In this document: positions 1 through 64,000 of the stretch, one piece after another
How the letters are laid out: every line of letters begins with the position of its first letter
Numbering within the stretch: position 1 is the stretch's first letter
Source: Frischella japonica
GTDB lineage: Bacteria; Pseudomonadota; Gammaproteobacteria; Enterobacterales; Orbaceae
DNA length: 64,000 bases
Direction: 5' to 3'
Assembly (NCBI RefSeq): GCF_014489845.1
Contig: NZ_JABURY010000008.1
Span: forward strand, 1 to 64,000
The notes under the pieces: generated by a model
The model's input: the letters and a program-made list of their open reading frames with translations, nothing else
Databases searched by the model: none
What the model was told of the DNA's origin: nothing
Translations under genes and position numbers: made by a program

Positions 1-7
1 GACCGAA

Positions 8-406
8 GTGACAATATCCATTGACAAAATCAGCTTAAATCAGAAGAATGTGATTGAACTAAAGGAATTTAATGCTGGAAAGGAGGCAAGTGTAATATCT
101 AATACAGAGCAAGCCATTAAAAATGTAGATCCTAAAAGTTTAATTAGTCGGCAAAACTCAAATGAGATTTCAGGCTCAGATATTAAAAGATTAGTAAGGG
201 ATATGAAGGCTAATGGATTTGATACCACTCAACCTATCGATGTAGCTATCGTTAATGGTAAGATGATTATTATTGATGGTCATCATAGAGCAGCGGCAGC
301 AGTTAAAGCTGGCATAAAAGATATACCAATTAGAATAAACAAAGTTACAGAAGCCCAAGGTAATCAGCTCTTATTAGAAGCAGCAGAGGCTCGCTCGAGG
401 TACTGA
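8..406 (+). CDS. C-terminal ParB/sulfiredoxin-like nuclease toxin domain (gene enters from the left edge)
   Basis: About 130 residues are visible. The reading frame is open to the left edge, so the GTG at 8 is probably internal to a larger gene. The recognisable part is a ParB/Srx-fold core near residues 55-110: a strand ending VNGKMIIIDGHHR, then AAAAVKAGIKDIPIRI. The DGHHR element is the hallmark of this fold, used as a nuclease in several polymorphic toxins. The N-terminal part is serine/asparagine-rich and low in complexity. A compact gene of unrelated sequence starts one base after the stop, the usual toxin-immunity arrangement. Toxin function is inferred from fold and context; delivery by a two-partner or Rhs-type carrier cannot be seen here. 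Confidence 0.6.
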   Translation: MTISIDKISLNQKNVIELKEFNAGKEASVISNTEQAIKNVDPKSLISRQNSNEISGSDIKRLVRDMKANGFDTTQPIDVAIVNGKMIIIDGHHRAAAAVKAGIKDIPIRINKVTEAQGNQLLLEAAEARSRY

Positions 407-407
407 T

Positions 408-797
408 ATGAAAGAATATATTGAAGAATTAATTAAATTACAAAATAACTTAATGTCTGTTTTTAAGAGGGTTTATCCAGAAGTTAAGGATTATAATCTG
501 TTATTAGATTGCCCTCGAAAAGGAGAATTAGAGGTTAATGGGCAAAAATGGCTATTTATAAAGCATGGTAAGGGACTAAAATTTATTAGAAATAAGCCTT
601 TACCCCAGCTCGTTGTCAATATTCATAGCTATTTATCAGAGTCAGATGTGTTGGACGAATGGCGATTGGAGCAATATTTTGAATCACTGAAAATATCTTA
701 TTCTAAGAGTGATATCAGTAAATGTCTAAATGAATTAACATTAACTCAAGTACTAAAAAAAATATCTGAGCAACAATATAAGTTAAATGGGAGTTAA
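408..797 (+). CDS. Candidate immunity protein for the upstream ParB-like toxin
   Basis: A 129-residue soluble protein with no signal peptide or membrane segment. The ATG at 408 is one base after the toxin stop at 406, so the two are almost certainly translationally coupled. The protein is mixed alpha/beta and rich in Leu, Lys and Ser; I do not recognise a named family. The immunity assignment rests on order, spacing, size and cytoplasmic localisation, which would suit neutralising a cytoplasmic nuclease. Confidence 0.5.
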   Translation: MKEYIEELIKLQNNLMSVFKRVYPEVKDYNLLLDCPRKGELEVNGQKWLFIKHGKGLKFIRNKPLPQLVVNIHSYLSESDVLDEWRLEQYFESLKISYSKSDISKCLNELTLTQVLKKISEQQYKLNGS

Positions 798-1099
798 TCA
801 CAGGAACATAACTATAGTAAAGATTCTATGTTTTACTCAATTATGGTAATCATTGATCAGCTGTCGCTTGCTGCTCAAAAATACTGTGATACCGGCACTA
901 TCAGCTCCAATGATATTCAAAAAAATCTGACTTTAAAGTAACCTAAGTTGTGTTTAGAGGTGGCACTTGGGCTGCCTATGCTACCTTGGATAGCGGAACA
1001 AATCAAAAAGCATACCGGTCATGCAAATGAATACTTTAAAAAATTAAGGATAAATCATCTAAGTTGATTCTGGATATTGCTATATAAAAATTAGTTCAG
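798..1099. other. Gene-free stretch with coding debris
   Basis: No intact gene. Short open pieces occur in different frames, for example a stretch around 958-1060 readable as GLPMLPWIAEQIKKHTG, interrupted by stops. This looks like the decayed end of another gene of the toxin locus; I cannot name it. Confidence 0.35.
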
Positions 1100-2017
1100 T
1101 TGCCGGTGATTAATGGCTATTGTGGCACGGTATCTTATTCTGACGCAATTAAAGCCATGCCAATAGTTAAAAAAGAGCCGACTTTTGAGCCGGATGACAG
1201 TTGGTTGGTGGTGGATTTGCTCAATCACCCGCCAGAGCAGATTCAAATCTTTGATGCAGCAAATAACCACATCGTCACAACCACACCAACCAGCGCCGAC
1301 GAGATTTTTTTAAAACATGGCGAGGTGTTTTCCCCCACTCAGGTTTTACCAAAGGTACATATCGTTTTAGGCGGTTTAGGCGGAAGCGTTGATTTGGCGC
1401 TGCGTGGTGATAAACCACTGCGGGTTAAACAACGGGCACAAAGCTGGGTTGATGAATTGTCGAGCCTGCTGGCGTCAGGTAATTCGCCGTTTACCATTGA
1501 GCTTGATGAGGCAATGGCAAGTTTGATTAATCAAAAAGCTTTACCGCAACGAGGACTACAAGCCAAACCGGTTGATGAACAAGCCGCTTTTCGTCCGGAT
1601 GAGACGGTGGGGGTGTTTTTTTATCACATGCTGGCTTTACTTAATCATACGGATTTTATTATTGCAAGGCAGCGTATCGGTAGCTGCGGTGCGGGTGAGG
1701 GTGAAGGGGCAATACCGGATGTTAAATGGCTTAAACGCGCCCTGAAAGCCCTGCATGCTATCCGCCACAGTGAAGGTCAGGACAAGCCAGACTATGCGTA
1801 TCACAGTGATGTGTTATCTCAAACCGCCAGCCACTATTTAGGCAGTCCGGTTGTGATGGATGGCAGTGGTGGTGATAACGATGCGGAATTAGCTTTAGTG
1901 AGTCAGGTAAAACAGGCTACGGCGGACGACCAGCTGACGGATATTGCATCGCTCTATCTTAATGCCATTAAACTGCTAAATAATGTCGAATTTATGTTAT
2001 GCCATATTAAAGACTAA
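1100..2017 (+). CDS. Unrecognised 305-residue protein, possibly a gene remnant
   Basis: The open frame begins at TTG 1100 just after an in-frame stop at 1085; no ATG start or clear ribosome binding site is visible, so the true 5' end may have been lost. Base composition is visibly richer in G+C than both neighbours, suggesting a separate origin. The product is soluble, acidic and without a signal peptide; it has a Gly-rich segment (VLGGLGGSVDLAL, about residues 96-108) and a second one (SCGAGEGEGAIPD, about 198-210). I know no family for it. It lies between the toxin pair and the tRNA, outside the integrated element. Confidence 0.5.
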   Translation: MPVINGYCGTVSYSDAIKAMPIVKKEPTFEPDDSWLVVDLLNHPPEQIQIFDAANNHIVTTTPTSADEIFLKHGEVFSPTQVLPKVHIVLGGLGGSVDLALRGDKPLRVKQRAQSWVDELSSLLASGNSPFTIELDEAMASLINQKALPQRGLQAKPVDEQAAFRPDETVGVFFYHMLALLNHTDFIIARQRIGSCGAGEGEGAIPDVKWLKRALKALHAIRHSEGQDKPDYAYHSDVLSQTASHYLGSPVVMDGSGGDNDAELALVSQVKQATADDQLTDIASLYLNAIKLLNNVEFMLCHIKD

Positions 2018-2118
2018 ATAATAATGTTTAGGCCTGAATATCAAAGGTGAAAATTGAATAATAATTTAGGTTGAATATTTACAGTAGATCCATTAGAATT
2101 AGCAGCGTTCGTTTAAGT

Positions 2119-2194
2119 GGGTTGTTAGCTCAGTCGGTAGAGCAGTTGACTCTTAATCAATTGGTCGCGGGTTCGATCCCCTCACAACCCACCA
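2119..2194 (+). tRNA. tRNA-Lys (anticodon CTT), integration site
   Basis: A full cloverleaf can be drawn. The acceptor pairs GGGTTGT with ACAACCC followed by ACCA. The anticodon stem GTTGA/TCAAT carries loop CTCTTAA, giving anticodon CTT, which reads AAG. The T arm is GCGGG-TTCGATC-CCCTC with one C:T mismatch at the second pair. CCA is encoded. The sequence is very similar to enterobacterial tRNA-Lys apart from the anticodon wobble base and T stem. The 3' end serves as attachment site for the downstream integrase. Confidence 0.93.
2172..2194 (+). repeat. attL core: 3' end of tRNA-Lys
   Basis: These 23 bases at the tRNA 3' end are repeated exactly at 16751-16773, defining the left and right ends of the integrated element. 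A third, longer copy with one base deleted is at 18806-18850. Confidence 0.88.
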
Positions 2195-2302
2195 CTCCTT
2201 AATTCATCCAAACTCAAAAACGTTCAAAAAACCTTTATATAACAAGCTTTATAGCTAATTTACTGTTTAACTAAGTTCAAGAAGATTTAGCGAAATTCAA
2301 AC

Positions 2303-2328
2303 TTTTATGTTATATATTATGTTATACG
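2303..2328 (+). repeat. Left integrase arm-type repeat
   Basis: A 26-base sequence containing TATGTTATA twice. It is repeated at 16673-16698 in the same orientation with 24 of 26 bases identical. The two copies lie just inside attL and attR, as expected for arm-type binding sites of a tyrosine recombinase; this copy also sits immediately upstream of int and may overlap its promoter. Confidence 0.6.
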
Positions 2329-2355
2329 CTCAAATATAACTTAAATTCGTATAAC

Positions 2356-3582
2356 ATGGTCAAGATTATAAAACCCCTAAATGATACTCAAATCAAGTCA
2401 GCCAAGCCAGAGGAAAAGGATTTTACTTTATCAGATGGCAATGGTTTATATTTATTAGTTAAGTCTAATGGCTCTAAAATTTGGCGGTTTAATTATATTA
2501 GTCCTGATTCAAAAAAACGTACATTAGTTAGCTTTGGTAGTTATCCAGAAATCACATTACTTAACGCAAGACAAAAAAGAGATGAATATCGTTCTTTGGT
2601 ATCTCAAGGAGTAGATCCACAACAGCATAAACAATCTATACAAATCCAAACAAAAAAAGAGAAAGATAATACATTTTATAAAGTGGCTGAAAGATGGCTT
2701 GAACAACAGAACTCAAGAGATATCACTAGTGGAACAATTAGGCGAATAAAAAATTCATTTGTTAATTATATTTATCCTATCCTTGGCGATATACCCGTCT
2801 CACAGCTAAAGGCAAAAGATTTTATTGAAGCTTTAAAGCCTCTTGAATGTGCCGGTAAACTAGATACAGTTAAGAGGATATCACAGCGAATTAATAGAGT
2901 AATGACTTATGCTGTTAACAATGATCTGATTGAATATAATCCAACGGGTAAAATAGGGGCTGTGTTTAAAGTCGCCCATAAACAAAATATGCCCTCGTTA
3001 CCTCCGTCAGAGTTACCAAGAGTTATGAAAGCTATTTCTTTGGCTAGTATTGAATTACAAACAAGATGCTTGATTGAGTGGCAACTACTTACCATAACAA
3101 GACCAATTGAGGCAGTATCTGCATTATGGAGCGAAATAGACCTAAAAAATGAATTATGGACGATACCTGCAGAGAAAATGAAAATGAGAAGAGATCATAC
3201 TATTCCACTAAATAAACAGGCAATAAAGATAATTGAGATAATGAAGCCTATTAGTGGTCATCGTGAATATGTCTTTCCAACATTAAAAGCACCTTTCAAT
3301 AAACATATGAATAAAGAAACAGTCAATACAGCATTAAAACGAATGGGCTTTAAAGGTGAGTTAGTTGCTCATGGCTTTAGGTCATTAGCATCTACAGCAT
3401 TAAATGAACATGGCTTTGATTATGATTTGATTGAAGTCTCACTTGCCCACGTCGATAGGAATGCAGTGAGAGCAATTTACAACAGAGCAACCTACCTAGA
3501 TAAACGTAGAGATATGATGCAATGGTGGGGGGATTTTGTAGAGCAAACTAGCCAAGGAAATATATCCTTGTCAGGTAGTTAA
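2356..3582 (+). CDS. int: Tyrosine integrase, P4-type
   Basis: A 408-residue tyrosine recombinase of the P4/CP4-57 family, which inserts elements into tRNA 3' ends. The N-terminal arm-binding domain contains the family pattern LSDGNGLYLLVKSNGSKIWRF (about residues 25-46) and FGSYPEITLLNAR. The catalytic domain shows ITRPIEAVSALW (first Arg), then the box II HGFRSLASTALNE with His and Arg, and a C-terminal tyrosine in VRAIYNRATYLDKR. It reads away from the tRNA, with the arm repeat between them. The length is normal and all catalytic elements are present, so it should be active. A strong terminator follows. Confidence 0.95.
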   Translation: MVKIIKPLNDTQIKSAKPEEKDFTLSDGNGLYLLVKSNGSKIWRFNYISPDSKKRTLVSFGSYPEITLLNARQKRDEYRSLVSQGVDPQQHKQSIQIQTKKEKDNTFYKVAERWLEQQNSRDITSGTIRRIKNSFVNYIYPILGDIPVSQLKAKDFIEALKPLECAGKLDTVKRISQRINRVMTYAVNNDLIEYNPTGKIGAVFKVAHKQNMPSLPPSELPRVMKAISLASIELQTRCLIEWQLLTITRPIEAVSALWSEIDLKNELWTIPAEKMKMRRDHTIPLNKQAIKIIEIMKPISGHREYVFPTLKAPFNKHMNKETVNTALKRMGFKGELVAHGFRSLASTALNEHGFDYDLIEVSLAHVDRNAVRAIYNRATYLDKRRDMMQWWGDFVEQTSQGNISLSGS

Positions 3583-3626
3583 TATTAAAACTATAAATTT
3601 AATTTTGTCATATTCACATATTTAAG

Positions 3627-3649
3627 CCAGTCAGTTAGACTGGTTTTTT
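3627..3649 (+). terminator. Rho-independent terminator after int
   Basis: CCAGTC-agtta-GACTGG stem followed by a T run, 45 bases after the integrase stop. Confidence 0.85.
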
Positions 3650-3690
3650 ATTGTCTCTTATATAAGAATTACTTTATATATATTTTTAAT

Positions 3691-3707
3691 AACACTAACA
3701 ACACTAA
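3691..3707 (+). repeat. Left copy of an end-proximal AT-rich repeat
   Basis: AACACTAACAACACTAA recurs as its reverse complement with one mismatch at 16559-16575, near the other end of the element. Both copies lie in gene-free AT-rich DNA with repeated AACA/TGTTA words. This could be an origin or iteron region for the P4-type primase-helicase; that is only a guess. Nothing else is recognised in 3650-3850. Confidence 0.4.
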
Positions 3708-3853
3708 TAACATAATATAATTGATTTATATATATTTTTTTTAGTGTTATTAAAAGATAATAATAACATATATGACATAAAATTATGCCATTAAATTGAT
3801 TCCAAATTCGTGCAGTTTCCTAAATGAGATCCTTTCCTTTGGCTAGCTAAATT

Positions 3854-3907
3854 CCACTAAATAGTGGTATTTAAAATGCATGTAATTTTATCCAGTAGTG
3901 GTATAAT
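3854..3907 (+). promoter_or_regulatory. Promoter with operator-like repeats
   Basis: A perfect inverted repeat CCACTA-aa-TAGTGG (3854-3867) is followed by a repeated word TAGTGGTAT at 3862-3870 and 3896-3904. The second copy overlaps a perfect -10 box TATAAT (3902-3907). No good -35 is seen, so an activator or repressor binding the repeat is plausible. It would transcribe the RNA element and the gene downstream. Confidence 0.5.
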
Positions 3908-3938
3908 TATATTCAAACTTATTTAATAGATTAAATTA

Positions 3939-4013
3939 GTTACGCCTAGGGTAGCTCCCGAACGTTCGTAACCCTAACGGACTGGCGTAACTTCACCGTT
4001 AGGGATTTTGTTT
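3939..4013 (+). ncRNA. Candidate antisense/attenuator RNA of C4 or P4-CI type
   Basis: Two mutually exclusive folds are visible. Fold 1 has GTTACGCC (3939-3946) pairing perfectly with GGCGTAAC (3984-3991), with TAGGGT and ACCCTA closing inside. Fold 2 has CCCTAACGG (3972-3980) pairing perfectly with CCGTTAGGG (3996-4004), followed by ATTTTGTTT, a terminator-like hairpin. This logic resembles phage P4 CI and P1/P7 C4 RNAs, which control early transcription of satellites and phages. The element sits between a promoter and the first gene after int. Family membership is inferred from layout and structure. Confidence 0.55.
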
Positions 4014-4030
4014 AAGGGAAGCAAATAGTA

Positions 4031-4870
4031 ATGTCAAATAAATTGTTTCAATTGAAAAAATATTTATCTATTGATGATACGGCTAAATTATTAAGTATTT
4101 CTTTGGGAGAATCTATAACCAATAAAGATATATTAGACTTAATTTTAGATAATCATATTTCTCTTAAAGTTAAAGCTACCCATTCGAAAGTAAAAGCTAT
4201 TCCATTATCAGTCTGTGAACCATTAGCAACCATGGGTAATCTCATTAAGATATATAAATCTGCAACTGATGACGAAATGATAGACGATGTAAAATGTGGT
4301 GAAAATTTTACTCGCAATATCAAATTAAAAGGGGATAAGCATTTTATTGTAGATTTAAGACTTAATGATTATTGGCTCTTTCCGATGATTGGGGGTAATA
4401 GATTAGCAATAGAAAACTATAAAAGAAAATTGAATGGTCAAAGCTCAATAGATTCTTTTGATGGTTATATTTATCTGAAGGGAGACAATGATTATTGCAA
4501 ATTATATACATTAAAGAAAGAAAAAAATCTTATGGAACTAGTTAGCGAACATCTAGATTATGACATAAATAATTATATACCAGCTACAGAAATTAATAAT
4601 GATATTGAGTTATTTATTGAGGCGGAAGAAATAAAGAAATTTGAACTATCATTATTAGATCATCCACAAGAAAAAAAACAAGATACAGAACCTACCAATC
4701 TTCAAATTGAGTTTATTAGAAATTTATTACTGTTGAAATATGGTGACAAAGCTATAGATAACCCAAGAAATTTTATTGAAAATAAGCGAAGTGAACTTGT
4801 AAAAGAATTTCAATTAAACGCCTTAAAATACCCGTCAGGTAAAATACTTGAAAGCTGGTTAAAAAAATAA
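4031..4870 (+). CDS. Unrecognised satellite early protein
   Basis: A 279-residue soluble protein; the ATG at 4031 follows an AAGGGAAG ribosome binding site. The N-terminus (YLSIDDTAKLLSISLGES) looks like a weak helix-turn-helix or excisionase-like segment, and the C-terminus is a Lys-rich helical region ending SGKILESWLKK. I do not recognise a family. It is the first gene of the regulatory module, directly below the attenuator-like RNA, so a regulatory or early role is likely by position. Confidence 0.7.
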   Translation: MSNKLFQLKKYLSIDDTAKLLSISLGESITNKDILDLILDNHISLKVKATHSKVKAIPLSVCEPLATMGNLIKIYKSATDDEMIDDVKCGENFTRNIKLKGDKHFIVDLRLNDYWLFPMIGGNRLAIENYKRKLNGQSSIDSFDGYIYLKGDNDYCKLYTLKKEKNLMELVSEHLDYDINNYIPATEINNDIELFIEAEEIKKFELSLLDHPQEKKQDTEPTNLQIEFIRNLLLLKYGDKAIDNPRNFIENKRSELVKEFQLNALKYPSGKILESWLKK

Positions 4871-4871
4871 T

Positions 4872-4907
4872 TTCGGAATTTCCGAACTGATTTTGGATAT
4901 TTCCAAA
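4872..4907. promoter_or_regulatory. Twin palindromic operators upstream of alpA
   Basis: Two adjacent inverted repeats share one plan: TTCGGAATTTCCGAA (4872-4886) and TTTGGATATTTCCAAA (4892-4907). The centres are about 20 bases apart, roughly two helical turns, typical for cooperative binding of a dimeric repressor or regulator. They precede the alpA start at 4973. Confidence 0.5.
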
Positions 4908-4972
4908 AACTAAAAAATTCTATCCTAAAATCCTCATTGTATTAAACATTATTAATTCAGTGAGGAAAAACA

Positions 4973-5155
4973 ATGCAATTAAATACAATACAAAAATACT
5001 ATTCCTTAGATGAACTAGCTTTAATGCTAGGCTGTTCAAAAAACACATTACGCTATAATCCTAAATTCCCTAAAGGTATTCAGTTATCAAAACGTCGAAC
5101 TGTTTATGATATAACCGAAGTACAAGCCTATTTAGAAAGCAACCGAGTACAGTAA
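4973..5155 (+). CDS. alpA: AlpA-like MerR-fold regulator
   Basis: A 60-residue DNA-binding protein with the winged-helix layout of AlpA/excisionase proteins: YYSLDELALMLGCSKNTLRYNP (helix-turn-helix), KGIQLSKRRTVYDITEVQAYLES (wing and last helix). AlpA proteins switch on excision and early genes in P4-like satellites and Gram-negative PICIs. It is preceded by GAGGAAAAAC and starts a tight operon with the next two genes. Confidence 0.8.
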   Translation: MQLNTIQKYYSLDELALMLGCSKNTLRYNPKFPKGIQLSKRRTVYDITEVQAYLESNRVQ

Positions 5156-5166
5156 GGGGGCTTTCA

Positions 5167-5454
5167 ATGACTTATTCAATCACTCCAGAACAACACAAAG
5201 CAACCAGAGATAAATACGGCATTCAATATGATCGCCTGGTTCGTGAAAATGAAAGATACAAAATTACTAGTATCGCCCGTTCTACTGCTTGGCAACTTGA
5301 GAAAGAGGGTAAATATCCATTAAGAAAATCGTTAGGTGCTAACTCTTGCGGTTGGTCATTAGTGGAATTACTTCACTGGATAGATAATCCGCCACCAGTA
5401 GAAAAGATTAATCAACCGACTAAACGCCGAGGATTTGCCAATGGGAGCTACTAA
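5167..5454 (+). CDS. Second AlpA-like DNA-binding protein
   Basis: A 95-residue protein with an AlpA-type core: ITSIARSTAWQLEKEGKYPLRKSLG, then SCGWSLVELLHWIDNPP. The SxxxxWxLEKEGKxPxPxxLG pattern and final W-x-x-x-E-L-x-x-W-I are typical of phage AlpA regulators. Start ATG follows AAGGGGG. Having two AlpA-like proteins in series is unusual; one may control excision and one transcription. It ends just before the antirepressor start. Confidence 0.65.
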   Translation: MTYSITPEQHKATRDKYGIQYDRLVRENERYKITSIARSTAWQLEKEGKYPLRKSLGANSCGWSLVELLHWIDNPPPVEKINQPTKRRGFANGSY

Positions 5455-5455
5455 G

Positions 5456-5980
5456 ATGATTGTTAAACAAGATGAATTAAGCGTAATTAAATTCGATGGT
5501 ATCGAAGTGCGAATTATTACTCGATTGGGCGAACCGTGGTTTATAGCAGCTGATGTTTGCAAGGCTTTAGAAATTAAGAATGTTACTAACGCAATTAAAG
5601 CACTAGATAAAAATGAGAATACCCTATGTTTAATAAAGGGTATTAAATCGGAAGCTGGTAATCCTATTTTCAATATTGTTTCAGAATCAGGATTTTATAA
5701 GCTCATTTCACGAAGTAGAAAAGCAACTCAACAAGGAACATTTGCTTATAAATTTAGTAACTGGGTATTTGGTGAAGTCATTCCAACTATTCGCAAAACT
5801 GGTGCTTATGGTGTGCCTTGGGCTTTCTTGAATGATCATGCAAAACGTGAAAAAGAATATCGCATTGAATCAAGCAGAAGAGGACGTAATTTAGAAGCTT
5901 GCAAAAAATGGAAAGCTAATTTAACCGCAGAGGAAAGGGCATTATGGGCAAAATACCAACCCGAATTGGCTTTGATATAA
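5456..5980 (+). CDS. BRO-N domain antirepressor-like protein
   Basis: About 174 residues. The first 110 form a BRO-N/antirepressor domain: KFDGIEVRIITRLGEPWFIAADV, later YKLISRSRK and FSNWVFGEVIPTIRKTGAYG, which are the diagnostic strings. The C-terminal 60 residues are basic and helical. ATG 5456 was chosen because GGGAG lies ten bases upstream and homologues begin near this point. Such proteins relieve repression of phage or satellite early genes. Confidence 0.85.
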   Translation: MIVKQDELSVIKFDGIEVRIITRLGEPWFIAADVCKALEIKNVTNAIKALDKNENTLCLIKGIKSEAGNPIFNIVSESGFYKLISRSRKATQQGTFAYKFSNWVFGEVIPTIRKTGAYGVPWAFLNDHAKREKEYRIESSRRGRNLEACKKWKANLTAEERALWAKYQPELALI

Positions 5981-5982
5981 AT

Positions 5983-6009
5983 AAAAAAGGCAACCTGTCA
6001 CAGTTGCCT
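5983..6009 (-). terminator. Terminator for the minus-strand RHH gene
   Basis: Read on the minus strand: AGGCAAC-tgtgacag-GTTGCCT followed by TTTTTAT. On the plus strand there is no T run. It therefore terminates transcription coming from the minus-strand gene at 6340-6173. Confidence 0.7.
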
Positions 6010-6172
6010 CTATTCAATCACTCAAATCAATTAACAAGGAATTTTCAATGACAATAAAACTTACTAGATGCATTGAATTTGTGCCAAAGCGTCACGCATT
6101 TAAAGCACGTTTTTATAATAGCGCAGAGTTAATAAAGTGGGTAGATTTCGGAAGCGTTCGAAAGGATTTTAG

Positions 6173-6340
6173 TTATTTATCTAATAATCCTCGTGAAGCT
6201 AATTCTTTGCGGAGTATTCTTTTCATCCAGCCAGCAAGCGATTCGTCGCCATCTTCTTTTTGTGCTTTTTCCATGGCAAGCCGTAAATCAGGATCTAATC
6301 TAAATTGGAATGGTGGATTTCCTCGTCTTTTTTCTGTCAT
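6173..6340 (-). CDS. Small ribbon-helix-helix-like regulator
   Basis: A 55-residue product on the minus strand: MTEKRRGNPPFQFRLDP at the start, then a helix with MEKAQKEDGDESLAGWMKRI and KELASRG. The FQFRLDP strand followed by two helices is a ribbon-helix-helix plan common in small phage regulators. A minus-strand terminator downstream (5983-6009) supports transcription in this direction, divergent from the Icd-like operon. It lies antisense to an open plus-strand frame, which I regard as noncoding there. It is a plausible lysogeny-type repressor of the element. Confidence 0.7.
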   Translation of the reverse strand: MTEKRRGNPPFQFRLDPDLRLAMEKAQKEDGDESLAGWMKRILRKELASRGLLDK

Positions 6341-6420
6341 GTGTATTGACACCTCTATTACGTTAATGGTAATGTATTTATGTGTGATGACATATTACTA
6401 TCACATGAAAGAAAAAACAA

Positions 6421-6460
6421 TCCCCCGAAGTGGTGGAACACTATCGAGGGATCTAACCCA
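6421..6460 (+). promoter_or_regulatory. Structured leader hairpin upstream of the Icd-like gene
   Basis: TCCCCCGA (6421-6428) pairs with TCGAGGGA (6444-6451) with one mismatch, enclosing an inner stem AGTG-gtggaa-CACT. It is followed by ATCTAACCC and then GGAG before the Icd-like start. In P1/P7 and P4-like genomes the C4-type antisense RNA lies directly upstream of icd; this has the right place and shape. A divergent TTGACA (about 6345) lies upstream. Confidence 0.5.
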
Positions 6461-6482
6461 AGCATTATACGGAGTAATGATT

Positions 6483-6701
6483 ATGGCTAACCGCTATGAT
6501 AACGCACACCTATGTGCAAGACAATCCAAACTATACAAATTCTATGACCTATCAACGGCTCAAGTAGTACAAACAAAGGCAACAACCGAACGTGAAGCCA
6601 GAAAGAATTTAGGTAAGCAATCCCTGATATTTATTTCAAGAATCCGCTTATATCCATTCATTGAAGACACTAGAAGCTTTGGAGGTTATCTTTATGAGTA
6701 A
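6483..6701 (+). CDS. Icd-like host division inhibitor family protein
   Basis: A 72-residue protein (an ATG two codons earlier at 6477 is also possible; GGAG precedes both). The core KATTEREARKNLG...SLIFISRIRL matches the pattern of Icd-like proteins encoded next to C4/AlpA modules in P1, P4 and related satellites, in which T-E-x-E-A-R is followed by a strand ending in R-I/L. The last eight bases overlap the next gene (ATGAGTAA), so translation is coupled. Function in this host is not shown. Confidence 0.6.
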   Translation: MANRYDNAHLCARQSKLYKFYDLSTAQVVQTKATTEREARKNLGKQSLIFISRIRLYPFIEDTRSFGGYLYE

Positions 6702-6927
6702 TAATAATATTCAGATAATAAATAATATCGAAGCTAAATTAGCGCAAACTCAAAGCATGGTTAAGGTGGTCTTGGATAATCATAATTATAAAGATGAGGG
6801 ATTGGATAAGCCTTTCATGGAACACTGCGATACAGGTAACTTACTTTGGGTTATAGGTGACTTAATCGAAGATGCCTATAAAGAACTATTAAAAATTGAT
6901 TTCAAAGGAGGTAATAATAATGGCTAA
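6694..6927 (+). CDS. Unrecognised small satellite protein
   Basis: A 77-residue acidic helical protein. The start ATG at 6694 has GGAGG eight bases upstream and overlaps the Icd-like stop. The pattern of an N-terminal helix (IEAKLAQTQSMVKVVLDN) and a C-terminal IGDLIEDAYKELLK resembles the following gene, so the two may be diverged duplicates. No known function. Confidence 0.65.
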   Translation: MSNNNIQIINNIEAKLAQTQSMVKVVLDNHNYKDEGLDKPFMEHCDTGNLLWVIGDLIEDAYKELLKIDFKGGNNNG

Positions 6928-7141
6928 TACCTCACTGGATGCGATAGATACAATTAACTCTAAACTCGGTCAAGCCAATGCTATTTCAATTCTCTTAATG
7001 ATTGAGTGTGATTCTGGAAGTCAGCTAAATGATGAACTACGTTCTTATGCCCTTAGCGCCATATCTGATTTAGTTAGTGATTCTAAAGCCTTATTTAGAA
7101 GCGAGACAGAACGTAAGGGGTTGCAAGATGAAAATAAGTGA
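6920..7141 (+). CDS. Unrecognised small satellite protein, paralogue-like to the previous one
   Basis: A 73-residue helical protein beginning at ATG 6920, which overlaps the previous stop by eight bases (ATGGCTAA) and follows AAAGGAGG. The layout SLDAIDTINSKLGQANAISILL...ALSAISDLVSDSKALF parallels the preceding gene. It overlaps the primase start at 7128, so the three genes are translationally coupled. No function assigned. Confidence 0.65.
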   Translation: MANTSLDAIDTINSKLGQANAISILLMIECDSGSQLNDELRSYALSAISDLVSDSKALFRSETERKGLQDENK

Positions 7142-9527
7142 TATTACGACCCAAGCTGTAGGTAAATGGGATTATATTTTGCATTCATTAGGCATTGAAG
7201 TAGGTAATGGCAAGCATTGCGCTTGCCCAGTTTGTGGCGGTAAAGATAGATTTAGATTTGATAATCAAAATGGACGAGGTACTTATATTTGTAATCAATG
7301 TGGTAGTGGTGACGGCTTAGAACTGATTAAGAACTATTACCATCATAGTACTAAAGAAGCATCAATCAAAGTGGCGGAATGTTTGAATCTGCCTAATCAG
7401 AGTAACCAAATACGAGAAAAAACCGTATTTAGAAAAAGAGATTCCGAACAGTTGCATAATAACAACATACCAGAAAATTCCGTATGTAAAAAAGTCGAAT
7501 ATTTACTCTCTAAAACAACATTAGGGCAATCTGAGTACCTCACCAAGAAAGGATTAATCTTTGACTTACCTTTACTGGATAACGGGCGTATTTTTGCGCC
7601 TATTCTGAATCTTCATAATGAATATGCAGGCGGTCAGTTTATCGAACCTGACGGCAGTAAACACTTAATGAAAAGCTCAAGCAAAAAAGGGGCTTTTATT
7701 TTAGTCGGCTCAATTTTGAGCAAGCCAGAGGAGGTGTGTGCAAAATTGCTCGCACATAATGAAATTATTATCTGTGAGGGTTTAGCCACAGGAATATCGA
7801 TAGCGGAATTCCGTCATCAGTCTCTTGTTATATCAGCCATTGACGCAGGTAATCTTATTCATGTCGCTAAGTCTATCCGTGAAATAAATTCTACTGCTAA
7901 AATCATCATAGCCGGTGATAATGATATTGACCAAAGCCCGAATAAGGGCTTAGCTAAAGCAATGGAAGCAGCTCAAGCAGTCAATGGCTATTACTCGATA
8001 CCTGAAACGGATTTTAAAGCAGATTGGGATGATTACAGGCAACAATTTGGACTTGAAAAAGCCAAGCAGGATTTTAACAAGAATATTAAAAAATCAATTA
8101 AAGAGAGTAAGAAGCATTTTACCGAAGTTAAACAAAAAGCTGTTCCTGACTTATCACAAATGCAAGCTAGCCAGAAAGCTGATGTACTGATAGAGCATTA
8201 TGATAATAATCTCGCCTTAGATATGTTAACAAATGAAGTTTATTTATATAAGGATAATGTTTGGCAAATAATTTCTGAAATGGATCTAAAGCGTGAATTA
8301 GTTCAATTGTTCAGACAATCAAATGCTCACTATTCTGAAAAAGGCATTAAATCGACCATTGACACCATGAAATTACAAATACCGTTGAAAGGAGATCAAG
8401 CCAGAAATTTAATAGGATTTAGAAATGGTATCTTTGATTTAAATGATCGTGCATTTAAACCCCATGCCAAAAGACATTGGTTACAGTCAATTAATAATGT
8501 TGATTATGTTGATAGTGTAACTAATGAAAACTTGGAACTTCATGCACCTAATTTTTATCAATGGCTATCTCGTTCAGCTAAAAAAGATAAGATAAAAATG
8601 GATGCGATAAAGGCAGCGCTATACATGATTTTAGCTAATCGTTATGACTGGCAATTGTTCATAGAGGTTACGGGCGCAGGTGGTAGCGGTAAAAGTGTTT
8701 TTGCTGAGATTGCCACCATGCTAGCAGGCAAGAATAATACTGTATCGGCTAATATGGAAGCCTTAGAAAAACCAAGGGAAAGATCGCTTATTGTTGGGCA
8801 ATCATTGATCATCTTACCAGACCAAGCAAAATATATCGGTGAGGGTAACGGTATCAAGGCAATTACTGGGGGTGATGATGTAGCCATAGATGAAAAATAT
8901 AAGAAACCTTATTCTGCCAAAATTCAGGGAGTTATATTAGCCATTAACAATAATCCAATGACATTTAGTAATGATGATGGAGGCATTTCCAGACGAAGAG
9001 TGATCTTTCACTTTGGCGAGCCTGTCCCTGCTAACGAAAGAGATCCTAATCTTAAAGATAAAATTAGTGCAGAATTATCCGTTATTATTCGACATCTCTT
9101 TAACTATTTTGAGGATGATAGCAAGGCTAAATCATTACTAATTAAGCAACAAAAATCATCAGAAGCTATCGAAGTTAAAAGATTGACTAATCCATTAATT
9201 GATTTTTGTAGTTATCTCTTTGCAACCGACAAACCAGATGGAATGATGATAGGTAAATACTCAACACCAGTACAGTTTAAGCGGTTTTTATATCATGCTT
9301 ATATTACTTTTATCGAAAATAATAACTTAAAAAATCCATTATCACTTCGTAACTTTGTTAATGCACTACCTTCAGCAATGAAAGAGTATGATGTAGAAGT
9401 CATTATACGAGCTAGACAAAGTGAAGGACGCAGAACTAACTTACATCTTGATTATGATAAATGTAATGACTGGTTTCCTGATGCAGCATTAGAAGAAAAT
9501 TACATTTCACAACATAGGGGGAAATAA
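7128..9527 (+). CDS. P4-type primase-helicase (Pri-Rep)
   Basis: A 799-residue multidomain replication protein. Residues 1-65 hold a primase zinc ribbon (CPVCGGKDRFRF and CNQCG, Cys 33/36/55/58). A TOPRIM-like segment IIICEGLATGISI lies near 215-227, with AGDND downstream. The C-terminal half is a D5/P4-alpha SF3 helicase with Walker A GAGGSGKS near 516-523 and Walker B ILPDQA near 560. P4 alpha combines primase, helicase and origin recognition, letting satellites replicate independently of the host initiator. ATG 7128 was chosen because the zinc domain starts there and AAGGGG precedes it. Confidence 0.92.
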   Translation: MKISDITTQAVGKWDYILHSLGIEVGNGKHCACPVCGGKDRFRFDNQNGRGTYICNQCGSGDGLELIKNYYHHSTKEASIKVAECLNLPNQSNQIREKTVFRKRDSEQLHNNNIPENSVCKKVEYLLSKTTLGQSEYLTKKGLIFDLPLLDNGRIFAPILNLHNEYAGGQFIEPDGSKHLMKSSSKKGAFILVGSILSKPEEVCAKLLAHNEIIICEGLATGISIAEFRHQSLVISAIDAGNLIHVAKSIREINSTAKIIIAGDNDIDQSPNKGLAKAMEAAQAVNGYYSIPETDFKADWDDYRQQFGLEKAKQDFNKNIKKSIKESKKHFTEVKQKAVPDLSQMQASQKADVLIEHYDNNLALDMLTNEVYLYKDNVWQIISEMDLKRELVQLFRQSNAHYSEKGIKSTIDTMKLQIPLKGDQARNLIGFRNGIFDLNDRAFKPHAKRHWLQSINNVDYVDSVTNENLELHAPNFYQWLSRSAKKDKIKMDAIKAALYMILANRYDWQLFIEVTGAGGSGKSVFAEIATMLAGKNNTVSANMEALEKPRERSLIVGQSLIILPDQAKYIGEGNGIKAITGGDDVAIDEKYKKPYSAKIQGVILAINNNPMTFSNDDGGISRRRVIFHFGEPVPANERDPNLKDKISAELSVIIRHLFNYFEDDSKAKSLLIKQQKSSEAIEVKRLTNPLIDFCSYLFATDKPDGMMIGKYSTPVQFKRFLYHAYITFIENNNLKNPLSLRNFVNALPSAMKEYDVEVIIRARQSEGRRTNLHLDYDKCNDWFPDAALEENYISQHRGK

Positions 9528-9529
9528 AT

Positions 9530-9862
9530 ATGAAAAGACTAGCAGATATTTATAATAGATTGATTGAATTAGGAAAAAAAATAGATGCAAGTTATCCAAA
9601 ATACAAAAAAGATGATGACATAAAAATGGAATATGCAGATATTAAAAATGATATTAGAAAATTACAATCAGCTTTGCGTAAAAAGGTTAATAAAAACGAA
9701 GCAACACGCGAAGAAGAATACATTATTGAGCCTGCACTCAATCAAGCGTATGTTTCTGATTTGAGAGCTCGAATAGGGTGTAATGTAGGACAATCAATGG
9801 CTGATTCTGTATATTCTGCACAAAGCACAATCATGCATTATTTACCTGAAAATTTAAAATAA
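9530..9862 (+). CDS. Unrecognised small protein after the primase
   Basis: A 110-residue charged, probably coiled-coil protein, starting two bases after the primase stop with GGGGGAAATAAAT upstream. The first 70 residues are a Lys/Asp/Glu-rich helix; the rest contains EPALNQAYVSDLRARIG. It closes the replication operon. I know no family. Confidence 0.6.
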   Translation: MKRLADIYNRLIELGKKIDASYPKYKKDDDIKMEYADIKNDIRKLQSALRKKVNKNEATREEEYIIEPALNQAYVSDLRARIGCNVGQSMADSVYSAQSTIMHYLPENLK

Positions 9863-9928
9863 TTTTGTTCTGATGCTTTCAGAGGGATTTTACCTAACCA
9901 ATTGAATTAACAATAGTATTTTTTTTTG

Positions 9929-9987
9929 TTAGACTGCTTTTTGGGTTAATAGAAAAACCAATAATTAGCGCAGATATGGCAGTCTAA
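9929..9987. promoter_or_regulatory. Long inverted repeat upstream of the capsid operon
   Basis: TTAGACTGC (9929-9937) is matched exactly by GCAGTCTAA (9979-9987) with 41 bases between them, which also contain GGTT/AACC. It lies in the 220-base gap between replication and structural genes, where late expression would be controlled. It could be an RNA hairpin or a bipartite operator. Confidence 0.5.
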
Positions 9988-10084
9988 AACCAAAGCGCAG
10001 CACCTTTTATAGTTTAATCGCTATCACCTTTCAAAGCCTTTCATATCTCGCTGTAAATAACAATAAATACAGGTAAATAAAGAT

Positions 10085-11242
10085 ATGAAAAAACTTATTG
10101 AATTACGTCAATTAAAAGCAACCAAAGTAGCTGAAATGCGATCAATGCTTGATAAAGCCGAGCAAGAAAATCGCAGTATGACCCCAGAAGAAAAAACACA
10201 ATTCGACACCATTAAGGCAAAAGTAGAAGAGTTAAACACCGAAATTACAAACTATGAAACCTTAGCCAACGAAGAGCGTAGCCTTGCGGATAAAGCTAAA
10301 CCAATTGATAAAAAAATCACTAACGAAGAATTACGCAACTATATCCGTACTGGTGAGGCTCGTTCACTTTCTACTGGCGTTCCTGCTGATGGTGGTTATA
10401 CGGTTATTCCTGAGTTAGATAAGGAAATCATGCGCCAGTTATCGGATGAATCCGAAATGCGTGCTATCTGTACCGTCAAAAAAATTGGCTCAAATGAGTA
10501 TAAAAAACTGGTATCGGTAGGTGGTGCAGTAGTTAATCATGGCGAAGAGGGAACAGCTCGAACAGAGACAGCTACCCCTAAACTTGAAGAAGTATCAATC
10601 AAATTATACCCAATTTATGCTTATCCTAAAACGACTCAAGAAATCTTAGACTTTAGTGATCTAGATGTTTTAAGTTGGTTAACTGATGAAATCAAGGATA
10701 CTTTTGTCGAAACTGAGGAATTAGACCTTATCAGTGGTGACGGCACGAAAAAAGCTAAAGGTTTTCTTGCTTATCCGCAAGCAGTAAAAGCAGATAAAGA
10801 TCGTCCATTTGGTACTCTTGAAAAAATGACAATTACCGCAATCACGGCTGATAGTTTGATTGATTTACTTTTCAAACTTAAAAAGAAATACCGTAAAAAT
10901 GCTGTATGGGTAATGAACTCAAATACTGCAGCAACATTACAAAAACTAAAAAATGGTAATGGTGATTATATTTGGCGTGACGGATTAAAAGCAGGTGATC
11001 CTGATATGCTTTTAGGTAAACCTGTTCATTATTTGGAAAATATGAATGATACAGGCGCAGTCGTTGCCGTTGGTGATTTTAAAAGAGGTTACTACATTGT
11101 AGACCACGAAACAGGTGTAAGAACTCGTCCAGATAATATTACAGAACCAGGATTCTATAAAGTTCACACTGATAAGTATTTAGGTGGTGGTTTGGTTGAT
11201 TCTAATGCTATCAAAATCTTAGAACTATCAGCAAATAAATAA
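10085..11242 (+). CDS. HK97-type major capsid protein
   Basis: A 385-residue capsid protein with the HK97 gp5 plan. It has an N-terminal delta domain of charged coiled coil (about residues 1-90, EQENRSMTPEEKTQFDTI), normally removed by the prohead protease. The mature fold begins near STGVPADGGYTVIPE (about 115), a nearly universal signature of this family. Further blocks are EMRAICTVKKIGSNEYKK and WVMNSNTAATLQKLKNGNG, then PVHYLENM. It heads the structural operon, followed immediately by its protease and portal. Confidence 0.95.
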   Translation: MKKLIELRQLKATKVAEMRSMLDKAEQENRSMTPEEKTQFDTIKAKVEELNTEITNYETLANEERSLADKAKPIDKKITNEELRNYIRTGEARSLSTGVPADGGYTVIPELDKEIMRQLSDESEMRAICTVKKIGSNEYKKLVSVGGAVVNHGEEGTARTETATPKLEEVSIKLYPIYAYPKTTQEILDFSDLDVLSWLTDEIKDTFVETEELDLISGDGTKKAKGFLAYPQAVKADKDRPFGTLEKMTITAITADSLIDLLFKLKKKYRKNAVWVMNSNTAATLQKLKNGNGDYIWRDGLKAGDPDMLLGKPVHYLENMNDTGAVVAVGDFKRGYYIVDHETGVRTRPDNITEPGFYKVHTDKYLGGGLVDSNAIKILELSANK

Positions 11243-11247
11243 TAACA

Positions 11248-11266
11248 GGGGCTATATGCCCCTTTG
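11248..11266 (+). terminator. Weak hairpin between capsid and protease genes
   Basis: GGGGC-tatat-GCCCC followed by only TTTG. It may act as a partial terminator or 3' stabiliser giving more capsid than protease and portal transcript. Confidence 0.5.
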
Positions 11267-11274
11267 AGGTTGAT

Positions 11275-11829
11275 ATGGATAAGAAACAATATGAAATAAG
11301 AAGCACTGAGATATCACGAGATGATACTAAGCTTGTGGGTTATGTGGTTAAGTGGAATAGCCGATCACAGTTAATATGGGGTGAATTTTATGAGCAATTT
11401 TCGCCAAAAGCCTTTAGCCAATCATTAAGCAAAAATCCTGATATTCGCGCTTTATTTGAACATGACCACAAAGCACTATTAGGTCGGACAACATCTAATA
11501 CATTAATTCTTAATGAGGATGATATCGGGCTAAGATTTGAGCTTACACCACCCGACACACAATTAGGACGTGATTTACTCGTTAGTGTTGATCGTGGTGA
11601 TATTCGCGGTATGTCGTTTGGTTTTATGGCCACAACTGAATCATGGGATTTTAATCAAGAGCCTTGTATCAGGACTGTAAATACTGCTGAACTATTCGAA
11701 GTAACTGTTACAAGTATGCCAGCCTACCAAGAAAGTGATATCCAAATCGCTAAACGCTCAATGCTTGAAGCTAAAGCTAAATTAAAACCAGATTTAAGCA
11801 AAGCATGGCTTGACCTTATGGAGTTATAA
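11275..11829 (+). CDS. HK97-type prohead maturation protease
   Basis: A 184-residue serine protease of the HK97 prohead protease family (herpesvirus-assemblin fold). The catalytic His is in ALFEHDHKALLGRT (near 64) and the catalytic Ser in DIRGMSFGF (near 114), with the usual E in TAELFEVTVTSMPAYQ. It cleaves the capsid delta domain during head maturation. It lies between capsid and portal and starts after a GAGG site. Confidence 0.93.
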   Translation: MDKKQYEIRSTEISRDDTKLVGYVVKWNSRSQLIWGEFYEQFSPKAFSQSLSKNPDIRALFEHDHKALLGRTTSNTLILNEDDIGLRFELTPPDTQLGRDLLVSVDRGDIRGMSFGFMATTESWDFNQEPCIRTVNTAELFEVTVTSMPAYQESDIQIAKRSMLEAKAKLKPDLSKAWLDLMEL

Positions 11830-11831
11830 GC

Positions 11832-13031
11832 ATGGGATTATTTAGCCGTAAGAAGAAAGAAGAGCGAAGTATGACGGTAGACGAGTTAATCTCTTATCTT
11901 GGCTTGCCTAATACCAATTCGGGGGAATATGTCTCACCCAGTTCTGCCGAAGCATTGCCTGCAGTGATGAATGCTGTCACGGTAATTAGTGAAGCGGTTG
12001 CTTCTATGCCGTGTTATCTCTATAAGCTTAATAAAAAGGGCGAACGTGAACGAGTATCAACTCATCCGGTTGAATATTTGCTTAATGAGATGCCAAATAC
12101 CAAGCAAACACCATACCAATTTAAGCGGACTATGATGCGACACTGTTTATTAGGGGGTAATGCTTATGCGGTTATTCATTGGGGTAAAGACGGACGACCT
12201 AATGGACTTGAAAGCTTTCCACCTTATGCAGTTACCCCAAAACGATTAGGAAATGGACGTTATGCTTACTCGATTGTTGATGAGGACGGCAATGTCACAA
12301 ATTACTTACAAGATGAAGTATTACATTTGCGTTATGCAAGTGATGACGGTTTTATCGGGCGTTCACCTGTGACAATATGCCGTGAAGCTATAGGATTAGG
12401 GCTTGCGCAACAACGGCATGGGTCATCGGTCATGAAAAATGGTTTAATGGCCAGTGGTTATGTTTCAATGGCTGAATGGATGGACGATGCAAAAGGCAAA
12501 AAAGCCCTAAACGCATTAGAACGCTACAAAGGTGCAAAGAACGCAGGTAAAACCCCAATTCTTGAGGGTGGCATGAAGTACGAGCAATTAGGTATGAGTA
12601 ATCAAGATGCTGAGTGGTTGCAGAGCAGACGATTTACAATTGAGGATATCGCTCGAATATTCAATATTAGCCCAATGTTTATACAAGAATATTCGCATAG
12701 TTCATACAGTAACTTTTCAGAAGCAACACGCTCATTTTTAACATTAACGCTAAGGCCATGGCTAACTAACTTTGAACAACAATTAAAAGACGCCTTGATG
12801 ATAGATGTTAGCGAAGATAAAAGCCGTTATTTAATTGAGTTTGATACCTCCGATCTGATGCGGACCAGTCCGATAGATCGCTTTAACAGTTATAACATTG
12901 CGATTAAATCAGGGGTAATGAATCCTAATGAAGCAAGGTTAAAAGAGGGATTACTACCTTATGAGGGCGGTGAAGAGTTTAGTCAGGCATGGAAGCAAAC
13001 CGTAGAAGTTAAAAAGGATAATGCCAAATGA
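11832..13031 (+). CDS. HK97-type portal protein
   Basis: A 399-residue portal, which forms the dodecameric DNA channel at one head vertex. Typical blocks are AVTVISEAVASMPCYLYK, HCLLGGNAYAVIHWG, LHLRYASDDGFIGRSPV and RRFTIEDIARIFNISPMF. The gene starts two bases after the protease stop and overlaps the next gene by four bases (ATGA). Length is normal for the family. Confidence 0.94.
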   Translation: MGLFSRKKKEERSMTVDELISYLGLPNTNSGEYVSPSSAEALPAVMNAVTVISEAVASMPCYLYKLNKKGERERVSTHPVEYLLNEMPNTKQTPYQFKRTMMRHCLLGGNAYAVIHWGKDGRPNGLESFPPYAVTPKRLGNGRYAYSIVDEDGNVTNYLQDEVLHLRYASDDGFIGRSPVTICREAIGLGLAQQRHGSSVMKNGLMASGYVSMAEWMDDAKGKKALNALERYKGAKNAGKTPILEGGMKYEQLGMSNQDAEWLQSRRFTIEDIARIFNISPMFIQEYSHSSYSNFSEATRSFLTLTLRPWLTNFEQQLKDALMIDVSEDKSRYLIEFDTSDLMRTSPIDRFNSYNIAIKSGVMNPNEARLKEGLLPYEGGEEFSQAWKQTVEVKKDNAK

Positions 13032-13360
13032 TTATAGGACGGTTAAGACAGCGTATTACCTTACAGAAATTCGAGAGCTACCGAGATCCATTTGGCCAAG
13101 TTATTAAAGAGTGGAAAGACATAGCAACTGTATGGGCTGAGGTCAAAGCAGTAACAGGTAAAGAGCTTATGTTATCTCAGCGAGAAATGAGCAGTACTAC
13201 TATAAGAATTTATATTCGCTACCGTAAGGATATTGATACCACTTGGCGGATTAAGCACCTGATAGTTGGCTCACAATATTTAAATATCAAAGCAGTATTA
13301 CCTGATGCCAGAAAGACTTATTTAGAATTGTTATGTGAAGGTGGTTTAAATGATAACTAA
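13028..13360 (+). CDS. Head-tail adaptor (SPP1 gp16-like)
   Basis: A 110-residue protein of the head closure/adaptor family: IGRLRQRITLQKF at the start, then WAEVKAVTGKELMLSQRE and DIDTTWRIKHLIVG. These proteins cap the filled head and make the docking surface for a tail. It overlaps the portal stop and the next start (13350). Keeping a connector without any tail gene means tails must come from elsewhere. Confidence 0.88.
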   Translation: MIIGRLRQRITLQKFESYRDPFGQVIKEWKDIATVWAEVKAVTGKELMLSQREMSSTTIRIYIRYRKDIDTTWRIKHLIVGSQYLNIKAVLPDARKTYLELLCEGGLNDN

Positions 13361-13646
13361 TATTACCTTACAAGAAGTTAAGTTACATTGTCGCATTGAT
13401 GAAAGTGACACCTTAGAAGATAGTTTACTTCAAGTCTATATAGATGCAGCCCTTGAAGCTTGTCAAAAGCATATCGGTAAATCATTTGATAAACAGGAGT
13501 TTACTCCAGCAATCAAAGCAGGTTGCCTTATGTATATTGCTCACCTATATGAGAACAGAGAAATGGTTACCACTAATGCAGTAAACGAAGTACCGTTAGC
13601 CATATCTTCACTATGGAGTGTTTACCGTGACCCAGCTATCTATTAG
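13350..13646 (+). CDS. Head-tail connector (gp6/gp15-like)
   Basis: A 98-residue protein with the DNA-packaging connector signature: NITLQEVKLHCRIDESDTLEDSLL, then YIDAALEACQKHIG and AGCLMYIAHLYENRE. HK97 gp6-like proteins form a ring below the portal. Overlaps the adaptor by 11 bases, so the two are coupled. The family often has the order of the two connectors reversed in full phages. Confidence 0.88.
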   Translation: MITNITLQEVKLHCRIDESDTLEDSLLQVYIDAALEACQKHIGKSFDKQEFTPAIKAGCLMYIAHLYENREMVTTNAVNEVPLAISSLWSVYRDPAIY

Positions 13647-13653
13647 GTGAGTA

Positions 13654-14022
13654 ATGCCAATACAGCCATTAAGACGTTGCTCATATCCTAACTGTCGTAA
13701 CCGTGTTAAATCGGGACGATGTAACGAGCATAGAGCAGGTAAAGAACAGGATAAGGCACGAGGAACTGCAGCACAGAGAGGCTATAACCACAGATGGCAA
13801 ATATATCGAGCTGAGTATCTCAAGCATAACCCATTATGCAAGATGTGTAAGGATAAAGGATTACTAACTCCTGCTACTCTGATAGACCATATCAAACCTG
13901 TTGAGTATGGGCAAAGAGATCCTTTCTTTTGGCAAGCAAGTAATCATCAACCATTATGCCGTGATTGCCATAGCTATAAGACAAGAGTAATCGATAAACG
14001 AGGATTTGGGTCATCTTCATAA
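13654..14022 (+). CDS. HNH endonuclease of the packaging module
   Basis: A 122-residue HNH nuclease. It has zinc-binding cysteines in CSYPNC (8-13) and CKMCKDKG, the HNH motif core LIDHIKPVEYGQ with His-His, and NHQPLCRDCHSYKTR. In cos-type HK97 phages an HNH protein works with TerL to cut the cos site, and its gene sits beside terS as here. Starts eight bases after the connector stop. Confidence 0.92.
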   Translation: MPIQPLRRCSYPNCRNRVKSGRCNEHRAGKEQDKARGTAAQRGYNHRWQIYRAEYLKHNPLCKMCKDKGLLTPATLIDHIKPVEYGQRDPFFWQASNHQPLCRDCHSYKTRVIDKRGFGSSS

Positions 14023-14061
14023 TAAAGACAACTGATAGCAGTCCTCAGATATGATGAGTGG

Positions 14062-14142
14062 GTAGGGGGGAATGTTCAAAGAAATTCAAAAAGCTAAAAG
14101 ACCACCCCCCTCCTCAAATTTTTACGCACGGTGATTTTTTAG
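14062..14142 (+). other. Candidate cos / packaging site
   Basis: The 142-base gap between HNH and terS contains GGGGGG (14065-14070) and CCCCCC (14105-14110) as the arms of a large potential stem. These are followed by the compact palindrome-like stretch TTTTTACGCACGGTGATTTT (14119-14138). In HK97-like cos phages the cohesive-end site lies at this place between the HNH and small terminase genes. Assignment is by position and structure. Confidence 0.5.
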
Positions 14143-14164
14143 AAAGTAGAGGAAAAACAAATAA

Positions 14165-14509
14165 ATGAAAGCACCAAAATATTTAGATAAATTAGCCAAA
14201 GAGCAATGGAAACTTAGAGCCGACCACTTAGCACAGCGTGATGATATTCAACCGGCCGATTGGACTAACTTAGAATTGTATTGCGTTAATTATTCAATGT
14301 ATCGCAAAGCTATGGAAGACATTGCAAAGCGTGGGTTTTCAATCGTTAATTCACAAGGCACAGAAAGCCGTAATCCTGCATTAAGTGCTAAGTCAGAAGC
14401 TGAAAAAATTATGATTAAAATGGCTTCATTACTTGGATTTGACCCAGTAAGCCGTCGTAAAAATCCTGTAGAAGCCGAAGAGGAAGACGAGCTTGACCGC
14501 TTGGCATAA
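14165..14509 (+). CDS. terS: Terminase small subunit (P27 family)
   Basis: A 114-residue DNA-recognition subunit of the packaging motor. The order of elements fits the P27 small terminase family: helix LDKLAKEQWKLRADHL, DWTNLELYCVNYSMYRKA, then GTESRNPALSAKSEAEKIMIKMASLLGFDP, which is the family signature. The C-terminus is acidic (EAEEEDELD). It overlaps terL by 17 bases. Confidence 0.92.
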   Translation: MKAPKYLDKLAKEQWKLRADHLAQRDDIQPADWTNLELYCVNYSMYRKAMEDIAKRGFSIVNSQGTESRNPALSAKSEAEKIMIKMASLLGFDPVSRRKNPVEAEEEDELDRLA

Positions 14510-16160
14510 TTACGCATTATCCGTTAAAAATGGGGATATTCCTGCTTGCAAACGCTTAAAACAAGCGATTAACCGCTATTTTATTGATTTAGATAATCCT
14601 ATTTATTACTTTGATAGTGAAGTTGTCAGCAAGTTTATTTCTTTTTCTAAAGTCTGCCCACATGTCAAAGGTCATCTAAGAGCTAAACCTATTGAGCTTG
14701 AGCCTTGGCAACAATTTTTATTCGCCAATCTGCTAGGATTTAAGCACGTTAAAACTGGACTTAGAAAGTATCGTAGTGCCTATGTACAAGTACCGAGAAA
14801 GAACGCTAAATCAACAACAGCGGCAATACTGGCTAACTGGTTTTTAGTTATGGAGAAAGGGCAACAAGATATCTATACTGCAGCCGTTAGCCGTGACCAA
14901 GCCCGAATCGTATTTGATGATGCTAGGCAAATGGCAATACTTAGCAAGCCAATAAAGAAAAGGGTCACCATTCAACAGCATAAAGTGATCAACCCTAAGC
15001 AAAATAGCCTATTACGACCTTTAGCATCAAAAGCAGCAACTATTGAGGGGACTAACCCTAGTTTATCCATTGTAGATGAATACCATTTACACCCCGATAA
15101 CAGCGTATATTCAGCCCTTGAGCTAGGTATGGGGGCTAGACCTGAGGGCATTTTATTTGCTATTACCACCGCAGGTAGTAACACAATATCAGCGTGTAAA
15201 CAGCATTATGATTATTGTTGCCAGATTCTAGAGGGTGATGAAGTTAACGAATCACAATTAGTGCTTATTTATGAATTAGACGACGAGAACGAGATTGATA
15301 ACCCTGATTTATGGATTAAAGCCAATCCTAACCTCGATATTTCAGTGGATAGGGTAGCCTTAGAGGACACTATTAAGAAAGCCAGAGGTATACCCTCCCA
15401 GTGGGTTGAAATGCTCACTAAACGCTTTAATATTTGGTGTAATGGGGCTACACCTTGGGTAAATATTGGAAGTTGGGCAGAGTGTAAGGCTGATTATTCG
15501 GAAGATGATTTAAACGGCTTAGATTGTTATGCCGGATTAGATTTATCATCCACCAGTGATATTACTAGCGTCTGTTATTCATTTCCGTTTGAAACTGAGG
15601 TTAGATTATTAACCAGGCATTATATTCCTGAATTTCAGCTTAATAATGTGGCTAACAAAAATAGGGAAATGTACCGTAAATGGGTTAATCAGGGTTGGAT
15701 TCGAGTAACCAAAGGCGATTGTATCGATTATGACCAAATTCGAGATGATATTTTAAAAGACAGTGAGCAGTTTAATATTAAGTTAATAGGCTTTGACGTG
15801 TGGAACGCCACACAATTAAGAACCCAATTACAGAACATCGGCTTAGATGTTGAGCCATTTCCCCAAACTTATGCACGTTATAGCCCAACTTCAAAAACGG
15901 CCGAGGTATTTATTAGCCGTAAACGCATTAATCACAATGGTGATCCGGTACTCTCTTGGGCGGTAGGTAATGTGGTTATGGAAACGGATGCTAATGCCAA
16001 CATTAAACCAAATAAAAAGAAAGCAGCCAACAAGATAGATCCTGCTGTTGCTTTCCTCATGTCATTTGGTACTTACTTGCTTGAGTACGGCGAGGTCGAT
16101 ATCAACCTATCGGATGAACAAAAACAAGCGTTAGATGAGTTTAAGGGTATTGAGTTATGA
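14493..16160 (+). CDS. terL: Terminase large subunit
   Basis: A 555-residue packaging ATPase/nuclease of the HK97 type. The ATPase domain has Walker A-like VPRKNAKSTTAA (near 101-112), Walker B LSIVDEYH (near 190), and the coupling motif FAITTAGSN. The RNase H-like nuclease domain has CYAGLDLSSTSDITS (near 347), LIGFDVWNATQL and NKIDPAVAF near the end. It begins at TTG 14493 inside terS after AGGAAGA; no upstream ATG fits. It is the last gene of the capsid-packaging operon. Confidence 0.95.
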   Translation: MTAWHNYALSVKNGDIPACKRLKQAINRYFIDLDNPIYYFDSEVVSKFISFSKVCPHVKGHLRAKPIELEPWQQFLFANLLGFKHVKTGLRKYRSAYVQVPRKNAKSTTAAILANWFLVMEKGQQDIYTAAVSRDQARIVFDDARQMAILSKPIKKRVTIQQHKVINPKQNSLLRPLASKAATIEGTNPSLSIVDEYHLHPDNSVYSALELGMGARPEGILFAITTAGSNTISACKQHYDYCCQILEGDEVNESQLVLIYELDDENEIDNPDLWIKANPNLDISVDRVALEDTIKKARGIPSQWVEMLTKRFNIWCNGATPWVNIGSWAECKADYSEDDLNGLDCYAGLDLSSTSDITSVCYSFPFETEVRLLTRHYIPEFQLNNVANKNREMYRKWVNQGWIRVTKGDCIDYDQIRDDILKDSEQFNIKLIGFDVWNATQLRTQLQNIGLDVEPFPQTYARYSPTSKTAEVFISRKRINHNGDPVLSWAVGNVVMETDANANIKPNKKKAANKIDPAVAFLMSFGTYLLEYGEVDINLSDEQKQALDEFKGIEL

Positions 16161-16448
16161 CAGTGATATTGTTGCTAATAATAGCATAAAAATTATCCAT
16201 GCAATAGCGATAAAAACTACTATTCTTGTTATTTTATCATCATCTTCTGATACGATTTTTTTTACATGGGGTATCGCCCATATACCCCATAGAAAAATAT
16301 TAGTTCCAATAAGAGTGATTGCAGTATCTAACAATGGTTTTTTATCATATAGGACGATACTAGCAACAGTAAACAAAACAAAGGGCGTTGCATTGTTTAC
16401 ACTTTCAACCATTAATTCACAAAATTTAGTTATTCCTATTTTTTTCAT
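16155..16448 (-). CDS. Small three-helix membrane protein, accessory cargo of the satellite
   Basis: A 97-residue protein convergent with terL, overlapping its last six bases. Three hydrophobic segments are visible (about residues 20-38, 43-60, 72-94), split by a charged loop HVKKIVSEDDDK. The ATG is preceded by AAAGGTG, an excellent ribosome binding site, and a plus-strand open frame over the same region lacks such a site. It sits between the packaging genes and attR, the position where PICIs carry cargo such as phage-interference genes. Function unknown. Confidence 0.65.
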   Translation of the reverse strand: MKKIGITKFCELMVESVNNATPFVLFTVASIVLYDKKPLLDTAITLIGTNIFLWGIWAIPHVKKIVSEDDDKITRIVVFIAIAWIIFMLLLATISLS

Positions 16449-16750
16449 TTTATCACCTTTCGATTTATAATAATTTATTAAATACTACCATGTTATTAAT
16501 AACATACAACACTATAATAACACGAGGTTAATTTATTGATTATTTTATATAAATTTTGTTAGTGTTGTTAGTGCTGTAAAATCACAAAAATAAACTTTTC
16601 CTTTTAATCTTTCAGTTAGTCATTGGTGAATATTACTAATAATTTGATAATGATTTTAATATATTAAAACGATTTTATGTTATATGATATGTTATACGGA
16701 AAATTATAAATTTATGAATATGAATTTAAATTAATTAGTTAATTTGATAA
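16449..16750. other. AT-rich right-end region of the island
   Basis: No gene. It contains repeated TGTTA/AACAC words including 16559-16575, the near-exact reverse complement of 3691-3707, and also a direct similarity to 3720-3745. The arm-type repeat (16673-16698) and attR follow. Confidence 0.45.
16673..16698 (+). repeat. Right integrase arm-type repeat
   Basis: 24 of 26 bases are identical to 2303-2328 in the same orientation; it contains TATGTTATA plus ATGTTATACG and lies 52 bases left of the attR core. Confidence 0.6.
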
Positions 16751-16773
16751 TTCGATCCCCTCACAACCCACCA
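16751..16773 (+). repeat. attR core
   Basis: An exact 23-base copy of the tRNA-Lys 3' end (2172-2194), marking the right end of the integrated satellite. Confidence 0.88.
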
Positions 16774-16900
16774 TTACTACCATTTAAAATCAATAAGTTA
16801 CACGATTTTTTCTTGCGCTGAAATTGTTAAAAAAGACCAAGTGGCGGTGAATTTTATGTTGCCCGCTAATAAAAAAGGCTGGTAATCCAGCTTTAGGTTT

Positions 16901-17236
16901 TCAAAGAAAGTCAATCCCACACATTGAAGCAGCACGCAAAAAACGGATAATATTTCTGTCAGGAACACATGACAATTTTTCATATTCATCCGCAGTTAAT
17001 TCAACAATGCGAGTTCCGCGAATTTTCAGACTATCTTTTTTCGCAACTAGCCTATAAATTGATTCATCTTTATTACAATATACTGCGTTTGAAATACCGT
17101 TAAGCGCCATTCTTGAAATGAAATGTGATAATTTTTCATAATTGTTTACCTTTTTAGTAATTCCGGTGTCTGCTGGGTCAGTAGAGTTGTTTCTTAACTC
17201 TGGGTATATATAATGACGCGCGCCATTAGTCAACAA
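16901..17236 (-). CDS. Unrecognised small protein of the decayed second element
   Basis: A 111-residue soluble protein, last of three contiguous minus-strand genes (17696 to 16901). It contains YEKLSHFISRMALNGISNAVYCNKD and a second similar segment YEKLSCVPDRNIIRFLRAASMCG. Its start abuts the previous stop. No family known to me. Confidence 0.4.
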   Translation of the reverse strand: MLTNGARHYIYPELRNNSTDPADTGITKKVNNYEKLSHFISRMALNGISNAVYCNKDESIYRLVAKKDSLKIRGTRIVELTADEYEKLSCVPDRNIIRFLRAASMCGIDFL

Positions 17237-17434
17237 TTATTTTACTTTTTTTAATTTTTCTTTTAAAAGTTTTAGACCTTCAAATATTGCCGTTTTCTGC
17301 GTGCCGCAAATTTTACCCAGTTCTTTTAATAGTGCGCTTTCATCCTCTGTTAAATATGTGCCCGGTAACCGCGGACGACCGGCGTTTCTGGCTCTATATG
17401 CTTGTTCATTTTTGCGTTGTTTTTCTCTATTCAT
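17237..17434 (-). CDS. Small basic protein, possible DNA binder
   Basis: 65 residues, strongly basic at the N-terminus (MNREKQRKNEQAYRARNAGR), then RPRLPGTYLTEDESALLKELGKICG. The plan suggests a small DNA-binding or ribbon-helix-helix-like protein. Its start overlaps the end of the upstream gene by eight bases, so the three genes form one operon. Confidence 0.45.
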   Translation of the reverse strand: MNREKQRKNEQAYRARNAGRPRLPGTYLTEDESALLKELGKICGTQKTAIFEGLKLLKEKLKKVK

Positions 17435-17696
17435 AATTTAACTCCGAATTTTTACAAATATAGCGATCGTCACCAGCTTTTGACTGAAAGCGATACACGT
17501 TAATTTTTTTACTATTACACGTCATTAGTAACAAATGTTTATTATCGTAATTCTGATCGTACAATTGCCAAAATGCGATTTTAGCAATTTCAAAATTAGT
17601 TGTGTTTGTTCGTGTGTCGAGCAATACCTCACTTCCGCCGCGACGTTGTTTTATCACATAAACTCTGTATGTTTTTAAATTCTCAGGTGATGCCAT
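17427..17696 (-). CDS. Unrecognised small phage-like protein
   Basis: An 89-residue protein with strands YRVYVIKQRRGGSEVLLDTRTN, a helix FEIAKIAFWQLYDQ and a last strand INVYRFQSKAGDD. Its start overlaps the end of the integrase relic by 22 bases. The style is that of small accessory proteins beside integrases in phages; no specific function. Confidence 0.5.
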   Translation of the reverse strand: MASPENLKTYRVYVIKQRRGGSEVLLDTRTNTTNFEIAKIAFWQLYDQNYDNKHLLLMTCNSKKINVYRFQSKAGDDRYICKNSELNYE

Positions 17697-17837
17697 TCTC
17701 TGCCCCTTAGGTCATTGTATAAATCAGTTGTGCTACGATATTTGTGTCCGAGTAGTATTTGCGTATTAACACCTTGCTCCCGGTACAATCGTTCTGCTAG
17801 TAAACGTATTTCAAAAAAACTGGGCGGGTTATAGTCC
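17675..17837 (-). pseudogene. Integrase relic (lambda-type C-terminus)
   Basis: The minus strand reads NPPSFFEIRLLAERLYREQG, VNTQILLGHKYRSTTDLYND and then a stop. These are the last 50-odd residues of a lambda-type tyrosine integrase: the box II region with its Arg, LLGHK and the active-site Tyr in DLYND. An in-frame stop lies just upstream and no N-terminal part is recognisable, so the gene is dead. Confidence 0.75.
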
Positions 17838-18079
17838 TCTCAATGCTTTTTCGGAAATATTGTATCACCTAATTGACAAAAATCATGATTAAGTCGCCAA
17901 TACTGAACCGGTTGGCCGTTCTGCTCGATAAAGTTTTCATTGCCTGAGCAACTCAAAATCGCATTTTCAATGCTCATATTAACTACATTTAATGTCAAAT
18001 TTAGCAGTAACGCAATTTTTGCTCCGTGTTTGACCAATTTTCGCCGTATGTTGTCGTCACATACCGAGTTCAAGTGGTT

Positions 18080-18703
18080 TCAAAAAGAACTCTGAACTTA
18101 GAGTTAATCTACATTAACGGAATGTTTAACGAACTGATCAGGCTTGGGGAGTGGATGTTGAAAAAACCAATTAAGCGCATCCGACAATTTAGAATTGACG
18201 AGTAGGAAATGACGTGTCTAACACCCGATCAAATCAAAAAACTGTTAACGTCAGCAAAAAAAGTAAAGCCAAGGATCTGTTAACAATTATTAAAATATGT
18301 ATAGCAACCGGCGCGCGCTGGAATGAAGCCGAATCGTTGCAAGGCAAACAACTAAAAAACCAGTCTATTACATATTTAAAAATTAAGGGAAAGCGAAACC
18401 GAACAATACCGATTGATAAAGCATTGTTTGATGAAATTGAAATAAAAAAGGATATTCGTTCACTCCGGGTTACTCTGTTTTCCGCTCAGCAATTAAGCGC
18501 GCAGAAATAGAATTACCAAAGGCCAACTATCCCACGTTTTGCGTCACACATTTACCAGCCATTTTATGATGAACGGAGGCAATATTTTAGTATTACAAAA
18601 AATACTGGGTCACACAGATATAAAAATGACAATGCGTTATGCACATTTTGCTCCTGAACATTTTGAAGATGCAATCAAATTAAATCCTTTCAACAATATT
18701 TAA
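18080..18703 (+). pseudogene. Integrase relic (P2/HP1-type), frameshifted
   Basis: Fragments in changing frames spell a P2-type integrase: MFNELIRLGEW near 18122, MTCLTPDQIKKLLTSAKKVK from 18209, IIKICIATGARWNEAESLQG, and finally LRHTFTSHFMMNGGNILVLQ near 18540 with LGHTDIKMTMRYAHFAPEHF. A frameshift lies in the A-rich run near 18260, another near 18480, and the N-terminal domain is missing. Catalytic His/Arg and Tyr are still readable. It points toward the third att copy. Confidence 0.8.
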
Positions 18704-18805
18704 ATGGCGGTTGAGTTAATTAATATAGCATTTTATTAGCGTTTATTAGTTTTATAACTTATTGATAAATTTGTAAGTTATTGTTTTTTATGGCGTGTTC
18801 AGGGC

Positions 18806-18850
18806 ACTCTTAATCAATTGGTCGCGGGTTCGATCCCCTCACACCCACCA
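18806..18850 (+). repeat. Third att copy (second attR)
   Basis: Matches 2149-2194 of the tRNA-Lys, from the anticodon loop through CCA, over 45 bases with one base deleted in the acceptor. It is longer than the 23-base cf-PICI core, so it was probably left by a different integrase that recognised the anticodon region. Confidence 0.8.
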
Positions 18851-19369
18851 TTTCTTTTAATTAAAATCAAATAATTGTACCCATTCTTTTTACTATACCT
18901 TTTCGGCTATTATTATCAATTAAGATTAATTTCGGGTTTCTGTAGTTTTTAAACTTAGCTAATGCAAGATCTTTTATTAAAAAATATATATAGCCTTTTT
19001 GACTAGTCTTAAAATATTCATAACACTGTTATAAACACTAATGCTAAAGAAAATTTTGAAAAACTTCTTAATTTTATTTATAGCGTTAGATTAAATATGA
19101 TCTATTTTTCTAAAATTCAAGACCACTTTGACTGTATTAAGTTAAATAAAATATATTATGTTTAATATTTACTTTTTCTTGGTAAGGATTAAGTGGTGAT
19201 GTAACAAAGATACAGTGTAGTAGGTTGGTGAAAAATAAATACTTGCTTACAAGTTAACTATGAAAATTGATTTACTTTTATCTTTTGTGTGTATATTATT
19301 CAGATAATATATTTTATGTAACATCAACATAAAATATATTAGAAAGAATAATAATAAAGGGTAAATCAA
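18851..19369. other. Gene-free AT-rich region upstream of vgrG
   Basis: No coding signal or structured RNA recognised. The last 100 bases contain TATTAT/ATAATAT words that may include the vgrG promoter, and AAAGGGT lies before the vgrG ATG. Confidence 0.4.
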
Positions 19370-21937
19370 ATGGGAAATAACCACATTGATGAAAGTGTCA
19401 ATTTACTTGATAAATTAGCCGGTTCAAATCAATATACCTTGTTTATTCCAGAATTAACTGCACCAATTTCCATTGTAACTATTCGAGGATATGAAAAGCT
19501 GAATGAACCTTGGTATTATGAAATCACTTTTACCTCACCTAATAAATCAATAACCGTTGATTCCATCCTCAGTCGCCGAGCAAGTTTATCTTTTCATCCT
19601 CCGTCACTTTCAGCAATCATTTCTCATCTTAGTTCACTTAATAAACCTGCTCAGCACAGAACGCTATATGGGATTATTACTGAGTTTTGTCAGTTATCTA
19701 TCAGTAACGATGAGGTACGTTATGTTGTCATGCTTAAATCTCGTTTATCTTTACTCGGGCTACATCATTATAGTGCGATTTATCAAAATCAAAGTGTGGT
19801 GAATGTTGTTGAGAGTGTACTTCGTAAACATGGTTGGACAGGTATCGATTATCGATTTGATCTCAATGACGATTATCCTGCTAGAGAGTTAATTACCCAA
19901 TGGGAAGAGAGTGATCTTGCTTTTATTCAGCGTATTTTAGCTGATGTTGGGATTTGGTTTCGATTTGAAAGTCATGAAAAACATCATTGTGATGTTCTGG
20001 TTATGAGCGACTATGAACAAGGTTATCATGATGCTGGGGCAATAATTTATCAAGCGCCAAGTGGTACACTTGATGGTGGTCGTTATTCTATATGGGATGT
20101 GATGTTACAAAGTAAAACTGTTGAATCATCTGTTAAAGTTAACGACTATAATTATCGTCAGGCAAGTAATAATATGCTGAGTGAAATAAATACCCAGCAA
20201 AAAGATGTGACAACACATGGCATAGATTATCTTTATGGTGAGCACTACAAAGAAAGTGGTAATATCGATCTTGTTGAAAGTGGTGCATGGTATGCCAAAA
20301 TCCGTCATCAGGCAAAGCTTAGCGAACAAGTTATTATTATTGGTAAAACAAATCAATATCATTTATCGACTGGTCAACATATTTATATTGATGGTCATCC
20401 TTTAGCGAAAACTTTTACAGAAGGCTTTATTATTCTAAGTGTTGAAGGGCAAGGTGATAGAGCAAATAACTATGAAGCAAGGTTTACTGCAATACCTTTT
20501 GATGTATTAAAACCCTACAGACCGAACTCTATTCGCTGGCCTTGTGTATCTGGCACGGTTTCAGCTAGAATAACGAGTCCTGACCATGATACTTATGGTT
20601 ATATAGACACTCAAGGGCGTTACCGCGTTAAATTTAATTTTGACTTAACCCATTGGCGAAATGGTGAAGAGAGTTTATGGGTCCGTCTTGCAACGCCCTA
20701 TGCCGGTGAGACTTATGGCTTTCACTTTCCGTTAATTGATGGAACCGAAGTGGCTATTGCTTTTATGGATGGCAATCCTGATAGGCCGTATATTTCACAT
20801 GCTATGCATGACATTAATCATCCTAACCATGTTACAACCGCAAACAAACACCGCAATGTCATTAGAACGCCGGCTAACAATAAATTGCGGATGGATGATC
20901 AGCGTGGACAGGAACATATTAAACTTGCGACCGAATATGGTAAAACACAGCTGAATTTAGGACACTTAGTTGATGATAAGAAGAAACAGCGTGGTGAAGG
21001 ATTTGAGCTGCGAACAGATGAATATGGTGCTATTCGTGCTGGTAAAGGGCTATATATTAGCTCATATAAAAGAGCAGAAAAAACAGGTGTTAACAAAAAA
21101 ACACTAGATGCAGATGAAACAATTACCTTGCTTAATACGGGTGTTAGTGTCTCTTATCGGCAATCAAAGCGCTCTGAAAGTCATTTAGCAGGTGAGTTGA
21201 AAGGGGTAAAGAGTTTCTCTACATTTGTCAATTACACCGCATCGGATCCAACAAATTTATCTTTTACTGAACCCAGTATGGTTATATCTAGTCCCAAAGG
21301 TATCGCTACGGTAACACCTGATAACATCTATCAATATGCCGAGCAGAATATCTTATTAACAAGCAAACAAGATACCAATATTGCTGCAAATAACTCCATG
21401 AATGTGAGTGCTGGGAATCTATATTCAGTGTTTGCTAAACAAGATATCAAACTTTTTAGTGGTGAAAGTAAGATACAGTTACAAGCACATAATGGTGATA
21501 TTGAAGTGATTGCAGATAAGTCTCTTAAGATTGTGAGTAATCAAGATAAAATCGATATCAATGCTAACAAAGAAATTACTATCGCATGTGGTGGTGCTTA
21601 TATTCGCATTGCTGATGGCAATATTGAACTTTATGCGCCAGGTATGGTAAAGCATGGTGCGCAAGGTTTTCCATTTTCTGGTCCTAAGTCAATGCAGCCA
21701 ACCTTATATTCTTTTCCAAAACAGCAACCACTACCTCCTTGTGTTAAACAATTTGTTTTACTGGAAGAGGGGTCGAATAATCCAATTATTAATCGAGAAT
21801 ATCAGATTTTAAATAAAGATAACCACGTCCTTGCTGAAGGAAAAACTGATGCAGATGGTAGAACTGAGATAGTTAGTACGGGCTATGAGGAAGAAGAGGT
21901 TGTATTTAGATATAAATCAGATAACGAATTGTTATAA
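19370..21937 (+). CDS. vgrG: VgrG, type VI secretion spike with C-terminal extension
   Basis: An 855-residue VgrG (TssI). The N-terminal gp27-like part has FIPELTAPISIVTIRGYEKL and TQWEESDLAFIQRILADVGIWFRFE; the gp5-like OB fold is near 400-500 (VRLATPYAGETYGFHFPLIDGTEVAIAFMDGNPDRPYI). A long DUF2345-like beta region follows (about 560-780). From about residue 788 there is an extra beta-sandwich domain (VKQFVLLEEGSNNPI...ADGRTEIVSTG) of the kind that binds a cognate effector. It starts an effector cassette; no T6SS sheath, membrane or ATPase genes are nearby, so it must use an apparatus encoded elsewhere. Confidence 0.95.
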   Translation: MGNNHIDESVNLLDKLAGSNQYTLFIPELTAPISIVTIRGYEKLNEPWYYEITFTSPNKSITVDSILSRRASLSFHPPSLSAIISHLSSLNKPAQHRTLYGIITEFCQLSISNDEVRYVVMLKSRLSLLGLHHYSAIYQNQSVVNVVESVLRKHGWTGIDYRFDLNDDYPARELITQWEESDLAFIQRILADVGIWFRFESHEKHHCDVLVMSDYEQGYHDAGAIIYQAPSGTLDGGRYSIWDVMLQSKTVESSVKVNDYNYRQASNNMLSEINTQQKDVTTHGIDYLYGEHYKESGNIDLVESGAWYAKIRHQAKLSEQVIIIGKTNQYHLSTGQHIYIDGHPLAKTFTEGFIILSVEGQGDRANNYEARFTAIPFDVLKPYRPNSIRWPCVSGTVSARITSPDHDTYGYIDTQGRYRVKFNFDLTHWRNGEESLWVRLATPYAGETYGFHFPLIDGTEVAIAFMDGNPDRPYISHAMHDINHPNHVTTANKHRNVIRTPANNKLRMDDQRGQEHIKLATEYGKTQLNLGHLVDDKKKQRGEGFELRTDEYGAIRAGKGLYISSYKRAEKTGVNKKTLDADETITLLNTGVSVSYRQSKRSESHLAGELKGVKSFSTFVNYTASDPTNLSFTEPSMVISSPKGIATVTPDNIYQYAEQNILLTSKQDTNIAANNSMNVSAGNLYSVFAKQDIKLFSGESKIQLQAHNGDIEVIADKSLKIVSNQDKIDINANKEITIACGGAYIRIADGNIELYAPGMVKHGAQGFPFSGPKSMQPTLYSFPKQQPLPPCVKQFVLLEEGSNNPIINREYQILNKDNHVLAEGKTDADGRTEIVSTGYEEEEVVFRYKSDNELL

Positions 21938-21987
21938 AACGATAATTTACGGTTATACTGTGTATATAGGATAATTAAGGATAAAAA

Positions 21988-22884
21988 ATGGGTTGGGAAT
22001 CATGGCAAATACCGCAGGGATGGATAGATGCAGTGGGTCAAACAAAAGCTCAATTTGAGAATACGGCTAATCGCCAAATAGTAGAGCCACAAGTTGTCAA
22101 AGCTCAAATTAGAAAATTAAAGAATATTATCATACGAAGAATTCCCAAAAAAGGTCTGGTGGCTGGCCATTATTGGATTGAGATTATTCATCGCGATGAA
22201 GATGAAACGGATGATTTCATGAAACAAGCAAGAAAAAATAAGTTAACCGAAGCAAATATCACTTCTCTACCAATAAAAGCATGCACTAAAGCTAATGGTT
22301 TTCGAGAAAGTTATGGTTGGTATCCTGATAGTGGTGCATTTCATGTAGAAAATACATTTAACTCCAAAAGATGGATATCAGCAAAGGGCTATTTAAATGG
22401 TGATTGTGAGATCAGGAAAGCGAAAGATAAAAAACTTGATTTGACCTATCAACGTGATCGTGAAGCAGGAAGAAAGAAACAAAATAACGAACTATCAAGC
22501 CGACCATTTGATCCGCACCAGAATGGTCGACTGCATCCGGAGAAAATTGATTTTACGACTCATCCTTATATATTGTCAAATGATTCAAGGACTGAATTAG
22601 CAATCATCAATGATATTAGAAAGTTTGCAAAGGATTTTAAAGATGAGTGGAGCTGGAATGGTGATGGATATGATGAAACCAACTGCCATACTTTTTTGTT
22701 TTTATTATTGGCTCACTGTCAATTAGCCGATCCTGATTGTATCGGAAAGCGGTATGATAAACATTTCGAAGATTATAAAAAATCTTTGGATAGAAAAAAG
22801 CAAATTAAAGATGAAAAATTTGCTAAAAGAAAAATTTTGATCCAAAAATTATCGGATATGTCGAATCTGACTAAATCGGGATAA
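21988..22884 (+). CDS. Putative T6SS effector, permuted papain-like (NlpC/P60) hydrolase
   Basis: A 298-residue protein, 50 bases after vgrG. Two conserved-looking elements resemble circularly permuted papain-fold hydrolases: GHYWIEI with His61 on a strand, and DETNCHTFLFLLLAHC with Cys233 at a helix start (compare the H...NC arrangement of LRAT/NlpC-permuted families). A Trp-rich N-terminus may contact VgrG; the C-terminus is a basic helix. No signal peptide, as expected for a T6SS cargo. The next gene encodes an exported protein, which suits an effector acting on peptidoglycan or membrane lipid. The assignment is inference from motifs and position. Confidence 0.55.
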   Translation: MGWESWQIPQGWIDAVGQTKAQFENTANRQIVEPQVVKAQIRKLKNIIIRRIPKKGLVAGHYWIEIIHRDEDETDDFMKQARKNKLTEANITSLPIKACTKANGFRESYGWYPDSGAFHVENTFNSKRWISAKGYLNGDCEIRKAKDKKLDLTYQRDREAGRKKQNNELSSRPFDPHQNGRLHPEKIDFTTHPYILSNDSRTELAIINDIRKFAKDFKDEWSWNGDGYDETNCHTFLFLLLAHCQLADPDCIGKRYDKHFEDYKKSLDRKKQIKDEKFAKRKILIQKLSDMSNLTKSG

Positions 22885-22894
22885 TATTAACATT

Positions 22895-24754
22895 ATGACA
22901 ATATATAATAGTATGAAATCTATGAATAATATTATAAAAACGTGCTTGTTGGTGTGTTTAGTCTGGATATCCAATGCACAATCTATTTTTGCGGAGCTAA
23001 CAGTGAATAACACAACAGAAATTATCAAACGTTTAAAGGAACAAGCAATCGAACCAAACAAAATCTATTTTCAATATGATTTTAATAATTTTATTAATAA
23101 AGATGACAGTTATCCTCAAAAAAATCTATTTTCATCATTAACAGCTTTAGAATCCAAGCCAGATATGCACTCTTTAGCCATTCAAAATATTTCTGAGATA
23201 ACATTGAATGAAAATTACCAATATAGTGATGTATTAGAACGAGATCGAAATATTATCGAAATATTATATCCAACAGATCTTTTTCAGTTACTTGATGATG
23301 GAGTCTATTTTTATATTTTTAATGAGCATAATCAATTAATAAAAAAAGACACTTTTGCCGAGGTATTTGAGTTACCTTGTTATGTGCGAGTTGAGAAAAA
23401 AAATGGCATGGTTGTGAGTATTCAAAAAAGACCTTTACGTTCAATTACGCATTATACTTATGATTATTGGACCAATAACAATATAAAACGCGCTATATTG
23501 GAAATGTATGATAATCATCATCAGGTTATTTATTTTGATGAGGTGTTTTTTGATGAAGCAGGAAGAAGAGTAAAAGGGGCAGAAAAAAATATTAACACAG
23601 GTAACACGGTTATCTACTCTTATATCAGGCAAGATGGTATTGAAAGGATTGAGGAGTATTTTGATGCTAAAGGGATTAAGACTAATCATGTAACTTATTA
23701 TGAAAAATCACATCGTCCAGAAAACAAACGCCTAAATGAAAAAGGGGAGATAATTGAAATCACCCAGCAAAGACCAGCGGATATATTTGACTTTCAAAAA
23801 GATTTAGATGAATCCGTGCCTTATAATACACTTATAATGGATATCGAAAAAAGTGATGGTACGTTGACAAGAGCATTGTTTAAACGTGTTTTTGAATCAG
23901 ATATGACATTGTGGGATCATGAAGCGATAAACCGAGCGAAATTTTTAGGAATTAAACCAAAGCAAGTTTATTATCATAAATTACCTTTTCCTGCATTCTT
24001 AGATGAACGTTATAAAAATTTCCCGCACCAAATGCCGTTAACATTAATTGAAGCAGAAAATCAAACCCCACAAACAGAATACAGCGAATTAATCAAAGTT
24101 GAGATTAGTGATAATTATCAATATAAAAAAATTATTAAAGAAAAGTGGCAACAATCACCGATTTCATTACCTGTGGAACAGTTTAAGTCATTAGAGAATG
24201 GGCTCTCTTTTTTTGTAATGGATGAGTCGGGTAAATTAAGTGAATTAAGTAGTGTAGAGCAAGCAATTGAATTACCGCGCTATATTCGCATTGAAAAGGT
24301 TATGGGGAAAATTGTATCAATATTACAAAAAACATATATACAGCGACTAATAACTGAATTCGAATACAACGGTAATGAGCAAATAGGGAGTAAATTATTC
24401 ACATTTAACCGTGATGTTATGCCTGATTTAATCATAGAAACGACATATGAGAAAGGAAATTATGTTCCGTTATCTCAAATAATAAAAAATGGAGAACATA
24501 CTACAATTAGAACATTCATGCACCATAAGGATGATGATATGTTTGGTATTATAGAAAAGTTTAGCAATCAAGGTGTTAAAACAAACCATATTGAAGTATC
24601 TCAAAATGGAGCGGTAAAAAATCAATATTTGGGTGCTGACGGGAAAGTTTTGAACATTACGGATAGCTTTGATGACGAAAATAATCAGGGATCTTATGAT
24701 GATTTATTATTTTATTCCGATGATTTCGAAATGGTCCGGCTAAGTAGCTTTTAA
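22895..24754 (+). CDS. Exported duplicated-domain protein, candidate immunity protein
   Basis: A 619-residue protein with a signal peptide (start MKSMNNIIKTCLLVCLVWIS, from 22913, or the earlier ATG at 22895; cleavage near AQSIFA). It is built of two diverged repeats of about 250 residues. NYQYSDVLERDRN...DGVYFYIF...ELPCYVRVEKKNGMVVSIQKR (about 107-180) corresponds to NYQYKKIIKEKWQ...NGLSFFVM...ELPRYIRIEKVMGKIVSILQK (about 407-485). FDAKGIKTNHV likewise corresponds to FSNQGVKTNHI. A periplasmic immunity role is inferred from location after the effector. The last codons run into a stop that may be a frameshift (see 24755-24842). Confidence 0.6.
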   Translation: MTIYNSMKSMNNIIKTCLLVCLVWISNAQSIFAELTVNNTTEIIKRLKEQAIEPNKIYFQYDFNNFINKDDSYPQKNLFSSLTALESKPDMHSLAIQNISEITLNENYQYSDVLERDRNIIEILYPTDLFQLLDDGVYFYIFNEHNQLIKKDTFAEVFELPCYVRVEKKNGMVVSIQKRPLRSITHYTYDYWTNNNIKRAILEMYDNHHQVIYFDEVFFDEAGRRVKGAEKNINTGNTVIYSYIRQDGIERIEEYFDAKGIKTNHVTYYEKSHRPENKRLNEKGEIIEITQQRPADIFDFQKDLDESVPYNTLIMDIEKSDGTLTRALFKRVFESDMTLWDHEAINRAKFLGIKPKQVYYHKLPFPAFLDERYKNFPHQMPLTLIEAENQTPQTEYSELIKVEISDNYQYKKIIKEKWQQSPISLPVEQFKSLENGLSFFVMDESGKLSELSSVEQAIELPRYIRIEKVMGKIVSILQKTYIQRLITEFEYNGNEQIGSKLFTFNRDVMPDLIIETTYEKGNYVPLSQIIKNGEHTTIRTFMHHKDDDMFGIIEKFSNQGVKTNHIEVSQNGAVKNQYLGADGKVLNITDSFDDENNQGSYDDLLFYSDDFEMVRLSSF

Positions 24755-24842
24755 TGATAGAAAAAATGGAACAAGGCTTTATGAGGAAAAGCGTTATGTG
24801 TTATGGAAAAATGCTTTAGCGATTAATGAGATCCTTAAATAA
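24755..24842 (+). pseudogene. Out-of-frame C-terminal tail of the preceding gene
   Basis: Deleting one T from the TTTT run at 24750-24753 would replace the stop with 30 more codons reading SFNDRKNGTRLYEEKRYVLW and ending INEILK at 24842. The residue pattern is protein-like, so the 619-residue product is probably truncated by a frameshift or a sequencing slip. Confidence 0.5.
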
Positions 24843-24983
24843 AAAGCGTTAATTGAAATGTAAAAAATTTATCATCACTTTCCAGTTGATGGTAATGTTA
24901 GTTGCTGGAGATCTGAAGTGATCGAGGATATTGAACATTCTCTGCTGTACTAATATTCAAACTAATTTATCAAGGACATATAG

Positions 24984-25250
24984 ATGAAAGGTGTTATTCG
25001 ACTTGGTGATTCAACGACGCATGGCGGTAAAGTGCTCTCAGCATCATCAACCCTTATTGTTTTTAATAAGGGAGTTGCTAGGGTTGGCGATATGGTAACT
25101 TGTCCTTATAAAGGTCATGGCGTTAACCCGATTATTGAAGGTGATCCTTTATTTAATGATCAAGGAAAACCAATTGCCTTTCACGGACATAAAACAGCAT
25201 GTGGCTGTAAACTAATTTCGTCATTATCTAATTTTGGTATCAAAAAATAA
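24984..25250 (+). CDS. PAAR-repeat spike tip protein
   Basis: An 88-residue single PAAR domain: VIRLGDSTTHGGKVLSAS at the start, CPYKGHGVNPIIEGD in the middle and AFHGHKTACGCKLIS at the end, with the spaced Cys/His of the zinc site at the cone tip. PAAR proteins sharpen the VgrG spike and carry effectors. It overlaps the next start by one base (TAATG), so the two are coupled. Confidence 0.92.
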   Translation: MKGVIRLGDSTTHGGKVLSASSTLIVFNKGVARVGDMVTCPYKGHGVNPIIEGDPLFNDQGKPIAFHGHKTACGCKLISSLSNFGIKK

Positions 25251-26461
25251 TGGCAATAGATTTTAAATTATTACCGGATGAAATACATTTGAAGAAACCG
25301 TTTCCTTGGTGGGGCTGGGGGATCGTTTTACTTATTTTCATGTTAGTTGGATTGATTGTCTTTATCTTGTTACAGTTAGATTCACAACTAGAACTCAGAG
25401 ATGTGATAATGTGGGGTATGATTTTCCCGTTCATCAGTTGGCTATTAGTTGTTTTTTGTTGGATATTTGTTCGTGGTTTTAAAGAAGTCTATACCGAAAG
25501 ATGTAATAAATTGCGTCAAGAACGCAAGGAAATGCTAATTGCTTATGGACAGCGCCCATTATATATCATTCATAATGAAATCAATTCTGAATTTGGAGTA
25601 TTGCAGCATGCAGTAAAACTTACTGAGCAATTGGTTGCGTTAGAAGCTAGAATTCCATATAAGGGCGGTAATCCTATTTTCCATTCAAGATTACCATTAC
25701 CTATCAATATATCTCCAAACCAGTTTGAAGAAAGAATCAAACTGATTTTTGACCATTTGAAGTCAACATCTTCTATGTTTTTAACAACACCGTTTGAGAT
25801 TTTTCCTTTCCATGTGCGTTTATTTGTTGATGTCCCTATTTCATCTGAGAATATAGAGAAAATGTGGAATGATATTATTGAAAATACAGAAAATTTCGCA
25901 AGTTGGCAAATTATTGACCCAAGACAAGGTACTACTTTTTTGGATAGTTGGTTAGATAATAGTGAGCATGATGATGAATTGCTTTGGTGTATTAGCCTAC
26001 ATTTATTTGAACATCCTAAACCTTATTATTCAGAGGCGATGACAAGCCTCATTTGCCTTGGGGGGAATATAATTAAAAATCAAAACATTATTAAATATAT
26101 TACAATGAATAAAATTGAACTTGTTTCATTACATCGGACTGAAGAAGGTGATGATTTATCTAATGTATTAGAGCATGCGCAAATATGGGGGAAAGCAGAT
26201 AATACAGAATTATTTTCCTCTTTATGGTTAAATCAGCTATCTCCAGATAATCATGTCAATCTATTAGCAAAATATGGCGAGCAACAAGTATTAATGGAGC
26301 ACATTTATGATATTGATAGATTATTTGGTATTGCTGGTAATAACAATTATTGGCTTTCTTTGGCATTAGCGGCTGAATATTGTAATGAGGCTAAAAATAA
26401 GCAGTTAATTGTTGGGCAAGAAGGAAATCGCTTTAATGCGACAATAGTTGCAAAATTATAA
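25250..26461 (+). CDS. T6SS-cassette membrane protein of unknown function
   Basis: A 403-residue protein with two N-terminal transmembrane helices (about residues 22-43 and 50-75) and a large soluble C-terminal part. The latter includes NPIFHSRLPLPINISPNQFEE and PFHVRLFVDVPISSENIEKMW. I have seen proteins of this layout next to PAAR genes in T6SS islands but cannot name a function. Coupling to PAAR suggests it is either an effector with a membrane segment or an accessory/immunity protein for the PAAR module. Confidence 0.65.
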   Translation: MAIDFKLLPDEIHLKKPFPWWGWGIVLLIFMLVGLIVFILLQLDSQLELRDVIMWGMIFPFISWLLVVFCWIFVRGFKEVYTERCNKLRQERKEMLIAYGQRPLYIIHNEINSEFGVLQHAVKLTEQLVALEARIPYKGGNPIFHSRLPLPINISPNQFEERIKLIFDHLKSTSSMFLTTPFEIFPFHVRLFVDVPISSENIEKMWNDIIENTENFASWQIIDPRQGTTFLDSWLDNSEHDDELLWCISLHLFEHPKPYYSEAMTSLICLGGNIIKNQNIIKYITMNKIELVSLHRTEEGDDLSNVLEHAQIWGKADNTELFSSLWLNQLSPDNHVNLLAKYGEQQVLMEHIYDIDRLFGIAGNNNYWLSLALAAEYCNEAKNKQLIVGQEGNRFNATIVAKL

Positions 26462-27198
26462 ACTGTTTTTTATTCATCACTTTAATCTATTTTGTTACGT
26501 GTTCTGACAATTTCAGATATTCGACATATCAAATATTGTTGAAAAGTACATTATGTTAGCAACATTTTTTAAAGCGATAAAATTCATAATCTGTTTTAAT
26601 AATATCGCGATGGTGTACTTGCTTATCGAGTAAGGCTATTATCATTTTTGATTGGTAAATAAAGTCGCCCGTTCTAAAAATACTAAATTTTGTTCCATGA
26701 TAATATTAACGTGTTCATCTAGTTGGTTAATCAGCTCAAATAGCAATGCTGTCCTTTTTAGGAGAGAAATTTAAAAGATAATATAATTAATAGGTTATAA
26801 TAACGATAAAAAGGGTTTTGAAAATAAAATACCCGTTTATCTTGTTGCCAACAAAGTTTATTGTATATTGCGGTATCGTTTACTGCCGTGTTGGTAGTTA
26901 AATTAAAATCAGCGCTTATTACGTCGAGTGATTTTCGATTTTTAGCCTGGGTGTGATCCTCAGGGATTCTCTATAAAACTACTGGATTGCCTTGATACAC
27001 TGTTCTGCATCTTTCTTAGATAATTTGGTGGCTAACTAGGTAGCAAAATGAAAAATATCGATTATCAAATAAAATGTTACATGCCCTTAAACAGGCACGC
27101 AGACATGTATAGCACGATATGAATAAAAGCCGATATCTTTAATATCAATTAAAATAAATCTTATCTAAAAGTAGAAACTAAAATTTATATCATAACAC
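26462..27198. other. Gene-free region with mobile-element debris
   Basis: No intact gene. One short minus-strand piece (26556-26645) looks like an IstB tail (listed separately); other short frames, for example around 26860-27060, are interrupted and unrecognised. Confidence 0.4.
26556..26645 (-). pseudogene. Possible IstB (IS21-type) C-terminal relic
   Basis: The minus strand reads ALLDKQVHHRDIIKTDYEFY and RFKKCC before a stop. The spacing resembles the C-terminus of IS21 helper ATPases (LLDRLLHHCHII...SYRFK). Only about 30 residues, so tentative. Confidence 0.35.
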
Positions 27199-27675
27199 TC
27201 ATTCATAATAACGTATCCCTAATACAGTATAATAAACTTGTCCATTGGGTGTCATGACGGTGATTTCGTCGTCAACTTTGTGACCAATTAGACTGCGAGC
27301 GACAGGACTATTAATTGAGATCCAGTTTTTTTTCGGGTCGAATTCATCAGCCCCGACGATACGATATACTTTTTCATTACCCTCATCATCCAATAGGGTT
27401 ACCCAAGCACCAAAGAAGATTCTGCCTTCTTGCATGGGATTAGGGTTAACAATGGTAAGTTGGTCTAGACGTTTAGATAAAAAGCGGACACGGCGATCGA
27501 TTTCTCGTAAGCGTCTTTTGCCATATATATACTCAGCGTTTTCACTGCGATCGCCCATGGCAGCAGCTTCAGAAACCGCTTGGGTGACTTTTGGTCGTTC
27601 TTCTTTCCAAAGATATTTTAATTCACGATCGAGTGCCAAATAGCCCTCTCTTGTTATATAATGACAGCTTGCCAT
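27199..27675 (-). CDS. greB: Transcript cleavage factor GreB
   Basis: 158 residues, the usual GreB length, when started at ATG 27675 (MASCHYITREG). The N-terminal coiled coil has the acidic tip AAAMGDRSENAEYIYGKRRLREID, which enters the RNA polymerase secondary channel to rescue backtracked complexes. The C-terminal FKBP-like domain contains PVARSLIGHKVDDEITV. Divergent from tex with a 54-base gap. Confidence 0.96.
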   Translation of the reverse strand: MASCHYITREGYLALDRELKYLWKEERPKVTQAVSEAAAMGDRSENAEYIYGKRRLREIDRRVRFLSKRLDQLTIVNPNPMQEGRIFFGAWVTLLDDEGNEKVYRIVGADEFDPKKNWISINSPVARSLIGHKVDDEITVMTPNGQVYYTVLGIRYYE

Positions 27676-27729
27676 AGTAATTTTATAACCTATTGATATT
27701 ATTAAATTGAACAATTAAGAAATGCATTT

Positions 27730-30024
27730 ATGATAAATACGCAAATCAGCCATATTATAGCGGGTGAACTGACCGTAAAACCAGAACAAGTTTTAGCTGC
27801 TATTACTTTATTAGATGAAGGCAGTACTGTCCCTTTTATTGCACGTTACCGTAAAGAGGTTACGGGTGGACTCGATGATACGCAATTGCGTACGTTAGAT
27901 AGTCGTTTAAGTTATTTACGTGAATTAAATGATCGCAAACAAACTATTCTTAAATCAATTGTTGAGCAAGGTAAATTAACGCCAGAATTGGAAAAAACTA
28001 TTACTAATACTCTAAACAAAACTGAACTCGAAGATCTGTATTTACCTTTTAAACCGAAACGTCGTACCCGTGGGCAAATCGCGATTGAAGCCGGTTTAAC
28101 ACCTTTAGCTGAGCGTTTATGGCAACAACCTAATTTGGATCCCGATACCGAGGCCTCTCAATATATTGATGCAGATAAAGGGATTACCGATACTAAAACT
28201 GCTTTAGATGGGGCACGTTATATTCTAATGGAACGTTTTGCGGAAGATGCTGCATTATTGGCAAAAATTCGCCACTATTTATGGAATAACGCGCATTTAG
28301 TATCGCAACTAATCACCGGTAAAGCGGAAGAAGGTGCGAAATTCCAAGATTATTTTGATCATCATGAGCGCATTGCCAAAGTACCATCGCATCGTGCGTT
28401 AGCTATGTTTCGAGGACGTAACGAAGGCATTTTACAACTGTCGTTAAATGCCGATCCGCTTTCCGAAGAGCCACCAAAAGAGAGCTATTGTGAGCAGATA
28501 ATAACTGATCATCTAAACATCCATTTTAATGATCAACCTGCTGATAAATGGCGTAAAGCAGTGATCAGTTGGACATGGCGCATTAAGATTTTAATGCACA
28601 TGGAGACCGATTTAATGACAACATTACGTGAACAAGCGGAAGAGGAAGCGATTAATGTGTTCGCAGCTAATTTGCATGATATGTTAATGGCTGCGCCAGC
28701 AGGTATGAAAGTGACTATGGGAATGGATCCGGGGTTACGTACCGGCGTTAAAATTGCTGTGGTTGATCAAACTGGCAAATTAGTAGCGACGGACACCATC
28801 TACCCTCACACTGGACAAACCGATAAAGCGGCTATGGTGATAGCTGCATTATGTATCAAATATCAGGTCGAATTGGTGGCAATTGGCAATGGTACCGCTT
28901 CACGCGAAACAGAACGGTTTTATTTGGATGTACAAAAACGTTACCCTGAGGTTAAAGCTCAAAAGGTGATTGTGAGTGAAGCTGGAGCATCGGTATATTC
29001 GGCATCAGAATTAGCAGCACAAGAATTTCCTGATCTTGATGTTTCGTTACGTGGTGCTGTATCAATTGCACGTCGCTTACAAGATCCACTGGCTGAGCTA
29101 GTTAAAATCGATCCAAAATCGATTGGGGTTGGGCAATACCAACATGATGTTAGTCAAAGTCAGTTAGCCAAAAAGTTAGATGCTGTAGTTGAAGACGGGG
29201 TAAATGCGGTTGGAGTAAATTTAAACACCGCATCAGTTATGCTACTCTCGCGCATTGCTGGTTTAAATAAAGTGATTGCGCAAAATATTGTTGATTATCG
29301 TAATGATAATGGACAATTTGCTGATCGTAAACAGTTATTAAAAGTCGCACGATTAGGACCAAAAGCATTTGAACAGTGTGCAGGATTTTTACGTATTATG
29401 GATGGTAAGAATCCGCTTGATGCTTCAGCAGTACATCCAGAAGCATATCCAGTGGTTGAAAGAATTTTAACCACCGTGCATAAACCCTTAAAAGAAGTCA
29501 TGGGTGATGCGGTTTTGTTGCGGTCATTAAAAGCGGTTGATTTTACGGATGAGCACTTTGGTGTACCCACAGTAACCGATATAATTAAAGAGCTTGATAA
29601 GCCAGGACGCGATCCAAGACCAGAATTTAAAACCGCCCAATTTACCGAAAATGTGGAAACCCTAAATGATCTTAAAGTTGGTATGGTTATGGAAGGTGCC
29701 GTGACTAACGTGACCAACTTTGGGGCATTTGTCGATATCGGTGTACACCAAGATGGATTAGTACATATTTCTGCTTTAGCGGATCAATTTGTTGAGGATC
29801 CCCGTTCAGTGGTGAAAACCGGCGATATTGTCAAAGTTAAAGTAATGGAAGTCGATATTGCACGTAAACGGATTGGTTTATCAATGCGCTTAAATGATCA
29901 AGCTGTAGCAAATAAAAACAGTGATCAGCCACGCAAACCAGCGCAATCTAAACCGGTTAAATCGACTTCAGTGACCAATAGTGCCATGGGTAATGCGTTT
30001 GCTGAGGCATTTAAAAACAAATAA
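27730..30024 (+). CDS. tex: Tex RNA-binding transcription accessory protein
   Basis: 764 residues. N-terminal Tex domain ([17 protein letters not shown]), YqgF/RNase H-like domain near 330-460 ([17 protein letters not shown]), helix-hairpin-helix region near 500-560 ([15 protein letters not shown]) and a C-terminal S1 RNA-binding domain at about 650-722 ([20 protein letters not shown]). The protein acts in transcription; in E. coli it is also called YhgF. The greB-tex divergent arrangement is common in gammaproteobacteria. murB follows after 12 bases. Confidence 0.96.
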
Positions 30025-30036
30025 AAGGGCAGAATA

Positions 30037-31053
30037 ATGAAATATCTGATTCCCAATACTTTTCATTTGCCAGTTTATGCTAAAGCTGTGGTAACAATTG
30101 ACAGTACTGAACAGCTTTTAGCACATTATCAAACTGCGCAACAGCAAAATTGGCCTTTTTTAGTGATAGGTCAGGGGAGTAATACTCTATTTACAGAAAA
30201 TTTTGCAGGTATGGTGATTATCAATCGAATTCGAGGTTACACCATTGAAGAACATGCAGATGCTTGGCGAGTTACTGTTGGTGCCGGTATGATTTGGCAT
30301 GATCTTGTCAAAATGACAGTTGAACAAGCTATGCCAGGTTTAGAAAATTTAGCGATGATTCCTGGGTGTGTTGGTTCGGCAGCGATTCAAAATATTGGTG
30401 CTTATGGTGTCGAGTTTCAAAAGTTTGCTGATTATGTTGATCTGCTTGAATTATCGACCGGCAAATTAATTCGTGTTACCGATGGTCAATATGGTTATCG
30501 GGATAGTGTATTTAAATCACAGTATCTTCATGGTTATGTGGTCGTTAATGTAGGTATTAAGTTAGCTAAAGATTGGCAACCCGTATTAAGTTATGGAGAG
30601 TTAACTCAGTTCGATCCCGTTCAAGTCACAGCAAACATGATTTTAGAGAAAGTATGTGCAATTCGGTCGGCCAAATTACCAGATCCGCAGGTGCTAGGTA
30701 ATGGGGGTAGTTTCTTCAAAAATCCAGTGATTGAAACTGCTCAAGCGCAAGCTATGTTACAAAATTATCCAAACATGCCATATTATCCACAAGCGAATGG
30801 TCAAGTTAAGTTAGCTGCCGGTTGGCTAATTGATCAGTGCGGTTTGAAAGGGTATCAATTGGGTGGAGCCGCGGTGCATGATAAACAAGCTTTAGTGTTA
30901 GTCAATAAACATCAAGCTACGTCACAAGATGTGATAGATTTAGCTCGTTTAGTGAGAAATCATGTTCAGCAAAAATTTGCAGTGGTCTTATCGCCAGAAA
31001 TTCGTTTTATTGGTGCTTTGGCTGAATTAGATGCAGACCAATTACTTGGTTAA
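30037..31053 (+). CDS. murB: UDP-N-acetylenolpyruvoylglucosamine reductase
   Basis: A 338-residue FAD enzyme that makes UDP-MurNAc, the second committed step of peptidoglycan synthesis. FAD-binding strings VIGQGSNTLF and MIPGCVGSAAIQNIGAYG are present, then GYRDSVFK and LGNGGSFFKNPV with the catalytic Ser, and a final Glu in SPEIRFIG. The length and C-terminal loop fit the type I (E. coli) form. It is followed by an MFS gene and birA; murB-birA adjacency is typical of gammaproteobacteria. Confidence 0.96.
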   Translation: MKYLIPNTFHLPVYAKAVVTIDSTEQLLAHYQTAQQQNWPFLVIGQGSNTLFTENFAGMVIINRIRGYTIEEHADAWRVTVGAGMIWHDLVKMTVEQAMPGLENLAMIPGCVGSAAIQNIGAYGVEFQKFADYVDLLELSTGKLIRVTDGQYGYRDSVFKSQYLHGYVVVNVGIKLAKDWQPVLSYGELTQFDPVQVTANMILEKVCAIRSAKLPDPQVLGNGGSFFKNPVIETAQAQAMLQNYPNMPYYPQANGQVKLAAGWLIDQCGLKGYQLGGAAVHDKQALVLVNKHQATSQDVIDLARLVRNHVQQKFAVVLSPEIRFIGALAELDADQLLG

Positions 31054-31142
31054 TAATGAGAATGCTGTAACCCCATAATGAAGAGTGATATTGAACCTAC
31101 AATTATGGATTTTGATAATTGTTATGTTTTAGAGATATACAC

Positions 31143-32285
31143 ATGGGCCATCGATCCTATTCTTTTCCTCTTTTATTGATAAGTCTAGTATTTTTCACTA
31201 TCTCTTTATCAACTTTGAATACTCAAGTTCCATTATGGTTAAAGCATAATGATTTTTCAATGTCGCAAATTGGTATTGTGGGGTCCAGTTATTTCATCGG
31301 TAACTTAGTTGGTGCAATGCTAGCAAATTGGTTAATCGGCAAATTTAATGCCAAAAAAACATATAGTGCAGTATGTGGCTTATTTATTGTTGCTACACTC
31401 GGTTTAAGTCTATCTATGGATGTGTATAGTTGGTCATTTTGGCGATTGATTATCGGGATAGCTTGTGCAATCACTTGGGTAATAGTGGAAAGCTGCATTT
31501 TAGTCACCGGTAGCATTCATAATCGTGGTAAAATGCTCGCAGCGTATATGACGACTTACTATTTAGGTACGGTGTTTGGGCAAGCATTGTTACGTTATTT
31601 CCCCAAAAATATACTCTATTTTGGCTTAGTCATTATGACATTAATGATGCTAGCTGTTTTTTTCATCTTATTGACGTATTACAAGTTGCCACATAGGAAA
31701 AGAAATAGTTTTAATCTGTTACCAATGATTTTACATAAACCGGCTCGTTTCGGATTAGTTGGCTGTGTGATTGCCGGTATGATTATTGGATCAATTTATT
31801 CGTTACTACCGGCTTATTATTCTTACTTAGGGTATAATGATCAAATGGTGGCAAATTGGATTATTTTATTGATTATATCCGGTGTAATAGCACAAACTCC
31901 CGTAGGTTGGTGTGCCGATAAATTTGGTAAAGCACGACTATTGTTGGTGGAAATGCTTATCGCTATAGTGGCTTGTTTATTATTAATTAGCCATCATTTT
32001 ACCATTTTAGCCACGATATTTTTTGGTGCTGCGATATATACGGTCTATCCAATTGCAATGGCATGGGCATGCCAAACGGTGAAAAAACAAGATATTGTTG
32101 CTATGAATCAAGCCATGTTATTAGTTAATACCTTAGGGAGTCTGATCGCGCCAGCGGTTATTGCATTAGCTATGGATTGGTTAGGCATTCAATATTTATT
32201 TATCAGTTTTATGATAATTTCATTATATTTTGCTTGGTTATTGGCATGGAATTTATTAAAAAGTAAACGGAGTGACTATGCGTGA
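31143..32285 (+). CDS. MFS transporter (YcaD-like)
   Basis: About 380 residues with twelve predicted hydrophobic segments starting at LLLISLVFFTISLSTLNTQVP. The family pattern SSYFIGNLVGAMLANWLIGK is followed by RLIIGIACAITWVIVESCIL (the E in helix 4 is typical of this YcaD/YfkF-like group), and TPVGWCADKFGKARLL lies between helices 8 and 9. The ATG at 31143 is preferred to an upstream TTG at 31119. It overlaps the birA start. Substrate unknown. Confidence 0.85.
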   Translation: MGHRSYSFPLLLISLVFFTISLSTLNTQVPLWLKHNDFSMSQIGIVGSSYFIGNLVGAMLANWLIGKFNAKKTYSAVCGLFIVATLGLSLSMDVYSWSFWRLIIGIACAITWVIVESCILVTGSIHNRGKMLAAYMTTYYLGTVFGQALLRYFPKNILYFGLVIMTLMMLAVFFILLTYYKLPHRKRNSFNLLPMILHKPARFGLVGCVIAGMIIGSIYSLLPAYYSYLGYNDQMVANWIILLIISGVIAQTPVGWCADKFGKARLLLVEMLIAIVACLLLISHHFTILATIFFGAAIYTVYPIAMAWACQTVKKQDIVAMNQAMLLVNTLGSLIAPAVIALAMDWLGIQYLFISFMIISLYFAWLLAWNLLKSKRSDYA

Positions 32286-33255
32286 TTTATCCAACCCACT
32301 TAAACTAATTACCCTATTATCTGATGGTGAATTTCATTCTGGTGAAGAGCTTGCAATTGAATTTGGCATCACGCGAGCAGGCATAAATAAGTATATTAAG
32401 TTAATTAAACAATGGGGATTAGAGATTACTTCGACCCAAGGAAAAGGTTATCAATTAGCTTATCCTATTGATTTGTTAATGATTGATAAAATTGAACAAT
32501 ATTATAGAACCTTCTCGCATTCTGCACTCGATTTTGAAATATTACCAGTAATTGATTCTACGAATCAGTATTTATTAGACAAAATTGGTGAATTGCAATC
32601 GGGTTTTGCTTGTGCAGCTGAATATCAACAAGCGGGTAGAGGTCGGCGCGGACGCCAGTGGTTCTCACCTTTTGGTAGTAATCTTTATTTCTCAATGTAC
32701 TGGCGCCTTGAGCAGGGCCCTGCAGCAGCGATGGGACTGAGCTTAGTTATTGGAATTGTTATTGCTAATGTGTTGCGTCAATTGTCAGGTCAAGAAATTA
32801 AGGTTAAGTGGCCGAATGATCTTTATCTGAATGATAAAAAGCTAGCGGGTATATTAGTTGAATTAGCTGGTAAAACCGGTGATGTTGCACATGTCGTGAT
32901 GGGATCGGGAATTAATTTAATGATGCATAACCCAGATCACGATATTGTCAATCAAGCTTGGGCTAATCTAGGATATATTGATCGCAATTTACTAGTCGCC
33001 AATTTATTAAATCAACTTCGAGAAGCAATGTGCTGTTTTGAACAGCAAGGGTTGCATGCATTTATTAATGAATGGATGCTGTTAGATAATTTTGTTGGGC
33101 GCCCTGTTAAGTTACTGATTGGTGACAAAATTATTAAAGGGATTGCGCGAGGGATTAATGATCAAGGTGCTTTACTCTTAGAACAAGATGGTCATATAAC
33201 ACCATATATTGGTGGCGAGATATCATTACGGGCAGATCATGTATCAAAGGACTGA
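32278..33255 (+). CDS. birA: Biotin ligase / biotin operon repressor
   Basis: 325 residues from ATG 32278, which overlaps the MFS stop by eight bases. An N-terminal winged helix (FGITRAGINKYIKLIKQWG) is present, so it is the bifunctional repressor type. The ligase domain has the biotinyl-AMP loop GRGRRGRQW near 120, VKWPNDLYLNDKKLAGILVE, and the C-terminal domain. It attaches biotin to acetyl-CoA carboxylase and represses biotin synthesis. Confidence 0.95.
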   Translation: MRDLSNPLKLITLLSDGEFHSGEELAIEFGITRAGINKYIKLIKQWGLEITSTQGKGYQLAYPIDLLMIDKIEQYYRTFSHSALDFEILPVIDSTNQYLLDKIGELQSGFACAAEYQQAGRGRRGRQWFSPFGSNLYFSMYWRLEQGPAAAMGLSLVIGIVIANVLRQLSGQEIKVKWPNDLYLNDKKLAGILVELAGKTGDVAHVVMGSGINLMMHNPDHDIVNQAWANLGYIDRNLLVANLLNQLREAMCCFEQQGLHAFINEWMLLDNFVGRPVKLLIGDKIIKGIARGINDQGALLLEQDGHITPYIGGEISLRADHVSKD

Positions 33256-33495
33256 TTTTCAAATTGCTTTATGCGATTGTTCTTATCAGTAGGCAAAAAT
33301 TTGTTTACTGAACATAGGATTAATGTTACTAACTTATCTTCAATGTTTATAGATCACTTTATAATCTGACTTAATGAACAAACTCAATATCCATCTTTTA
33401 ACACCTACTTGATAGTATATTTGTGTATTTTAAGGTCGGATAAAGCGTAAAATGTTAAGTCATTTTAGAGAAGATCTCTGCCAAGGAACTTAATA
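33256..33495. other. Gap before modF
   Basis: 240 bases without a gene or clear terminator; a ribosome binding site AAGGAA precedes modF. Confidence 0.4.
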
Positions 33496-34953
33496 ATGAT
33501 AAAGATCAATAATGCCATTTATAAAATTAATGATTATAAAACGTTTTCTATTCCGCAATTAGAGATAAATCGTGGAGAAAGTTGGGCGTTTGTTGGTAGT
33601 AATGGCAGTGGTAAATCAACATTAGTGCGAGCCTTAGCTGATGAACAAACTTTACTTACCGGTGAAGTAGTCAAGCAATTTAGCCGTATTGAGCATATTT
33701 CATTTGAACAATTACAAAAGTTGGTCGAACAACAATGGCACCGTAATAATACTGATATGCTTAGTGCTGATGAGGATGATACTGGTTTAACGACAGCGCA
33801 GATAATTCAAGAAAATATCCGTGATCCGGCGTTATGTTTGAAATTAGCACAACAATTTGGTATTGGTCATCTGCTCGACCGGCGGTTTAAATATCTTTCA
33901 ACCGGTGAAACGCGCAAAACCTTGCTTTGTCGGATTTTAATGGCTGAGCCCGAGTTATTAGTATTAGATGAACCATTTGATGGATTAGATATGCAATCTC
34001 GTTCACTGTTTGCTAATTTATTAGCTCAGTTGTCTCAACAATCAATCAGTATAGTGCTAGTACTTAATCGCTTTAATGATATTCCTAATTTTGTAACCCA
34101 TGTTGGTGTGTTGGCTGAATGTCAATTAGTAAAAACCGGATTACGGCAAACGATGTTGCAAACTGAAGTAGTAAAAAGCTTAACAAACATTGAATTATTA
34201 AGTTGTGAGCATTTACCTGAACCTGATGTTCCTCCAACCGTTTTAGCTGATGATTTACCTCGGATTATCTTGAACAATTGTCTTGTGTATTATAATGATC
34301 AAACGATTATTAATGGTTTAACTTGGCAAGTCAATGCTAATGAACATTGGCAAATTGTTGGGCCAAATGGTGCAGGTAAATCCACATTACTAAGCTTGAT
34401 TACAGGTGATCATCCGCAAGGTTATAGTAATGATTTGACGTTATTTGGTCGACGTCGCGGTAGTGGTGAAACGATCTGGGATATAAAAAAACATATTGGT
34501 TATGTTAGCAGTAGCTTGCATATGGATTACCGGGTCAGTTCAAGTGTGAAAAATGTCCTACTTTCCGGTTATTTTGATTCGATAGGAATTTATAGTGCTA
34601 TTAGTGATAAGCAGCAACAATTAGCAGATAAATGGTTGGCATTACTTAATTTAACACAACAGGCTAATCAACCGTTCCGATCTTTATCGTGGGGTCAACA
34701 ACGCTTAGTGTTAATTGCTCGAGCATTAGTTAAACATCCAACATTATTAATTTTGGATGAGCCCTTACAAGGACTCGATCAATTAAATCGTGAATGGGTT
34801 AAACGTTGGATTGATCGATTGATCCATAAGGGACATAGTCAATTATTATTCGTATCACATCATATTGAAGATGCACCAAATTGTATAACTAATCGCTTAA
34901 CTTTCGTGCAAACGGATCGTAATAATTTTCAATATCGATTTGAACAATTATAG
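33496..34953 (+). CDS. modF: Double ABC ATPase ModF-like
   Basis: 485 residues with two ABC nucleotide-binding domains: Walker A GSNGSGKST near 34 and GPNGAGKST near 290, signature LSTGETRK and LSWGQQRL, and Walker B LLVLDEPFDGLD and LLILDEPLQGLD. No membrane segments. This is the layout of ModF (PhrA), linked to molybdate transport genes in E. coli, but no mod genes are visible here, so the substrate or partner is unknown. Confidence 0.88.
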   Translation: MIKINNAIYKINDYKTFSIPQLEINRGESWAFVGSNGSGKSTLVRALADEQTLLTGEVVKQFSRIEHISFEQLQKLVEQQWHRNNTDMLSADEDDTGLTTAQIIQENIRDPALCLKLAQQFGIGHLLDRRFKYLSTGETRKTLLCRILMAEPELLVLDEPFDGLDMQSRSLFANLLAQLSQQSISIVLVLNRFNDIPNFVTHVGVLAECQLVKTGLRQTMLQTEVVKSLTNIELLSCEHLPEPDVPPTVLADDLPRIILNNCLVYYNDQTIINGLTWQVNANEHWQIVGPNGAGKSTLLSLITGDHPQGYSNDLTLFGRRRGSGETIWDIKKHIGYVSSSLHMDYRVSSSVKNVLLSGYFDSIGIYSAISDKQQQLADKWLALLNLTQQANQPFRSLSWGQQRLVLIARALVKHPTLLILDEPLQGLDQLNREWVKRWIDRLIHKGHSQLLFVSHHIEDAPNCITNRLTFVQTDRNNFQYRFEQL

Positions 34954-35370
34954 TGCATTCGGTATTCACTATTGATCTTAATGAAATAAATAGATAAAAA
35001 ATTTAATTAAATTAAATGGTTACATTGAATTTATTTGGATCTTTTTTGTCAAAAGTCTTGAAAATAAAGTGTTTGACCCAATTTATAATTTTATCCCCTT
35101 TACCTGTGGATAACTCTGTGAACAGTTTATTGATAAATGCGCTAACCTATAGAAATTGTTAGCTTTGCGTTAATTTGTTTAGAATCTAGACATAAAATAA
35201 AAAATACTTATAAATCAATTAGTTACAATAAATCAAGAGGTTCATTACAGCTTTGTAATACTTGTTTTTCAGATTTTTAACACAGATATATATAAATTAA
35301 AAAGGTCAAGTCCTTTTGGGGATAATTTTTTATTAATAGGTTTTATTGATAGTAAGTTAAGGTAAACGAT
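34954..35370. other. Long upstream region of uvrB
   Basis: 417 bases without a gene. It contains one perfect DnaA-box word (TGTGGATAA, 35105-35113). I looked for a LexA box and found none with the CTG-N10-CAG form. The last 100 bases are AT-rich and likely hold the uvrB promoter. Confidence 0.4.
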
Positions 35371-37374
35371 ATGCGAAATTTTAAATTGTGTTCTGATTTT
35401 AAACCGGCCGGTGATCAACCAGAAGCAATTAAGCGATTAAATCAGAATTTAGAAGACGGAATTGCTCATCAAACATTACTGGGCGTAACCGGTTCGGGAA
35501 AAACGTTCACTATGGCTAATGTTATTGCGACGCATAATCGACCTACGGTAATTTTGGCACCAAATAAAACGTTAGCAGCACAATTATATGGTGAAATGAA
35601 AGCTTTCTTTCCAGAGAATGCGGTGGAATATTTTGTCTCTTATTATGATTATTATCAGCCAGAGTCCTATGTACCAACCACCGATACTTTTATTGAAAAA
35701 GATGCGTCGATCAATGAGCATATTGAACAAATGCGTTTGTCAGCAACACGATCATTACTAGAAAGACGTGATGTGGTGATCGTTGCTTCTGTGTCGGCGA
35801 TTTATGGTTTAGGCGCACCAGAAACCTATATGGCGATGATCTTACATCTTTCAAAGGGAACAATAACCGATCAACGGGCGATCTTAAATCGATTGGCAGA
35901 TATGCAATATAAACGTAATGATACTGGTTTTAGTCGTGGTACATTTCGGGTCCGTGGTGATGTGATTGATATTTTCCCTGCGGATTCCGATACGTTAGCC
36001 GTGCGGGTTGAGTTGTTTGATGATGAGGTAGAAAGGATAGCTTTATTTGATCCTTTGACGGGAAGTATTGTTAACGAACTACCGCGTATTACAGTACATC
36101 CCAAAACCCATTATGCTACCCCACGCAACATTTTAGATAATGCAGTAGCAGAGATAAAACAAGAGTTAACGGATCGACAAAAGATCTTATTAGCGGAAAA
36201 TCGTTTACTTGAGGAGCAACGTTTAACTCAGCGCACATTATTTGATATTGAGATGATGACAGAATTGGGTTATTGTTCAGGAATTGAAAACTATTCACGT
36301 TATTTAGCTCAACGTAGAGCTGGGGAACCCCCGGCGACACTCTTTGATTATTTACCAGCCGATGGTTTATTATTTATAGATGAATCACATGTGGGAATTC
36401 CGCAATTAGGTGCTATGTATAATGGTGATCGTTCTCGTAAATTAACTTTAGTCGAATATGGCTTTCGATTACCGTCGGCGTTAGATAATCGGCCGTTAAA
36501 ATTTACTGAGTTTGAGAAGATCATGCCTCAAACGATTTATGTTTCAGCTACACCAGGAAAATATGAATTAGAAAAATCGGGTAGTGAAGTGATCGATCAA
36601 GTCGTGCGTCCGACAGGGTTACTTGATCCGATTATAGAAGTACGTCCTGTTGCCACTCAGGTTGATGATCTCTTATCAGAAATTAAACAGCGGATGGCAA
36701 AACATGAGCGAGTATTAGTTACTACATTAACTAAGAAAATGGCAGAGAATTTAACGGATTATCTGTCAGAACATGGCGTTAAAGTAAAATATTTACATTC
36801 TGATATTAATACCGTCGAGCGTATGGAAATAATCCGTGATTTGCGGTTAGGTGAAATTGATGTCTTAGTTGGGATTAACTTGTTGCGTGAAGGATTAGAT
36901 ATTCCAGAAGTATCGTTAGTCGCAATATTAGATGCTGATCGGGAGGGATTTTTACGTTCAACTAGCTCATTGATCCAGACAGTTGGTCGTGCTGCACGTA
37001 ATCAACATGGTAAAGCTATTCTTTATGCTGATAAAATTACACCAGCGATGGAAAAAACAATGGAAGAAACCTCACGTCGCCGCCAAAAACAGCAAGATTT
37101 TAATACCCAACATGGTATTACACCGACATCAGTAAAAAAAGAGATTTTTGATGTATTAGAAGCTGGCTTAAGTACTAAAAAATCGACCAGCAAGATTCAA
37201 GCGTTTGAACCAGGTAAAAATTATGATTATATATCTGCGAAAGATGTTCAAGCTCGCATTAGTGAATTAGAGGCGATGATGTATGAAGCGGCTAAAAACT
37301 TAGAATTTGAACGGGCAGGGGTACTACGCGATGAAATCAAACAGCTGAGAAGTAGTTTTATTTCATTGTCTTAA
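35371..37374 (+). CDS. uvrB: Excinuclease ABC subunit B
   Basis: 667 residues. Walker A GVTGSGKT at 38-45; the beta-hairpin that clamps damaged DNA at [12 protein letters not shown] (near 90-105); DEXH-like box FIDESH near 335; helicase motifs [20 protein letters not shown] and QTVGRAARN; and a C-terminal UVR motif ([20 protein letters not shown]) that binds UvrC. Nucleotide excision repair. A bidirectional terminator separates it from rdgB. Confidence 0.97.
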
Positions 37375-37402
37375 TAGTGATATTAATTATAATGATGAAG
37401 AG

Positions 37403-37427
37403 GGCGGCGTTATGCCGCCGAATTTTT
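37403..37427. terminator. Terminator between convergent uvrB and rdgB
   Basis: GGCGGC-gttat-GCCGCC followed by AATTTTT, between two genes that converge. Confidence 0.85.
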
Positions 37428-37441
37428 GACATAAATGTTTG

Positions 37442-38047
37442 TTAAGCAAACGATGTTATGTTTAATTGTGTCAATAGTTGTTGTAACGCTTGGCCGCGAT
37501 GTGAAATATGACTTTTCTGTTCACGAGATATTTCGGCAGCTGAGCAACCTAATTCTGGCACATAAAATACCGGATCATAACCAAATCCACCTTGACCTTG
37601 TTCGCTACGTAAAATTTTACCTACCCACTTACCTAAGCAGATTATTGGTGTTGGGTCGTTAGCGTGGCGCATAAACACTAAAGCACAATAAAAGTAGGCA
37701 TTGCGCTTCTCATCAGGTACATCTTTTAAAGCATCGAGTAATTTTTCAATATTCTGTTTATCGTTACCATGCTCGCCAGCATAACGTGCAGAATAAATGC
37801 CAGGGGCACCTCCTAATGCGTCAACTGCTAACCCAGAATCATCAGCAATTGCTGGTAGTCCAGTAAGTTTTGCCGTATGGCGAGCTTTGATAATCGCATT
37901 TTCGACAAAGCTGAGTCCAGTTTCATCAGCATCAGGGACATTGAATTCACTTTGTGCGATGACATCGAAGCCTGAATCGAGTAAAAGATTATGTAATTCT
38001 TTTACCTTGCCTTGGTTATTTGTACCCAGTACGATTTTTTTCATCAA
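37442..38047 (-). CDS. rdgB: XTP/dITP diphosphatase
   Basis: 201 residues of the Ham1/RdgB family, which removes non-canonical purine triphosphates. N-terminal [14 protein letters not shown], then [20 protein letters not shown] and [25 protein letters not shown], and GGFGYDPVF near the end. Downstream of rluA by 18 bases on the minus strand, so probably cotranscribed. Confidence 0.96.
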
Positions 38048-38065
38048 ATATTTCCTAGTTAATCG

Positions 38066-38722
38066 TTAAAATTCGGGTTCGCAGCTAAAAGTCATGCTTT
38101 CCTCTGTTTTGGGATGATTAATCATTAACATTTGTGCATGCAATAGTAAACGTTGTGCCATAGCAAAGGCTTGAGGGGTAGCATAAAATTTATCCCCTAA
38201 AATGGGATGACCAATCGCTTGCATATGAACACGTAATTGGTGCGAACGTCCGGTATAAGGTAATAATTCTACCCTTGTCGTATTATCTTCATGACGACTC
38301 AGCACATGATAATGGGTTAAAGCTTTTTTACCATTTTCATAATCGACCATTTGCCGAGGGCGATTTGGCCAGTCACAAATTAATGGAATATTAATTTCAC
38401 CGCTATCATGCTCGATATGTCCCCAAACTTTAGCAATATAACGTTTTTTCGGAGTGCGTTCCCGAAATTGTTTTTTAATTTCGCGATCGGCTAATTTTGA
38501 CAACGCTGCAACCATAATCCCGCTTGTTGCCATATCTAAGCGATGTACAGATTCGACATAACCAAATTTTTGTTGCAATCGATAGATAATACTATCCTGA
38601 AATTGCGGTTTATTACCAGAAACCGAGAGGATTCCTGGTTGCTTATTTACCACAACAATATGGTCATCTTGATACAAAATGGTTAACCACGGATCAGTGG
38701 GTGGGAAATATTCCAATAACAT
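38066..38722 (-). CDS. rluA: Dual-specificity pseudouridine synthase RluA
   Basis: 218 residues without an S4 domain, as in RluA, which modifies 23S rRNA and some tRNAs. Catalytic Asp in VHRLDMATSGI; other motifs are VVNKQPGILSVSG, KRYIAKVWG, and LLPYTGRSHQLRVHMQAIGH. It lies between dsbB and rdgB on the minus strand. Confidence 0.93.
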   Translation of the reverse strand: MLLEYFPPTDPWLTILYQDDHIVVVNKQPGILSVSGNKPQFQDSIIYRLQQKFGYVESVHRLDMATSGIMVAALSKLADREIKKQFRERTPKKRYIAKVWGHIEHDSGEINIPLICDWPNRPRQMVDYENGKKALTHYHVLSRHEDNTTRVELLPYTGRSHQLRVHMQAIGHPILGDKFYATPQAFAMAQRLLLHAQMLMINHPKTEESMTFSCEPEF

Positions 38723-38784
38723 GATTTATCACTTATTTTCAAAATCATCCACTATAATCGATAATTTAACAATTTACTATTTGT

Positions 38785-39324
38785 TTAATTTTTCCAGATA
38801 GTGTTAGTGTTTGGTGGACTCACCATTTGAGATAACATAACCAGCGTACCAATTATTAGATAACAGCAAAAAATAATCATCATCCATTGTGACATTTCTA
38901 GCGTTAAGAATGACCAAACCTTTTTGCTACAGGGTTGGTCTGTGGCTTTAAATATTATTGGCAACCATTCATCAAGCGGTAAAAATTTAGGATAACGCAC
39001 ACCTAATGAGCAGCTATCTGAGATACGTGGTGCAAATTGTAAACGAGCTTGTAAGTATGCCAGATCGAAACCTTTATATGCACTGAAAAGCCATCCTAAT
39101 ATTGCAACGTTACGAAAGAATAAATTTTTACTACCTATAAAACCAACTATGCCAGAAAATAGAATACCAATCAGAGCAATTCGTTGATAAATACATAACG
39201 AACAAGGTTCAAGATAAAGAGTAATTTGGAAATATACTGCCACAGCTTGGAGAATAACCACTGAAAAAACTAATAAATACCAAGCAACTTTACCTTTAGA
39301 ATATTGGTTAAGTAAATAAAACAT
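38785..39324 (-). CDS. dsbB: Disulfide bond oxidoreductase DsbB
   Basis: 179 residues with four membrane helices. Redox cysteines are in EPCSLCIYQR (near 40-43) and in the second periplasmic loop, SCSLGVRYP and DQPCSKK. It reoxidises DsbA using quinone. It is divergent from rluC and first of the dsbB-rluA-rdgB run. Confidence 0.95.
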   Translation of the reverse strand: MFYLLNQYSKGKVAWYLLVFSVVILQAVAVYFQITLYLEPCSLCIYQRIALIGILFSGIVGFIGSKNLFFRNVAILGWLFSAYKGFDLAYLQARLQFAPRISDSCSLGVRYPKFLPLDEWLPIIFKATDQPCSKKVWSFLTLEMSQWMMIIFCCYLIIGTLVMLSQMVSPPNTNTIWKN

Positions 39325-39463
39325 ACTCTTCTATTTCCTCGTTATTCGGTTATAATTAAACTCTATTATAAGTAAGATTATACTTATTAAGTTCTATAAA
39401 TAAGCTAGTTTAGTTTATTTTGGAACAAAGTAAATTATTATCTCGATGGAATTATAAGAAATT

Positions 39464-40441
39464 ATGGCCTTGACAGAACCAATCTCTCAATTAAAAGTGC
39501 AATTCGTTATCATTTCAGATGAAAATGAAGGTCAACGTATTGATAACTTTCTTATTACTTATTTAAAAGGTGTACCTAAGAGTTTGATTTATCGTATTTT
39601 ACGCAAAGGTGAAGTGCGTGTAAATAAAAAACGTGTTAAGCCTGAATATAAATTAAAAGTTGCTGATCAATTGCGCATACCTCCTATACGAACGGCAGAA
39701 AAAACGCAAGTAAATTTTTCACCGAAATTACAAAAAATTGCTAATTTAGAGAAGGCCATTTTGTATGAAGATGATGCATTATTAGTTATCAATAAACCAT
39801 CAGGAATTGCGGTACATGGTGGTAGTGGCTTGAGTTTTGGAGTGATTGAAGCATTTCGTACACTGCGCCCATATGCAAAATTCTTAGAACTGGTTCATCG
39901 TATTGACCGTGAAACATCAGGAGTATTGATGATTGCTAAAAAGCGTTCAGCTTTAAAAGCCTTACATGAACAATTAAGAGCTAAACAAATGCAAAAAGAT
40001 TACTTAGCTTTAATTAAAGGGGATTGGCCTTCAGAATGTAAAGTGGTACAAGCACCATTACTGAAGAATTTGTTAAAAAGCGGTGAACGGATAGTTAAGG
40101 TGAATCAAGAAGGTAAACCTGCTGAAACTCGGTTCAAAGTCGAAGAACGATTTGGTTTTGCCACGTTAATAAAAGCTAGCCCGGTAACGGGACGTACACA
40201 TCAAATTCGTGTGCATACCCAGTATACCGGCCATCCTATTGCATTTGATAATCGTTATGGTGATCAAGCTTTTGATTACCAGTTGAACCAAACCGATTTA
40301 AATCGATTATTTTTGCATGCAAGTCACGTACGATTTATTCATCCTAAAACGCTAGAAGTCATGCAATTGAGTGCACCATTAGATGATACTTTACAACAAT
40401 GTTTGACTTTTTTACGGGCGCATAAAAGTTCATTTAAATAG
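39464..40441 (+). CDS. rluC: 23S rRNA pseudouridine synthase RluC
   Basis: 325 residues. An N-terminal S4 RNA-binding domain (GQRIDNFLITYLKGVPKS...LRKGEVRVNKKRV, about 23-80) is followed by the synthase domain with LVHRIDRETSGVLMIAKK (catalytic Asp) and GRTHQIRVHTQYTGHPI. The family modifies U955/2504/2580 in E. coli 23S rRNA. RluC is chosen over RluD because of the N-terminus and length. Confidence 0.9.
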   Translation: MALTEPISQLKVQFVIISDENEGQRIDNFLITYLKGVPKSLIYRILRKGEVRVNKKRVKPEYKLKVADQLRIPPIRTAEKTQVNFSPKLQKIANLEKAILYEDDALLVINKPSGIAVHGGSGLSFGVIEAFRTLRPYAKFLELVHRIDRETSGVLMIAKKRSALKALHEQLRAKQMQKDYLALIKGDWPSECKVVQAPLLKNLLKSGERIVKVNQEGKPAETRFKVEERFGFATLIKASPVTGRTHQIRVHTQYTGHPIAFDNRYGDQAFDYQLNQTDLNRLFLHASHVRFIHPKTLEVMQLSAPLDDTLQQCLTFLRAHKSSFK

Positions 40442-40498
40442 TTAAGATTCCTATCTCAATCAATAAGCCATATAACAGGACATTTAAGAGACACAAAA

Positions 40499-41149
40499 AT
40501 GAAAAATTTGAATTTATATTTAGTTCGACATGGACAAACTCAATGGAATATTGCTGACAGAATGCAAGGTTCATGTAACTCCCCTTTGACTGAGAATGGG
40601 GTTTTAGGGGCTAAAATAACTGGAAAATATTTGAAAGATACACCGTTTATTGCTGCTTATTCTAGTCCTTTGCCTCGGGCGATAGATACCCGTGATTATA
40701 TTTTAGCTGAGAATCTTGTTGACACGCCAACTAATACCTTAGCCGGTTTAAGTGAAATGGATTTTGGCAGTTGGGAAGGGCAACACGTGCCAGAATTATC
40801 AAAATTAGCGGAGTTTCAGCAGTATTTATCTGATCCTGAGCATTATCAAGGTCTAAGTAATCAGGGTGAAAAATATTTGGATGTATTAAATCGTATGCAA
40901 CAAAGTTTAGATGAAATTGTTAAGCATGCGCCACAAGATAATGGTAATATTTTAGTTGTATCACATGCTACAGCATTACGTATTTTGCTATGTGTTTTAA
41001 ACGGTGGCGATTGGCGTAAGCATCGGGATGACCAGCATTTTCCACGTATTTTGAATACCAGCATTAGTTTAGTCAATTATCAAGGTGATGGCGAGAAAGG
41101 TCGATATCATGTTAAATATTATAATGATGTGACCCATATGGCAGGTTGA
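40499..41149 (+). CDS. Histidine phosphatase superfamily protein
   Basis: 216 residues with the phosphoglycerate-mutase-like signature LVRHGQTQWN at residues 8-17, catalytic acid region LSEMDFGSWEGQ, and the second His in VVSHATALRILL. It could be a small-molecule phosphatase such as a GpmB/CobC-like enzyme; the sequence does not decide which. It follows rluC by 57 bases. Confidence 0.88.
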   Translation: MKNLNLYLVRHGQTQWNIADRMQGSCNSPLTENGVLGAKITGKYLKDTPFIAAYSSPLPRAIDTRDYILAENLVDTPTNTLAGLSEMDFGSWEGQHVPELSKLAEFQQYLSDPEHYQGLSNQGEKYLDVLNRMQQSLDEIVKHAPQDNGNILVVSHATALRILLCVLNGGDWRKHRDDQHFPRILNTSISLVNYQGDGEKGRYHVKYYNDVTHMAG

Positions 41150-41172
41150 ATTTAATGTTTTAGTAATAAATA

Positions 41173-41203
41173 AAAGGTGCTGTTTTATATTGCACCTTTT
41201 TGT
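41173..41203. terminator. Terminator between phosphatase and YqgA-like gene
   Basis: AAAGGTGC-tgttttatatt-GCACCTTT followed by TT and T-rich DNA, between convergent genes. Confidence 0.8.
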
Positions 41204-41217
41204 ATTGTTGCATTTAT

Positions 41218-41931
41218 TTAAATAAAATCTAACCATATTGCTGATATTGGCATGACAATAATAAGCGCAAATAGCATATTGGCAACTGGAAATAGTTTAA
41301 TATTACAGATTCTAAAACCGGTCGCTAACATGATGATTCCGCCACAGGCTGAAAAATCAGCAAACATTGAATCTGAGATAAGTGGTTGAATGACGCTAGC
41401 TAATAAGAAGAGAGCTGCTTGAATTAAAAATTGTGGAATTGCGATCAGTGATACCGCATAACCTAATGTAATTGCAAAAATGATAGCCGTGAAAAAATCA
41501 AGAAACGCCTTAGCAATTAATAAAGAGGGATCGGCGGAAATACCTTCAGTTAATGCGCCAAAAATCCCCATACCACTTGCGCAAAATAATACCACTAAAG
41601 CAACATATTTTTCGATAAAATCTTCATGTGAAGTAATAAGCGGTTGCTTAGCATTTGGTTTATCAAAAAACAGTCGTAACTTCAAAGATAATTTTTCAAT
41701 ACCGCGCTCCAACTGTAATAGTTCGCCAATCAATGAACCTATTAATAAAGCTAATACCACGGCAGGTATGGTGTGTATTTTGGTGATTAATGCCACTCCA
41801 ATGCCAATTGCCGCACAACCGAAAGTCATTGGTAAGGCTTCACGCACGCGAGCAGGAATGGTTTTGCCAACAGAGGCACCAATTAAACCGCCAACTATAA
41901 TAGCGGCGCCGTTAATAATAGGTCCAATCAT
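41218..41931 (-). CDS. DUF554 membrane protein (YqgA family)
   Basis: 237 residues with about seven hydrophobic segments; starts MIGPIINGAAIIVGGLIGAS and contains LGYAVSLIAIPQFLIQAALF and CGGIIMLATGFRI, typical of DUF554. Function unknown, probably transport. Downstream of bepA by 21 bases. Confidence 0.88.
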   Translation of the reverse strand: MIGPIINGAAIIVGGLIGASVGKTIPARVREALPMTFGCAAIGIGVALITKIHTIPAVVLALLIGSLIGELLQLERGIEKLSLKLRLFFDKPNAKQPLITSHEDFIEKYVALVVLFCASGMGIFGALTEGISADPSLLIAKAFLDFFTAIIFAITLGYAVSLIAIPQFLIQAALFLLASVIQPLISDSMFADFSACGGIIMLATGFRICNIKLFPVANMLFALIIVMPISAIWLDFI

Positions 41932-41952
41932 GGTAGTTTACTCAAAAATAGT

Positions 41953-43404
41953 TTAGTGTTGATAATTAGCATAACGTTTTTGTAATTGCTGTAATTCACT
42001 GATGCGAGCATCAATTCGGGCATTGCTCATAGCATTGCCTTGAGTGATATTTTTGGCATTTTGTAATAACCGTATAGCTTGGTCAAATTGACCTTGTAAT
42101 GCTAAAATTTCTGCTCTGGCTGACATCTCTTGTGCACGCTGTCGTTGCCCTCTGTAAGCAAGTTCAAGTAATTCCCAGCCAACAATATCGTCAGCGTTTT
42201 TTAGGGTATAACGATGTAATAAGCTAATTGCTTTAGTATTTTGCTTAGCTGCAATATAACTGTTGGCAAGATTAATCTGTAATGACTTATTATTCGGATA
42301 AGTTTTCAACGCTTTTGTAATGCGTTCAATAGCTACAGAGCTATTATTTGATTCTAAATCAATGTCCGTCATGAGATCAACAAACCATGGATTATTGGGT
42401 TCACTATTGAGTAATGGTTGTAGTTTATTTTTAGCGCTCGTCAATTTAGCCATTTTTAAATCCCATAAAGCATCGGCATATATGAGTGCAATTTGAGTTT
42501 GTGGATTATTTCGTTTTTGATAATCTTGGATAAGTAATTGCATGGCATTTTTGTTATTACCTAATAAAATGACTAGGCGCGCTTTGGCTAAATAATAATT
42601 TAATGAAGATGCAACGGATTTGGGTGCAAATTGATTTGAGCGATTGCGAATATCAGATAGTCGACTATCTGGTAATGGGTGGGTTAATAACATTTCAGGG
42701 GGTTTGGACATAAAACGCGTTTCATCGGCCAATTTCTGTAAAAAATCAGCCGATGCATGAGGATCAAAACCTGCACGCGTCAATGTTCTAATACCAACGC
42801 GATCTGCTTCTTGTTCATTGCTTTGAGTGAAACTAATTTGACTTTGTGCTGATCCCGCCATTGTTCCCGTGATGGCAGCCATTCCTGCGTCAGGATTGGC
42901 TAATGCTAACAAAATCGCTCCTAAAGTTGCTCCCCATATATAAGGGCTATTTTGACTGCGCGCTTCCATTGCTCTGGCTAAATGTCGCTGTGTAACATGA
43001 CCAATTTCATGTGCCATTACTGATGCTAATTCACTTTCGGTATCGGTATCTATAATCAACTTTGAATGAATAACTACATTGCCACCAAAGTAGGCAAATG
43101 CATTAAGAACATTACTTTTCATTACATAAAAATGAAATGGTGTTTGTACCGAATCCGCTTTAGCAACTAATTTATTACCTAATGAATTAATATATTCATT
43201 AATCATTGGATCCTCGATAATAGGTGTGCTAGCCTGTAACATACGAGTGTAATAATCGCCCATTTCAATTTCTTGACCAATGCTTAAGGTAGCAACAGCT
43301 GCAGTACCAATATCAGGTAGATTAATATTATTGCTCGCAGCCAAAGAAATGGTTGATTGCAACGCTATCAAACCAGATAAAACGAGAGTGGAAATTTTCT
43401 TCAT
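41953..43404 (-). CDS. bepA: Periplasmic metalloprotease/chaperone BepA
   Basis: 483 residues with a signal peptide (cleavage near SLAAS). M48 zinc motif HEIGH at 132-136 and the third ligand Glu in SNEQEADRVG; a C-terminal half made of TPR-like helices (about 290-480). BepA (YfgC) helps assemble or degrade outer-membrane proteins such as LptD and BamA. The neighbours do not add information. Confidence 0.94.
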   Translation of the reverse strand: MKKISTLVLSGLIALQSTISLAASNNINLPDIGTAAVATLSIGQEIEMGDYYTRMLQASTPIIEDPMINEYINSLGNKLVAKADSVQTPFHFYVMKSNVLNAFAYFGGNVVIHSKLIIDTDTESELASVMAHEIGHVTQRHLARAMEARSQNSPYIWGATLGAILLALANPDAGMAAITGTMAGSAQSQISFTQSNEQEADRVGIRTLTRAGFDPHASADFLQKLADETRFMSKPPEMLLTHPLPDSRLSDIRNRSNQFAPKSVASSLNYYLAKARLVILLGNNKNAMQLLIQDYQKRNNPQTQIALIYADALWDLKMAKLTSAKNKLQPLLNSEPNNPWFVDLMTDIDLESNNSSVAIERITKALKTYPNNKSLQINLANSYIAAKQNTKAISLLHRYTLKNADDIVGWELLELAYRGQRQRAQEMSARAEILALQGQFDQAIRLLQNAKNITQGNAMSNARIDARISELQQLQKRYANYQH

Positions 43405-43646
43405 AGCAGAGATCTCTAGGTAATATTGGTGTTAATTTTATACGAAAAATTGTCAAATGGCGACCAGACTGTAATCAATAGTTGTTGTTTGCTATATGTC
43501 ATTAAGGAATAATTTTATCCCATAATTTCATTCTAATGTTCATGTAAATAGTGTTATAAAATCTAGAAAATTAGCGAACAGCATTTTGCAACTTTTCCGT
43601 GTATCGGTATATAATAGTGCAAATCTTCGTTCAATTTGGTAATTTT

Positions 43647-44306
43647 ATGTGTGAATTAAGTGTTGAAGCACAAAAAGTCAAGGCTGCTTTAGCAATGAGA
43701 AATCTTGAAACACCAATGTGTAGTAATGAAATGGCGAACAGTGAGCGTAAAGCGAAGATAGAAAGCCATTTTCGTGCAATTATGAATTTGATGCAATTAA
43801 ATTTGTCAGATGATAGTTTGCAAGAAACCCCACATCGTGTTGCAAAGATGTATGTTGATGAAATTTTTTCTGGACTTGATTATCACAATTTCCCTAAGAT
43901 CACGTTAATTGCCAATAAAATGCAAGTTGATGAAATGATTACTGTGAGGGATATAACCTTAACCAGTGTTTGTGAGCATCATTTTGTTACCATCGATGGT
44001 AAAGCAACAGTGTCTTATATACCGAAAGATAAAGTGATTGGTTTATCTAAGATTAATCGTATCGTCGAATTTTTTTCGCAACGCCCACAGGTTCAGGAAA
44101 GACTGACACAACAAATTTTAGTGGCATTACAAACTTTATTGGGAACTGTCAATGTGGCAGTGTCAATCGACGCTACTCATTATTGTGTAAAAGCACGAGG
44201 TATTAAAGATTCAAATAGTATAACAACGACTACAGCGCTTGGTGGCGGTTTTAAAACCAACCCCAGTACTCGGCAAGAGTTTTTACGTGCTCTAAATCAT
44301 AACTAA
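43647..44306 (+). CDS. folE: GTP cyclohydrolase I
   Basis: 219 residues when begun at ATG 43647 (MCELSVEAQ), which fits the 222-residue E. coli protein. Motifs: [20 protein letters not shown], zinc ligands in SVCEHHFVT and [21 protein letters not shown]. It makes dihydroneopterin triphosphate for folate synthesis. An in-frame upstream extension to 43599 lacks homologous character. Confidence 0.96.
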
Positions 44307-44324
44307 AAATAAAGATCAGGAAAT

Positions 44325-44831
44325 ATGATGCGCTATTTAATCTCGATTTTGTTAGCATTGTTAATCACAGCGTGTTCTGCTAGCGATAATGATTATGATA
44401 ATTTTATTGGTTTTTGGGTGGAAGGAACACCACAGTTTAGAAGCGTTGCAACTAGAGCCAATATTGTCGAAATTAATAAGCAGGGTGATTCTTTTTTTAT
44501 TAATGAAAATTATGTATATGGTGATGGTAATACTATTCCTATGAAAAAATTAACTGAGTCACAGGATTTAATTAACGGACTAAGTTATAATTCAGAAATG
44601 TTACTTGGCATATCTAATCGAGTGAAATTTCATGATGATGAAGGTTATTCATCAATTGGTATATTTAACACTGTTTTTTATCGAATTTCAAAAGAAGAAG
44701 CAGAACAAATTAAAAATGCGGTTGAAGAGTGTGATGAGATAGAAAGAAACAGATTTTTTATTCCAAAAGAACAAAATGAAAAATATAAACAACGAGCAAA
44801 AGAGCTACCTTATTGTAGAATTTTTTGGTAA
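44325..44831 (+). CDS. Unrecognised lipoprotein
   Basis: 168 residues with a lipoprotein signal MRYLISILLALLITACSAS (lipobox LITAC, Cys 17). The body has ribbon-like Phe/Tyr segments and ends KELPYCRIFW. No named family. It follows folE after 18 bases with an AGGAAATATG site. Confidence 0.7.
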   Translation: MMRYLISILLALLITACSASDNDYDNFIGFWVEGTPQFRSVATRANIVEINKQGDSFFINENYVYGDGNTIPMKKLTESQDLINGLSYNSEMLLGISNRVKFHDDEGYSSIGIFNTVFYRISKEEAEQIKNAVEECDEIERNRFFIPKEQNEKYKQRAKELPYCRIFW

Positions 44832-44945
44832 TAATAGAGATATATGTAAATTTTGTCATTCTTAATTCAAAAAACACCAGCATTTTTATTGATTAAAAAT
44901 CAAGACTAAACACTATAAAGCTTGTTTTATGTTGTGTGCATCTTT

Positions 44946-44970
44946 GCCAAAGATTGGTATAATCTTTGGC
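44946..44970. promoter_or_regulatory. Palindrome overlapping the ribF promoter
   Basis: GCCAAAGATT-ggtat-AATCTTTGGC, a perfect 10-base inverted repeat. The TATAAT at 44959-44964 is a good -10 box lying across its centre, so a protein bound here would block transcription of ribF. Confidence 0.55.
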
Positions 44971-44995
44971 TACTTGGGTTTAATAACACATATTC

Positions 44996-45934
44996 ATGAA
45001 AATCATTCGCGGTTTCGCTAATTTAAATAATCAATTTACGCAGTGTGTATTGACATTGGGCAATTTTGATGGCTTACATTTAGGGCACCAACAGTTAATT
45101 AATCAACTAGTAACACAAGGTAAAAAATTAAATTTACCAACGGTAGTTATGCTATTTGAACCTCAGCCATTAGAATTTTTCGGTTCTGATAAAGCACCGC
45201 CACGCTTAACCTCTTTTCGTGAAAAATATTTATTGCTGCAATCATTTAATATTGATTATCTTTTAGTAATTCCGTTTAATCAACATTTTGCCAATATGGG
45301 GGCGGTTGAATTTATTGAACAAGGAATAATTAGACAGTTGAATGCCAAGTATGTGATCGTGGGTGATGATTTTTGTTTTGGGATACATCGACAAGGTAAT
45401 GTTGCGTTATTGCAAGACTATGCCGAAAAAGCATTTTTTGAGTTGGTATGTATGTCAACTTATATTATTGATCAGCTACGTGTTAGTAGCACTGCAGTGC
45501 GTAAGGCATTAGCTAATGATGATTTTAATTTGGCCTCACGATTACTCGGTCGTCCTTATGTTATTCAAGGTTATGTCGTGCATGGTAATCAATTAGCCAG
45601 ACAATTAGGTTTTCCCACGGCAAATATTTGGTTAAATCGCAGAAAACCGGCTGTACATGGGGTTTATTTTGTTAAGATTAGCGATCATTATTCGCGGCAG
45701 CAATATTATGGCATTGCTAATATCGGTATTCGACCTACGGTTAATGGCACTACAGCAATACTTGAAGTGAATATTTTTGATTTTAGTGGAAATATTTATG
45801 GTCATTGCTTAGCTATTGAGTTTATCGAAAAGATTCGTAACGAGTTTAAATTTGACTCTCTAACAGCATTACAAAGACAAATTGCACAAGATATTTGCAT
45901 CGCTAAACAGATTCAGGCAAAATTTATGCAATAA
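44996..45934 (+). CDS. ribF: Bifunctional riboflavin kinase / FAD synthetase
   Basis: 312 residues. FAD synthetase domain with LGNFDGLHLGHQQLI near 22-36, VVMLFEPQP, and SSTAVRKAL; C-terminal flavokinase with LGFPTANIWLNRRK and HGVYFVKI. It converts riboflavin to FMN and FAD. It precedes ileS as in E. coli. Confidence 0.96.
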   Translation: MKIIRGFANLNNQFTQCVLTLGNFDGLHLGHQQLINQLVTQGKKLNLPTVVMLFEPQPLEFFGSDKAPPRLTSFREKYLLLQSFNIDYLLVIPFNQHFANMGAVEFIEQGIIRQLNAKYVIVGDDFCFGIHRQGNVALLQDYAEKAFFELVCMSTYIIDQLRVSSTAVRKALANDDFNLASRLLGRPYVIQGYVVHGNQLARQLGFPTANIWLNRRKPAVHGVYFVKISDHYSRQQYYGIANIGIRPTVNGTTAILEVNIFDFSGNIYGHCLAIEFIEKIRNEFKFDSLTALQRQIAQDICIAKQIQAKFMQ

Positions 45935-45971
45935 TTTTGTTAGACAGTATATGATGCCTTTGGGGCATACT

Positions 45972-45996
45972 TTTGATCACTTAAAATGTGATCAAA
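45972..45996. promoter_or_regulatory. Hairpin in the ribF-ileS gap
   Basis: TTTGATCAC-ttaaaat-GTGATCAAA, a perfect 9-base inverted repeat without a T run. An adjacent ATGCC-tttgg-GGCAT stem lies at about 45951-45966. It could be an RNA leader structure for ileS or an operator. Confidence 0.4.
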
Positions 45997-46092
45997 GCAG
46001 ATATTAATCGTAAACAGTGTTCCAATGGGCAACAACCATTTTAACCTAGTTTAATTTATTCATTCAGTCATAATAATTTGGAATTAAATAAC

Positions 46093-48900
46093 ATGACAGA
46101 CTATAAAAATACATTGAATTTACCGGAAACCGGCTTTCCAATGCGCGGTGATCTGGCTAAACGTGAACCGGCGATGTTGCAAAATTGGTACGATAAGGCA
46201 CTCTACCGTAAAATTCGCCAAGTAAAAAAAGGTAAAAAAGCCTTTATTTTGCATGATGGTCCTCCTTACGCAAACGGTAAACTTCATATAGGTCATGCAG
46301 TTAATAAAATTATTAAAGATATCATTATCAAATCAAAGACCTTAACTGGTTATGATTCGCCTTTTATTCCAGGTTGGGATTGCCATGGATTACCGATTGA
46401 ACAAAAAGTAGAAGAACAAGTTGGTAAACCAGGTGAGAAGGTAACTGCTGCCGAATTTCGCAATATTTGCCGTGAGTATGCTGCATCGCAAGTTGCCATT
46501 CAAAAAGCCGATTTTATTCGTATGGGGGTTATTGGTGAGTGGGATAATCCGTATTTAACCATGAACTATGACACTGAGGCCAATATTATTCGCGCATTGG
46601 GTAGAGTTGTGGCGAACGGTCATGTAGTAAAAGGGGCTAAACCTGTATATTGGTGTACTGATTGTATGTCATCTTTGGCTGAAGCTGAAGTTGAGTATTA
46701 TGATAAATCTTCACCTGCAATAGATGTTAAATTCAAGGCAGTGGATAATCAAGCTGTGGCAAGCAAATTTGATATTCAAACCAATTTACCGATTTATGCT
46801 GTGATTTGGACAACTACGCCTTGGACATTACCCGCTAGCCGCGGTATTGCATTAAATGCTGAAGTTGAATACCAATTAGTTGAAGTCAATGGTCAAGAAT
46901 GTTTAATTTTGGCCGCAGATTTAGTAACGGCTGTAATGCAAAGAGCTGCGATCAGCGACTGGAAAATTTTAGCGAGCTGTAAAGGTAATGCATTAGAATT
47001 GCTACGTTTCAAACATCCATTCCTTGATTTTGACGAACCTGCTATTCTTGGTGATCACGTTACGGTTGATGCGGGTACCGGCGCAGTGCATACAGCGCCG
47101 GGCCATGGTGTAGAAGATTTCATCGTTGGTCAAAAATACGGTCTTGAAGTGGCCAATCCGGTTGGAGGCAATGGATGTTATTTACCGGGTACTGGGGCTG
47201 GTTTAGATGGTTTATTTGTATTTAAAGCCAATAAAGTGGTTATTGAAATTCTTCAACAACATCAGGCATTATTGCATTTTGAGAATATCGAACATAGCTA
47301 TCCATGCTGTTGGCGTCATAAAACCCCAATCATTTTCCGAGCTACTCCACAATGGTTTATCAGCATGGACAAACAAGGTTTACGGCAACAATCATTAGGG
47401 GAAATTAAACAAGTACGTTGGATTCCTGATTGGGGACAAGCACGTATTGAGTCAATGGTGGTAAATCGACCAGATTGGTGTATTTCTCGTCAGCGTACCT
47501 GGGGGGTTCCGATGACATTATTCGTTCATAAAGTAACGGATGAATTACACCCTGATACGTTGTCATTAATTGAAAAAGTTGCCGAATTAGTTGAAAAAGG
47601 TGGTATTCAAGCATGGTGGGATGCCGATATTAAAGATCTGTTAGGCCCAGATGCCGATGATTATCGCAAAATTCCTGATACATTAGATGTGTGGTTTGAT
47701 TCAGGATCTACATTCTTTTCAGTGGTTAATGTTCGTCCAGAATTTAATGGTAATGCGCCGGATTTGTATTTGGAAGGTTCCGATCAACATCGAGGTTGGT
47801 TTATGTCATCATTGATGTTGTCAACAGCAATAGATAAGAAAGCACCTTATAAGCAAGTTCTTACTCATGGATTTGTTGTCGATGGTCAGGGGCGCAAGAT
47901 GTCTAAATCATTAGGCAATATTGTCACACCTCAAGAAGTCATGGGTAAATTAGGGGCAGATATCTTACGATTATGGATTGCTTCGACCGATTATTCAGGT
48001 GAAATTGCTTATTCTGAAGAGATCATAAAACGTTCCGCTGATAGTTATCGACGTATACGTAATACGGCACGATTTTTACTTGCAAACCTTAATGGTTTTG
48101 ATCCTAAGACGGATTTAGTTAATGCAGAAGATATGGTAGTATTAGATCGGTGGGCTGTGAGTGCGGCCAAAGAAGCACAAGCCGAAATTATTGAAGCCTA
48201 TGAAAATTATGACTTCCATAAAGTGGTACAACGTATCATGCAGTTCTGTTCTATTGAGATGGGATCATTCTATTTAGATATCATTAAAGACCGTCAGTAT
48301 ACAGCCAAGAGTGATAGTGTAGCACGTCATAGTTGTCAAACAGCGTTGTATCATATTGCGCAAGCTCTAGTACGTTGGATTGCCCCAGTATTATCTTTCA
48401 CGGCTGACGAAATTTGGCAGTATTTACCTGGTGATAATGCAAATGAATTTGTTTTTGCCGACGAATGGTATTCAGGTTTATTCTCACTTGCAGACAGTGA
48501 AAAAATGAATAGCCAATATTGGAATCAAATTCTTAATATTCGTAGTGAAGTTAATAAGGTGTTAGAACAAGGACGTAATGATAAAGTAATTGGTGGATCA
48601 TTGGAAGCTGCTGTAACATTGTATGCTAATGATCAACTGTTTTCCGCACTCGAATCGTTACAAAATGAATTACGTTTTGTTTTATTGACTTCACAAGCAC
48701 AGGTTGAACCATTAACTGAGGCTCCAGCTAATAGTTTAGCAACGGAAATTGACGGTTTAAAAATTGTTTTGACAAAAGCTGAAGGGGATAAATGTCCACG
48801 TTGTTGGCATTATACCGTTAATAACGATCCGGTGACGCATTTATGTCAACGTTGTGATATTAATATTCACGGTATTGGTGAAGTTCGTAAATTTGCTTAA
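46093..48900 (+). CDS. ileS: Isoleucyl-tRNA synthetase
   Basis: 935 residues from ATG 46093 ([20 protein letters not shown]), matching the E. coli start; an in-frame TTG at 46078 is less likely. Class I motifs [10 protein letters not shown] near 62-70 and KMSKSLGN near 602; the editing domain contains [15 protein letters not shown]; the C-terminal zinc site is CPRCWHY...CQRCD. The bacterial (not eukaryotic-like) form. lspA and ispH follow. Confidence 0.97.
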
Positions 48901-48924
48901 GTGTTAATTGAATTATTGTTATTC

Positions 48925-48950
48925 AGGCAAGGTTGACCTTGCCTTTTTTA
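48925..48950 (+). terminator. Terminator between ileS and lspA
   Basis: AGGCAAGG-ttga-CCTTGCCT followed by a T run. A strong terminator inside what is usually one operon; lspA may rely on read-through or its own promoter. Confidence 0.85.
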
Positions 48951-48966
48951 TTCAGAGAGATAGGGT

Positions 48967-49459
48967 ATGAATCAAAATCAAAAAAATGCATCTGGTTTAG
49001 CTTGGCTATTATTATCCCTTGTTATATTTATCATAGATATATCGAGTAAATTTTTGATTCATAATAATTTTCGACTTTATGAGTCAATCAATGTATTGCC
49101 TTTCTTTTCTATTACATATGCGCAAAATATTGGTGCGGCATTTAGTATTCTTGAAGGGCAACGAACATTTTTAGCAGCAATTGCTATTATAATAAGTAGT
49201 TATATTACTTATGTATTATATAAAAATGGTAATCATAAAAAATCAGAGAGTTTTGCGCTAGCTTTAATTTTAGGTGGTGCTATAGGTAACTTATTTGATC
49301 GCCTATATCATGGCTTTGTGATTGATTTTCTCGATGTTAGTTTTGGGTCATGGCATTATCCAACTTTCAATTTTGCTGATTGTGCGATTTGCCTAGGTAT
49401 AGCGATATATATTTTTATCACTGTCCGCTTTAAAAATCGTGATAAATCAGGAGATAATG

Positions 49460-49479
<20 letters not shown>
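48967..49479 (+). CDS. lspA: Lipoprotein signal peptidase II
   Basis: 170 residues with four membrane helices; catalytic Asp residues are in [21 protein letters not shown] and [13 protein letters not shown]. It cleaves prolipoproteins after lipid attachment. Its last 20 bases overlap ispH. Confidence 0.95.
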
Positions 49480-51206
<1,727 letters not shown>

Positions 51207-51602
51207 TTAATCTATTTGTTCTTTATTTTTAGCCAGTTTTTTTTCGGCTAAGGCTAAAAAAAAGACGCCACAGAGAATAACAATAGCGCCTAAAATATGA
51301 TTTAGCTTTGGTGGTTCGTTAAAAATATAATGTGAAACAAACATCACAGTAATAATTTGTAATCGTGATGCTGCAAAGGCTGGCCCTACTGGTACTTTTT
51401 TTAGAAGAATCATCCAGGTTAAAAATGCCCCGAGGTAACTAATGCAAGTCATATATATCCATTTATTGGTCAATATACGCATAACCCAAGCGAAAGAGTA
51501 ATTTACAGGCTCAGCATAATTAGCGCTGAATTTAAAGCCAGTTTGTCCTAAGGTATCAAAAAAGAGTAAAAACAGAAAACCGATCGGATAGTATTTTTTC
51601 AT
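51207..51602 (-). CDS. Paired small multidrug/EamA-type transporter subunit B
   Basis: 131 residues, four membrane helices, SMR/EamA style: FLFLLFFDTLGQTGFKFSA at the start and ILGAIVILCGVFFLALAEKK at the end. The true start at 51602 overlaps the stop of the partner gene (TAATG), so the two are coupled and probably form a heterodimer like ArnE/ArnF or paired SMR pumps. Substrate unknown. Confidence 0.8.
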   Translation of the reverse strand: MKKYYPIGFLFLLFFDTLGQTGFKFSANYAEPVNYSFAWVMRILTNKWIYMTCISYLGAFLTWMILLKKVPVGPAFAASRLQIITVMFVSHYIFNEPPKLNHILGAIVILCGVFFLALAEKKLAKNKEQID

Positions 51603-51958
51603 TAACCAATTCCTACAATAATGACACCAGCAGTAATTAACCCCACTCCAAGTACCCGGAAAAAAGTAAGCTTTTCTTTGAATAAGATGTGACCAAAAAT
51701 CATAATGGTAATGATGTTTGCTGAACCAAGTAAGATTGCTTGTGACAATGGTATATAACTGAGAAAGGCAATCCATAATAAAAATCCGATAGCATAAGAT
51801 GTTATCCCAAGCCATAGCCAGCGATTAAACAGTAATATTCGCCAATAATCAAAATCAATCCGATTATGTGATGAAATAGCAGCATATTTAAAAGCAATTT
51901 GGCCAATCGTATCACAACATAAATTAGCTAGCCATAATAAGATAATTAATATTGTCAT
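51602..51958 (-). CDS. Paired small multidrug/EamA-type transporter subunit A
   Basis: 118 residues, four membrane helices: LLWLANLCCDTIGQIAFKYA, then IPLSQAILLGSANIITIMIFGH and VLGVGLITAGVIIVG. Same fold as its partner with different loop charges, consistent with opposite membrane orientation. It starts 13 bases after zur on the same strand, so it is likely in the rat-zur operon. Confidence 0.82.
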   Translation of the reverse strand: MTILIILLWLANLCCDTIGQIAFKYAAISSHNRIDFDYWRILLFNRWLWLGITSYAIGFLLWIAFLSYIPLSQAILLGSANIITIMIFGHILFKEKLTFFRVLGVGLITAGVIIVGIG

Positions 51959-51971
51959 AAAAATTCAGTAG

Positions 51972-52457
51972 TTATTGTGTGATTAATTTGCATGTATGAC
52001 ATAAACCATGAATTTCTATTACACTATGTTTGATCTGAAATTGTTGTTGTTTGGCTAATGCTTTAAGTGTATCGGCTACTTGTTCACTGTTGCTTTCAGT
52101 GATTTGTTTGCAATTATCGCAAATGATTAGGATTGAAATGTGATCTAATTGATTGAAGTGTGGGCATATTACATAACTATTTGATGACTCAACTTTATGA
52201 ATAAAATCCTGTTCTAATAAAAACTCAAGAACGCGATAAATAGTAGGTGGTTTAGCGTGCGGTTCTTCTATTTTTAGTAAGTCTAAAAGCTCATAAGCAC
52301 TCATTGCTTTTTCAGATTTTAACATAATAGCTAACACAATTTTTCGTTGTGATGTAAGTTTGATATTCCGTTTTTTACAAACCGCTTCTATTCCATCAAT
52401 AATTGATTGATGTTGTTGGGATAGTTCCATTTTTAATTCACTATATTTTACTGGCAT
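51972..52457 (-). CDS. zur: Zinc uptake regulator Zur
   Basis: 161 residues of the Fur superfamily, closest in sequence to Zur: KLTSQRKIVLAIMLKSEKAMSAYELLDLLK, KPPTIYRVLEFLLEQDFIHKVESSNSYV and IEIHGLCHTCK. Structural zinc cysteines are in CDNCK and CHTCK. It represses zinc uptake genes when zinc is sufficient. The start at 52457 overlaps the ratB stop; an internal Met at 52430 is an alternative. Confidence 0.9.
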   Translation of the reverse strand: MPVKYSELKMELSQQHQSIIDGIEAVCKKRNIKLTSQRKIVLAIMLKSEKAMSAYELLDLLKIEEPHAKPPTIYRVLEFLLEQDFIHKVESSNSYVICPHFNQLDHISILIICDNCKQITESNSEQVADTLKALAKQQQFQIKHSVIEIHGLCHTCKLITQ

Positions 52458-52719
52458 TAGCTCGCTTACGCCTTATTTCTTTAGGATCATTAATTAATGG
52501 TCGATAAATCTCAATGCGATCACCATCATTTAATATATAGTTTAAATCAACCAGGTTACCATATATACCAATTTTATGATTTTCTAAAGTGATATGGCAA
52601 GTTTCCAGAATGTTAGATTCGGTAATTGCTTGTAAAACATTTGCTCCTTTAGTCATTTGACAATCAATTATTGTAGGACACTCAGGCAGAGCGTAGATAA
52701 GCTGGATATTAATCATCAT
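52441..52719 (-). CDS. ratB: RnfH/RatB family protein
   Basis: 92 residues with the UPF0125 ubiquitin-like pattern IQLIYALPECPTIIDCQMTKG and LNDGDRIEIYRPLINDPKEIRRKRA. It lies directly after ratA (three-base gap), the conserved pairing. Function not firmly known. Confidence 0.92.
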   Translation of the reverse strand: MMINIQLIYALPECPTIIDCQMTKGANVLQAITESNILETCHITLENHKIGIYGNLVDLNYILNDGDRIEIYRPLINDPKEIRRKRANASKI

Positions 52720-52722
52720 CGT

Positions 52723-53160
52723 TCATTTTTTGCCATAAAGTTGTTTAGCACGATCGGTAAAAGCGACCACCATATTTTTCATAATCTCTTTAAAAACTGG
52801 GGTAAAAGTAACATCGAGTAATTTATTTTTAAATTCAAAAGTTAAATCAAACGTTATTTTACATTGTCCAACAGAAATTGGGGTAAAAGTCCAAGTTCCA
52901 ACTAAATGTTTGAATGGTCCGTCAATTAAAGAAATCTCAATTCGATTTGGCGCATCGAGTCGATTTATGGTAGTGAATTGCTTTTTAAAACCCATTTTTT
53001 CAATTTCAATATAAGCGAGTATAAGATTGTTTTCACGTTGGAGAATACCCGTGTCAATACAGTCTGGAACAAATTGAGGATATGCATTAATATCATTAAC
53101 TAATTCAAACATCTGCGCAGCAGAATAAGGTTCATTGATTTCTTGATAAACACGAGTCAT
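52723..53160 (-). CDS. ratA: RatA, START-like ribosome association protein
   Basis: 145 residues of the coenzyme Q-binding/START fold: YSAAQMFELVNDINAYPQFVPDC and FKHLVGTWTFTP. E. coli RatA binds the 50S subunit and was described as a toxin; homologues in other lineages bind quinone, so the role remains uncertain. Divergent from smpB. Confidence 0.92.
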   Translation of the reverse strand: MTRVYQEINEPYSAAQMFELVNDINAYPQFVPDCIDTGILQRENNLILAYIEIEKMGFKKQFTTINRLDAPNRIEISLIDGPFKHLVGTWTFTPISVGQCKITFDLTFEFKNKLLDVTFTPVFKEIMKNMVVAFTDRAKQLYGKK

Positions 53161-53232
53161 AAATTTAAAAATATTAATTAGCTTTAAAAAGTTGTAGCAT
53201 ATAGTAGCATGTAAATTTATAATACGTATATT

Positions 53233-53715
53233 ATGGCAAAGAAAAAATTTTATAAGTCGGGTTCGGCTACAATTGCACTAAATAAACGCGCTCGCCACGA
53301 ATATTTCATTGAAGAAGAAATAGAAGCAGGGTTATCCTTACAAGGCTGGGAAGTAAAATCGCTACGAGCTGGTAAAGTAAATATTAGTGACAGTTATGTA
53401 TTACTTAAAGAGGGTGAAGCATGGCTTTTTGGTGCAACAATAACGCCTTTGAGTGTTGCATCTAGTCATGTGGTTTGTGATCCTACTCGAACGCGTAAAT
53501 TGTTATTAAATCAAAAAGAGTTAAGTTCTTTATTCGGTAGAATCAATCGCGAAGGATATACTGTGGTTGCTTTATCCTTATATTGGAAAAATGCGTGGGC
53601 TAAAATAAAAATTGGTGTTGCCAAAGGGAAAAAACAATTTGATAAGCGCGCTGATGAAAAAGATCGTGAGTGGCAGGTTAATAAAGCACGTATTATGAAG
53701 AATGCTAATCGTTAA
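53233..53715 (+). CDS. smpB: tmRNA-binding protein SmpB
   Basis: 160 residues: [40 protein letters not shown] and a basic C-terminal tail [20 protein letters not shown]. It works with tmRNA to rescue stalled ribosomes. ssrA lies 1.2 kb downstream, with two small genes between. Confidence 0.96.
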
Positions 53716-53995
53716 CGCTATTTTTATCCTTTTTTAATGACTTCTTGAACCAGAGTAACTGGCATCAGTTACTCATACATCTTATTCATCATCCCTATAA
53801 TGAGTTATTTTGGTAAGTATCCTAATGTTTATAATTATAGAAAAACCTTCAATTATTTTAAATTATTGATAGTTAATAACATTATATCAAATAGATACAG
53901 ATTATCCGATTTATGTTAAGTTATTAATATTGATTTAATTACTTGATTAAATTCAATATTTTAAATTTAATGGGTTAAATGATAAGGGGTATTAA

Positions 53996-54430
53996 ATGAA
54001 AAAGTTAGCGACAATTTGTGCAGTATTAGGTACCACGGCACTATTATCGGCTTGTACTAGTAATAAAACCTATACGGACGATTTAGCGGGACATCGTTTT
54101 GTATTAACGACTGCAACATCAAATGTATTAACCGTGACAGCTCCACCAGTAATTGAATTCTATCCACAAGCTCAAAGTGACAGACTTAAAGTGGTCGGAA
54201 AGATGTGTAATAACTTTAATGGTATCGCGACTTACCGTAATGGTATTTTACATGCTGATAACCTAGTTATGACGCGGGCAATTTGTAGTGAAACAGCTTT
54301 AAATATGTTAGATGCTGAAATCAGTAGAATGTTTATTCGTGGTATTAAGGTTGATAAACGAGGTGATCAATTAGTTTTAAGATCCGGTAATACCACTTTA
54401 ATTTATACGCAAGAAGATATTAAACGCTAA
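53996..54430 (+). CDS. META/HslJ-like lipoprotein
   Basis: 144 residues with lipoprotein signal (lipobox LSAC, Cys 20) and a META/HslJ-type core: PPVIEFYPQAQSDRLKVVGKMCNNFNG...MTRAICSETALNMLDAEISR. Outer-membrane stress-related lipoproteins have this domain. The upstream gap (53716-53995) holds no gene. Confidence 0.8.
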   Translation: MKKLATICAVLGTTALLSACTSNKTYTDDLAGHRFVLTTATSNVLTVTAPPVIEFYPQAQSDRLKVVGKMCNNFNGIATYRNGILHADNLVMTRAICSETALNMLDAEISRMFIRGIKVDKRGDQLVLRSGNTTLIYTQEDIKR

Positions 54431-54447
54431 TATTTTTGGTACGAATC

Positions 54448-54486
54448 AAACCGCATTCAATTATTATTAAGATGCGGTTTTTTTAT
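54448..54486 (+). terminator. Terminator after the META lipoprotein
   Basis: AAACCGCAT...ATGCGGTTT stem followed by TTTT. Confidence 0.85.
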
Positions 54487-54503
54487 GACACAGTATTTAT
54501 ATA

Positions 54504-54872
54504 ATGATGCATTCACAAATTAGATTACAACGCGTTTACGATCCAATCCCATTATCCAATATATATTGTTATCTAGTGGATCGATTATGGCCACGAGGTA
54601 TTACCAAACAACGTTTACAAGGGATAATTTGGTTAAAAGATATTGCTCCAAGCCATGAGCTACGCCGCTGGTATCATGCCAATTCTGATCAATGGCAGCT
54701 TTTTTATCATAAATATTGGCAAGAGCTTGAAAAAAAGCCGGTTGTATCGACATTAATTACATTATTAAAACGACGTAAAACGATTATGTTACTTTATAGC
54801 AGTCCAGATCATGAACATAATCATGCGATCATTTTACGTGACTTTTTGTTGAATAAATTAAATAATCAATAA
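54504..54872 (+). CDS. DUF488 family protein (YeaO-like)
   Basis: 122 residues: LVDRLWPRGITKQRLQGIIWLKDIAPSHELRRWY is the DUF488 signature, then TLITLLKRRKTIMLLYSSPDHEHNHA. Function unknown. Confidence 0.9.
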   Translation: MMHSQIRLQRVYDPIPLSNIYCYLVDRLWPRGITKQRLQGIIWLKDIAPSHELRRWYHANSDQWQLFYHKYWQELEKKPVVSTLITLLKRRKTIMLLYSSPDHEHNHAIILRDFLLNKLNNQ

Positions 54873-54920
54873 TTATCTAGTTTAAAACGCTAAAATTGAG
54901 TATAATGAGTTTACCATTTT

Positions 54921-55285
54921 GGGGCTGATTCTGGATTCGACGGGATTTGCGAAACCCAAGGTGCATGCCGAGGTGCGGTAGGCCTCGTAAATAAACCGCA
55001 AAAAAATAGTCGCAAACGACGAAAACTACGCACTAGCAGCTTAATAACCTGCATAGAGCCTTCTCTCCCTAGCCTCCGCTCGTAGGACGGGGATCAAGAG
55101 GAGTCAAACCCAAACGAGATCGTGTGGAAGCCTTGCTTGGGGCGGAAGCATTAAACTTAATCAAGCTAGTCTATCGGTAGCGTGTTTGTCCGCAGCAGGT
55201 AGGCGAAATTTAAAGACAAACTACGCATGTAGTACCGAGGATGTAGAGATTTCGGACGCGGGTTCAACTCCCGCCAGCTCCACCA
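54921..55285 (+). ncRNA. ssrA: tmRNA (10Sa RNA)
   Basis: A 365-base tmRNA. GGGGCTG at the 5' end pairs with CAGCTCC at the 3' end before ACCA; the 5' block GGATTCGACGGG and the 3' T arm GGGTTCAACTCCCGCC are diagnostic. The tag frame at 55012-55044 encodes ANDENYALAA and a stop. A TATAAT box at 54901-54906 is the promoter -10. The 3' end is a common island integration site, and a variable region begins here. Confidence 0.97.
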
Positions 55286-55375
55286 CCAATTATAATTCCC
55301 ACCTATACTTAATGACTTGTATTTTGTGTAATTTATACCCATAATTATATATATTTGAATAATAATTTTATTTTT

Positions 55376-56074
55376 ATGGAAAAACTTAAAATATTAAGAA
55401 AACAATGTAACTATACACAAAAAGATTTAGCTTATATGTTGGGCGTAACAACCAAAGATGTCCAAAACTGGGAATTAAATAAAGCTCAACCTGAATTAAA
55501 AATAATACGAGATCTTGCAATTATTTTTGGTACAAGCGTTTACGATATTTTAAGTGATGAGTCAATTGCAACTACAGATTATAGTCCATGGAACTTCAAC
55601 GAAACTATTGATTATTTTTGGGGACATATAGGTATTCTTTTATATAATTCTAATATAATTAAATGGTATCCTATAACTAATTCTACATTTGATAGAGTTG
55701 AAACAATCTTAAGTAATGATGAACCAAGTAAAGAAAATAATATCTTATCTTTTGACACATTAAATAATCGATTACTTCTCATCAATAAAAATATAGTAAA
55801 AAAAATTTCACTCCTCGACGATGCTTCAGATATGCCAAAAGACTGGGAGATTCCGTGGGATGGATATCAGGGACTAGGATCTGAAGAATTTTATAACTTG
55901 ATAGATGAATACTTTTTTGACTATGAACATATAGAAATTCAAAGAATAAAAATTCATAATCGGAAAAAAATCTTACAAGAATTAGATTTAATCAATATTA
56001 ATGAAAGTAAAGTTTTTCCTGATATAGAAAGCTCAGCGAGATACATATCTTATAAAAATAGTTCAATAATCTGA
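55376..56074 (+). CDS. XRE-family regulator with C-terminal extension
   Basis: 232 residues from ATG 55376. An N-terminal helix-turn-helix (LRKQCNYTQKDLAYMLGVTTKDVQNWE...FGTSVYDIL, about 5-63) is followed by an unrecognised 165-residue region rich in Asp, Asn and aromatic residues. First gene after ssrA; probably a regulator of the island or an antitoxin-like sensor. Confidence 0.75.
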   Translation: MEKLKILRKQCNYTQKDLAYMLGVTTKDVQNWELNKAQPELKIIRDLAIIFGTSVYDILSDESIATTDYSPWNFNETIDYFWGHIGILLYNSNIIKWYPITNSTFDRVETILSNDEPSKENNILSFDTLNNRLLLINKNIVKKISLLDDASDMPKDWEIPWDGYQGLGSEEFYNLIDEYFFDYEHIEIQRIKIHNRKKILQELDLININESKVFPDIESSARYISYKNSSII

Positions 56075-56141
56075 ATAATATATCATTTAATCACATTAAC
56101 TTAATGTATCATAATCTCTTCTATTTACATTAACTAATCTA

Positions 56142-56468
56142 TCAATAAATGAACGCTATTATTAAACTTAGCAAACTAGAAATACCATGTTTTGAAGAAT
56201 TAAAAATGGGAGAAATGAATAAACTTAGAATAAATATTATCAAATTAAAATTATATTGTTTTATTTTTTTAATTCTTAACTTCAATTGTTTATACAAATC
56301 AATTGATATCCACAGTACAGTCTGTACGATCAAAAATATTGTGGATATGCTACCAGTAAATACTAAATTAAAATTATCGTAAAACATGCATAGTTGATTT
56401 GTACTCACCCATATAACGCAAAAACCTATAACCATTGGCACTATATTACCAAAAGTTTCATAGCTCAA
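56142..56468 (-). CDS. Possible small membrane protein
   Basis: A 108-residue frame with three hydrophobic segments, starting at TTG without a convincing ribosome binding site. It could be real or a chance reading of AT-rich DNA. Confidence 0.25.
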   Translation of the reverse strand: MSYETFGNIVPMVIGFCVIWVSTNQLCMFYDNFNLVFTGSISTIFLIVQTVLWISIDLYKQLKLRIKKIKQYNFNLIIFILSLFISPIFNSSKHGISSLLSLIIAFIY

Positions 56469-56527
56469 AGCAATACTTTTTAGCCTTAATTAAACAATCG
56501 GCTATCCCAATTAGGTGATCTATTTTT

Positions 56528-57837
56528 GACCCTATCCTAGATTTTGTGTATTTGCCAGTTAGAGGTGACGAGTCATTCTGTCACCAAATTCTATAATAAA
56601 TCGATTCATCGCACTCTTCCAGTTTTGAATTGGCATTGTCCATTTTTTAGATGCTTGTTGTATCGCTAAATAGATGACCTTTTTAACTGAGTCATCCGTC
56701 GGGAATACCTTATGTTTCTTGATAGCATGACGAATAACACTATTCAAAGACTCTATTGCATTGGTGGTATAAATCGCTTTGCGAATATCCTTAGTATTAA
56801 CAAAGAAGGTGCTGAGATTTTCCCAATGCCTGCGCTAGGATTGACCAATATACGGGTACTTATCATCCCAAATCTCCTCAAAATGAGCGAGTGCCTATAA
56901 TGCCTGTTCTTCGGTTGAAGCCTGATAAATCATCTTTAAATCTTTGGTGAGTTCTTTGTAATCTTTCCAACTCACAAATTTCAGATTACTGCGCACCATA
57001 TGGATGATACAAAGTTGAATTTTAGTATCTGGATACACTCCGTTAATCGCATCTGCAAAGCCCTTTAACCCATTTATACAAGCGATTAAGATATCTTCGA
57101 TACCTAGATTTTTAAGTTCTGTGAGTACTGACAGCCAGAATTTAGCACCTTCATTTTCTGCCATCCATAAGCCAGGCAGTTCCTTTTTACCTTCCACATT
57201 GATGGCTAGCGCAAGAAAAACGGATTTATTGATGATACTTCCATCTTGTTTCACTTTGACCACTATGCAGTCCAAATAAACAATTGGATACAGATTCTCA
57301 AGCGGACGATTTTGGCATTCGACCACTTGCTCTTTTACTGAATCTGTCACTTTAGAAATCAGAGTTGGAGAGATATCAACATCATACATCTCTTTGAATG
57401 TGTTGGTAATTTCCTTTGTCGTCATGCCGTTGGCATATAAAAAGAGAATTTGATGATTAATTTTATCAATGCGTGTTTGATGCTTTTTAACCAGCTGAGG
57501 TTCAAAACTGCTTCCTCTGTCTCGTGGAATGGCAAGCTCTAACTCGCCATCATCACTTATAACAGTTTTTTACTATAACCGTTACGAGTATTGATACCTC
57601 GTTTTTTCTGATGTTTTTCATGACCTAAATGCTGCGCCATTTCTTCATTTAACGCCGTTTCAATCACCTGATTGCTCATAAACCCCGTTAATTTACCTAA
57701 ATCTTCCTGAGTTTTTATGCCTTTGGCGAGCTCTGCAGCCATTTCTCGTAGTTTTTTTCGTCCATTTATATCTACCTATTTTTTACTCATTAGCGTAGTT
57801 CAAAAATAGACAAATACACAAATTTATTTACAGGGTC
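56528..57837 (-). mobile_element. Decayed IS256-family insertion sequence
   Basis: Imperfect terminal inverted repeats, GACCCT...TTTTGTGTATTTG on the left (56528) and their complement on the right (ending 57837), enclose a broken transposase. Length about 1.31 kb, usual for IS256. No target duplication was found. Confidence 0.8.
56559..57770 (-). pseudogene. IS256-family transposase, multiply broken
   Basis: Fragments in order: LREMAAELAKGIKTQEDLGK (57770 to 57557), SFEPQLVKKHQTRIDKINHQ, the 176-residue central piece (57425-56895) with VYLDCIVVKVKQDG, then YTTNAIESLNSVIRHAIKKH at the end. Stops and frameshifts lie near 57557, 56895 and 56850. The second catalytic Asp of the DGLKGF motif reads INGLKGF, with Asn in place of Asp, so it is inactive. 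Confidence 0.88.
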
Positions 57838-58214
57838 AAAGAAATCATTAACTGCTCGAGTGGAATATTATAAACTCCCTTGCATTAATACATCATTTAT
57901 TTTTTTGTATTACCTTAACACCCTTACAATCTAAATAAAATGTGTTGTATAAATCTGAAAATCTTTTTTGTTTACTGATTACATTGCAAATACTCTATCT
58001 GTATTCTGAATAATATATGGTAAGTTATGAGTTAAACACAAGATAAAAGATAAGATTAATTGGCTATTTCTATCTTTTTAGAGATATTTACTCAAAAATT
58101 CCAAACCTACTTATTTGATATCAATATTTTCTGTATTACATATAATTGACAATAATATTAGAATAAAAGATACTAATATTATGGATAAAATATCCATCAA
58201 AAAAGGATCCGTAA
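57838..58214. other. Gene-free region upstream of the RloA-like gene
   Basis: AT-rich, with no gene or structure recognised; AAAAGGATCC is the likely ribosome binding site of the next gene. Confidence 0.4.
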
Positions 58215-59462
58215 ATGATTATTAATTTTACTGTAGAAAATTTTCTTTCTTTTCAAGAACCCCAAACTTTAAGTTTGGTTGCAGAACCGCCCTATGATAA
58301 TAATAAAGATAATTTATTAGATTCTCCTATAGAAGGAATTAAGCTTCTAAAAGCAGTTATTATTTATGGAGCTAATGCATCAGGAAAGTCTAATTTTATT
58401 ACAGCCCTCGCTCACTTCAGAAGTTTGGTCTTAGAGTCATTGAAATTTACTCCTGATGATAATTTATGGAATCCCTCATCTCCTCAGTTTGCATTAAATT
58501 CAGAAAGTCGTCATTCTCCATCTCGTTATGAAATTAACTTTTTTTGTAATAATATTCGATATAACTATTCTATTTCATTTTATAAAGATAGAATATTTAA
58601 TGAACGTCTCTCTTATTTTCCAAAACGTTACGAAAAGCTTATCTTTGATAGATTTTTAGATGCTCAGGATCAGTATATCTTTATTCTTGGTGCTGATTTG
58701 AAGCCAGTGAGAATCTTTAACGATATAGCAAGAAAAACAGCTAAAAATGTACTTTTTTTATCAAAAGCAGTTCAAGAAAATACCCACTTTTTAGAACCTA
58801 TTTATAATTGGTTTGCGAAAGGCTTATCTGAAGAACCTGAAATGATAGATTTAGCCAGGATGTGTTGCAATGATAGTTCTTATAAAAAAAATATATTAGA
58901 TTTTATTCGCTCTCAAGATATTAATATTGTTGACTTAAGCATTGATGAAAAAAAAATTGAATCAGATTTTTTTGATGGTGATAATATTCCAGAAGAGATT
59001 AAAAAGAAATTATTTGATGATTTAAAAGACCAATTTACTTATAAAATATCTACTTACCATAAAGATAATAATGATGACTTAATAGAGTTTCCGCTAAAAT
59101 TAGAATCAAGAGGAACTCTTAAGCTACTTGAGCTTTCATCAATTATGATGAAAGATTCAATCTATGAGTCAAAAGCTTTTTATATTGATGAACTAGGTTC
59201 TGATTTACATCCACTATTAGTGAAAAACTTTATAAGTAGTTTTCAAAAAACAACCAATCAGCTAATTGCTGCAACACATGATACTCATTTAATTGACTCT
59301 AAATATTTAAGAAAAGACCAAATTTATTTTATTGAGAAAAATTCAGAACAAGCATCTGTTTTATATTCTTTATCAGACTTCCGTCCAAGAAATGATAGAG
59401 AAAATTGGGAGTTACGCTATTTAAGCGGAAGATATGGTGCTACACCATTTTTCAAAGATTAA
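58215..59462 (+). CDS. AbiLi/RloA-like AAA ATPase (phage defence)
   Basis: 415 residues of the AAA_15/21 group: FTVENFLSFQEPQTLSL at the start, Walker A GANASGKSN near 50-58, Walker B FYIDELGSDLHPLLV near 318, and ATHDTHLID as the switch His. These are SMC-like ATPases found in abortive infection systems. The next gene, 16 bases later, is RloB-like, the pair seen in AbiL and in RloAB loci. Function as defence is by family and context. Confidence 0.85.
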   Translation: MIINFTVENFLSFQEPQTLSLVAEPPYDNNKDNLLDSPIEGIKLLKAVIIYGANASGKSNFITALAHFRSLVLESLKFTPDDNLWNPSSPQFALNSESRHSPSRYEINFFCNNIRYNYSISFYKDRIFNERLSYFPKRYEKLIFDRFLDAQDQYIFILGADLKPVRIFNDIARKTAKNVLFLSKAVQENTHFLEPIYNWFAKGLSEEPEMIDLARMCCNDSSYKKNILDFIRSQDINIVDLSIDEKKIESDFFDGDNIPEEIKKKLFDDLKDQFTYKISTYHKDNNDDLIEFPLKLESRGTLKLLELSSIMMKDSIYESKAFYIDELGSDLHPLLVKNFISSFQKTTNQLIAATHDTHLIDSKYLRKDQIYFIEKNSEQASVLYSLSDFRPRNDRENWELRYLSGRYGATPFFKD

Positions 59463-59477
59463 AGCTGGGAGTCTTTA

Positions 59478-60230
59478 ATGGGAAGTGAAGATTTAAAAAA
59501 GAAAAAAATAAATGAAAATAAGAAAAGCCGAGCTAATAGAAAAGATATAAGACGAAATAATAATTATAGACCAATAATACCCAAAATTTTGATATTAACA
59601 GAAGGTGTTTCGGAGAAGATTTATTTTGAGGGATTAAAAAATAAGTTTTCTTTATCGACACTATCAGTAATGAAAAGTGAATATACTGATAGTGTTGGAC
59701 TTATTAAAAATGCTATAAAAATCGCAGAGGAATCAATTCAAAAGCATGAGCCATATGATTACATATTCTGCGTATTTGATCTAGATACGGTTAATAATAA
59801 GAATTTTATTAATAAAATCATAATTTATGAAAATCAAAATCCTGAACAACCTAAAGTAAAAATTTTTCCAATTTATACTTATCCGTGTTTTGAAATATGG
59901 TTCATTTTGCATTTTGATTTATGCACTAAGCCATTCACTTCTAAAGGTAAGAAATCTATAGGCGATACGGCAAAGGCTTATTTGGAAAAACATGCTAAAG
60001 GATATAACGAAACAGATGAAAAATGTATAGAACAATTTATTGATAATTATAAAGAAGCAATAAATAATTCGATGAAACTGATTGAGTCGCAAAAGGATAA
60101 CGAGTCAATTAATCCAATATGTACTATACATAAATTAGTAAAACTATTAGAAAATATTAATCAGAGAAATCATGAGGGATACATTTTTACTAAAGACCAT
60201 GAAGAAGAATTCATAGAGTCATACATTTAG
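59478..60230 (+). CDS. AbiLii/RloB-like TOPRIM nuclease partner
   Basis: 250 residues of the RloB family. After a basic N-terminus (KKKKINENKKSRANRKD), the TOPRIM-like strand ILILTEGVSEKIYFEGLK carries the acidic Glu; FCVFDLDTVNN carries the DxD pair; then YPCFEIWFILHFDL. Probably the nuclease of the pair, licensed by the upstream ATPase. Start ATG 59478 follows GGGAG. Confidence 0.85.
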   Translation: MGSEDLKKKKINENKKSRANRKDIRRNNNYRPIIPKILILTEGVSEKIYFEGLKNKFSLSTLSVMKSEYTDSVGLIKNAIKIAEESIQKHEPYDYIFCVFDLDTVNNKNFINKIIIYENQNPEQPKVKIFPIYTYPCFEIWFILHFDLCTKPFTSKGKKSIGDTAKAYLEKHAKGYNETDEKCIEQFIDNYKEAINNSMKLIESQKDNESINPICTIHKLVKLLENINQRNHEGYIFTKDHEEEFIESYI

Positions 60231-60370
60231 ATATATCATCAGTTATCGATGCAGCATAGATAAATTAATATTTTTAAATTAATATATTTTACTAGCACAA
60301 ACTGGAGCTAGCTGTTATCGGTTTTCTATGATCAACTTTTCAAAATTACTACCAAATCGAAAACCCCAAA

Positions 60371-60553
60371 TTAGTTTTTATTCTTCTTATATTTTAAAAT
60401 CACCTTTGCCAGTTTATCATCTTCTGCATACAAATAAACTAATGGTATATCTAAAGCTACAGCTAATCTTCCGGCAGTATCTAAACTCGCATCATGAATC
60501 CCTTGTTCGTACCTAGAAAAAATAATGCATGAATTATTTATTTTTTGTTTTGA
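60371..60553 (-). pseudogene. Truncated XRE-type regulator
   Basis: The minus strand reads SKQKINNSCIIFSRYEQGIH and DASLDTAGRLAVALDIPLVY, then LYAEDDKLAKVI and a stop. This is the second half of a Cro/CI-like helix-turn-helix protein; the N-terminus and start are missing. The rest of 60231-60723 holds no gene. Confidence 0.65.
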
Positions 60554-60723
60554 GTTTCAGATAGTTAAATAAAATGGATACCATTTAATTGGTATTATAT
60601 TATCAATAATAGACGTATATATTCATGCTGTGAATTTATGGTGCACTTAATATTTAGGACATTAAATAAAATTCTTTTAAACTTAACGGTTTTTATTCAA
60701 ACAAGGAATTGAAAAAATTATAA

Positions 60724-61068
60724 TCATAATAAATTTTTTAATGTTTTCCATTCATGTTTAAATTTATACTTAAAAAAGATAGAGAGTAGATACATTTTAG
60801 CTTTATTAATCGGATCATTTTCGTTTTTTTTGATGTTACAAATTTTATTAATCAATATATCTGTATCAAAAAACCAACAAACGGGTGGAACTGGGACCAC
60901 AGTATTATAATAGCAAGCAGGTGCCACATAATTAAATAAAACATATTCAACATGGGATGTAGGAAATAATTTTGCAATGGAAGCTATATAGCTATAATCT
61001 ATCCTTTTATCCACAAATAGATCAGAAAGAGCAATGTAAAGTTTTTCTTCATTTAAAATATATTCCAT
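60724..61068 (-). CDS. Candidate immunity protein of the orphan PAAR cassette
   Basis: 114 residues, soluble, with a proline-rich centre (NTVVPVPPVCWFFD). Its start overlaps the effector stop by 16 bases, so it is translationally coupled. Small size and position are those of immunity genes. No membrane segment is obvious, although an inner-membrane effector would usually need a membrane-associated immunity protein; this is a weak point of the assignment. Confidence 0.55.
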   Translation of the reverse strand: MEYILNEEKLYIALSDLFVDKRIDYSYIASIAKLFPTSHVEYVLFNYVAPACYYNTVVPVPPVCWFFDTDILINKICNIKKNENDPINKAKMYLLSIFFKYKFKHEWKTLKNLL

Positions 61069-61847
61069 TTAGTAAATTCCTCTATTTCATCATCAAGGCT
61101 ATCAGCAACAGCGGAACCAATCATAGAACCACCAATACTACCAATAAAGACAACAGCTAATGCACATAATGGAGCTCCAGGACCACATATTGATGATACG
61201 CCTAATGCGGCAAGCCAGCCCCCAGCAAAAGCTCCTCCGATTCCAAGACCTTGCTTTATAGTTTCTTTGGTTTTATTTTGGGCATTAAGTATCTCATAGG
61301 TGGCAAGGGATGCAGTCACTAAAATACCGACTTTACCTAAAACATTTAATCGCTTCACTTTTGTGCTAAAATTTATATTATTCCGACCGGAAGATTCAAT
61401 TAATTCATAATAAATAGTATTTTTCTGTAATCTTGTAAGATCTTGGAAATTCACTTTAAACTTTCTTTGCGCATATTCATCTAATAAATTATTTAAAACT
61501 GGGGGGGCTTTCTTATATTTTTCAGCTATTGCCACTCCATGAGTTGATGTGAATTTTCTATGTTCCGCCATAATTTGATTTCTCATTTTATAACAAAATT
61601 CTGCACCATCTTTTACCGTTAATTGTTTAGAGTTAACTAATTCTCTGACTTCTTGTGACATTCTTCTAATGTTATTCACATAATTTTGCCTTACTTGTGA
61701 ATCGCTGATCGCATCTTTTGAGAATTTCATTGCAGTATTGTTTAGTGCAGAAATCGCGTTATCTAATATCTGATCTTGCTCATCGATTAAATGTTCTTTT
61801 CCTACAGGGTATTGGCCTGGTATTTCTGTATATAATTGTATAACCAT
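61053..61847 (-). CDS. Putative membrane-targeting T6SS effector with glycine-zipper segment
   Basis: 264 residues. The first 185 are soluble and helical, starting YTEIPGQYPVGKEHLIDEQD. After that come two or three hydrophobic, Gly/Ala-rich stretches (GKVGILVTASLATYEILNA and GLGIGGAFAGGWLAALGVSS...GSIGGSMIGSAVADSL), a colicin-like or glycine-zipper hairpin able to insert in membranes. It starts six bases after a PAAR gene, so it is probably cargo of that PAAR. No catalytic motif seen. Confidence 0.6.
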   Translation of the reverse strand: MVIQLYTEIPGQYPVGKEHLIDEQDQILDNAISALNNTAMKFSKDAISDSQVRQNYVNNIRRMSQEVRELVNSKQLTVKDGAEFCYKMRNQIMAEHRKFTSTHGVAIAEKYKKAPPVLNNLLDEYAQRKFKVNFQDLTRLQKNTIYYELIESSGRNNINFSTKVKRLNVLGKVGILVTASLATYEILNAQNKTKETIKQGLGIGGAFAGGWLAALGVSSICGPGAPLCALAVVFIGSIGGSMIGSAVADSLDDEIEEFTKWNIF

Positions 61848-61852
61848 AAAAA

Positions 61853-62449
61853 TTAACCTAATATGTTTTTTAATAAAGTTTCTGTTATGCTTGATGTAAT
61901 ATTATCATTTTCCAAGTATTTTAAATTCTCAATTTTTATTTTTGCATTATCACATTCTGTATCAATCGGGATCCTTGCTTTATTATTTTTATCGAAGCAG
62001 CCTTTTAATAATTGACCATTATCTAGAGTAATAACAAAGCTCAGACCTGAGTAATCTTTGTCTAAAGGAAGTTGGAAACCAATCCATTTATCCGATACAT
62101 TTTTGTTAAATGGCTGTTTATTTTCGACGAATGATGATTGATATAAATTTGGTTGGTTGTTGCTTAAGGTGTCAATAAACATGGTGCTTTTAGTGGCAAT
62201 AATTCTATGACTCCCAATGGGAGAGCATTTACAAGCAATGATGCATCCATCGTAAGCAGCAGGTTTACCATCTATGATAATATTTTTAGTTCCTTCAATA
62301 ATTTTGCCGGAGCTTTTACACTTCGGGCAGGTTGCTATATCACCTAATAGCGCTATCCCGTTAGTACCACAAAAACTACTTCCAGAGGCTGTAATAATAC
62401 GACCACCAGTATTTGTTTCATCATCAATGACTGCTATTCGTTTTGTCAT
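61853..62449 (-). CDS. PAAR protein with C-terminal extension
   Basis: 198 residues. The PAAR domain (about 1-88) has RIAVIDDETNTGGRIITASG, CPKCKSSGKIIEG and YDGCIIACKCSPIGSHRII with Cys/His for zinc. The extension (about 105-198) contains WIGFQLPLDKDYSGLSFVIT and GCFDKNNKARIPIDTECD, a beta-rich adaptor-like domain likely to bind the following effector. First gene of a three-gene minus-strand cassette. Confidence 0.9.
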   Translation of the reverse strand: MTKRIAVIDDETNTGGRIITASGSSFCGTNGIALLGDIATCPKCKSSGKIIEGTKNIIIDGKPAAYDGCIIACKCSPIGSHRIIATKSTMFIDTLSNNQPNLYQSSFVENKQPFNKNVSDKWIGFQLPLDKDYSGLSFVITLDNGQLLKGCFDKNNKARIPIDTECDNAKIKIENLKYLENDNITSSITETLLKNILG

Positions 62450-63452
62450 TCATTAATTTTCCTATGCAGTATTGTATTTTTTTTAATTTTATTATAAACG
62501 AAACAGAGTAAAAATAATATTAAGTAGATCTCAATTTAAAATCTTCATAACAATAAAAGTTAGACATTACAGATTTGATTTTAACCCCCTAATTTAAATT
62601 AGGAGGCTAAAAGGGATTGTAATGGTTATTAAGTTTAATGAGCATACTGAGTAACAATATAAGATTCATTATTTACAATGAACCCCTCTATCTTCAAACT
62701 GCAAATACCGAGTTAAAGCGCTTCAACGATGATGCTCAATTAGCGGTGCATGGCTTAATGATCTATCACTAGTAACACAATGAAGGGAGTCAAATTTAAT
62801 CTTGATGTGATTAAAACGACACTCACGCATAATCATAAAAACGAAGTAAGACGAACTTTAACGTACAGCATATCTTGAAAAGCGAAAGGAATGAATAAGT
62901 TGGTAGGAAAACTGATTTATTAAAGAGATCATTAAAATAAAAAGAGGTATAAACCCCGTTAGTTATTTTATCTCTAGTTCAGTATAAACATTCTAAAGAA
63001 GATCTTTATATATATTAAGTAAATACATAAGCTTAAAAAAATAGTTATTTTAATTTCCGCAAATTAACTTTTATTTGTTAATCATTTTGCATAAGTGTAT
63101 TACTAACTATTTTGAACTCTTATTTAACAGACCATTCTAATTTAGTGCGAGAATATAGATACTTATAAGTTTATATTTTGCTCCTTAGCATATAATGATT
63201 TCAATATTAATTATGTTATTTTTTCTCGTTTAATTTTAAATATCGAGCACTTTGATTCCACTCATTTTGAATAATTTCATCATCATTACCGTGAAAATAA
63301 GCCAGCCACAGTTACTCAGAGAATTAACAGAAAAGAAATCAGTAAATCCTTAGATTACTAAAAAAGGTAGGCAATACGTTTATCAATATTATGGTAGTAG
63401 CGTATATTTAACTTGTTGATACTAGTTATTAATAAGTAAAAATACTGGGTAT
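62450..63452. other. Gene-poor region with short broken frames
   Basis: About 1 kb without a supported gene. Short protein-like frames are present (for example LQTANTELKRFNDDAQLAVH near 62692 and KFNLDVIKTTLTHNHKNEVR near 62790) but each ends within 35 codons. This looks like decayed island DNA. Confidence 0.4.
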
Positions 63453-63659
63453 ATGTCGTATTTTTCAATCAAAAAATCAGTATTATTTCACTATTTTGGA
63501 AAAATAGTATATGTAAAAGCACCTTCTATTAAAGCATTAATTATTCAATTTAGAGAAAATATTAGTGAACTCAATCACTTTACCGAAAAACACGGAATTT
63601 ATATTGATAAGATTTATTTGAATAATAAATTACTTGAACGAAAAATATATTACCGCTGA
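63453..63659 (+). CDS. Small unrecognised ORF
   Basis: 68 residues, aromatic-rich N-terminus (SYFSIKKSVLFHYFGKIVYV), helical C-terminus. No clear ribosome binding site. May be a small gene or a relic. Confidence 0.3.
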   Translation: MSYFSIKKSVLFHYFGKIVYVKAPSIKALIIQFRENISELNHFTEKHGIYIDKIYLNNKLLERKIYYR

Positions 63660-63831
63660 TCTGGTTAAAACGGCGAAGGTTTGGGTAATTATCGCCAAGA
63701 ATTGTTTATGATTATTAGGTTGTTAGTTAACAAATTTTTATGCTGATTTGTTATGGGTTATACTATAATTATGATATAAGGTATAGCAAAAGATCATGGT
63801 TAGACATAGTTATAAAGAGGGATTTTGGTAA

Positions 63832-64000
63832 ATGAAAATTTTAAAATTAATCAAAAATTGTTTAATCATGTTTTTAGCCTATTTAATAATATGTAACTTT
63901 GTAATCTATCTCTATGCCCAGCAACAGCCTATCGATAATGCTGATACGGTGGTTGTATTAGGGGCAAAAGTTATTGGAACGCCTGCGCGACCTCATCCGA
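63832..64000 (+). CDS. DUF218 family membrane protein (SanA/ElyC/YdcF-like), N-terminus
   Basis: The first 56 residues before the window ends. A signal anchor (LIMFLAYLIICNFVIYLYA) is followed by NADTVVVLGAKVIGTPARP, which is the DUF218 entry motif (DxVVVLGxxv). Members affect envelope integrity and cell-wall lipid carrier metabolism. GAGGG lies upstream of the start. Confidence 0.75.
   Translation, partial: MKILKLIKNCLIMFLAYLIICNFVIYLYAQQQPIDNADTVVVLGAKVIGTPARPHP

Follow-up and report, generated by a model that had tools for sequence, protein, structure and literature searches.

An intact-looking capsid-forming PICI in a tRNA-Lys gene of an Orbaceae genome, with close relatives in Gilliamella

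We analyzed a stretch of 64,000 nucleotides of bacterial DNA (the window) and found that it carries a 14.6-kb element, integrated in the 3' end of a tRNA-Lys(CTT) gene and spanning positions 2172–16773, which is almost certainly an intact-looking capsid-forming PICI (cf-PICI), a known kind of satellite. Islands of this type bring their own genes for capsid, protease, portal, connectors, TerS, TerL and HNH, and need a helper only for tails (PMC10690885). The satellite family itself is known, and the class has already been recognized as widespread in Gammaproteobacteria; the new parts are the Orbaceae membership, the spread between genera and a candidate cos site.

The ends of the element are marked by the 23-bp repeat TTCGATCCCCTCACAACCCACCA, which is exact at both att cores (Table 1; chance expectation 0.00) and has no third copy within the whole window, even with up to 2 mismatches allowed. 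The first-pass annotation had described exact att repeats at these ends, an integrase, AlpA-like regulators, a primase-helicase, and a full HK97 head and packaging set with intact catalytic motifs and no tail or lysis genes. Its coordinates and gene list proved right when compared with the tRNA call, the repeat search and the family scans (Pfam and PHROGs for the integrase, the regulators and the primase-helicase). Beyond the element, the 3' end of tRNA-Lys recurs at 18806–18850 as a 46-bp near-copy (98%) beside broken integrase pieces, and this region (18214–18850) is the remnant of another, older element in the same tRNA-Lys. Positions 19370–21937 encode a VgrG-type spike protein of type VI secretion (PF05954, PF13296), followed by genes without assignment, and a two-gene AbiL-like defence system is present at 58215–60230 (PADLOC: AbiLi 8e-82, AbiLii 8e-26).

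Table 1. Features of the element and its integration site, with positions in the window.
Feature	Position	Strand	Evidence or remark
tRNA-Lys (CTT), integration target	2119..2194	+	ARAGORN; final 23 bases are attL
attL core TTCGATCCCCTCACAACCCACCA	2172..2194	+	exact repeat
Tyrosine integrase, 408 aa	2356..3582	+	PF00589 5e-29, PF13356, phrog_1
279-aa protein, accessory position between int and alpA	4031..4870	+	no Pfam, PHROGs, PADLOC or NCBIfam family
HTH_17 regulator	4973..5155	+	PF12728 1e-5, slightly below curated cut-off
AlpA regulator	5167..5454	+	PF05930 2e-12, phrog_2790
BRO-N / Ant-type antirepressor-like protein	5435..5980	+	PF02498 1e-16, phrog_2593 2e-52
Arc-like repressor, candidate lysogeny repressor	6173..6352	-	phrog_228 4e-4
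Icd-like protein, start codon uncertain	6396..6701	+	NF033153 1.8e-6, exceeds cut-off
Primase-helicase Pri-Rep (zinc ribbon, Toprim, D5)	7125..9527	+	PF08273, PF13362, PF08706, PF19263, PF03288; phrog_2249 2e-132
110-aa protein, position variable among relatives	9530..9862	+	no Pfam, PHROGs, PADLOC or NCBIfam match
HK97-fold major capsid protein	10085..11242	+	PF05065 1e-66; 67.6% identical to PDB 9gyi
Prohead protease (S78)	11275..11829	+	PF04586 1e-47, phrog_80
Portal protein	11832..13031	+	PF04860 3e-96, phrog_12
Head closure Hc1	13028..13360	+	PF05521 8e-27, phrog_25
Head-tail adaptor Ad1	13350..13646	+	PF05135 7e-13, phrog_40
HNH endonuclease	13654..14022	+	PF01844, phrog_144
Candidate cos site CTCAAATTTTTACGCACGGTGATTTTTT, non-coding and conserved	14113..14140	+	between HNH and TerS
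Terminase small subunit (P27 family)	14165..14509	+	PF05119 3e-25, phrog_83
Terminase large subunit (TerL)	14493..16160	+	PF20441, PF03354; phrog_9 2e-170
97-aa membrane-type protein	16155..16448	-	found in 2 examined Orbaceae relatives
attR core, attL copy without any mismatch	16751..16773	+	exact repeat

Each of the eight genes for heads and packaging (capsid, protease, portal, Hc1, Ad1, HNH, TerS and TerL) was matched by families. By reading of the sequence, the TerL motifs RKNAKST, VDEYH and D350/D435/D516 are intact, as are those of the HNH endonuclease, the R-HxxR-H-Y residues of the tyrosine recombinase and the Walker A of the D5 domain. Scans of the element ORFs against Pfam, PHROGs and NCBIfam detected no tail or lysis family; a few small ORFs without assignment could in principle encode such a part. 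A tail terminator in the element was considered and rejected, as a lambda gpU-like gene was matched in no Orbaceae copy. In Pasteurellaceae cf-PICI relatives, the capsid gene is immediately preceded by one for a tail terminator resembling lambda gpU (PF06141; 1e-19 in Pmp8), at L076 4899–5297, L003 1–408 and about 11 more loci; these gpU-bearing satellites supply one tail part themselves.

The regulatory region holds three genes to be added to the list of the first-pass annotation, for the minus-strand Arc-like repressor, the BRO/Ant-type protein and the Icd-like protein. In Pmp8, too, the annotation includes a homologue of the Arc-like repressor on the minus strand, and the HTH_17 regulator is 75–77% identical in most Gilliamella copies. 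A small satellite gene (window 6673–6927) has a 45% identical homologue adjoining tail genes of a resident prophage (L155 18512–18742). Within the element, PADLOC gave no convincing match to defence cargo.

The class assignment follows from gene content, gene order, integration site, phylogeny and relatives. The element has the integrase, AlpA-type regulator, Pri-Rep, site-specific att and size (about 15 kb) of a PICI, together with the capsid, head protease, portal, head-tail connectors, TerS, TerL and HNH of its own that characterize a cf-PICI. P4-like satellites have no capsid or terminase and use helper heads, whereas this element encodes both capsid and TerL. It also lacks the layout of an ordinary HK97-like temperate phage (terS-terL-portal-protease-capsid, then a tail module). 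In each of the 59 relatives in which the full set of eight genes was detected, the head-gene order is the same as here, with the capsid first and TerL last; six reference phages have the reverse order, terminase-portal-capsid. The head genes of vB_KppS-Ant have the identical circular order, in a record opened just 5' of terS.

TerL is 71–77% identical to that of Enterobacterales and Pasteurellaceae satellites, but at most 35% to that of ordinary phages, and portal and capsid repeat this gap. Only five annotated phage records exceed 60% identity in TerL, four of which are two Pasteurella 'phages' (10.7 and 15.3 kb), vB_KppS-Ant (16.5 kb) and a Klebsiella record of 106 kb; real tailed phages follow at 35%. 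A search of one genome per species returned 113 loci with TerL relatives, and the 80 kept span 72–98% identity and include Gilliamella, Xenorhabdus, Proteus, Serratia, Klebsiella, Pasteurellaceae and others. In E. coli, relatives that span 80% or more of the gene are found in 522 of 5,426 genomes. The sequence of PDB 9gyi is that of the satellite capsid of E. coli O157:H7 OK1 (identical over 381 residues).

In phylogenetic trees the satellites form a clade apart from phages, with support of 100/100 for TerL (30 of 60 rows in the clade), 100/100 for portal (26 of 44) and 94/93 for capsid (29 of 38). The phage rows are long-branched, so that the trees do not single out an exact phage neighbour. 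The proteins of the element thus cluster with satellites, recognized here by their architecture and not from a published cf-PICI set, and outside ordinary phages. The capsid of one Vibrio satellite-plasmid has been found to group with gammaproteobacterial cf-PICIs, away from phages (PMC13230959). The sequence comparisons therefore support the cf-PICI reading proposed in the first-pass annotation, including its capsid-first, terminase-last order, and near-identical tail-less copies in Gilliamella agree with it. The Orbaceae host that had been supposed was likewise borne out: the host is placed with Gilliamella in this family, in a separate genus.

Among 119 related genomes searched, full TerL copies with 94–98% identity were present in six genomes of the genus Gilliamella (wkB171, Pra-s52, App6-5, Choc4-2, wkB178 and G036), while every other full-length TerL in the family is at most 35% identical. 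The Gilliamella copies have the same gene order as the element and differ from it in integrase, cargo and small genes. Integration in tRNA-Lys is common to the window element, G036 and Pra-s52, the latter two copies being about 14.6 kb; App6-5 uses tRNA-Arg, and the copies of wkB178 and Choc4-2 adjoin tRNA-Met. In App6-5, hc1 is unrecognizable between portal and ad1 (L118 13871–13891), a natural deletion of head closure, and the Choc4-2 copy has lost the primase-to-portal genes. At least eight further genomes of the family hold only TerL fragments. The tRNA-Lys gene of the congener G001 was considered as an empty site, and rejected because it is occupied by a shredded relative. The fragments and this shredded relative indicate repeated gain and decay; many Orbaceae copies have decayed, and such elements can therefore die in these hosts. 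The copy studied here has no visible lesion.

Over 9,749 bp, the element shares 96.3% DNA identity with the copy of Gilliamella sp. wkB171, whereas the host backbones of the same pair share 73–77% (uvrB 77.5%, a 3.8-kb stretch 73%; UvrB protein 86%). For comparison, the uvrB DNA of the congener G001 is 82% identical. The difference between element and backbone indicates that the satellite crossed genera recently, long after the genera split. We tentatively suggest that closely related cf-PICIs actively circulate among Orbaceae genera (for instance Gilliamella and that of the present host), and that they cross the genus barrier by combining one conserved head and one conserved packaging site with tails from different helpers; we put the chance of this at somewhat below even. 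We found no paper that treats Gilliamella and cf-PICIs together; the founding cf-PICI papers lay outside this search, and elements from Orbaceae may already appear in the tables of those papers.

A non-coding block between HNH and TerS is common to satellites from Orbaceae to E. coli. We derived a degenerate 28-base pattern from it and allowed up to 4 mismatches for locus counts. The block is present in 71 of the 80 loci from genomes and in all 80 IMG/VR satellite loci; of the nine genome loci without it, four are truncated by the start of a contig. The 86 phage loci searched (0.98 Mb, up to 4 mismatches) lack it. IMG/VR holds 110 matches to the pattern; among the 80 listed, 79 have a satellite TerS 53–148 bases downstream and one ends at a contig edge. 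In addition, the ends of the vB_KppS-Ant record omit exactly 69 bp that contain the block, when placed on the copy of K. pneumoniae ATCC 13883. In HK97-type phages, HNH, TerS and TerL cut cos. We infer that the block is a candidate cos site, which would be cleaved by the HNH, TerS and TerL of the satellite.

The genome that carries the element was examined for a helper by family searches and in a few sequence stretches. The family searches identified no helper phage, and no match was obtained to PF10145, PF05939 or PF03237 (two siphophage tail families and one terminase family) that would mark a siphophage helper. A contractile-tail prophage module with sheath, tape measure, baseplate and fibre genes, cut by the contig end, is present on contig C8 (284.6–295.4 kb; L156 617–11428). 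This prophage is a possible helper. Within the family, 23 of 44 genomes carry minor tail genes of the lambda type.

Induction, packaging at the block, tail hijacking and the identity of the helper can be joined in a putative life cycle. The satellite would stay silent in tRNA-Lys until a helper phage enters or is induced, and would then be switched on by AlpA-type activation, as in Gram-negative PICIs, where AlpA turns the island on in response to the helper (PMC6092414). The Arc-like protein perhaps acts as a repressor, and the BRO/Ant-type protein may lift this repression. Int would excise a circle of 14,579 bp, to be replicated by Pri-Rep, while capsid, protease and portal would form the satellite's own heads. 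HNH, TerS and TerL would cut the concatemer at the block before terS and fill these heads. Hc1 and Ad1 would close them and offer a neck for the helper tail, and the resulting chimeric particle would deliver the satellite.

Homology of the HK97-type head genes to phage genes would also be expected of a defective prophage from which a recent deletion removed the tail and lysis genes, an origin that we consider extremely improbable. The block order is the reverse of that in phages and common to the relatives, TerL, portal and capsid form one clade apart from phages, and the element is compact (14.6 kb), its att sites are intact, and other genomes contain copies nearly identical to it. The first-pass annotation had named a capsid and terminase lying inside ordinary tailed phages as a sign of such a deletion, but both belong to one clade with the satellites. 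It had also named tail or lysis genes of the same element elsewhere in the genome; the family searches and the few stretches examined showed only the contractile-tail prophage module, on another contig. We reject the recent deletion because of the reversed gene order, the clade and the existence of complete relatives without tails. An autonomous mini-phage or a producer resembling a gene transfer agent, spreading without stolen tails, is suggested by the capsid, whose closest match among solved structures, 9gyi apart, is the capsid of the Rhodobacter gene transfer agent, a likeness noted before for cf-PICI capsids (PMC12846349). Gene transfer agents package host DNA, however, and the element carries an integrase, a primase and att sites of its own as well as a specific cos candidate; an adsorption module was not found in it. 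This reading, too, has very little probability.

The element could also be a cf-PICI by descent that is now immobile in this strain, a fossil, which we regard as unlikely though deserving consideration. The decay seen among Orbaceae copies, including the TerL fragments and the shredded copy in tRNA-Lys of G001, is in keeping with it, as is the lack of a match in the genome to the siphophage tail families tried. Yet the core ORFs are all open, the motifs intact and the att repeats exact, and the 96% DNA identity over 9.7 kb to the copy of another genus implies recent transfer. An intact-looking cf-PICI is therefore the reading that we retain.

These results place tail-stealing satellites in the Orbaceae, the family to which Gilliamella and Frischella, tractable symbionts of the honey-bee gut, belong. 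The finding of near-identical satellites in two genera, together with frequent decay, adds to what is known of the group, and the short packaging-site prediction is testable and applicable to all of it. In the honey-bee gut, viral units common to Frischella and Gilliamella have been reported (PMC12586679), and cf-PICI-type satellites could be the source of some of these.

Among known systems, the cf-PICI of E. coli O157:H7 OK1 (NZ_CP038313, between roxA and phoQ) shares architecture and order with the element (TerL 71%, portal 65%, capsid 66–68% and TerS 74% identical) and carries the candidate cos block with 1 mismatch. It differs in its integrase (only 22%), integration site, other small regulators and replication genes; we take it to be, probably, EcCIEDL933. 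The same gene set is found in vB_KppS-Ant (LR881103), an induced element of K. pneumoniae DSM 30104 (TerL 72%, portal 65%, capsid 68%, primase 51%), which differs in an additional 766-aa gene, annotated as tape measure, without Pfam match. It was recovered in a phage preparation made on that strain, whose chromosome it matches at >99%, and was named a filamentous ssDNA prophage (PMC8006926). Judged from its sequence, it contradicts this label, as its genes are cf-PICI genes throughout. The Vibrio cf-PISP satellite-plasmid TG54 resembles the element in having cf-PICI-type genes for heads and packaging, but is episomal, without island integrase and with plasmid maintenance genes (PMC13230959). 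EcCICFT073, a classical Gram-negative PICI, shares int, the AlpA activator, Pri-Rep and a size near 15 kb, but has no capsid, portal or TerL of its own and uses helper heads (PMC6092414).
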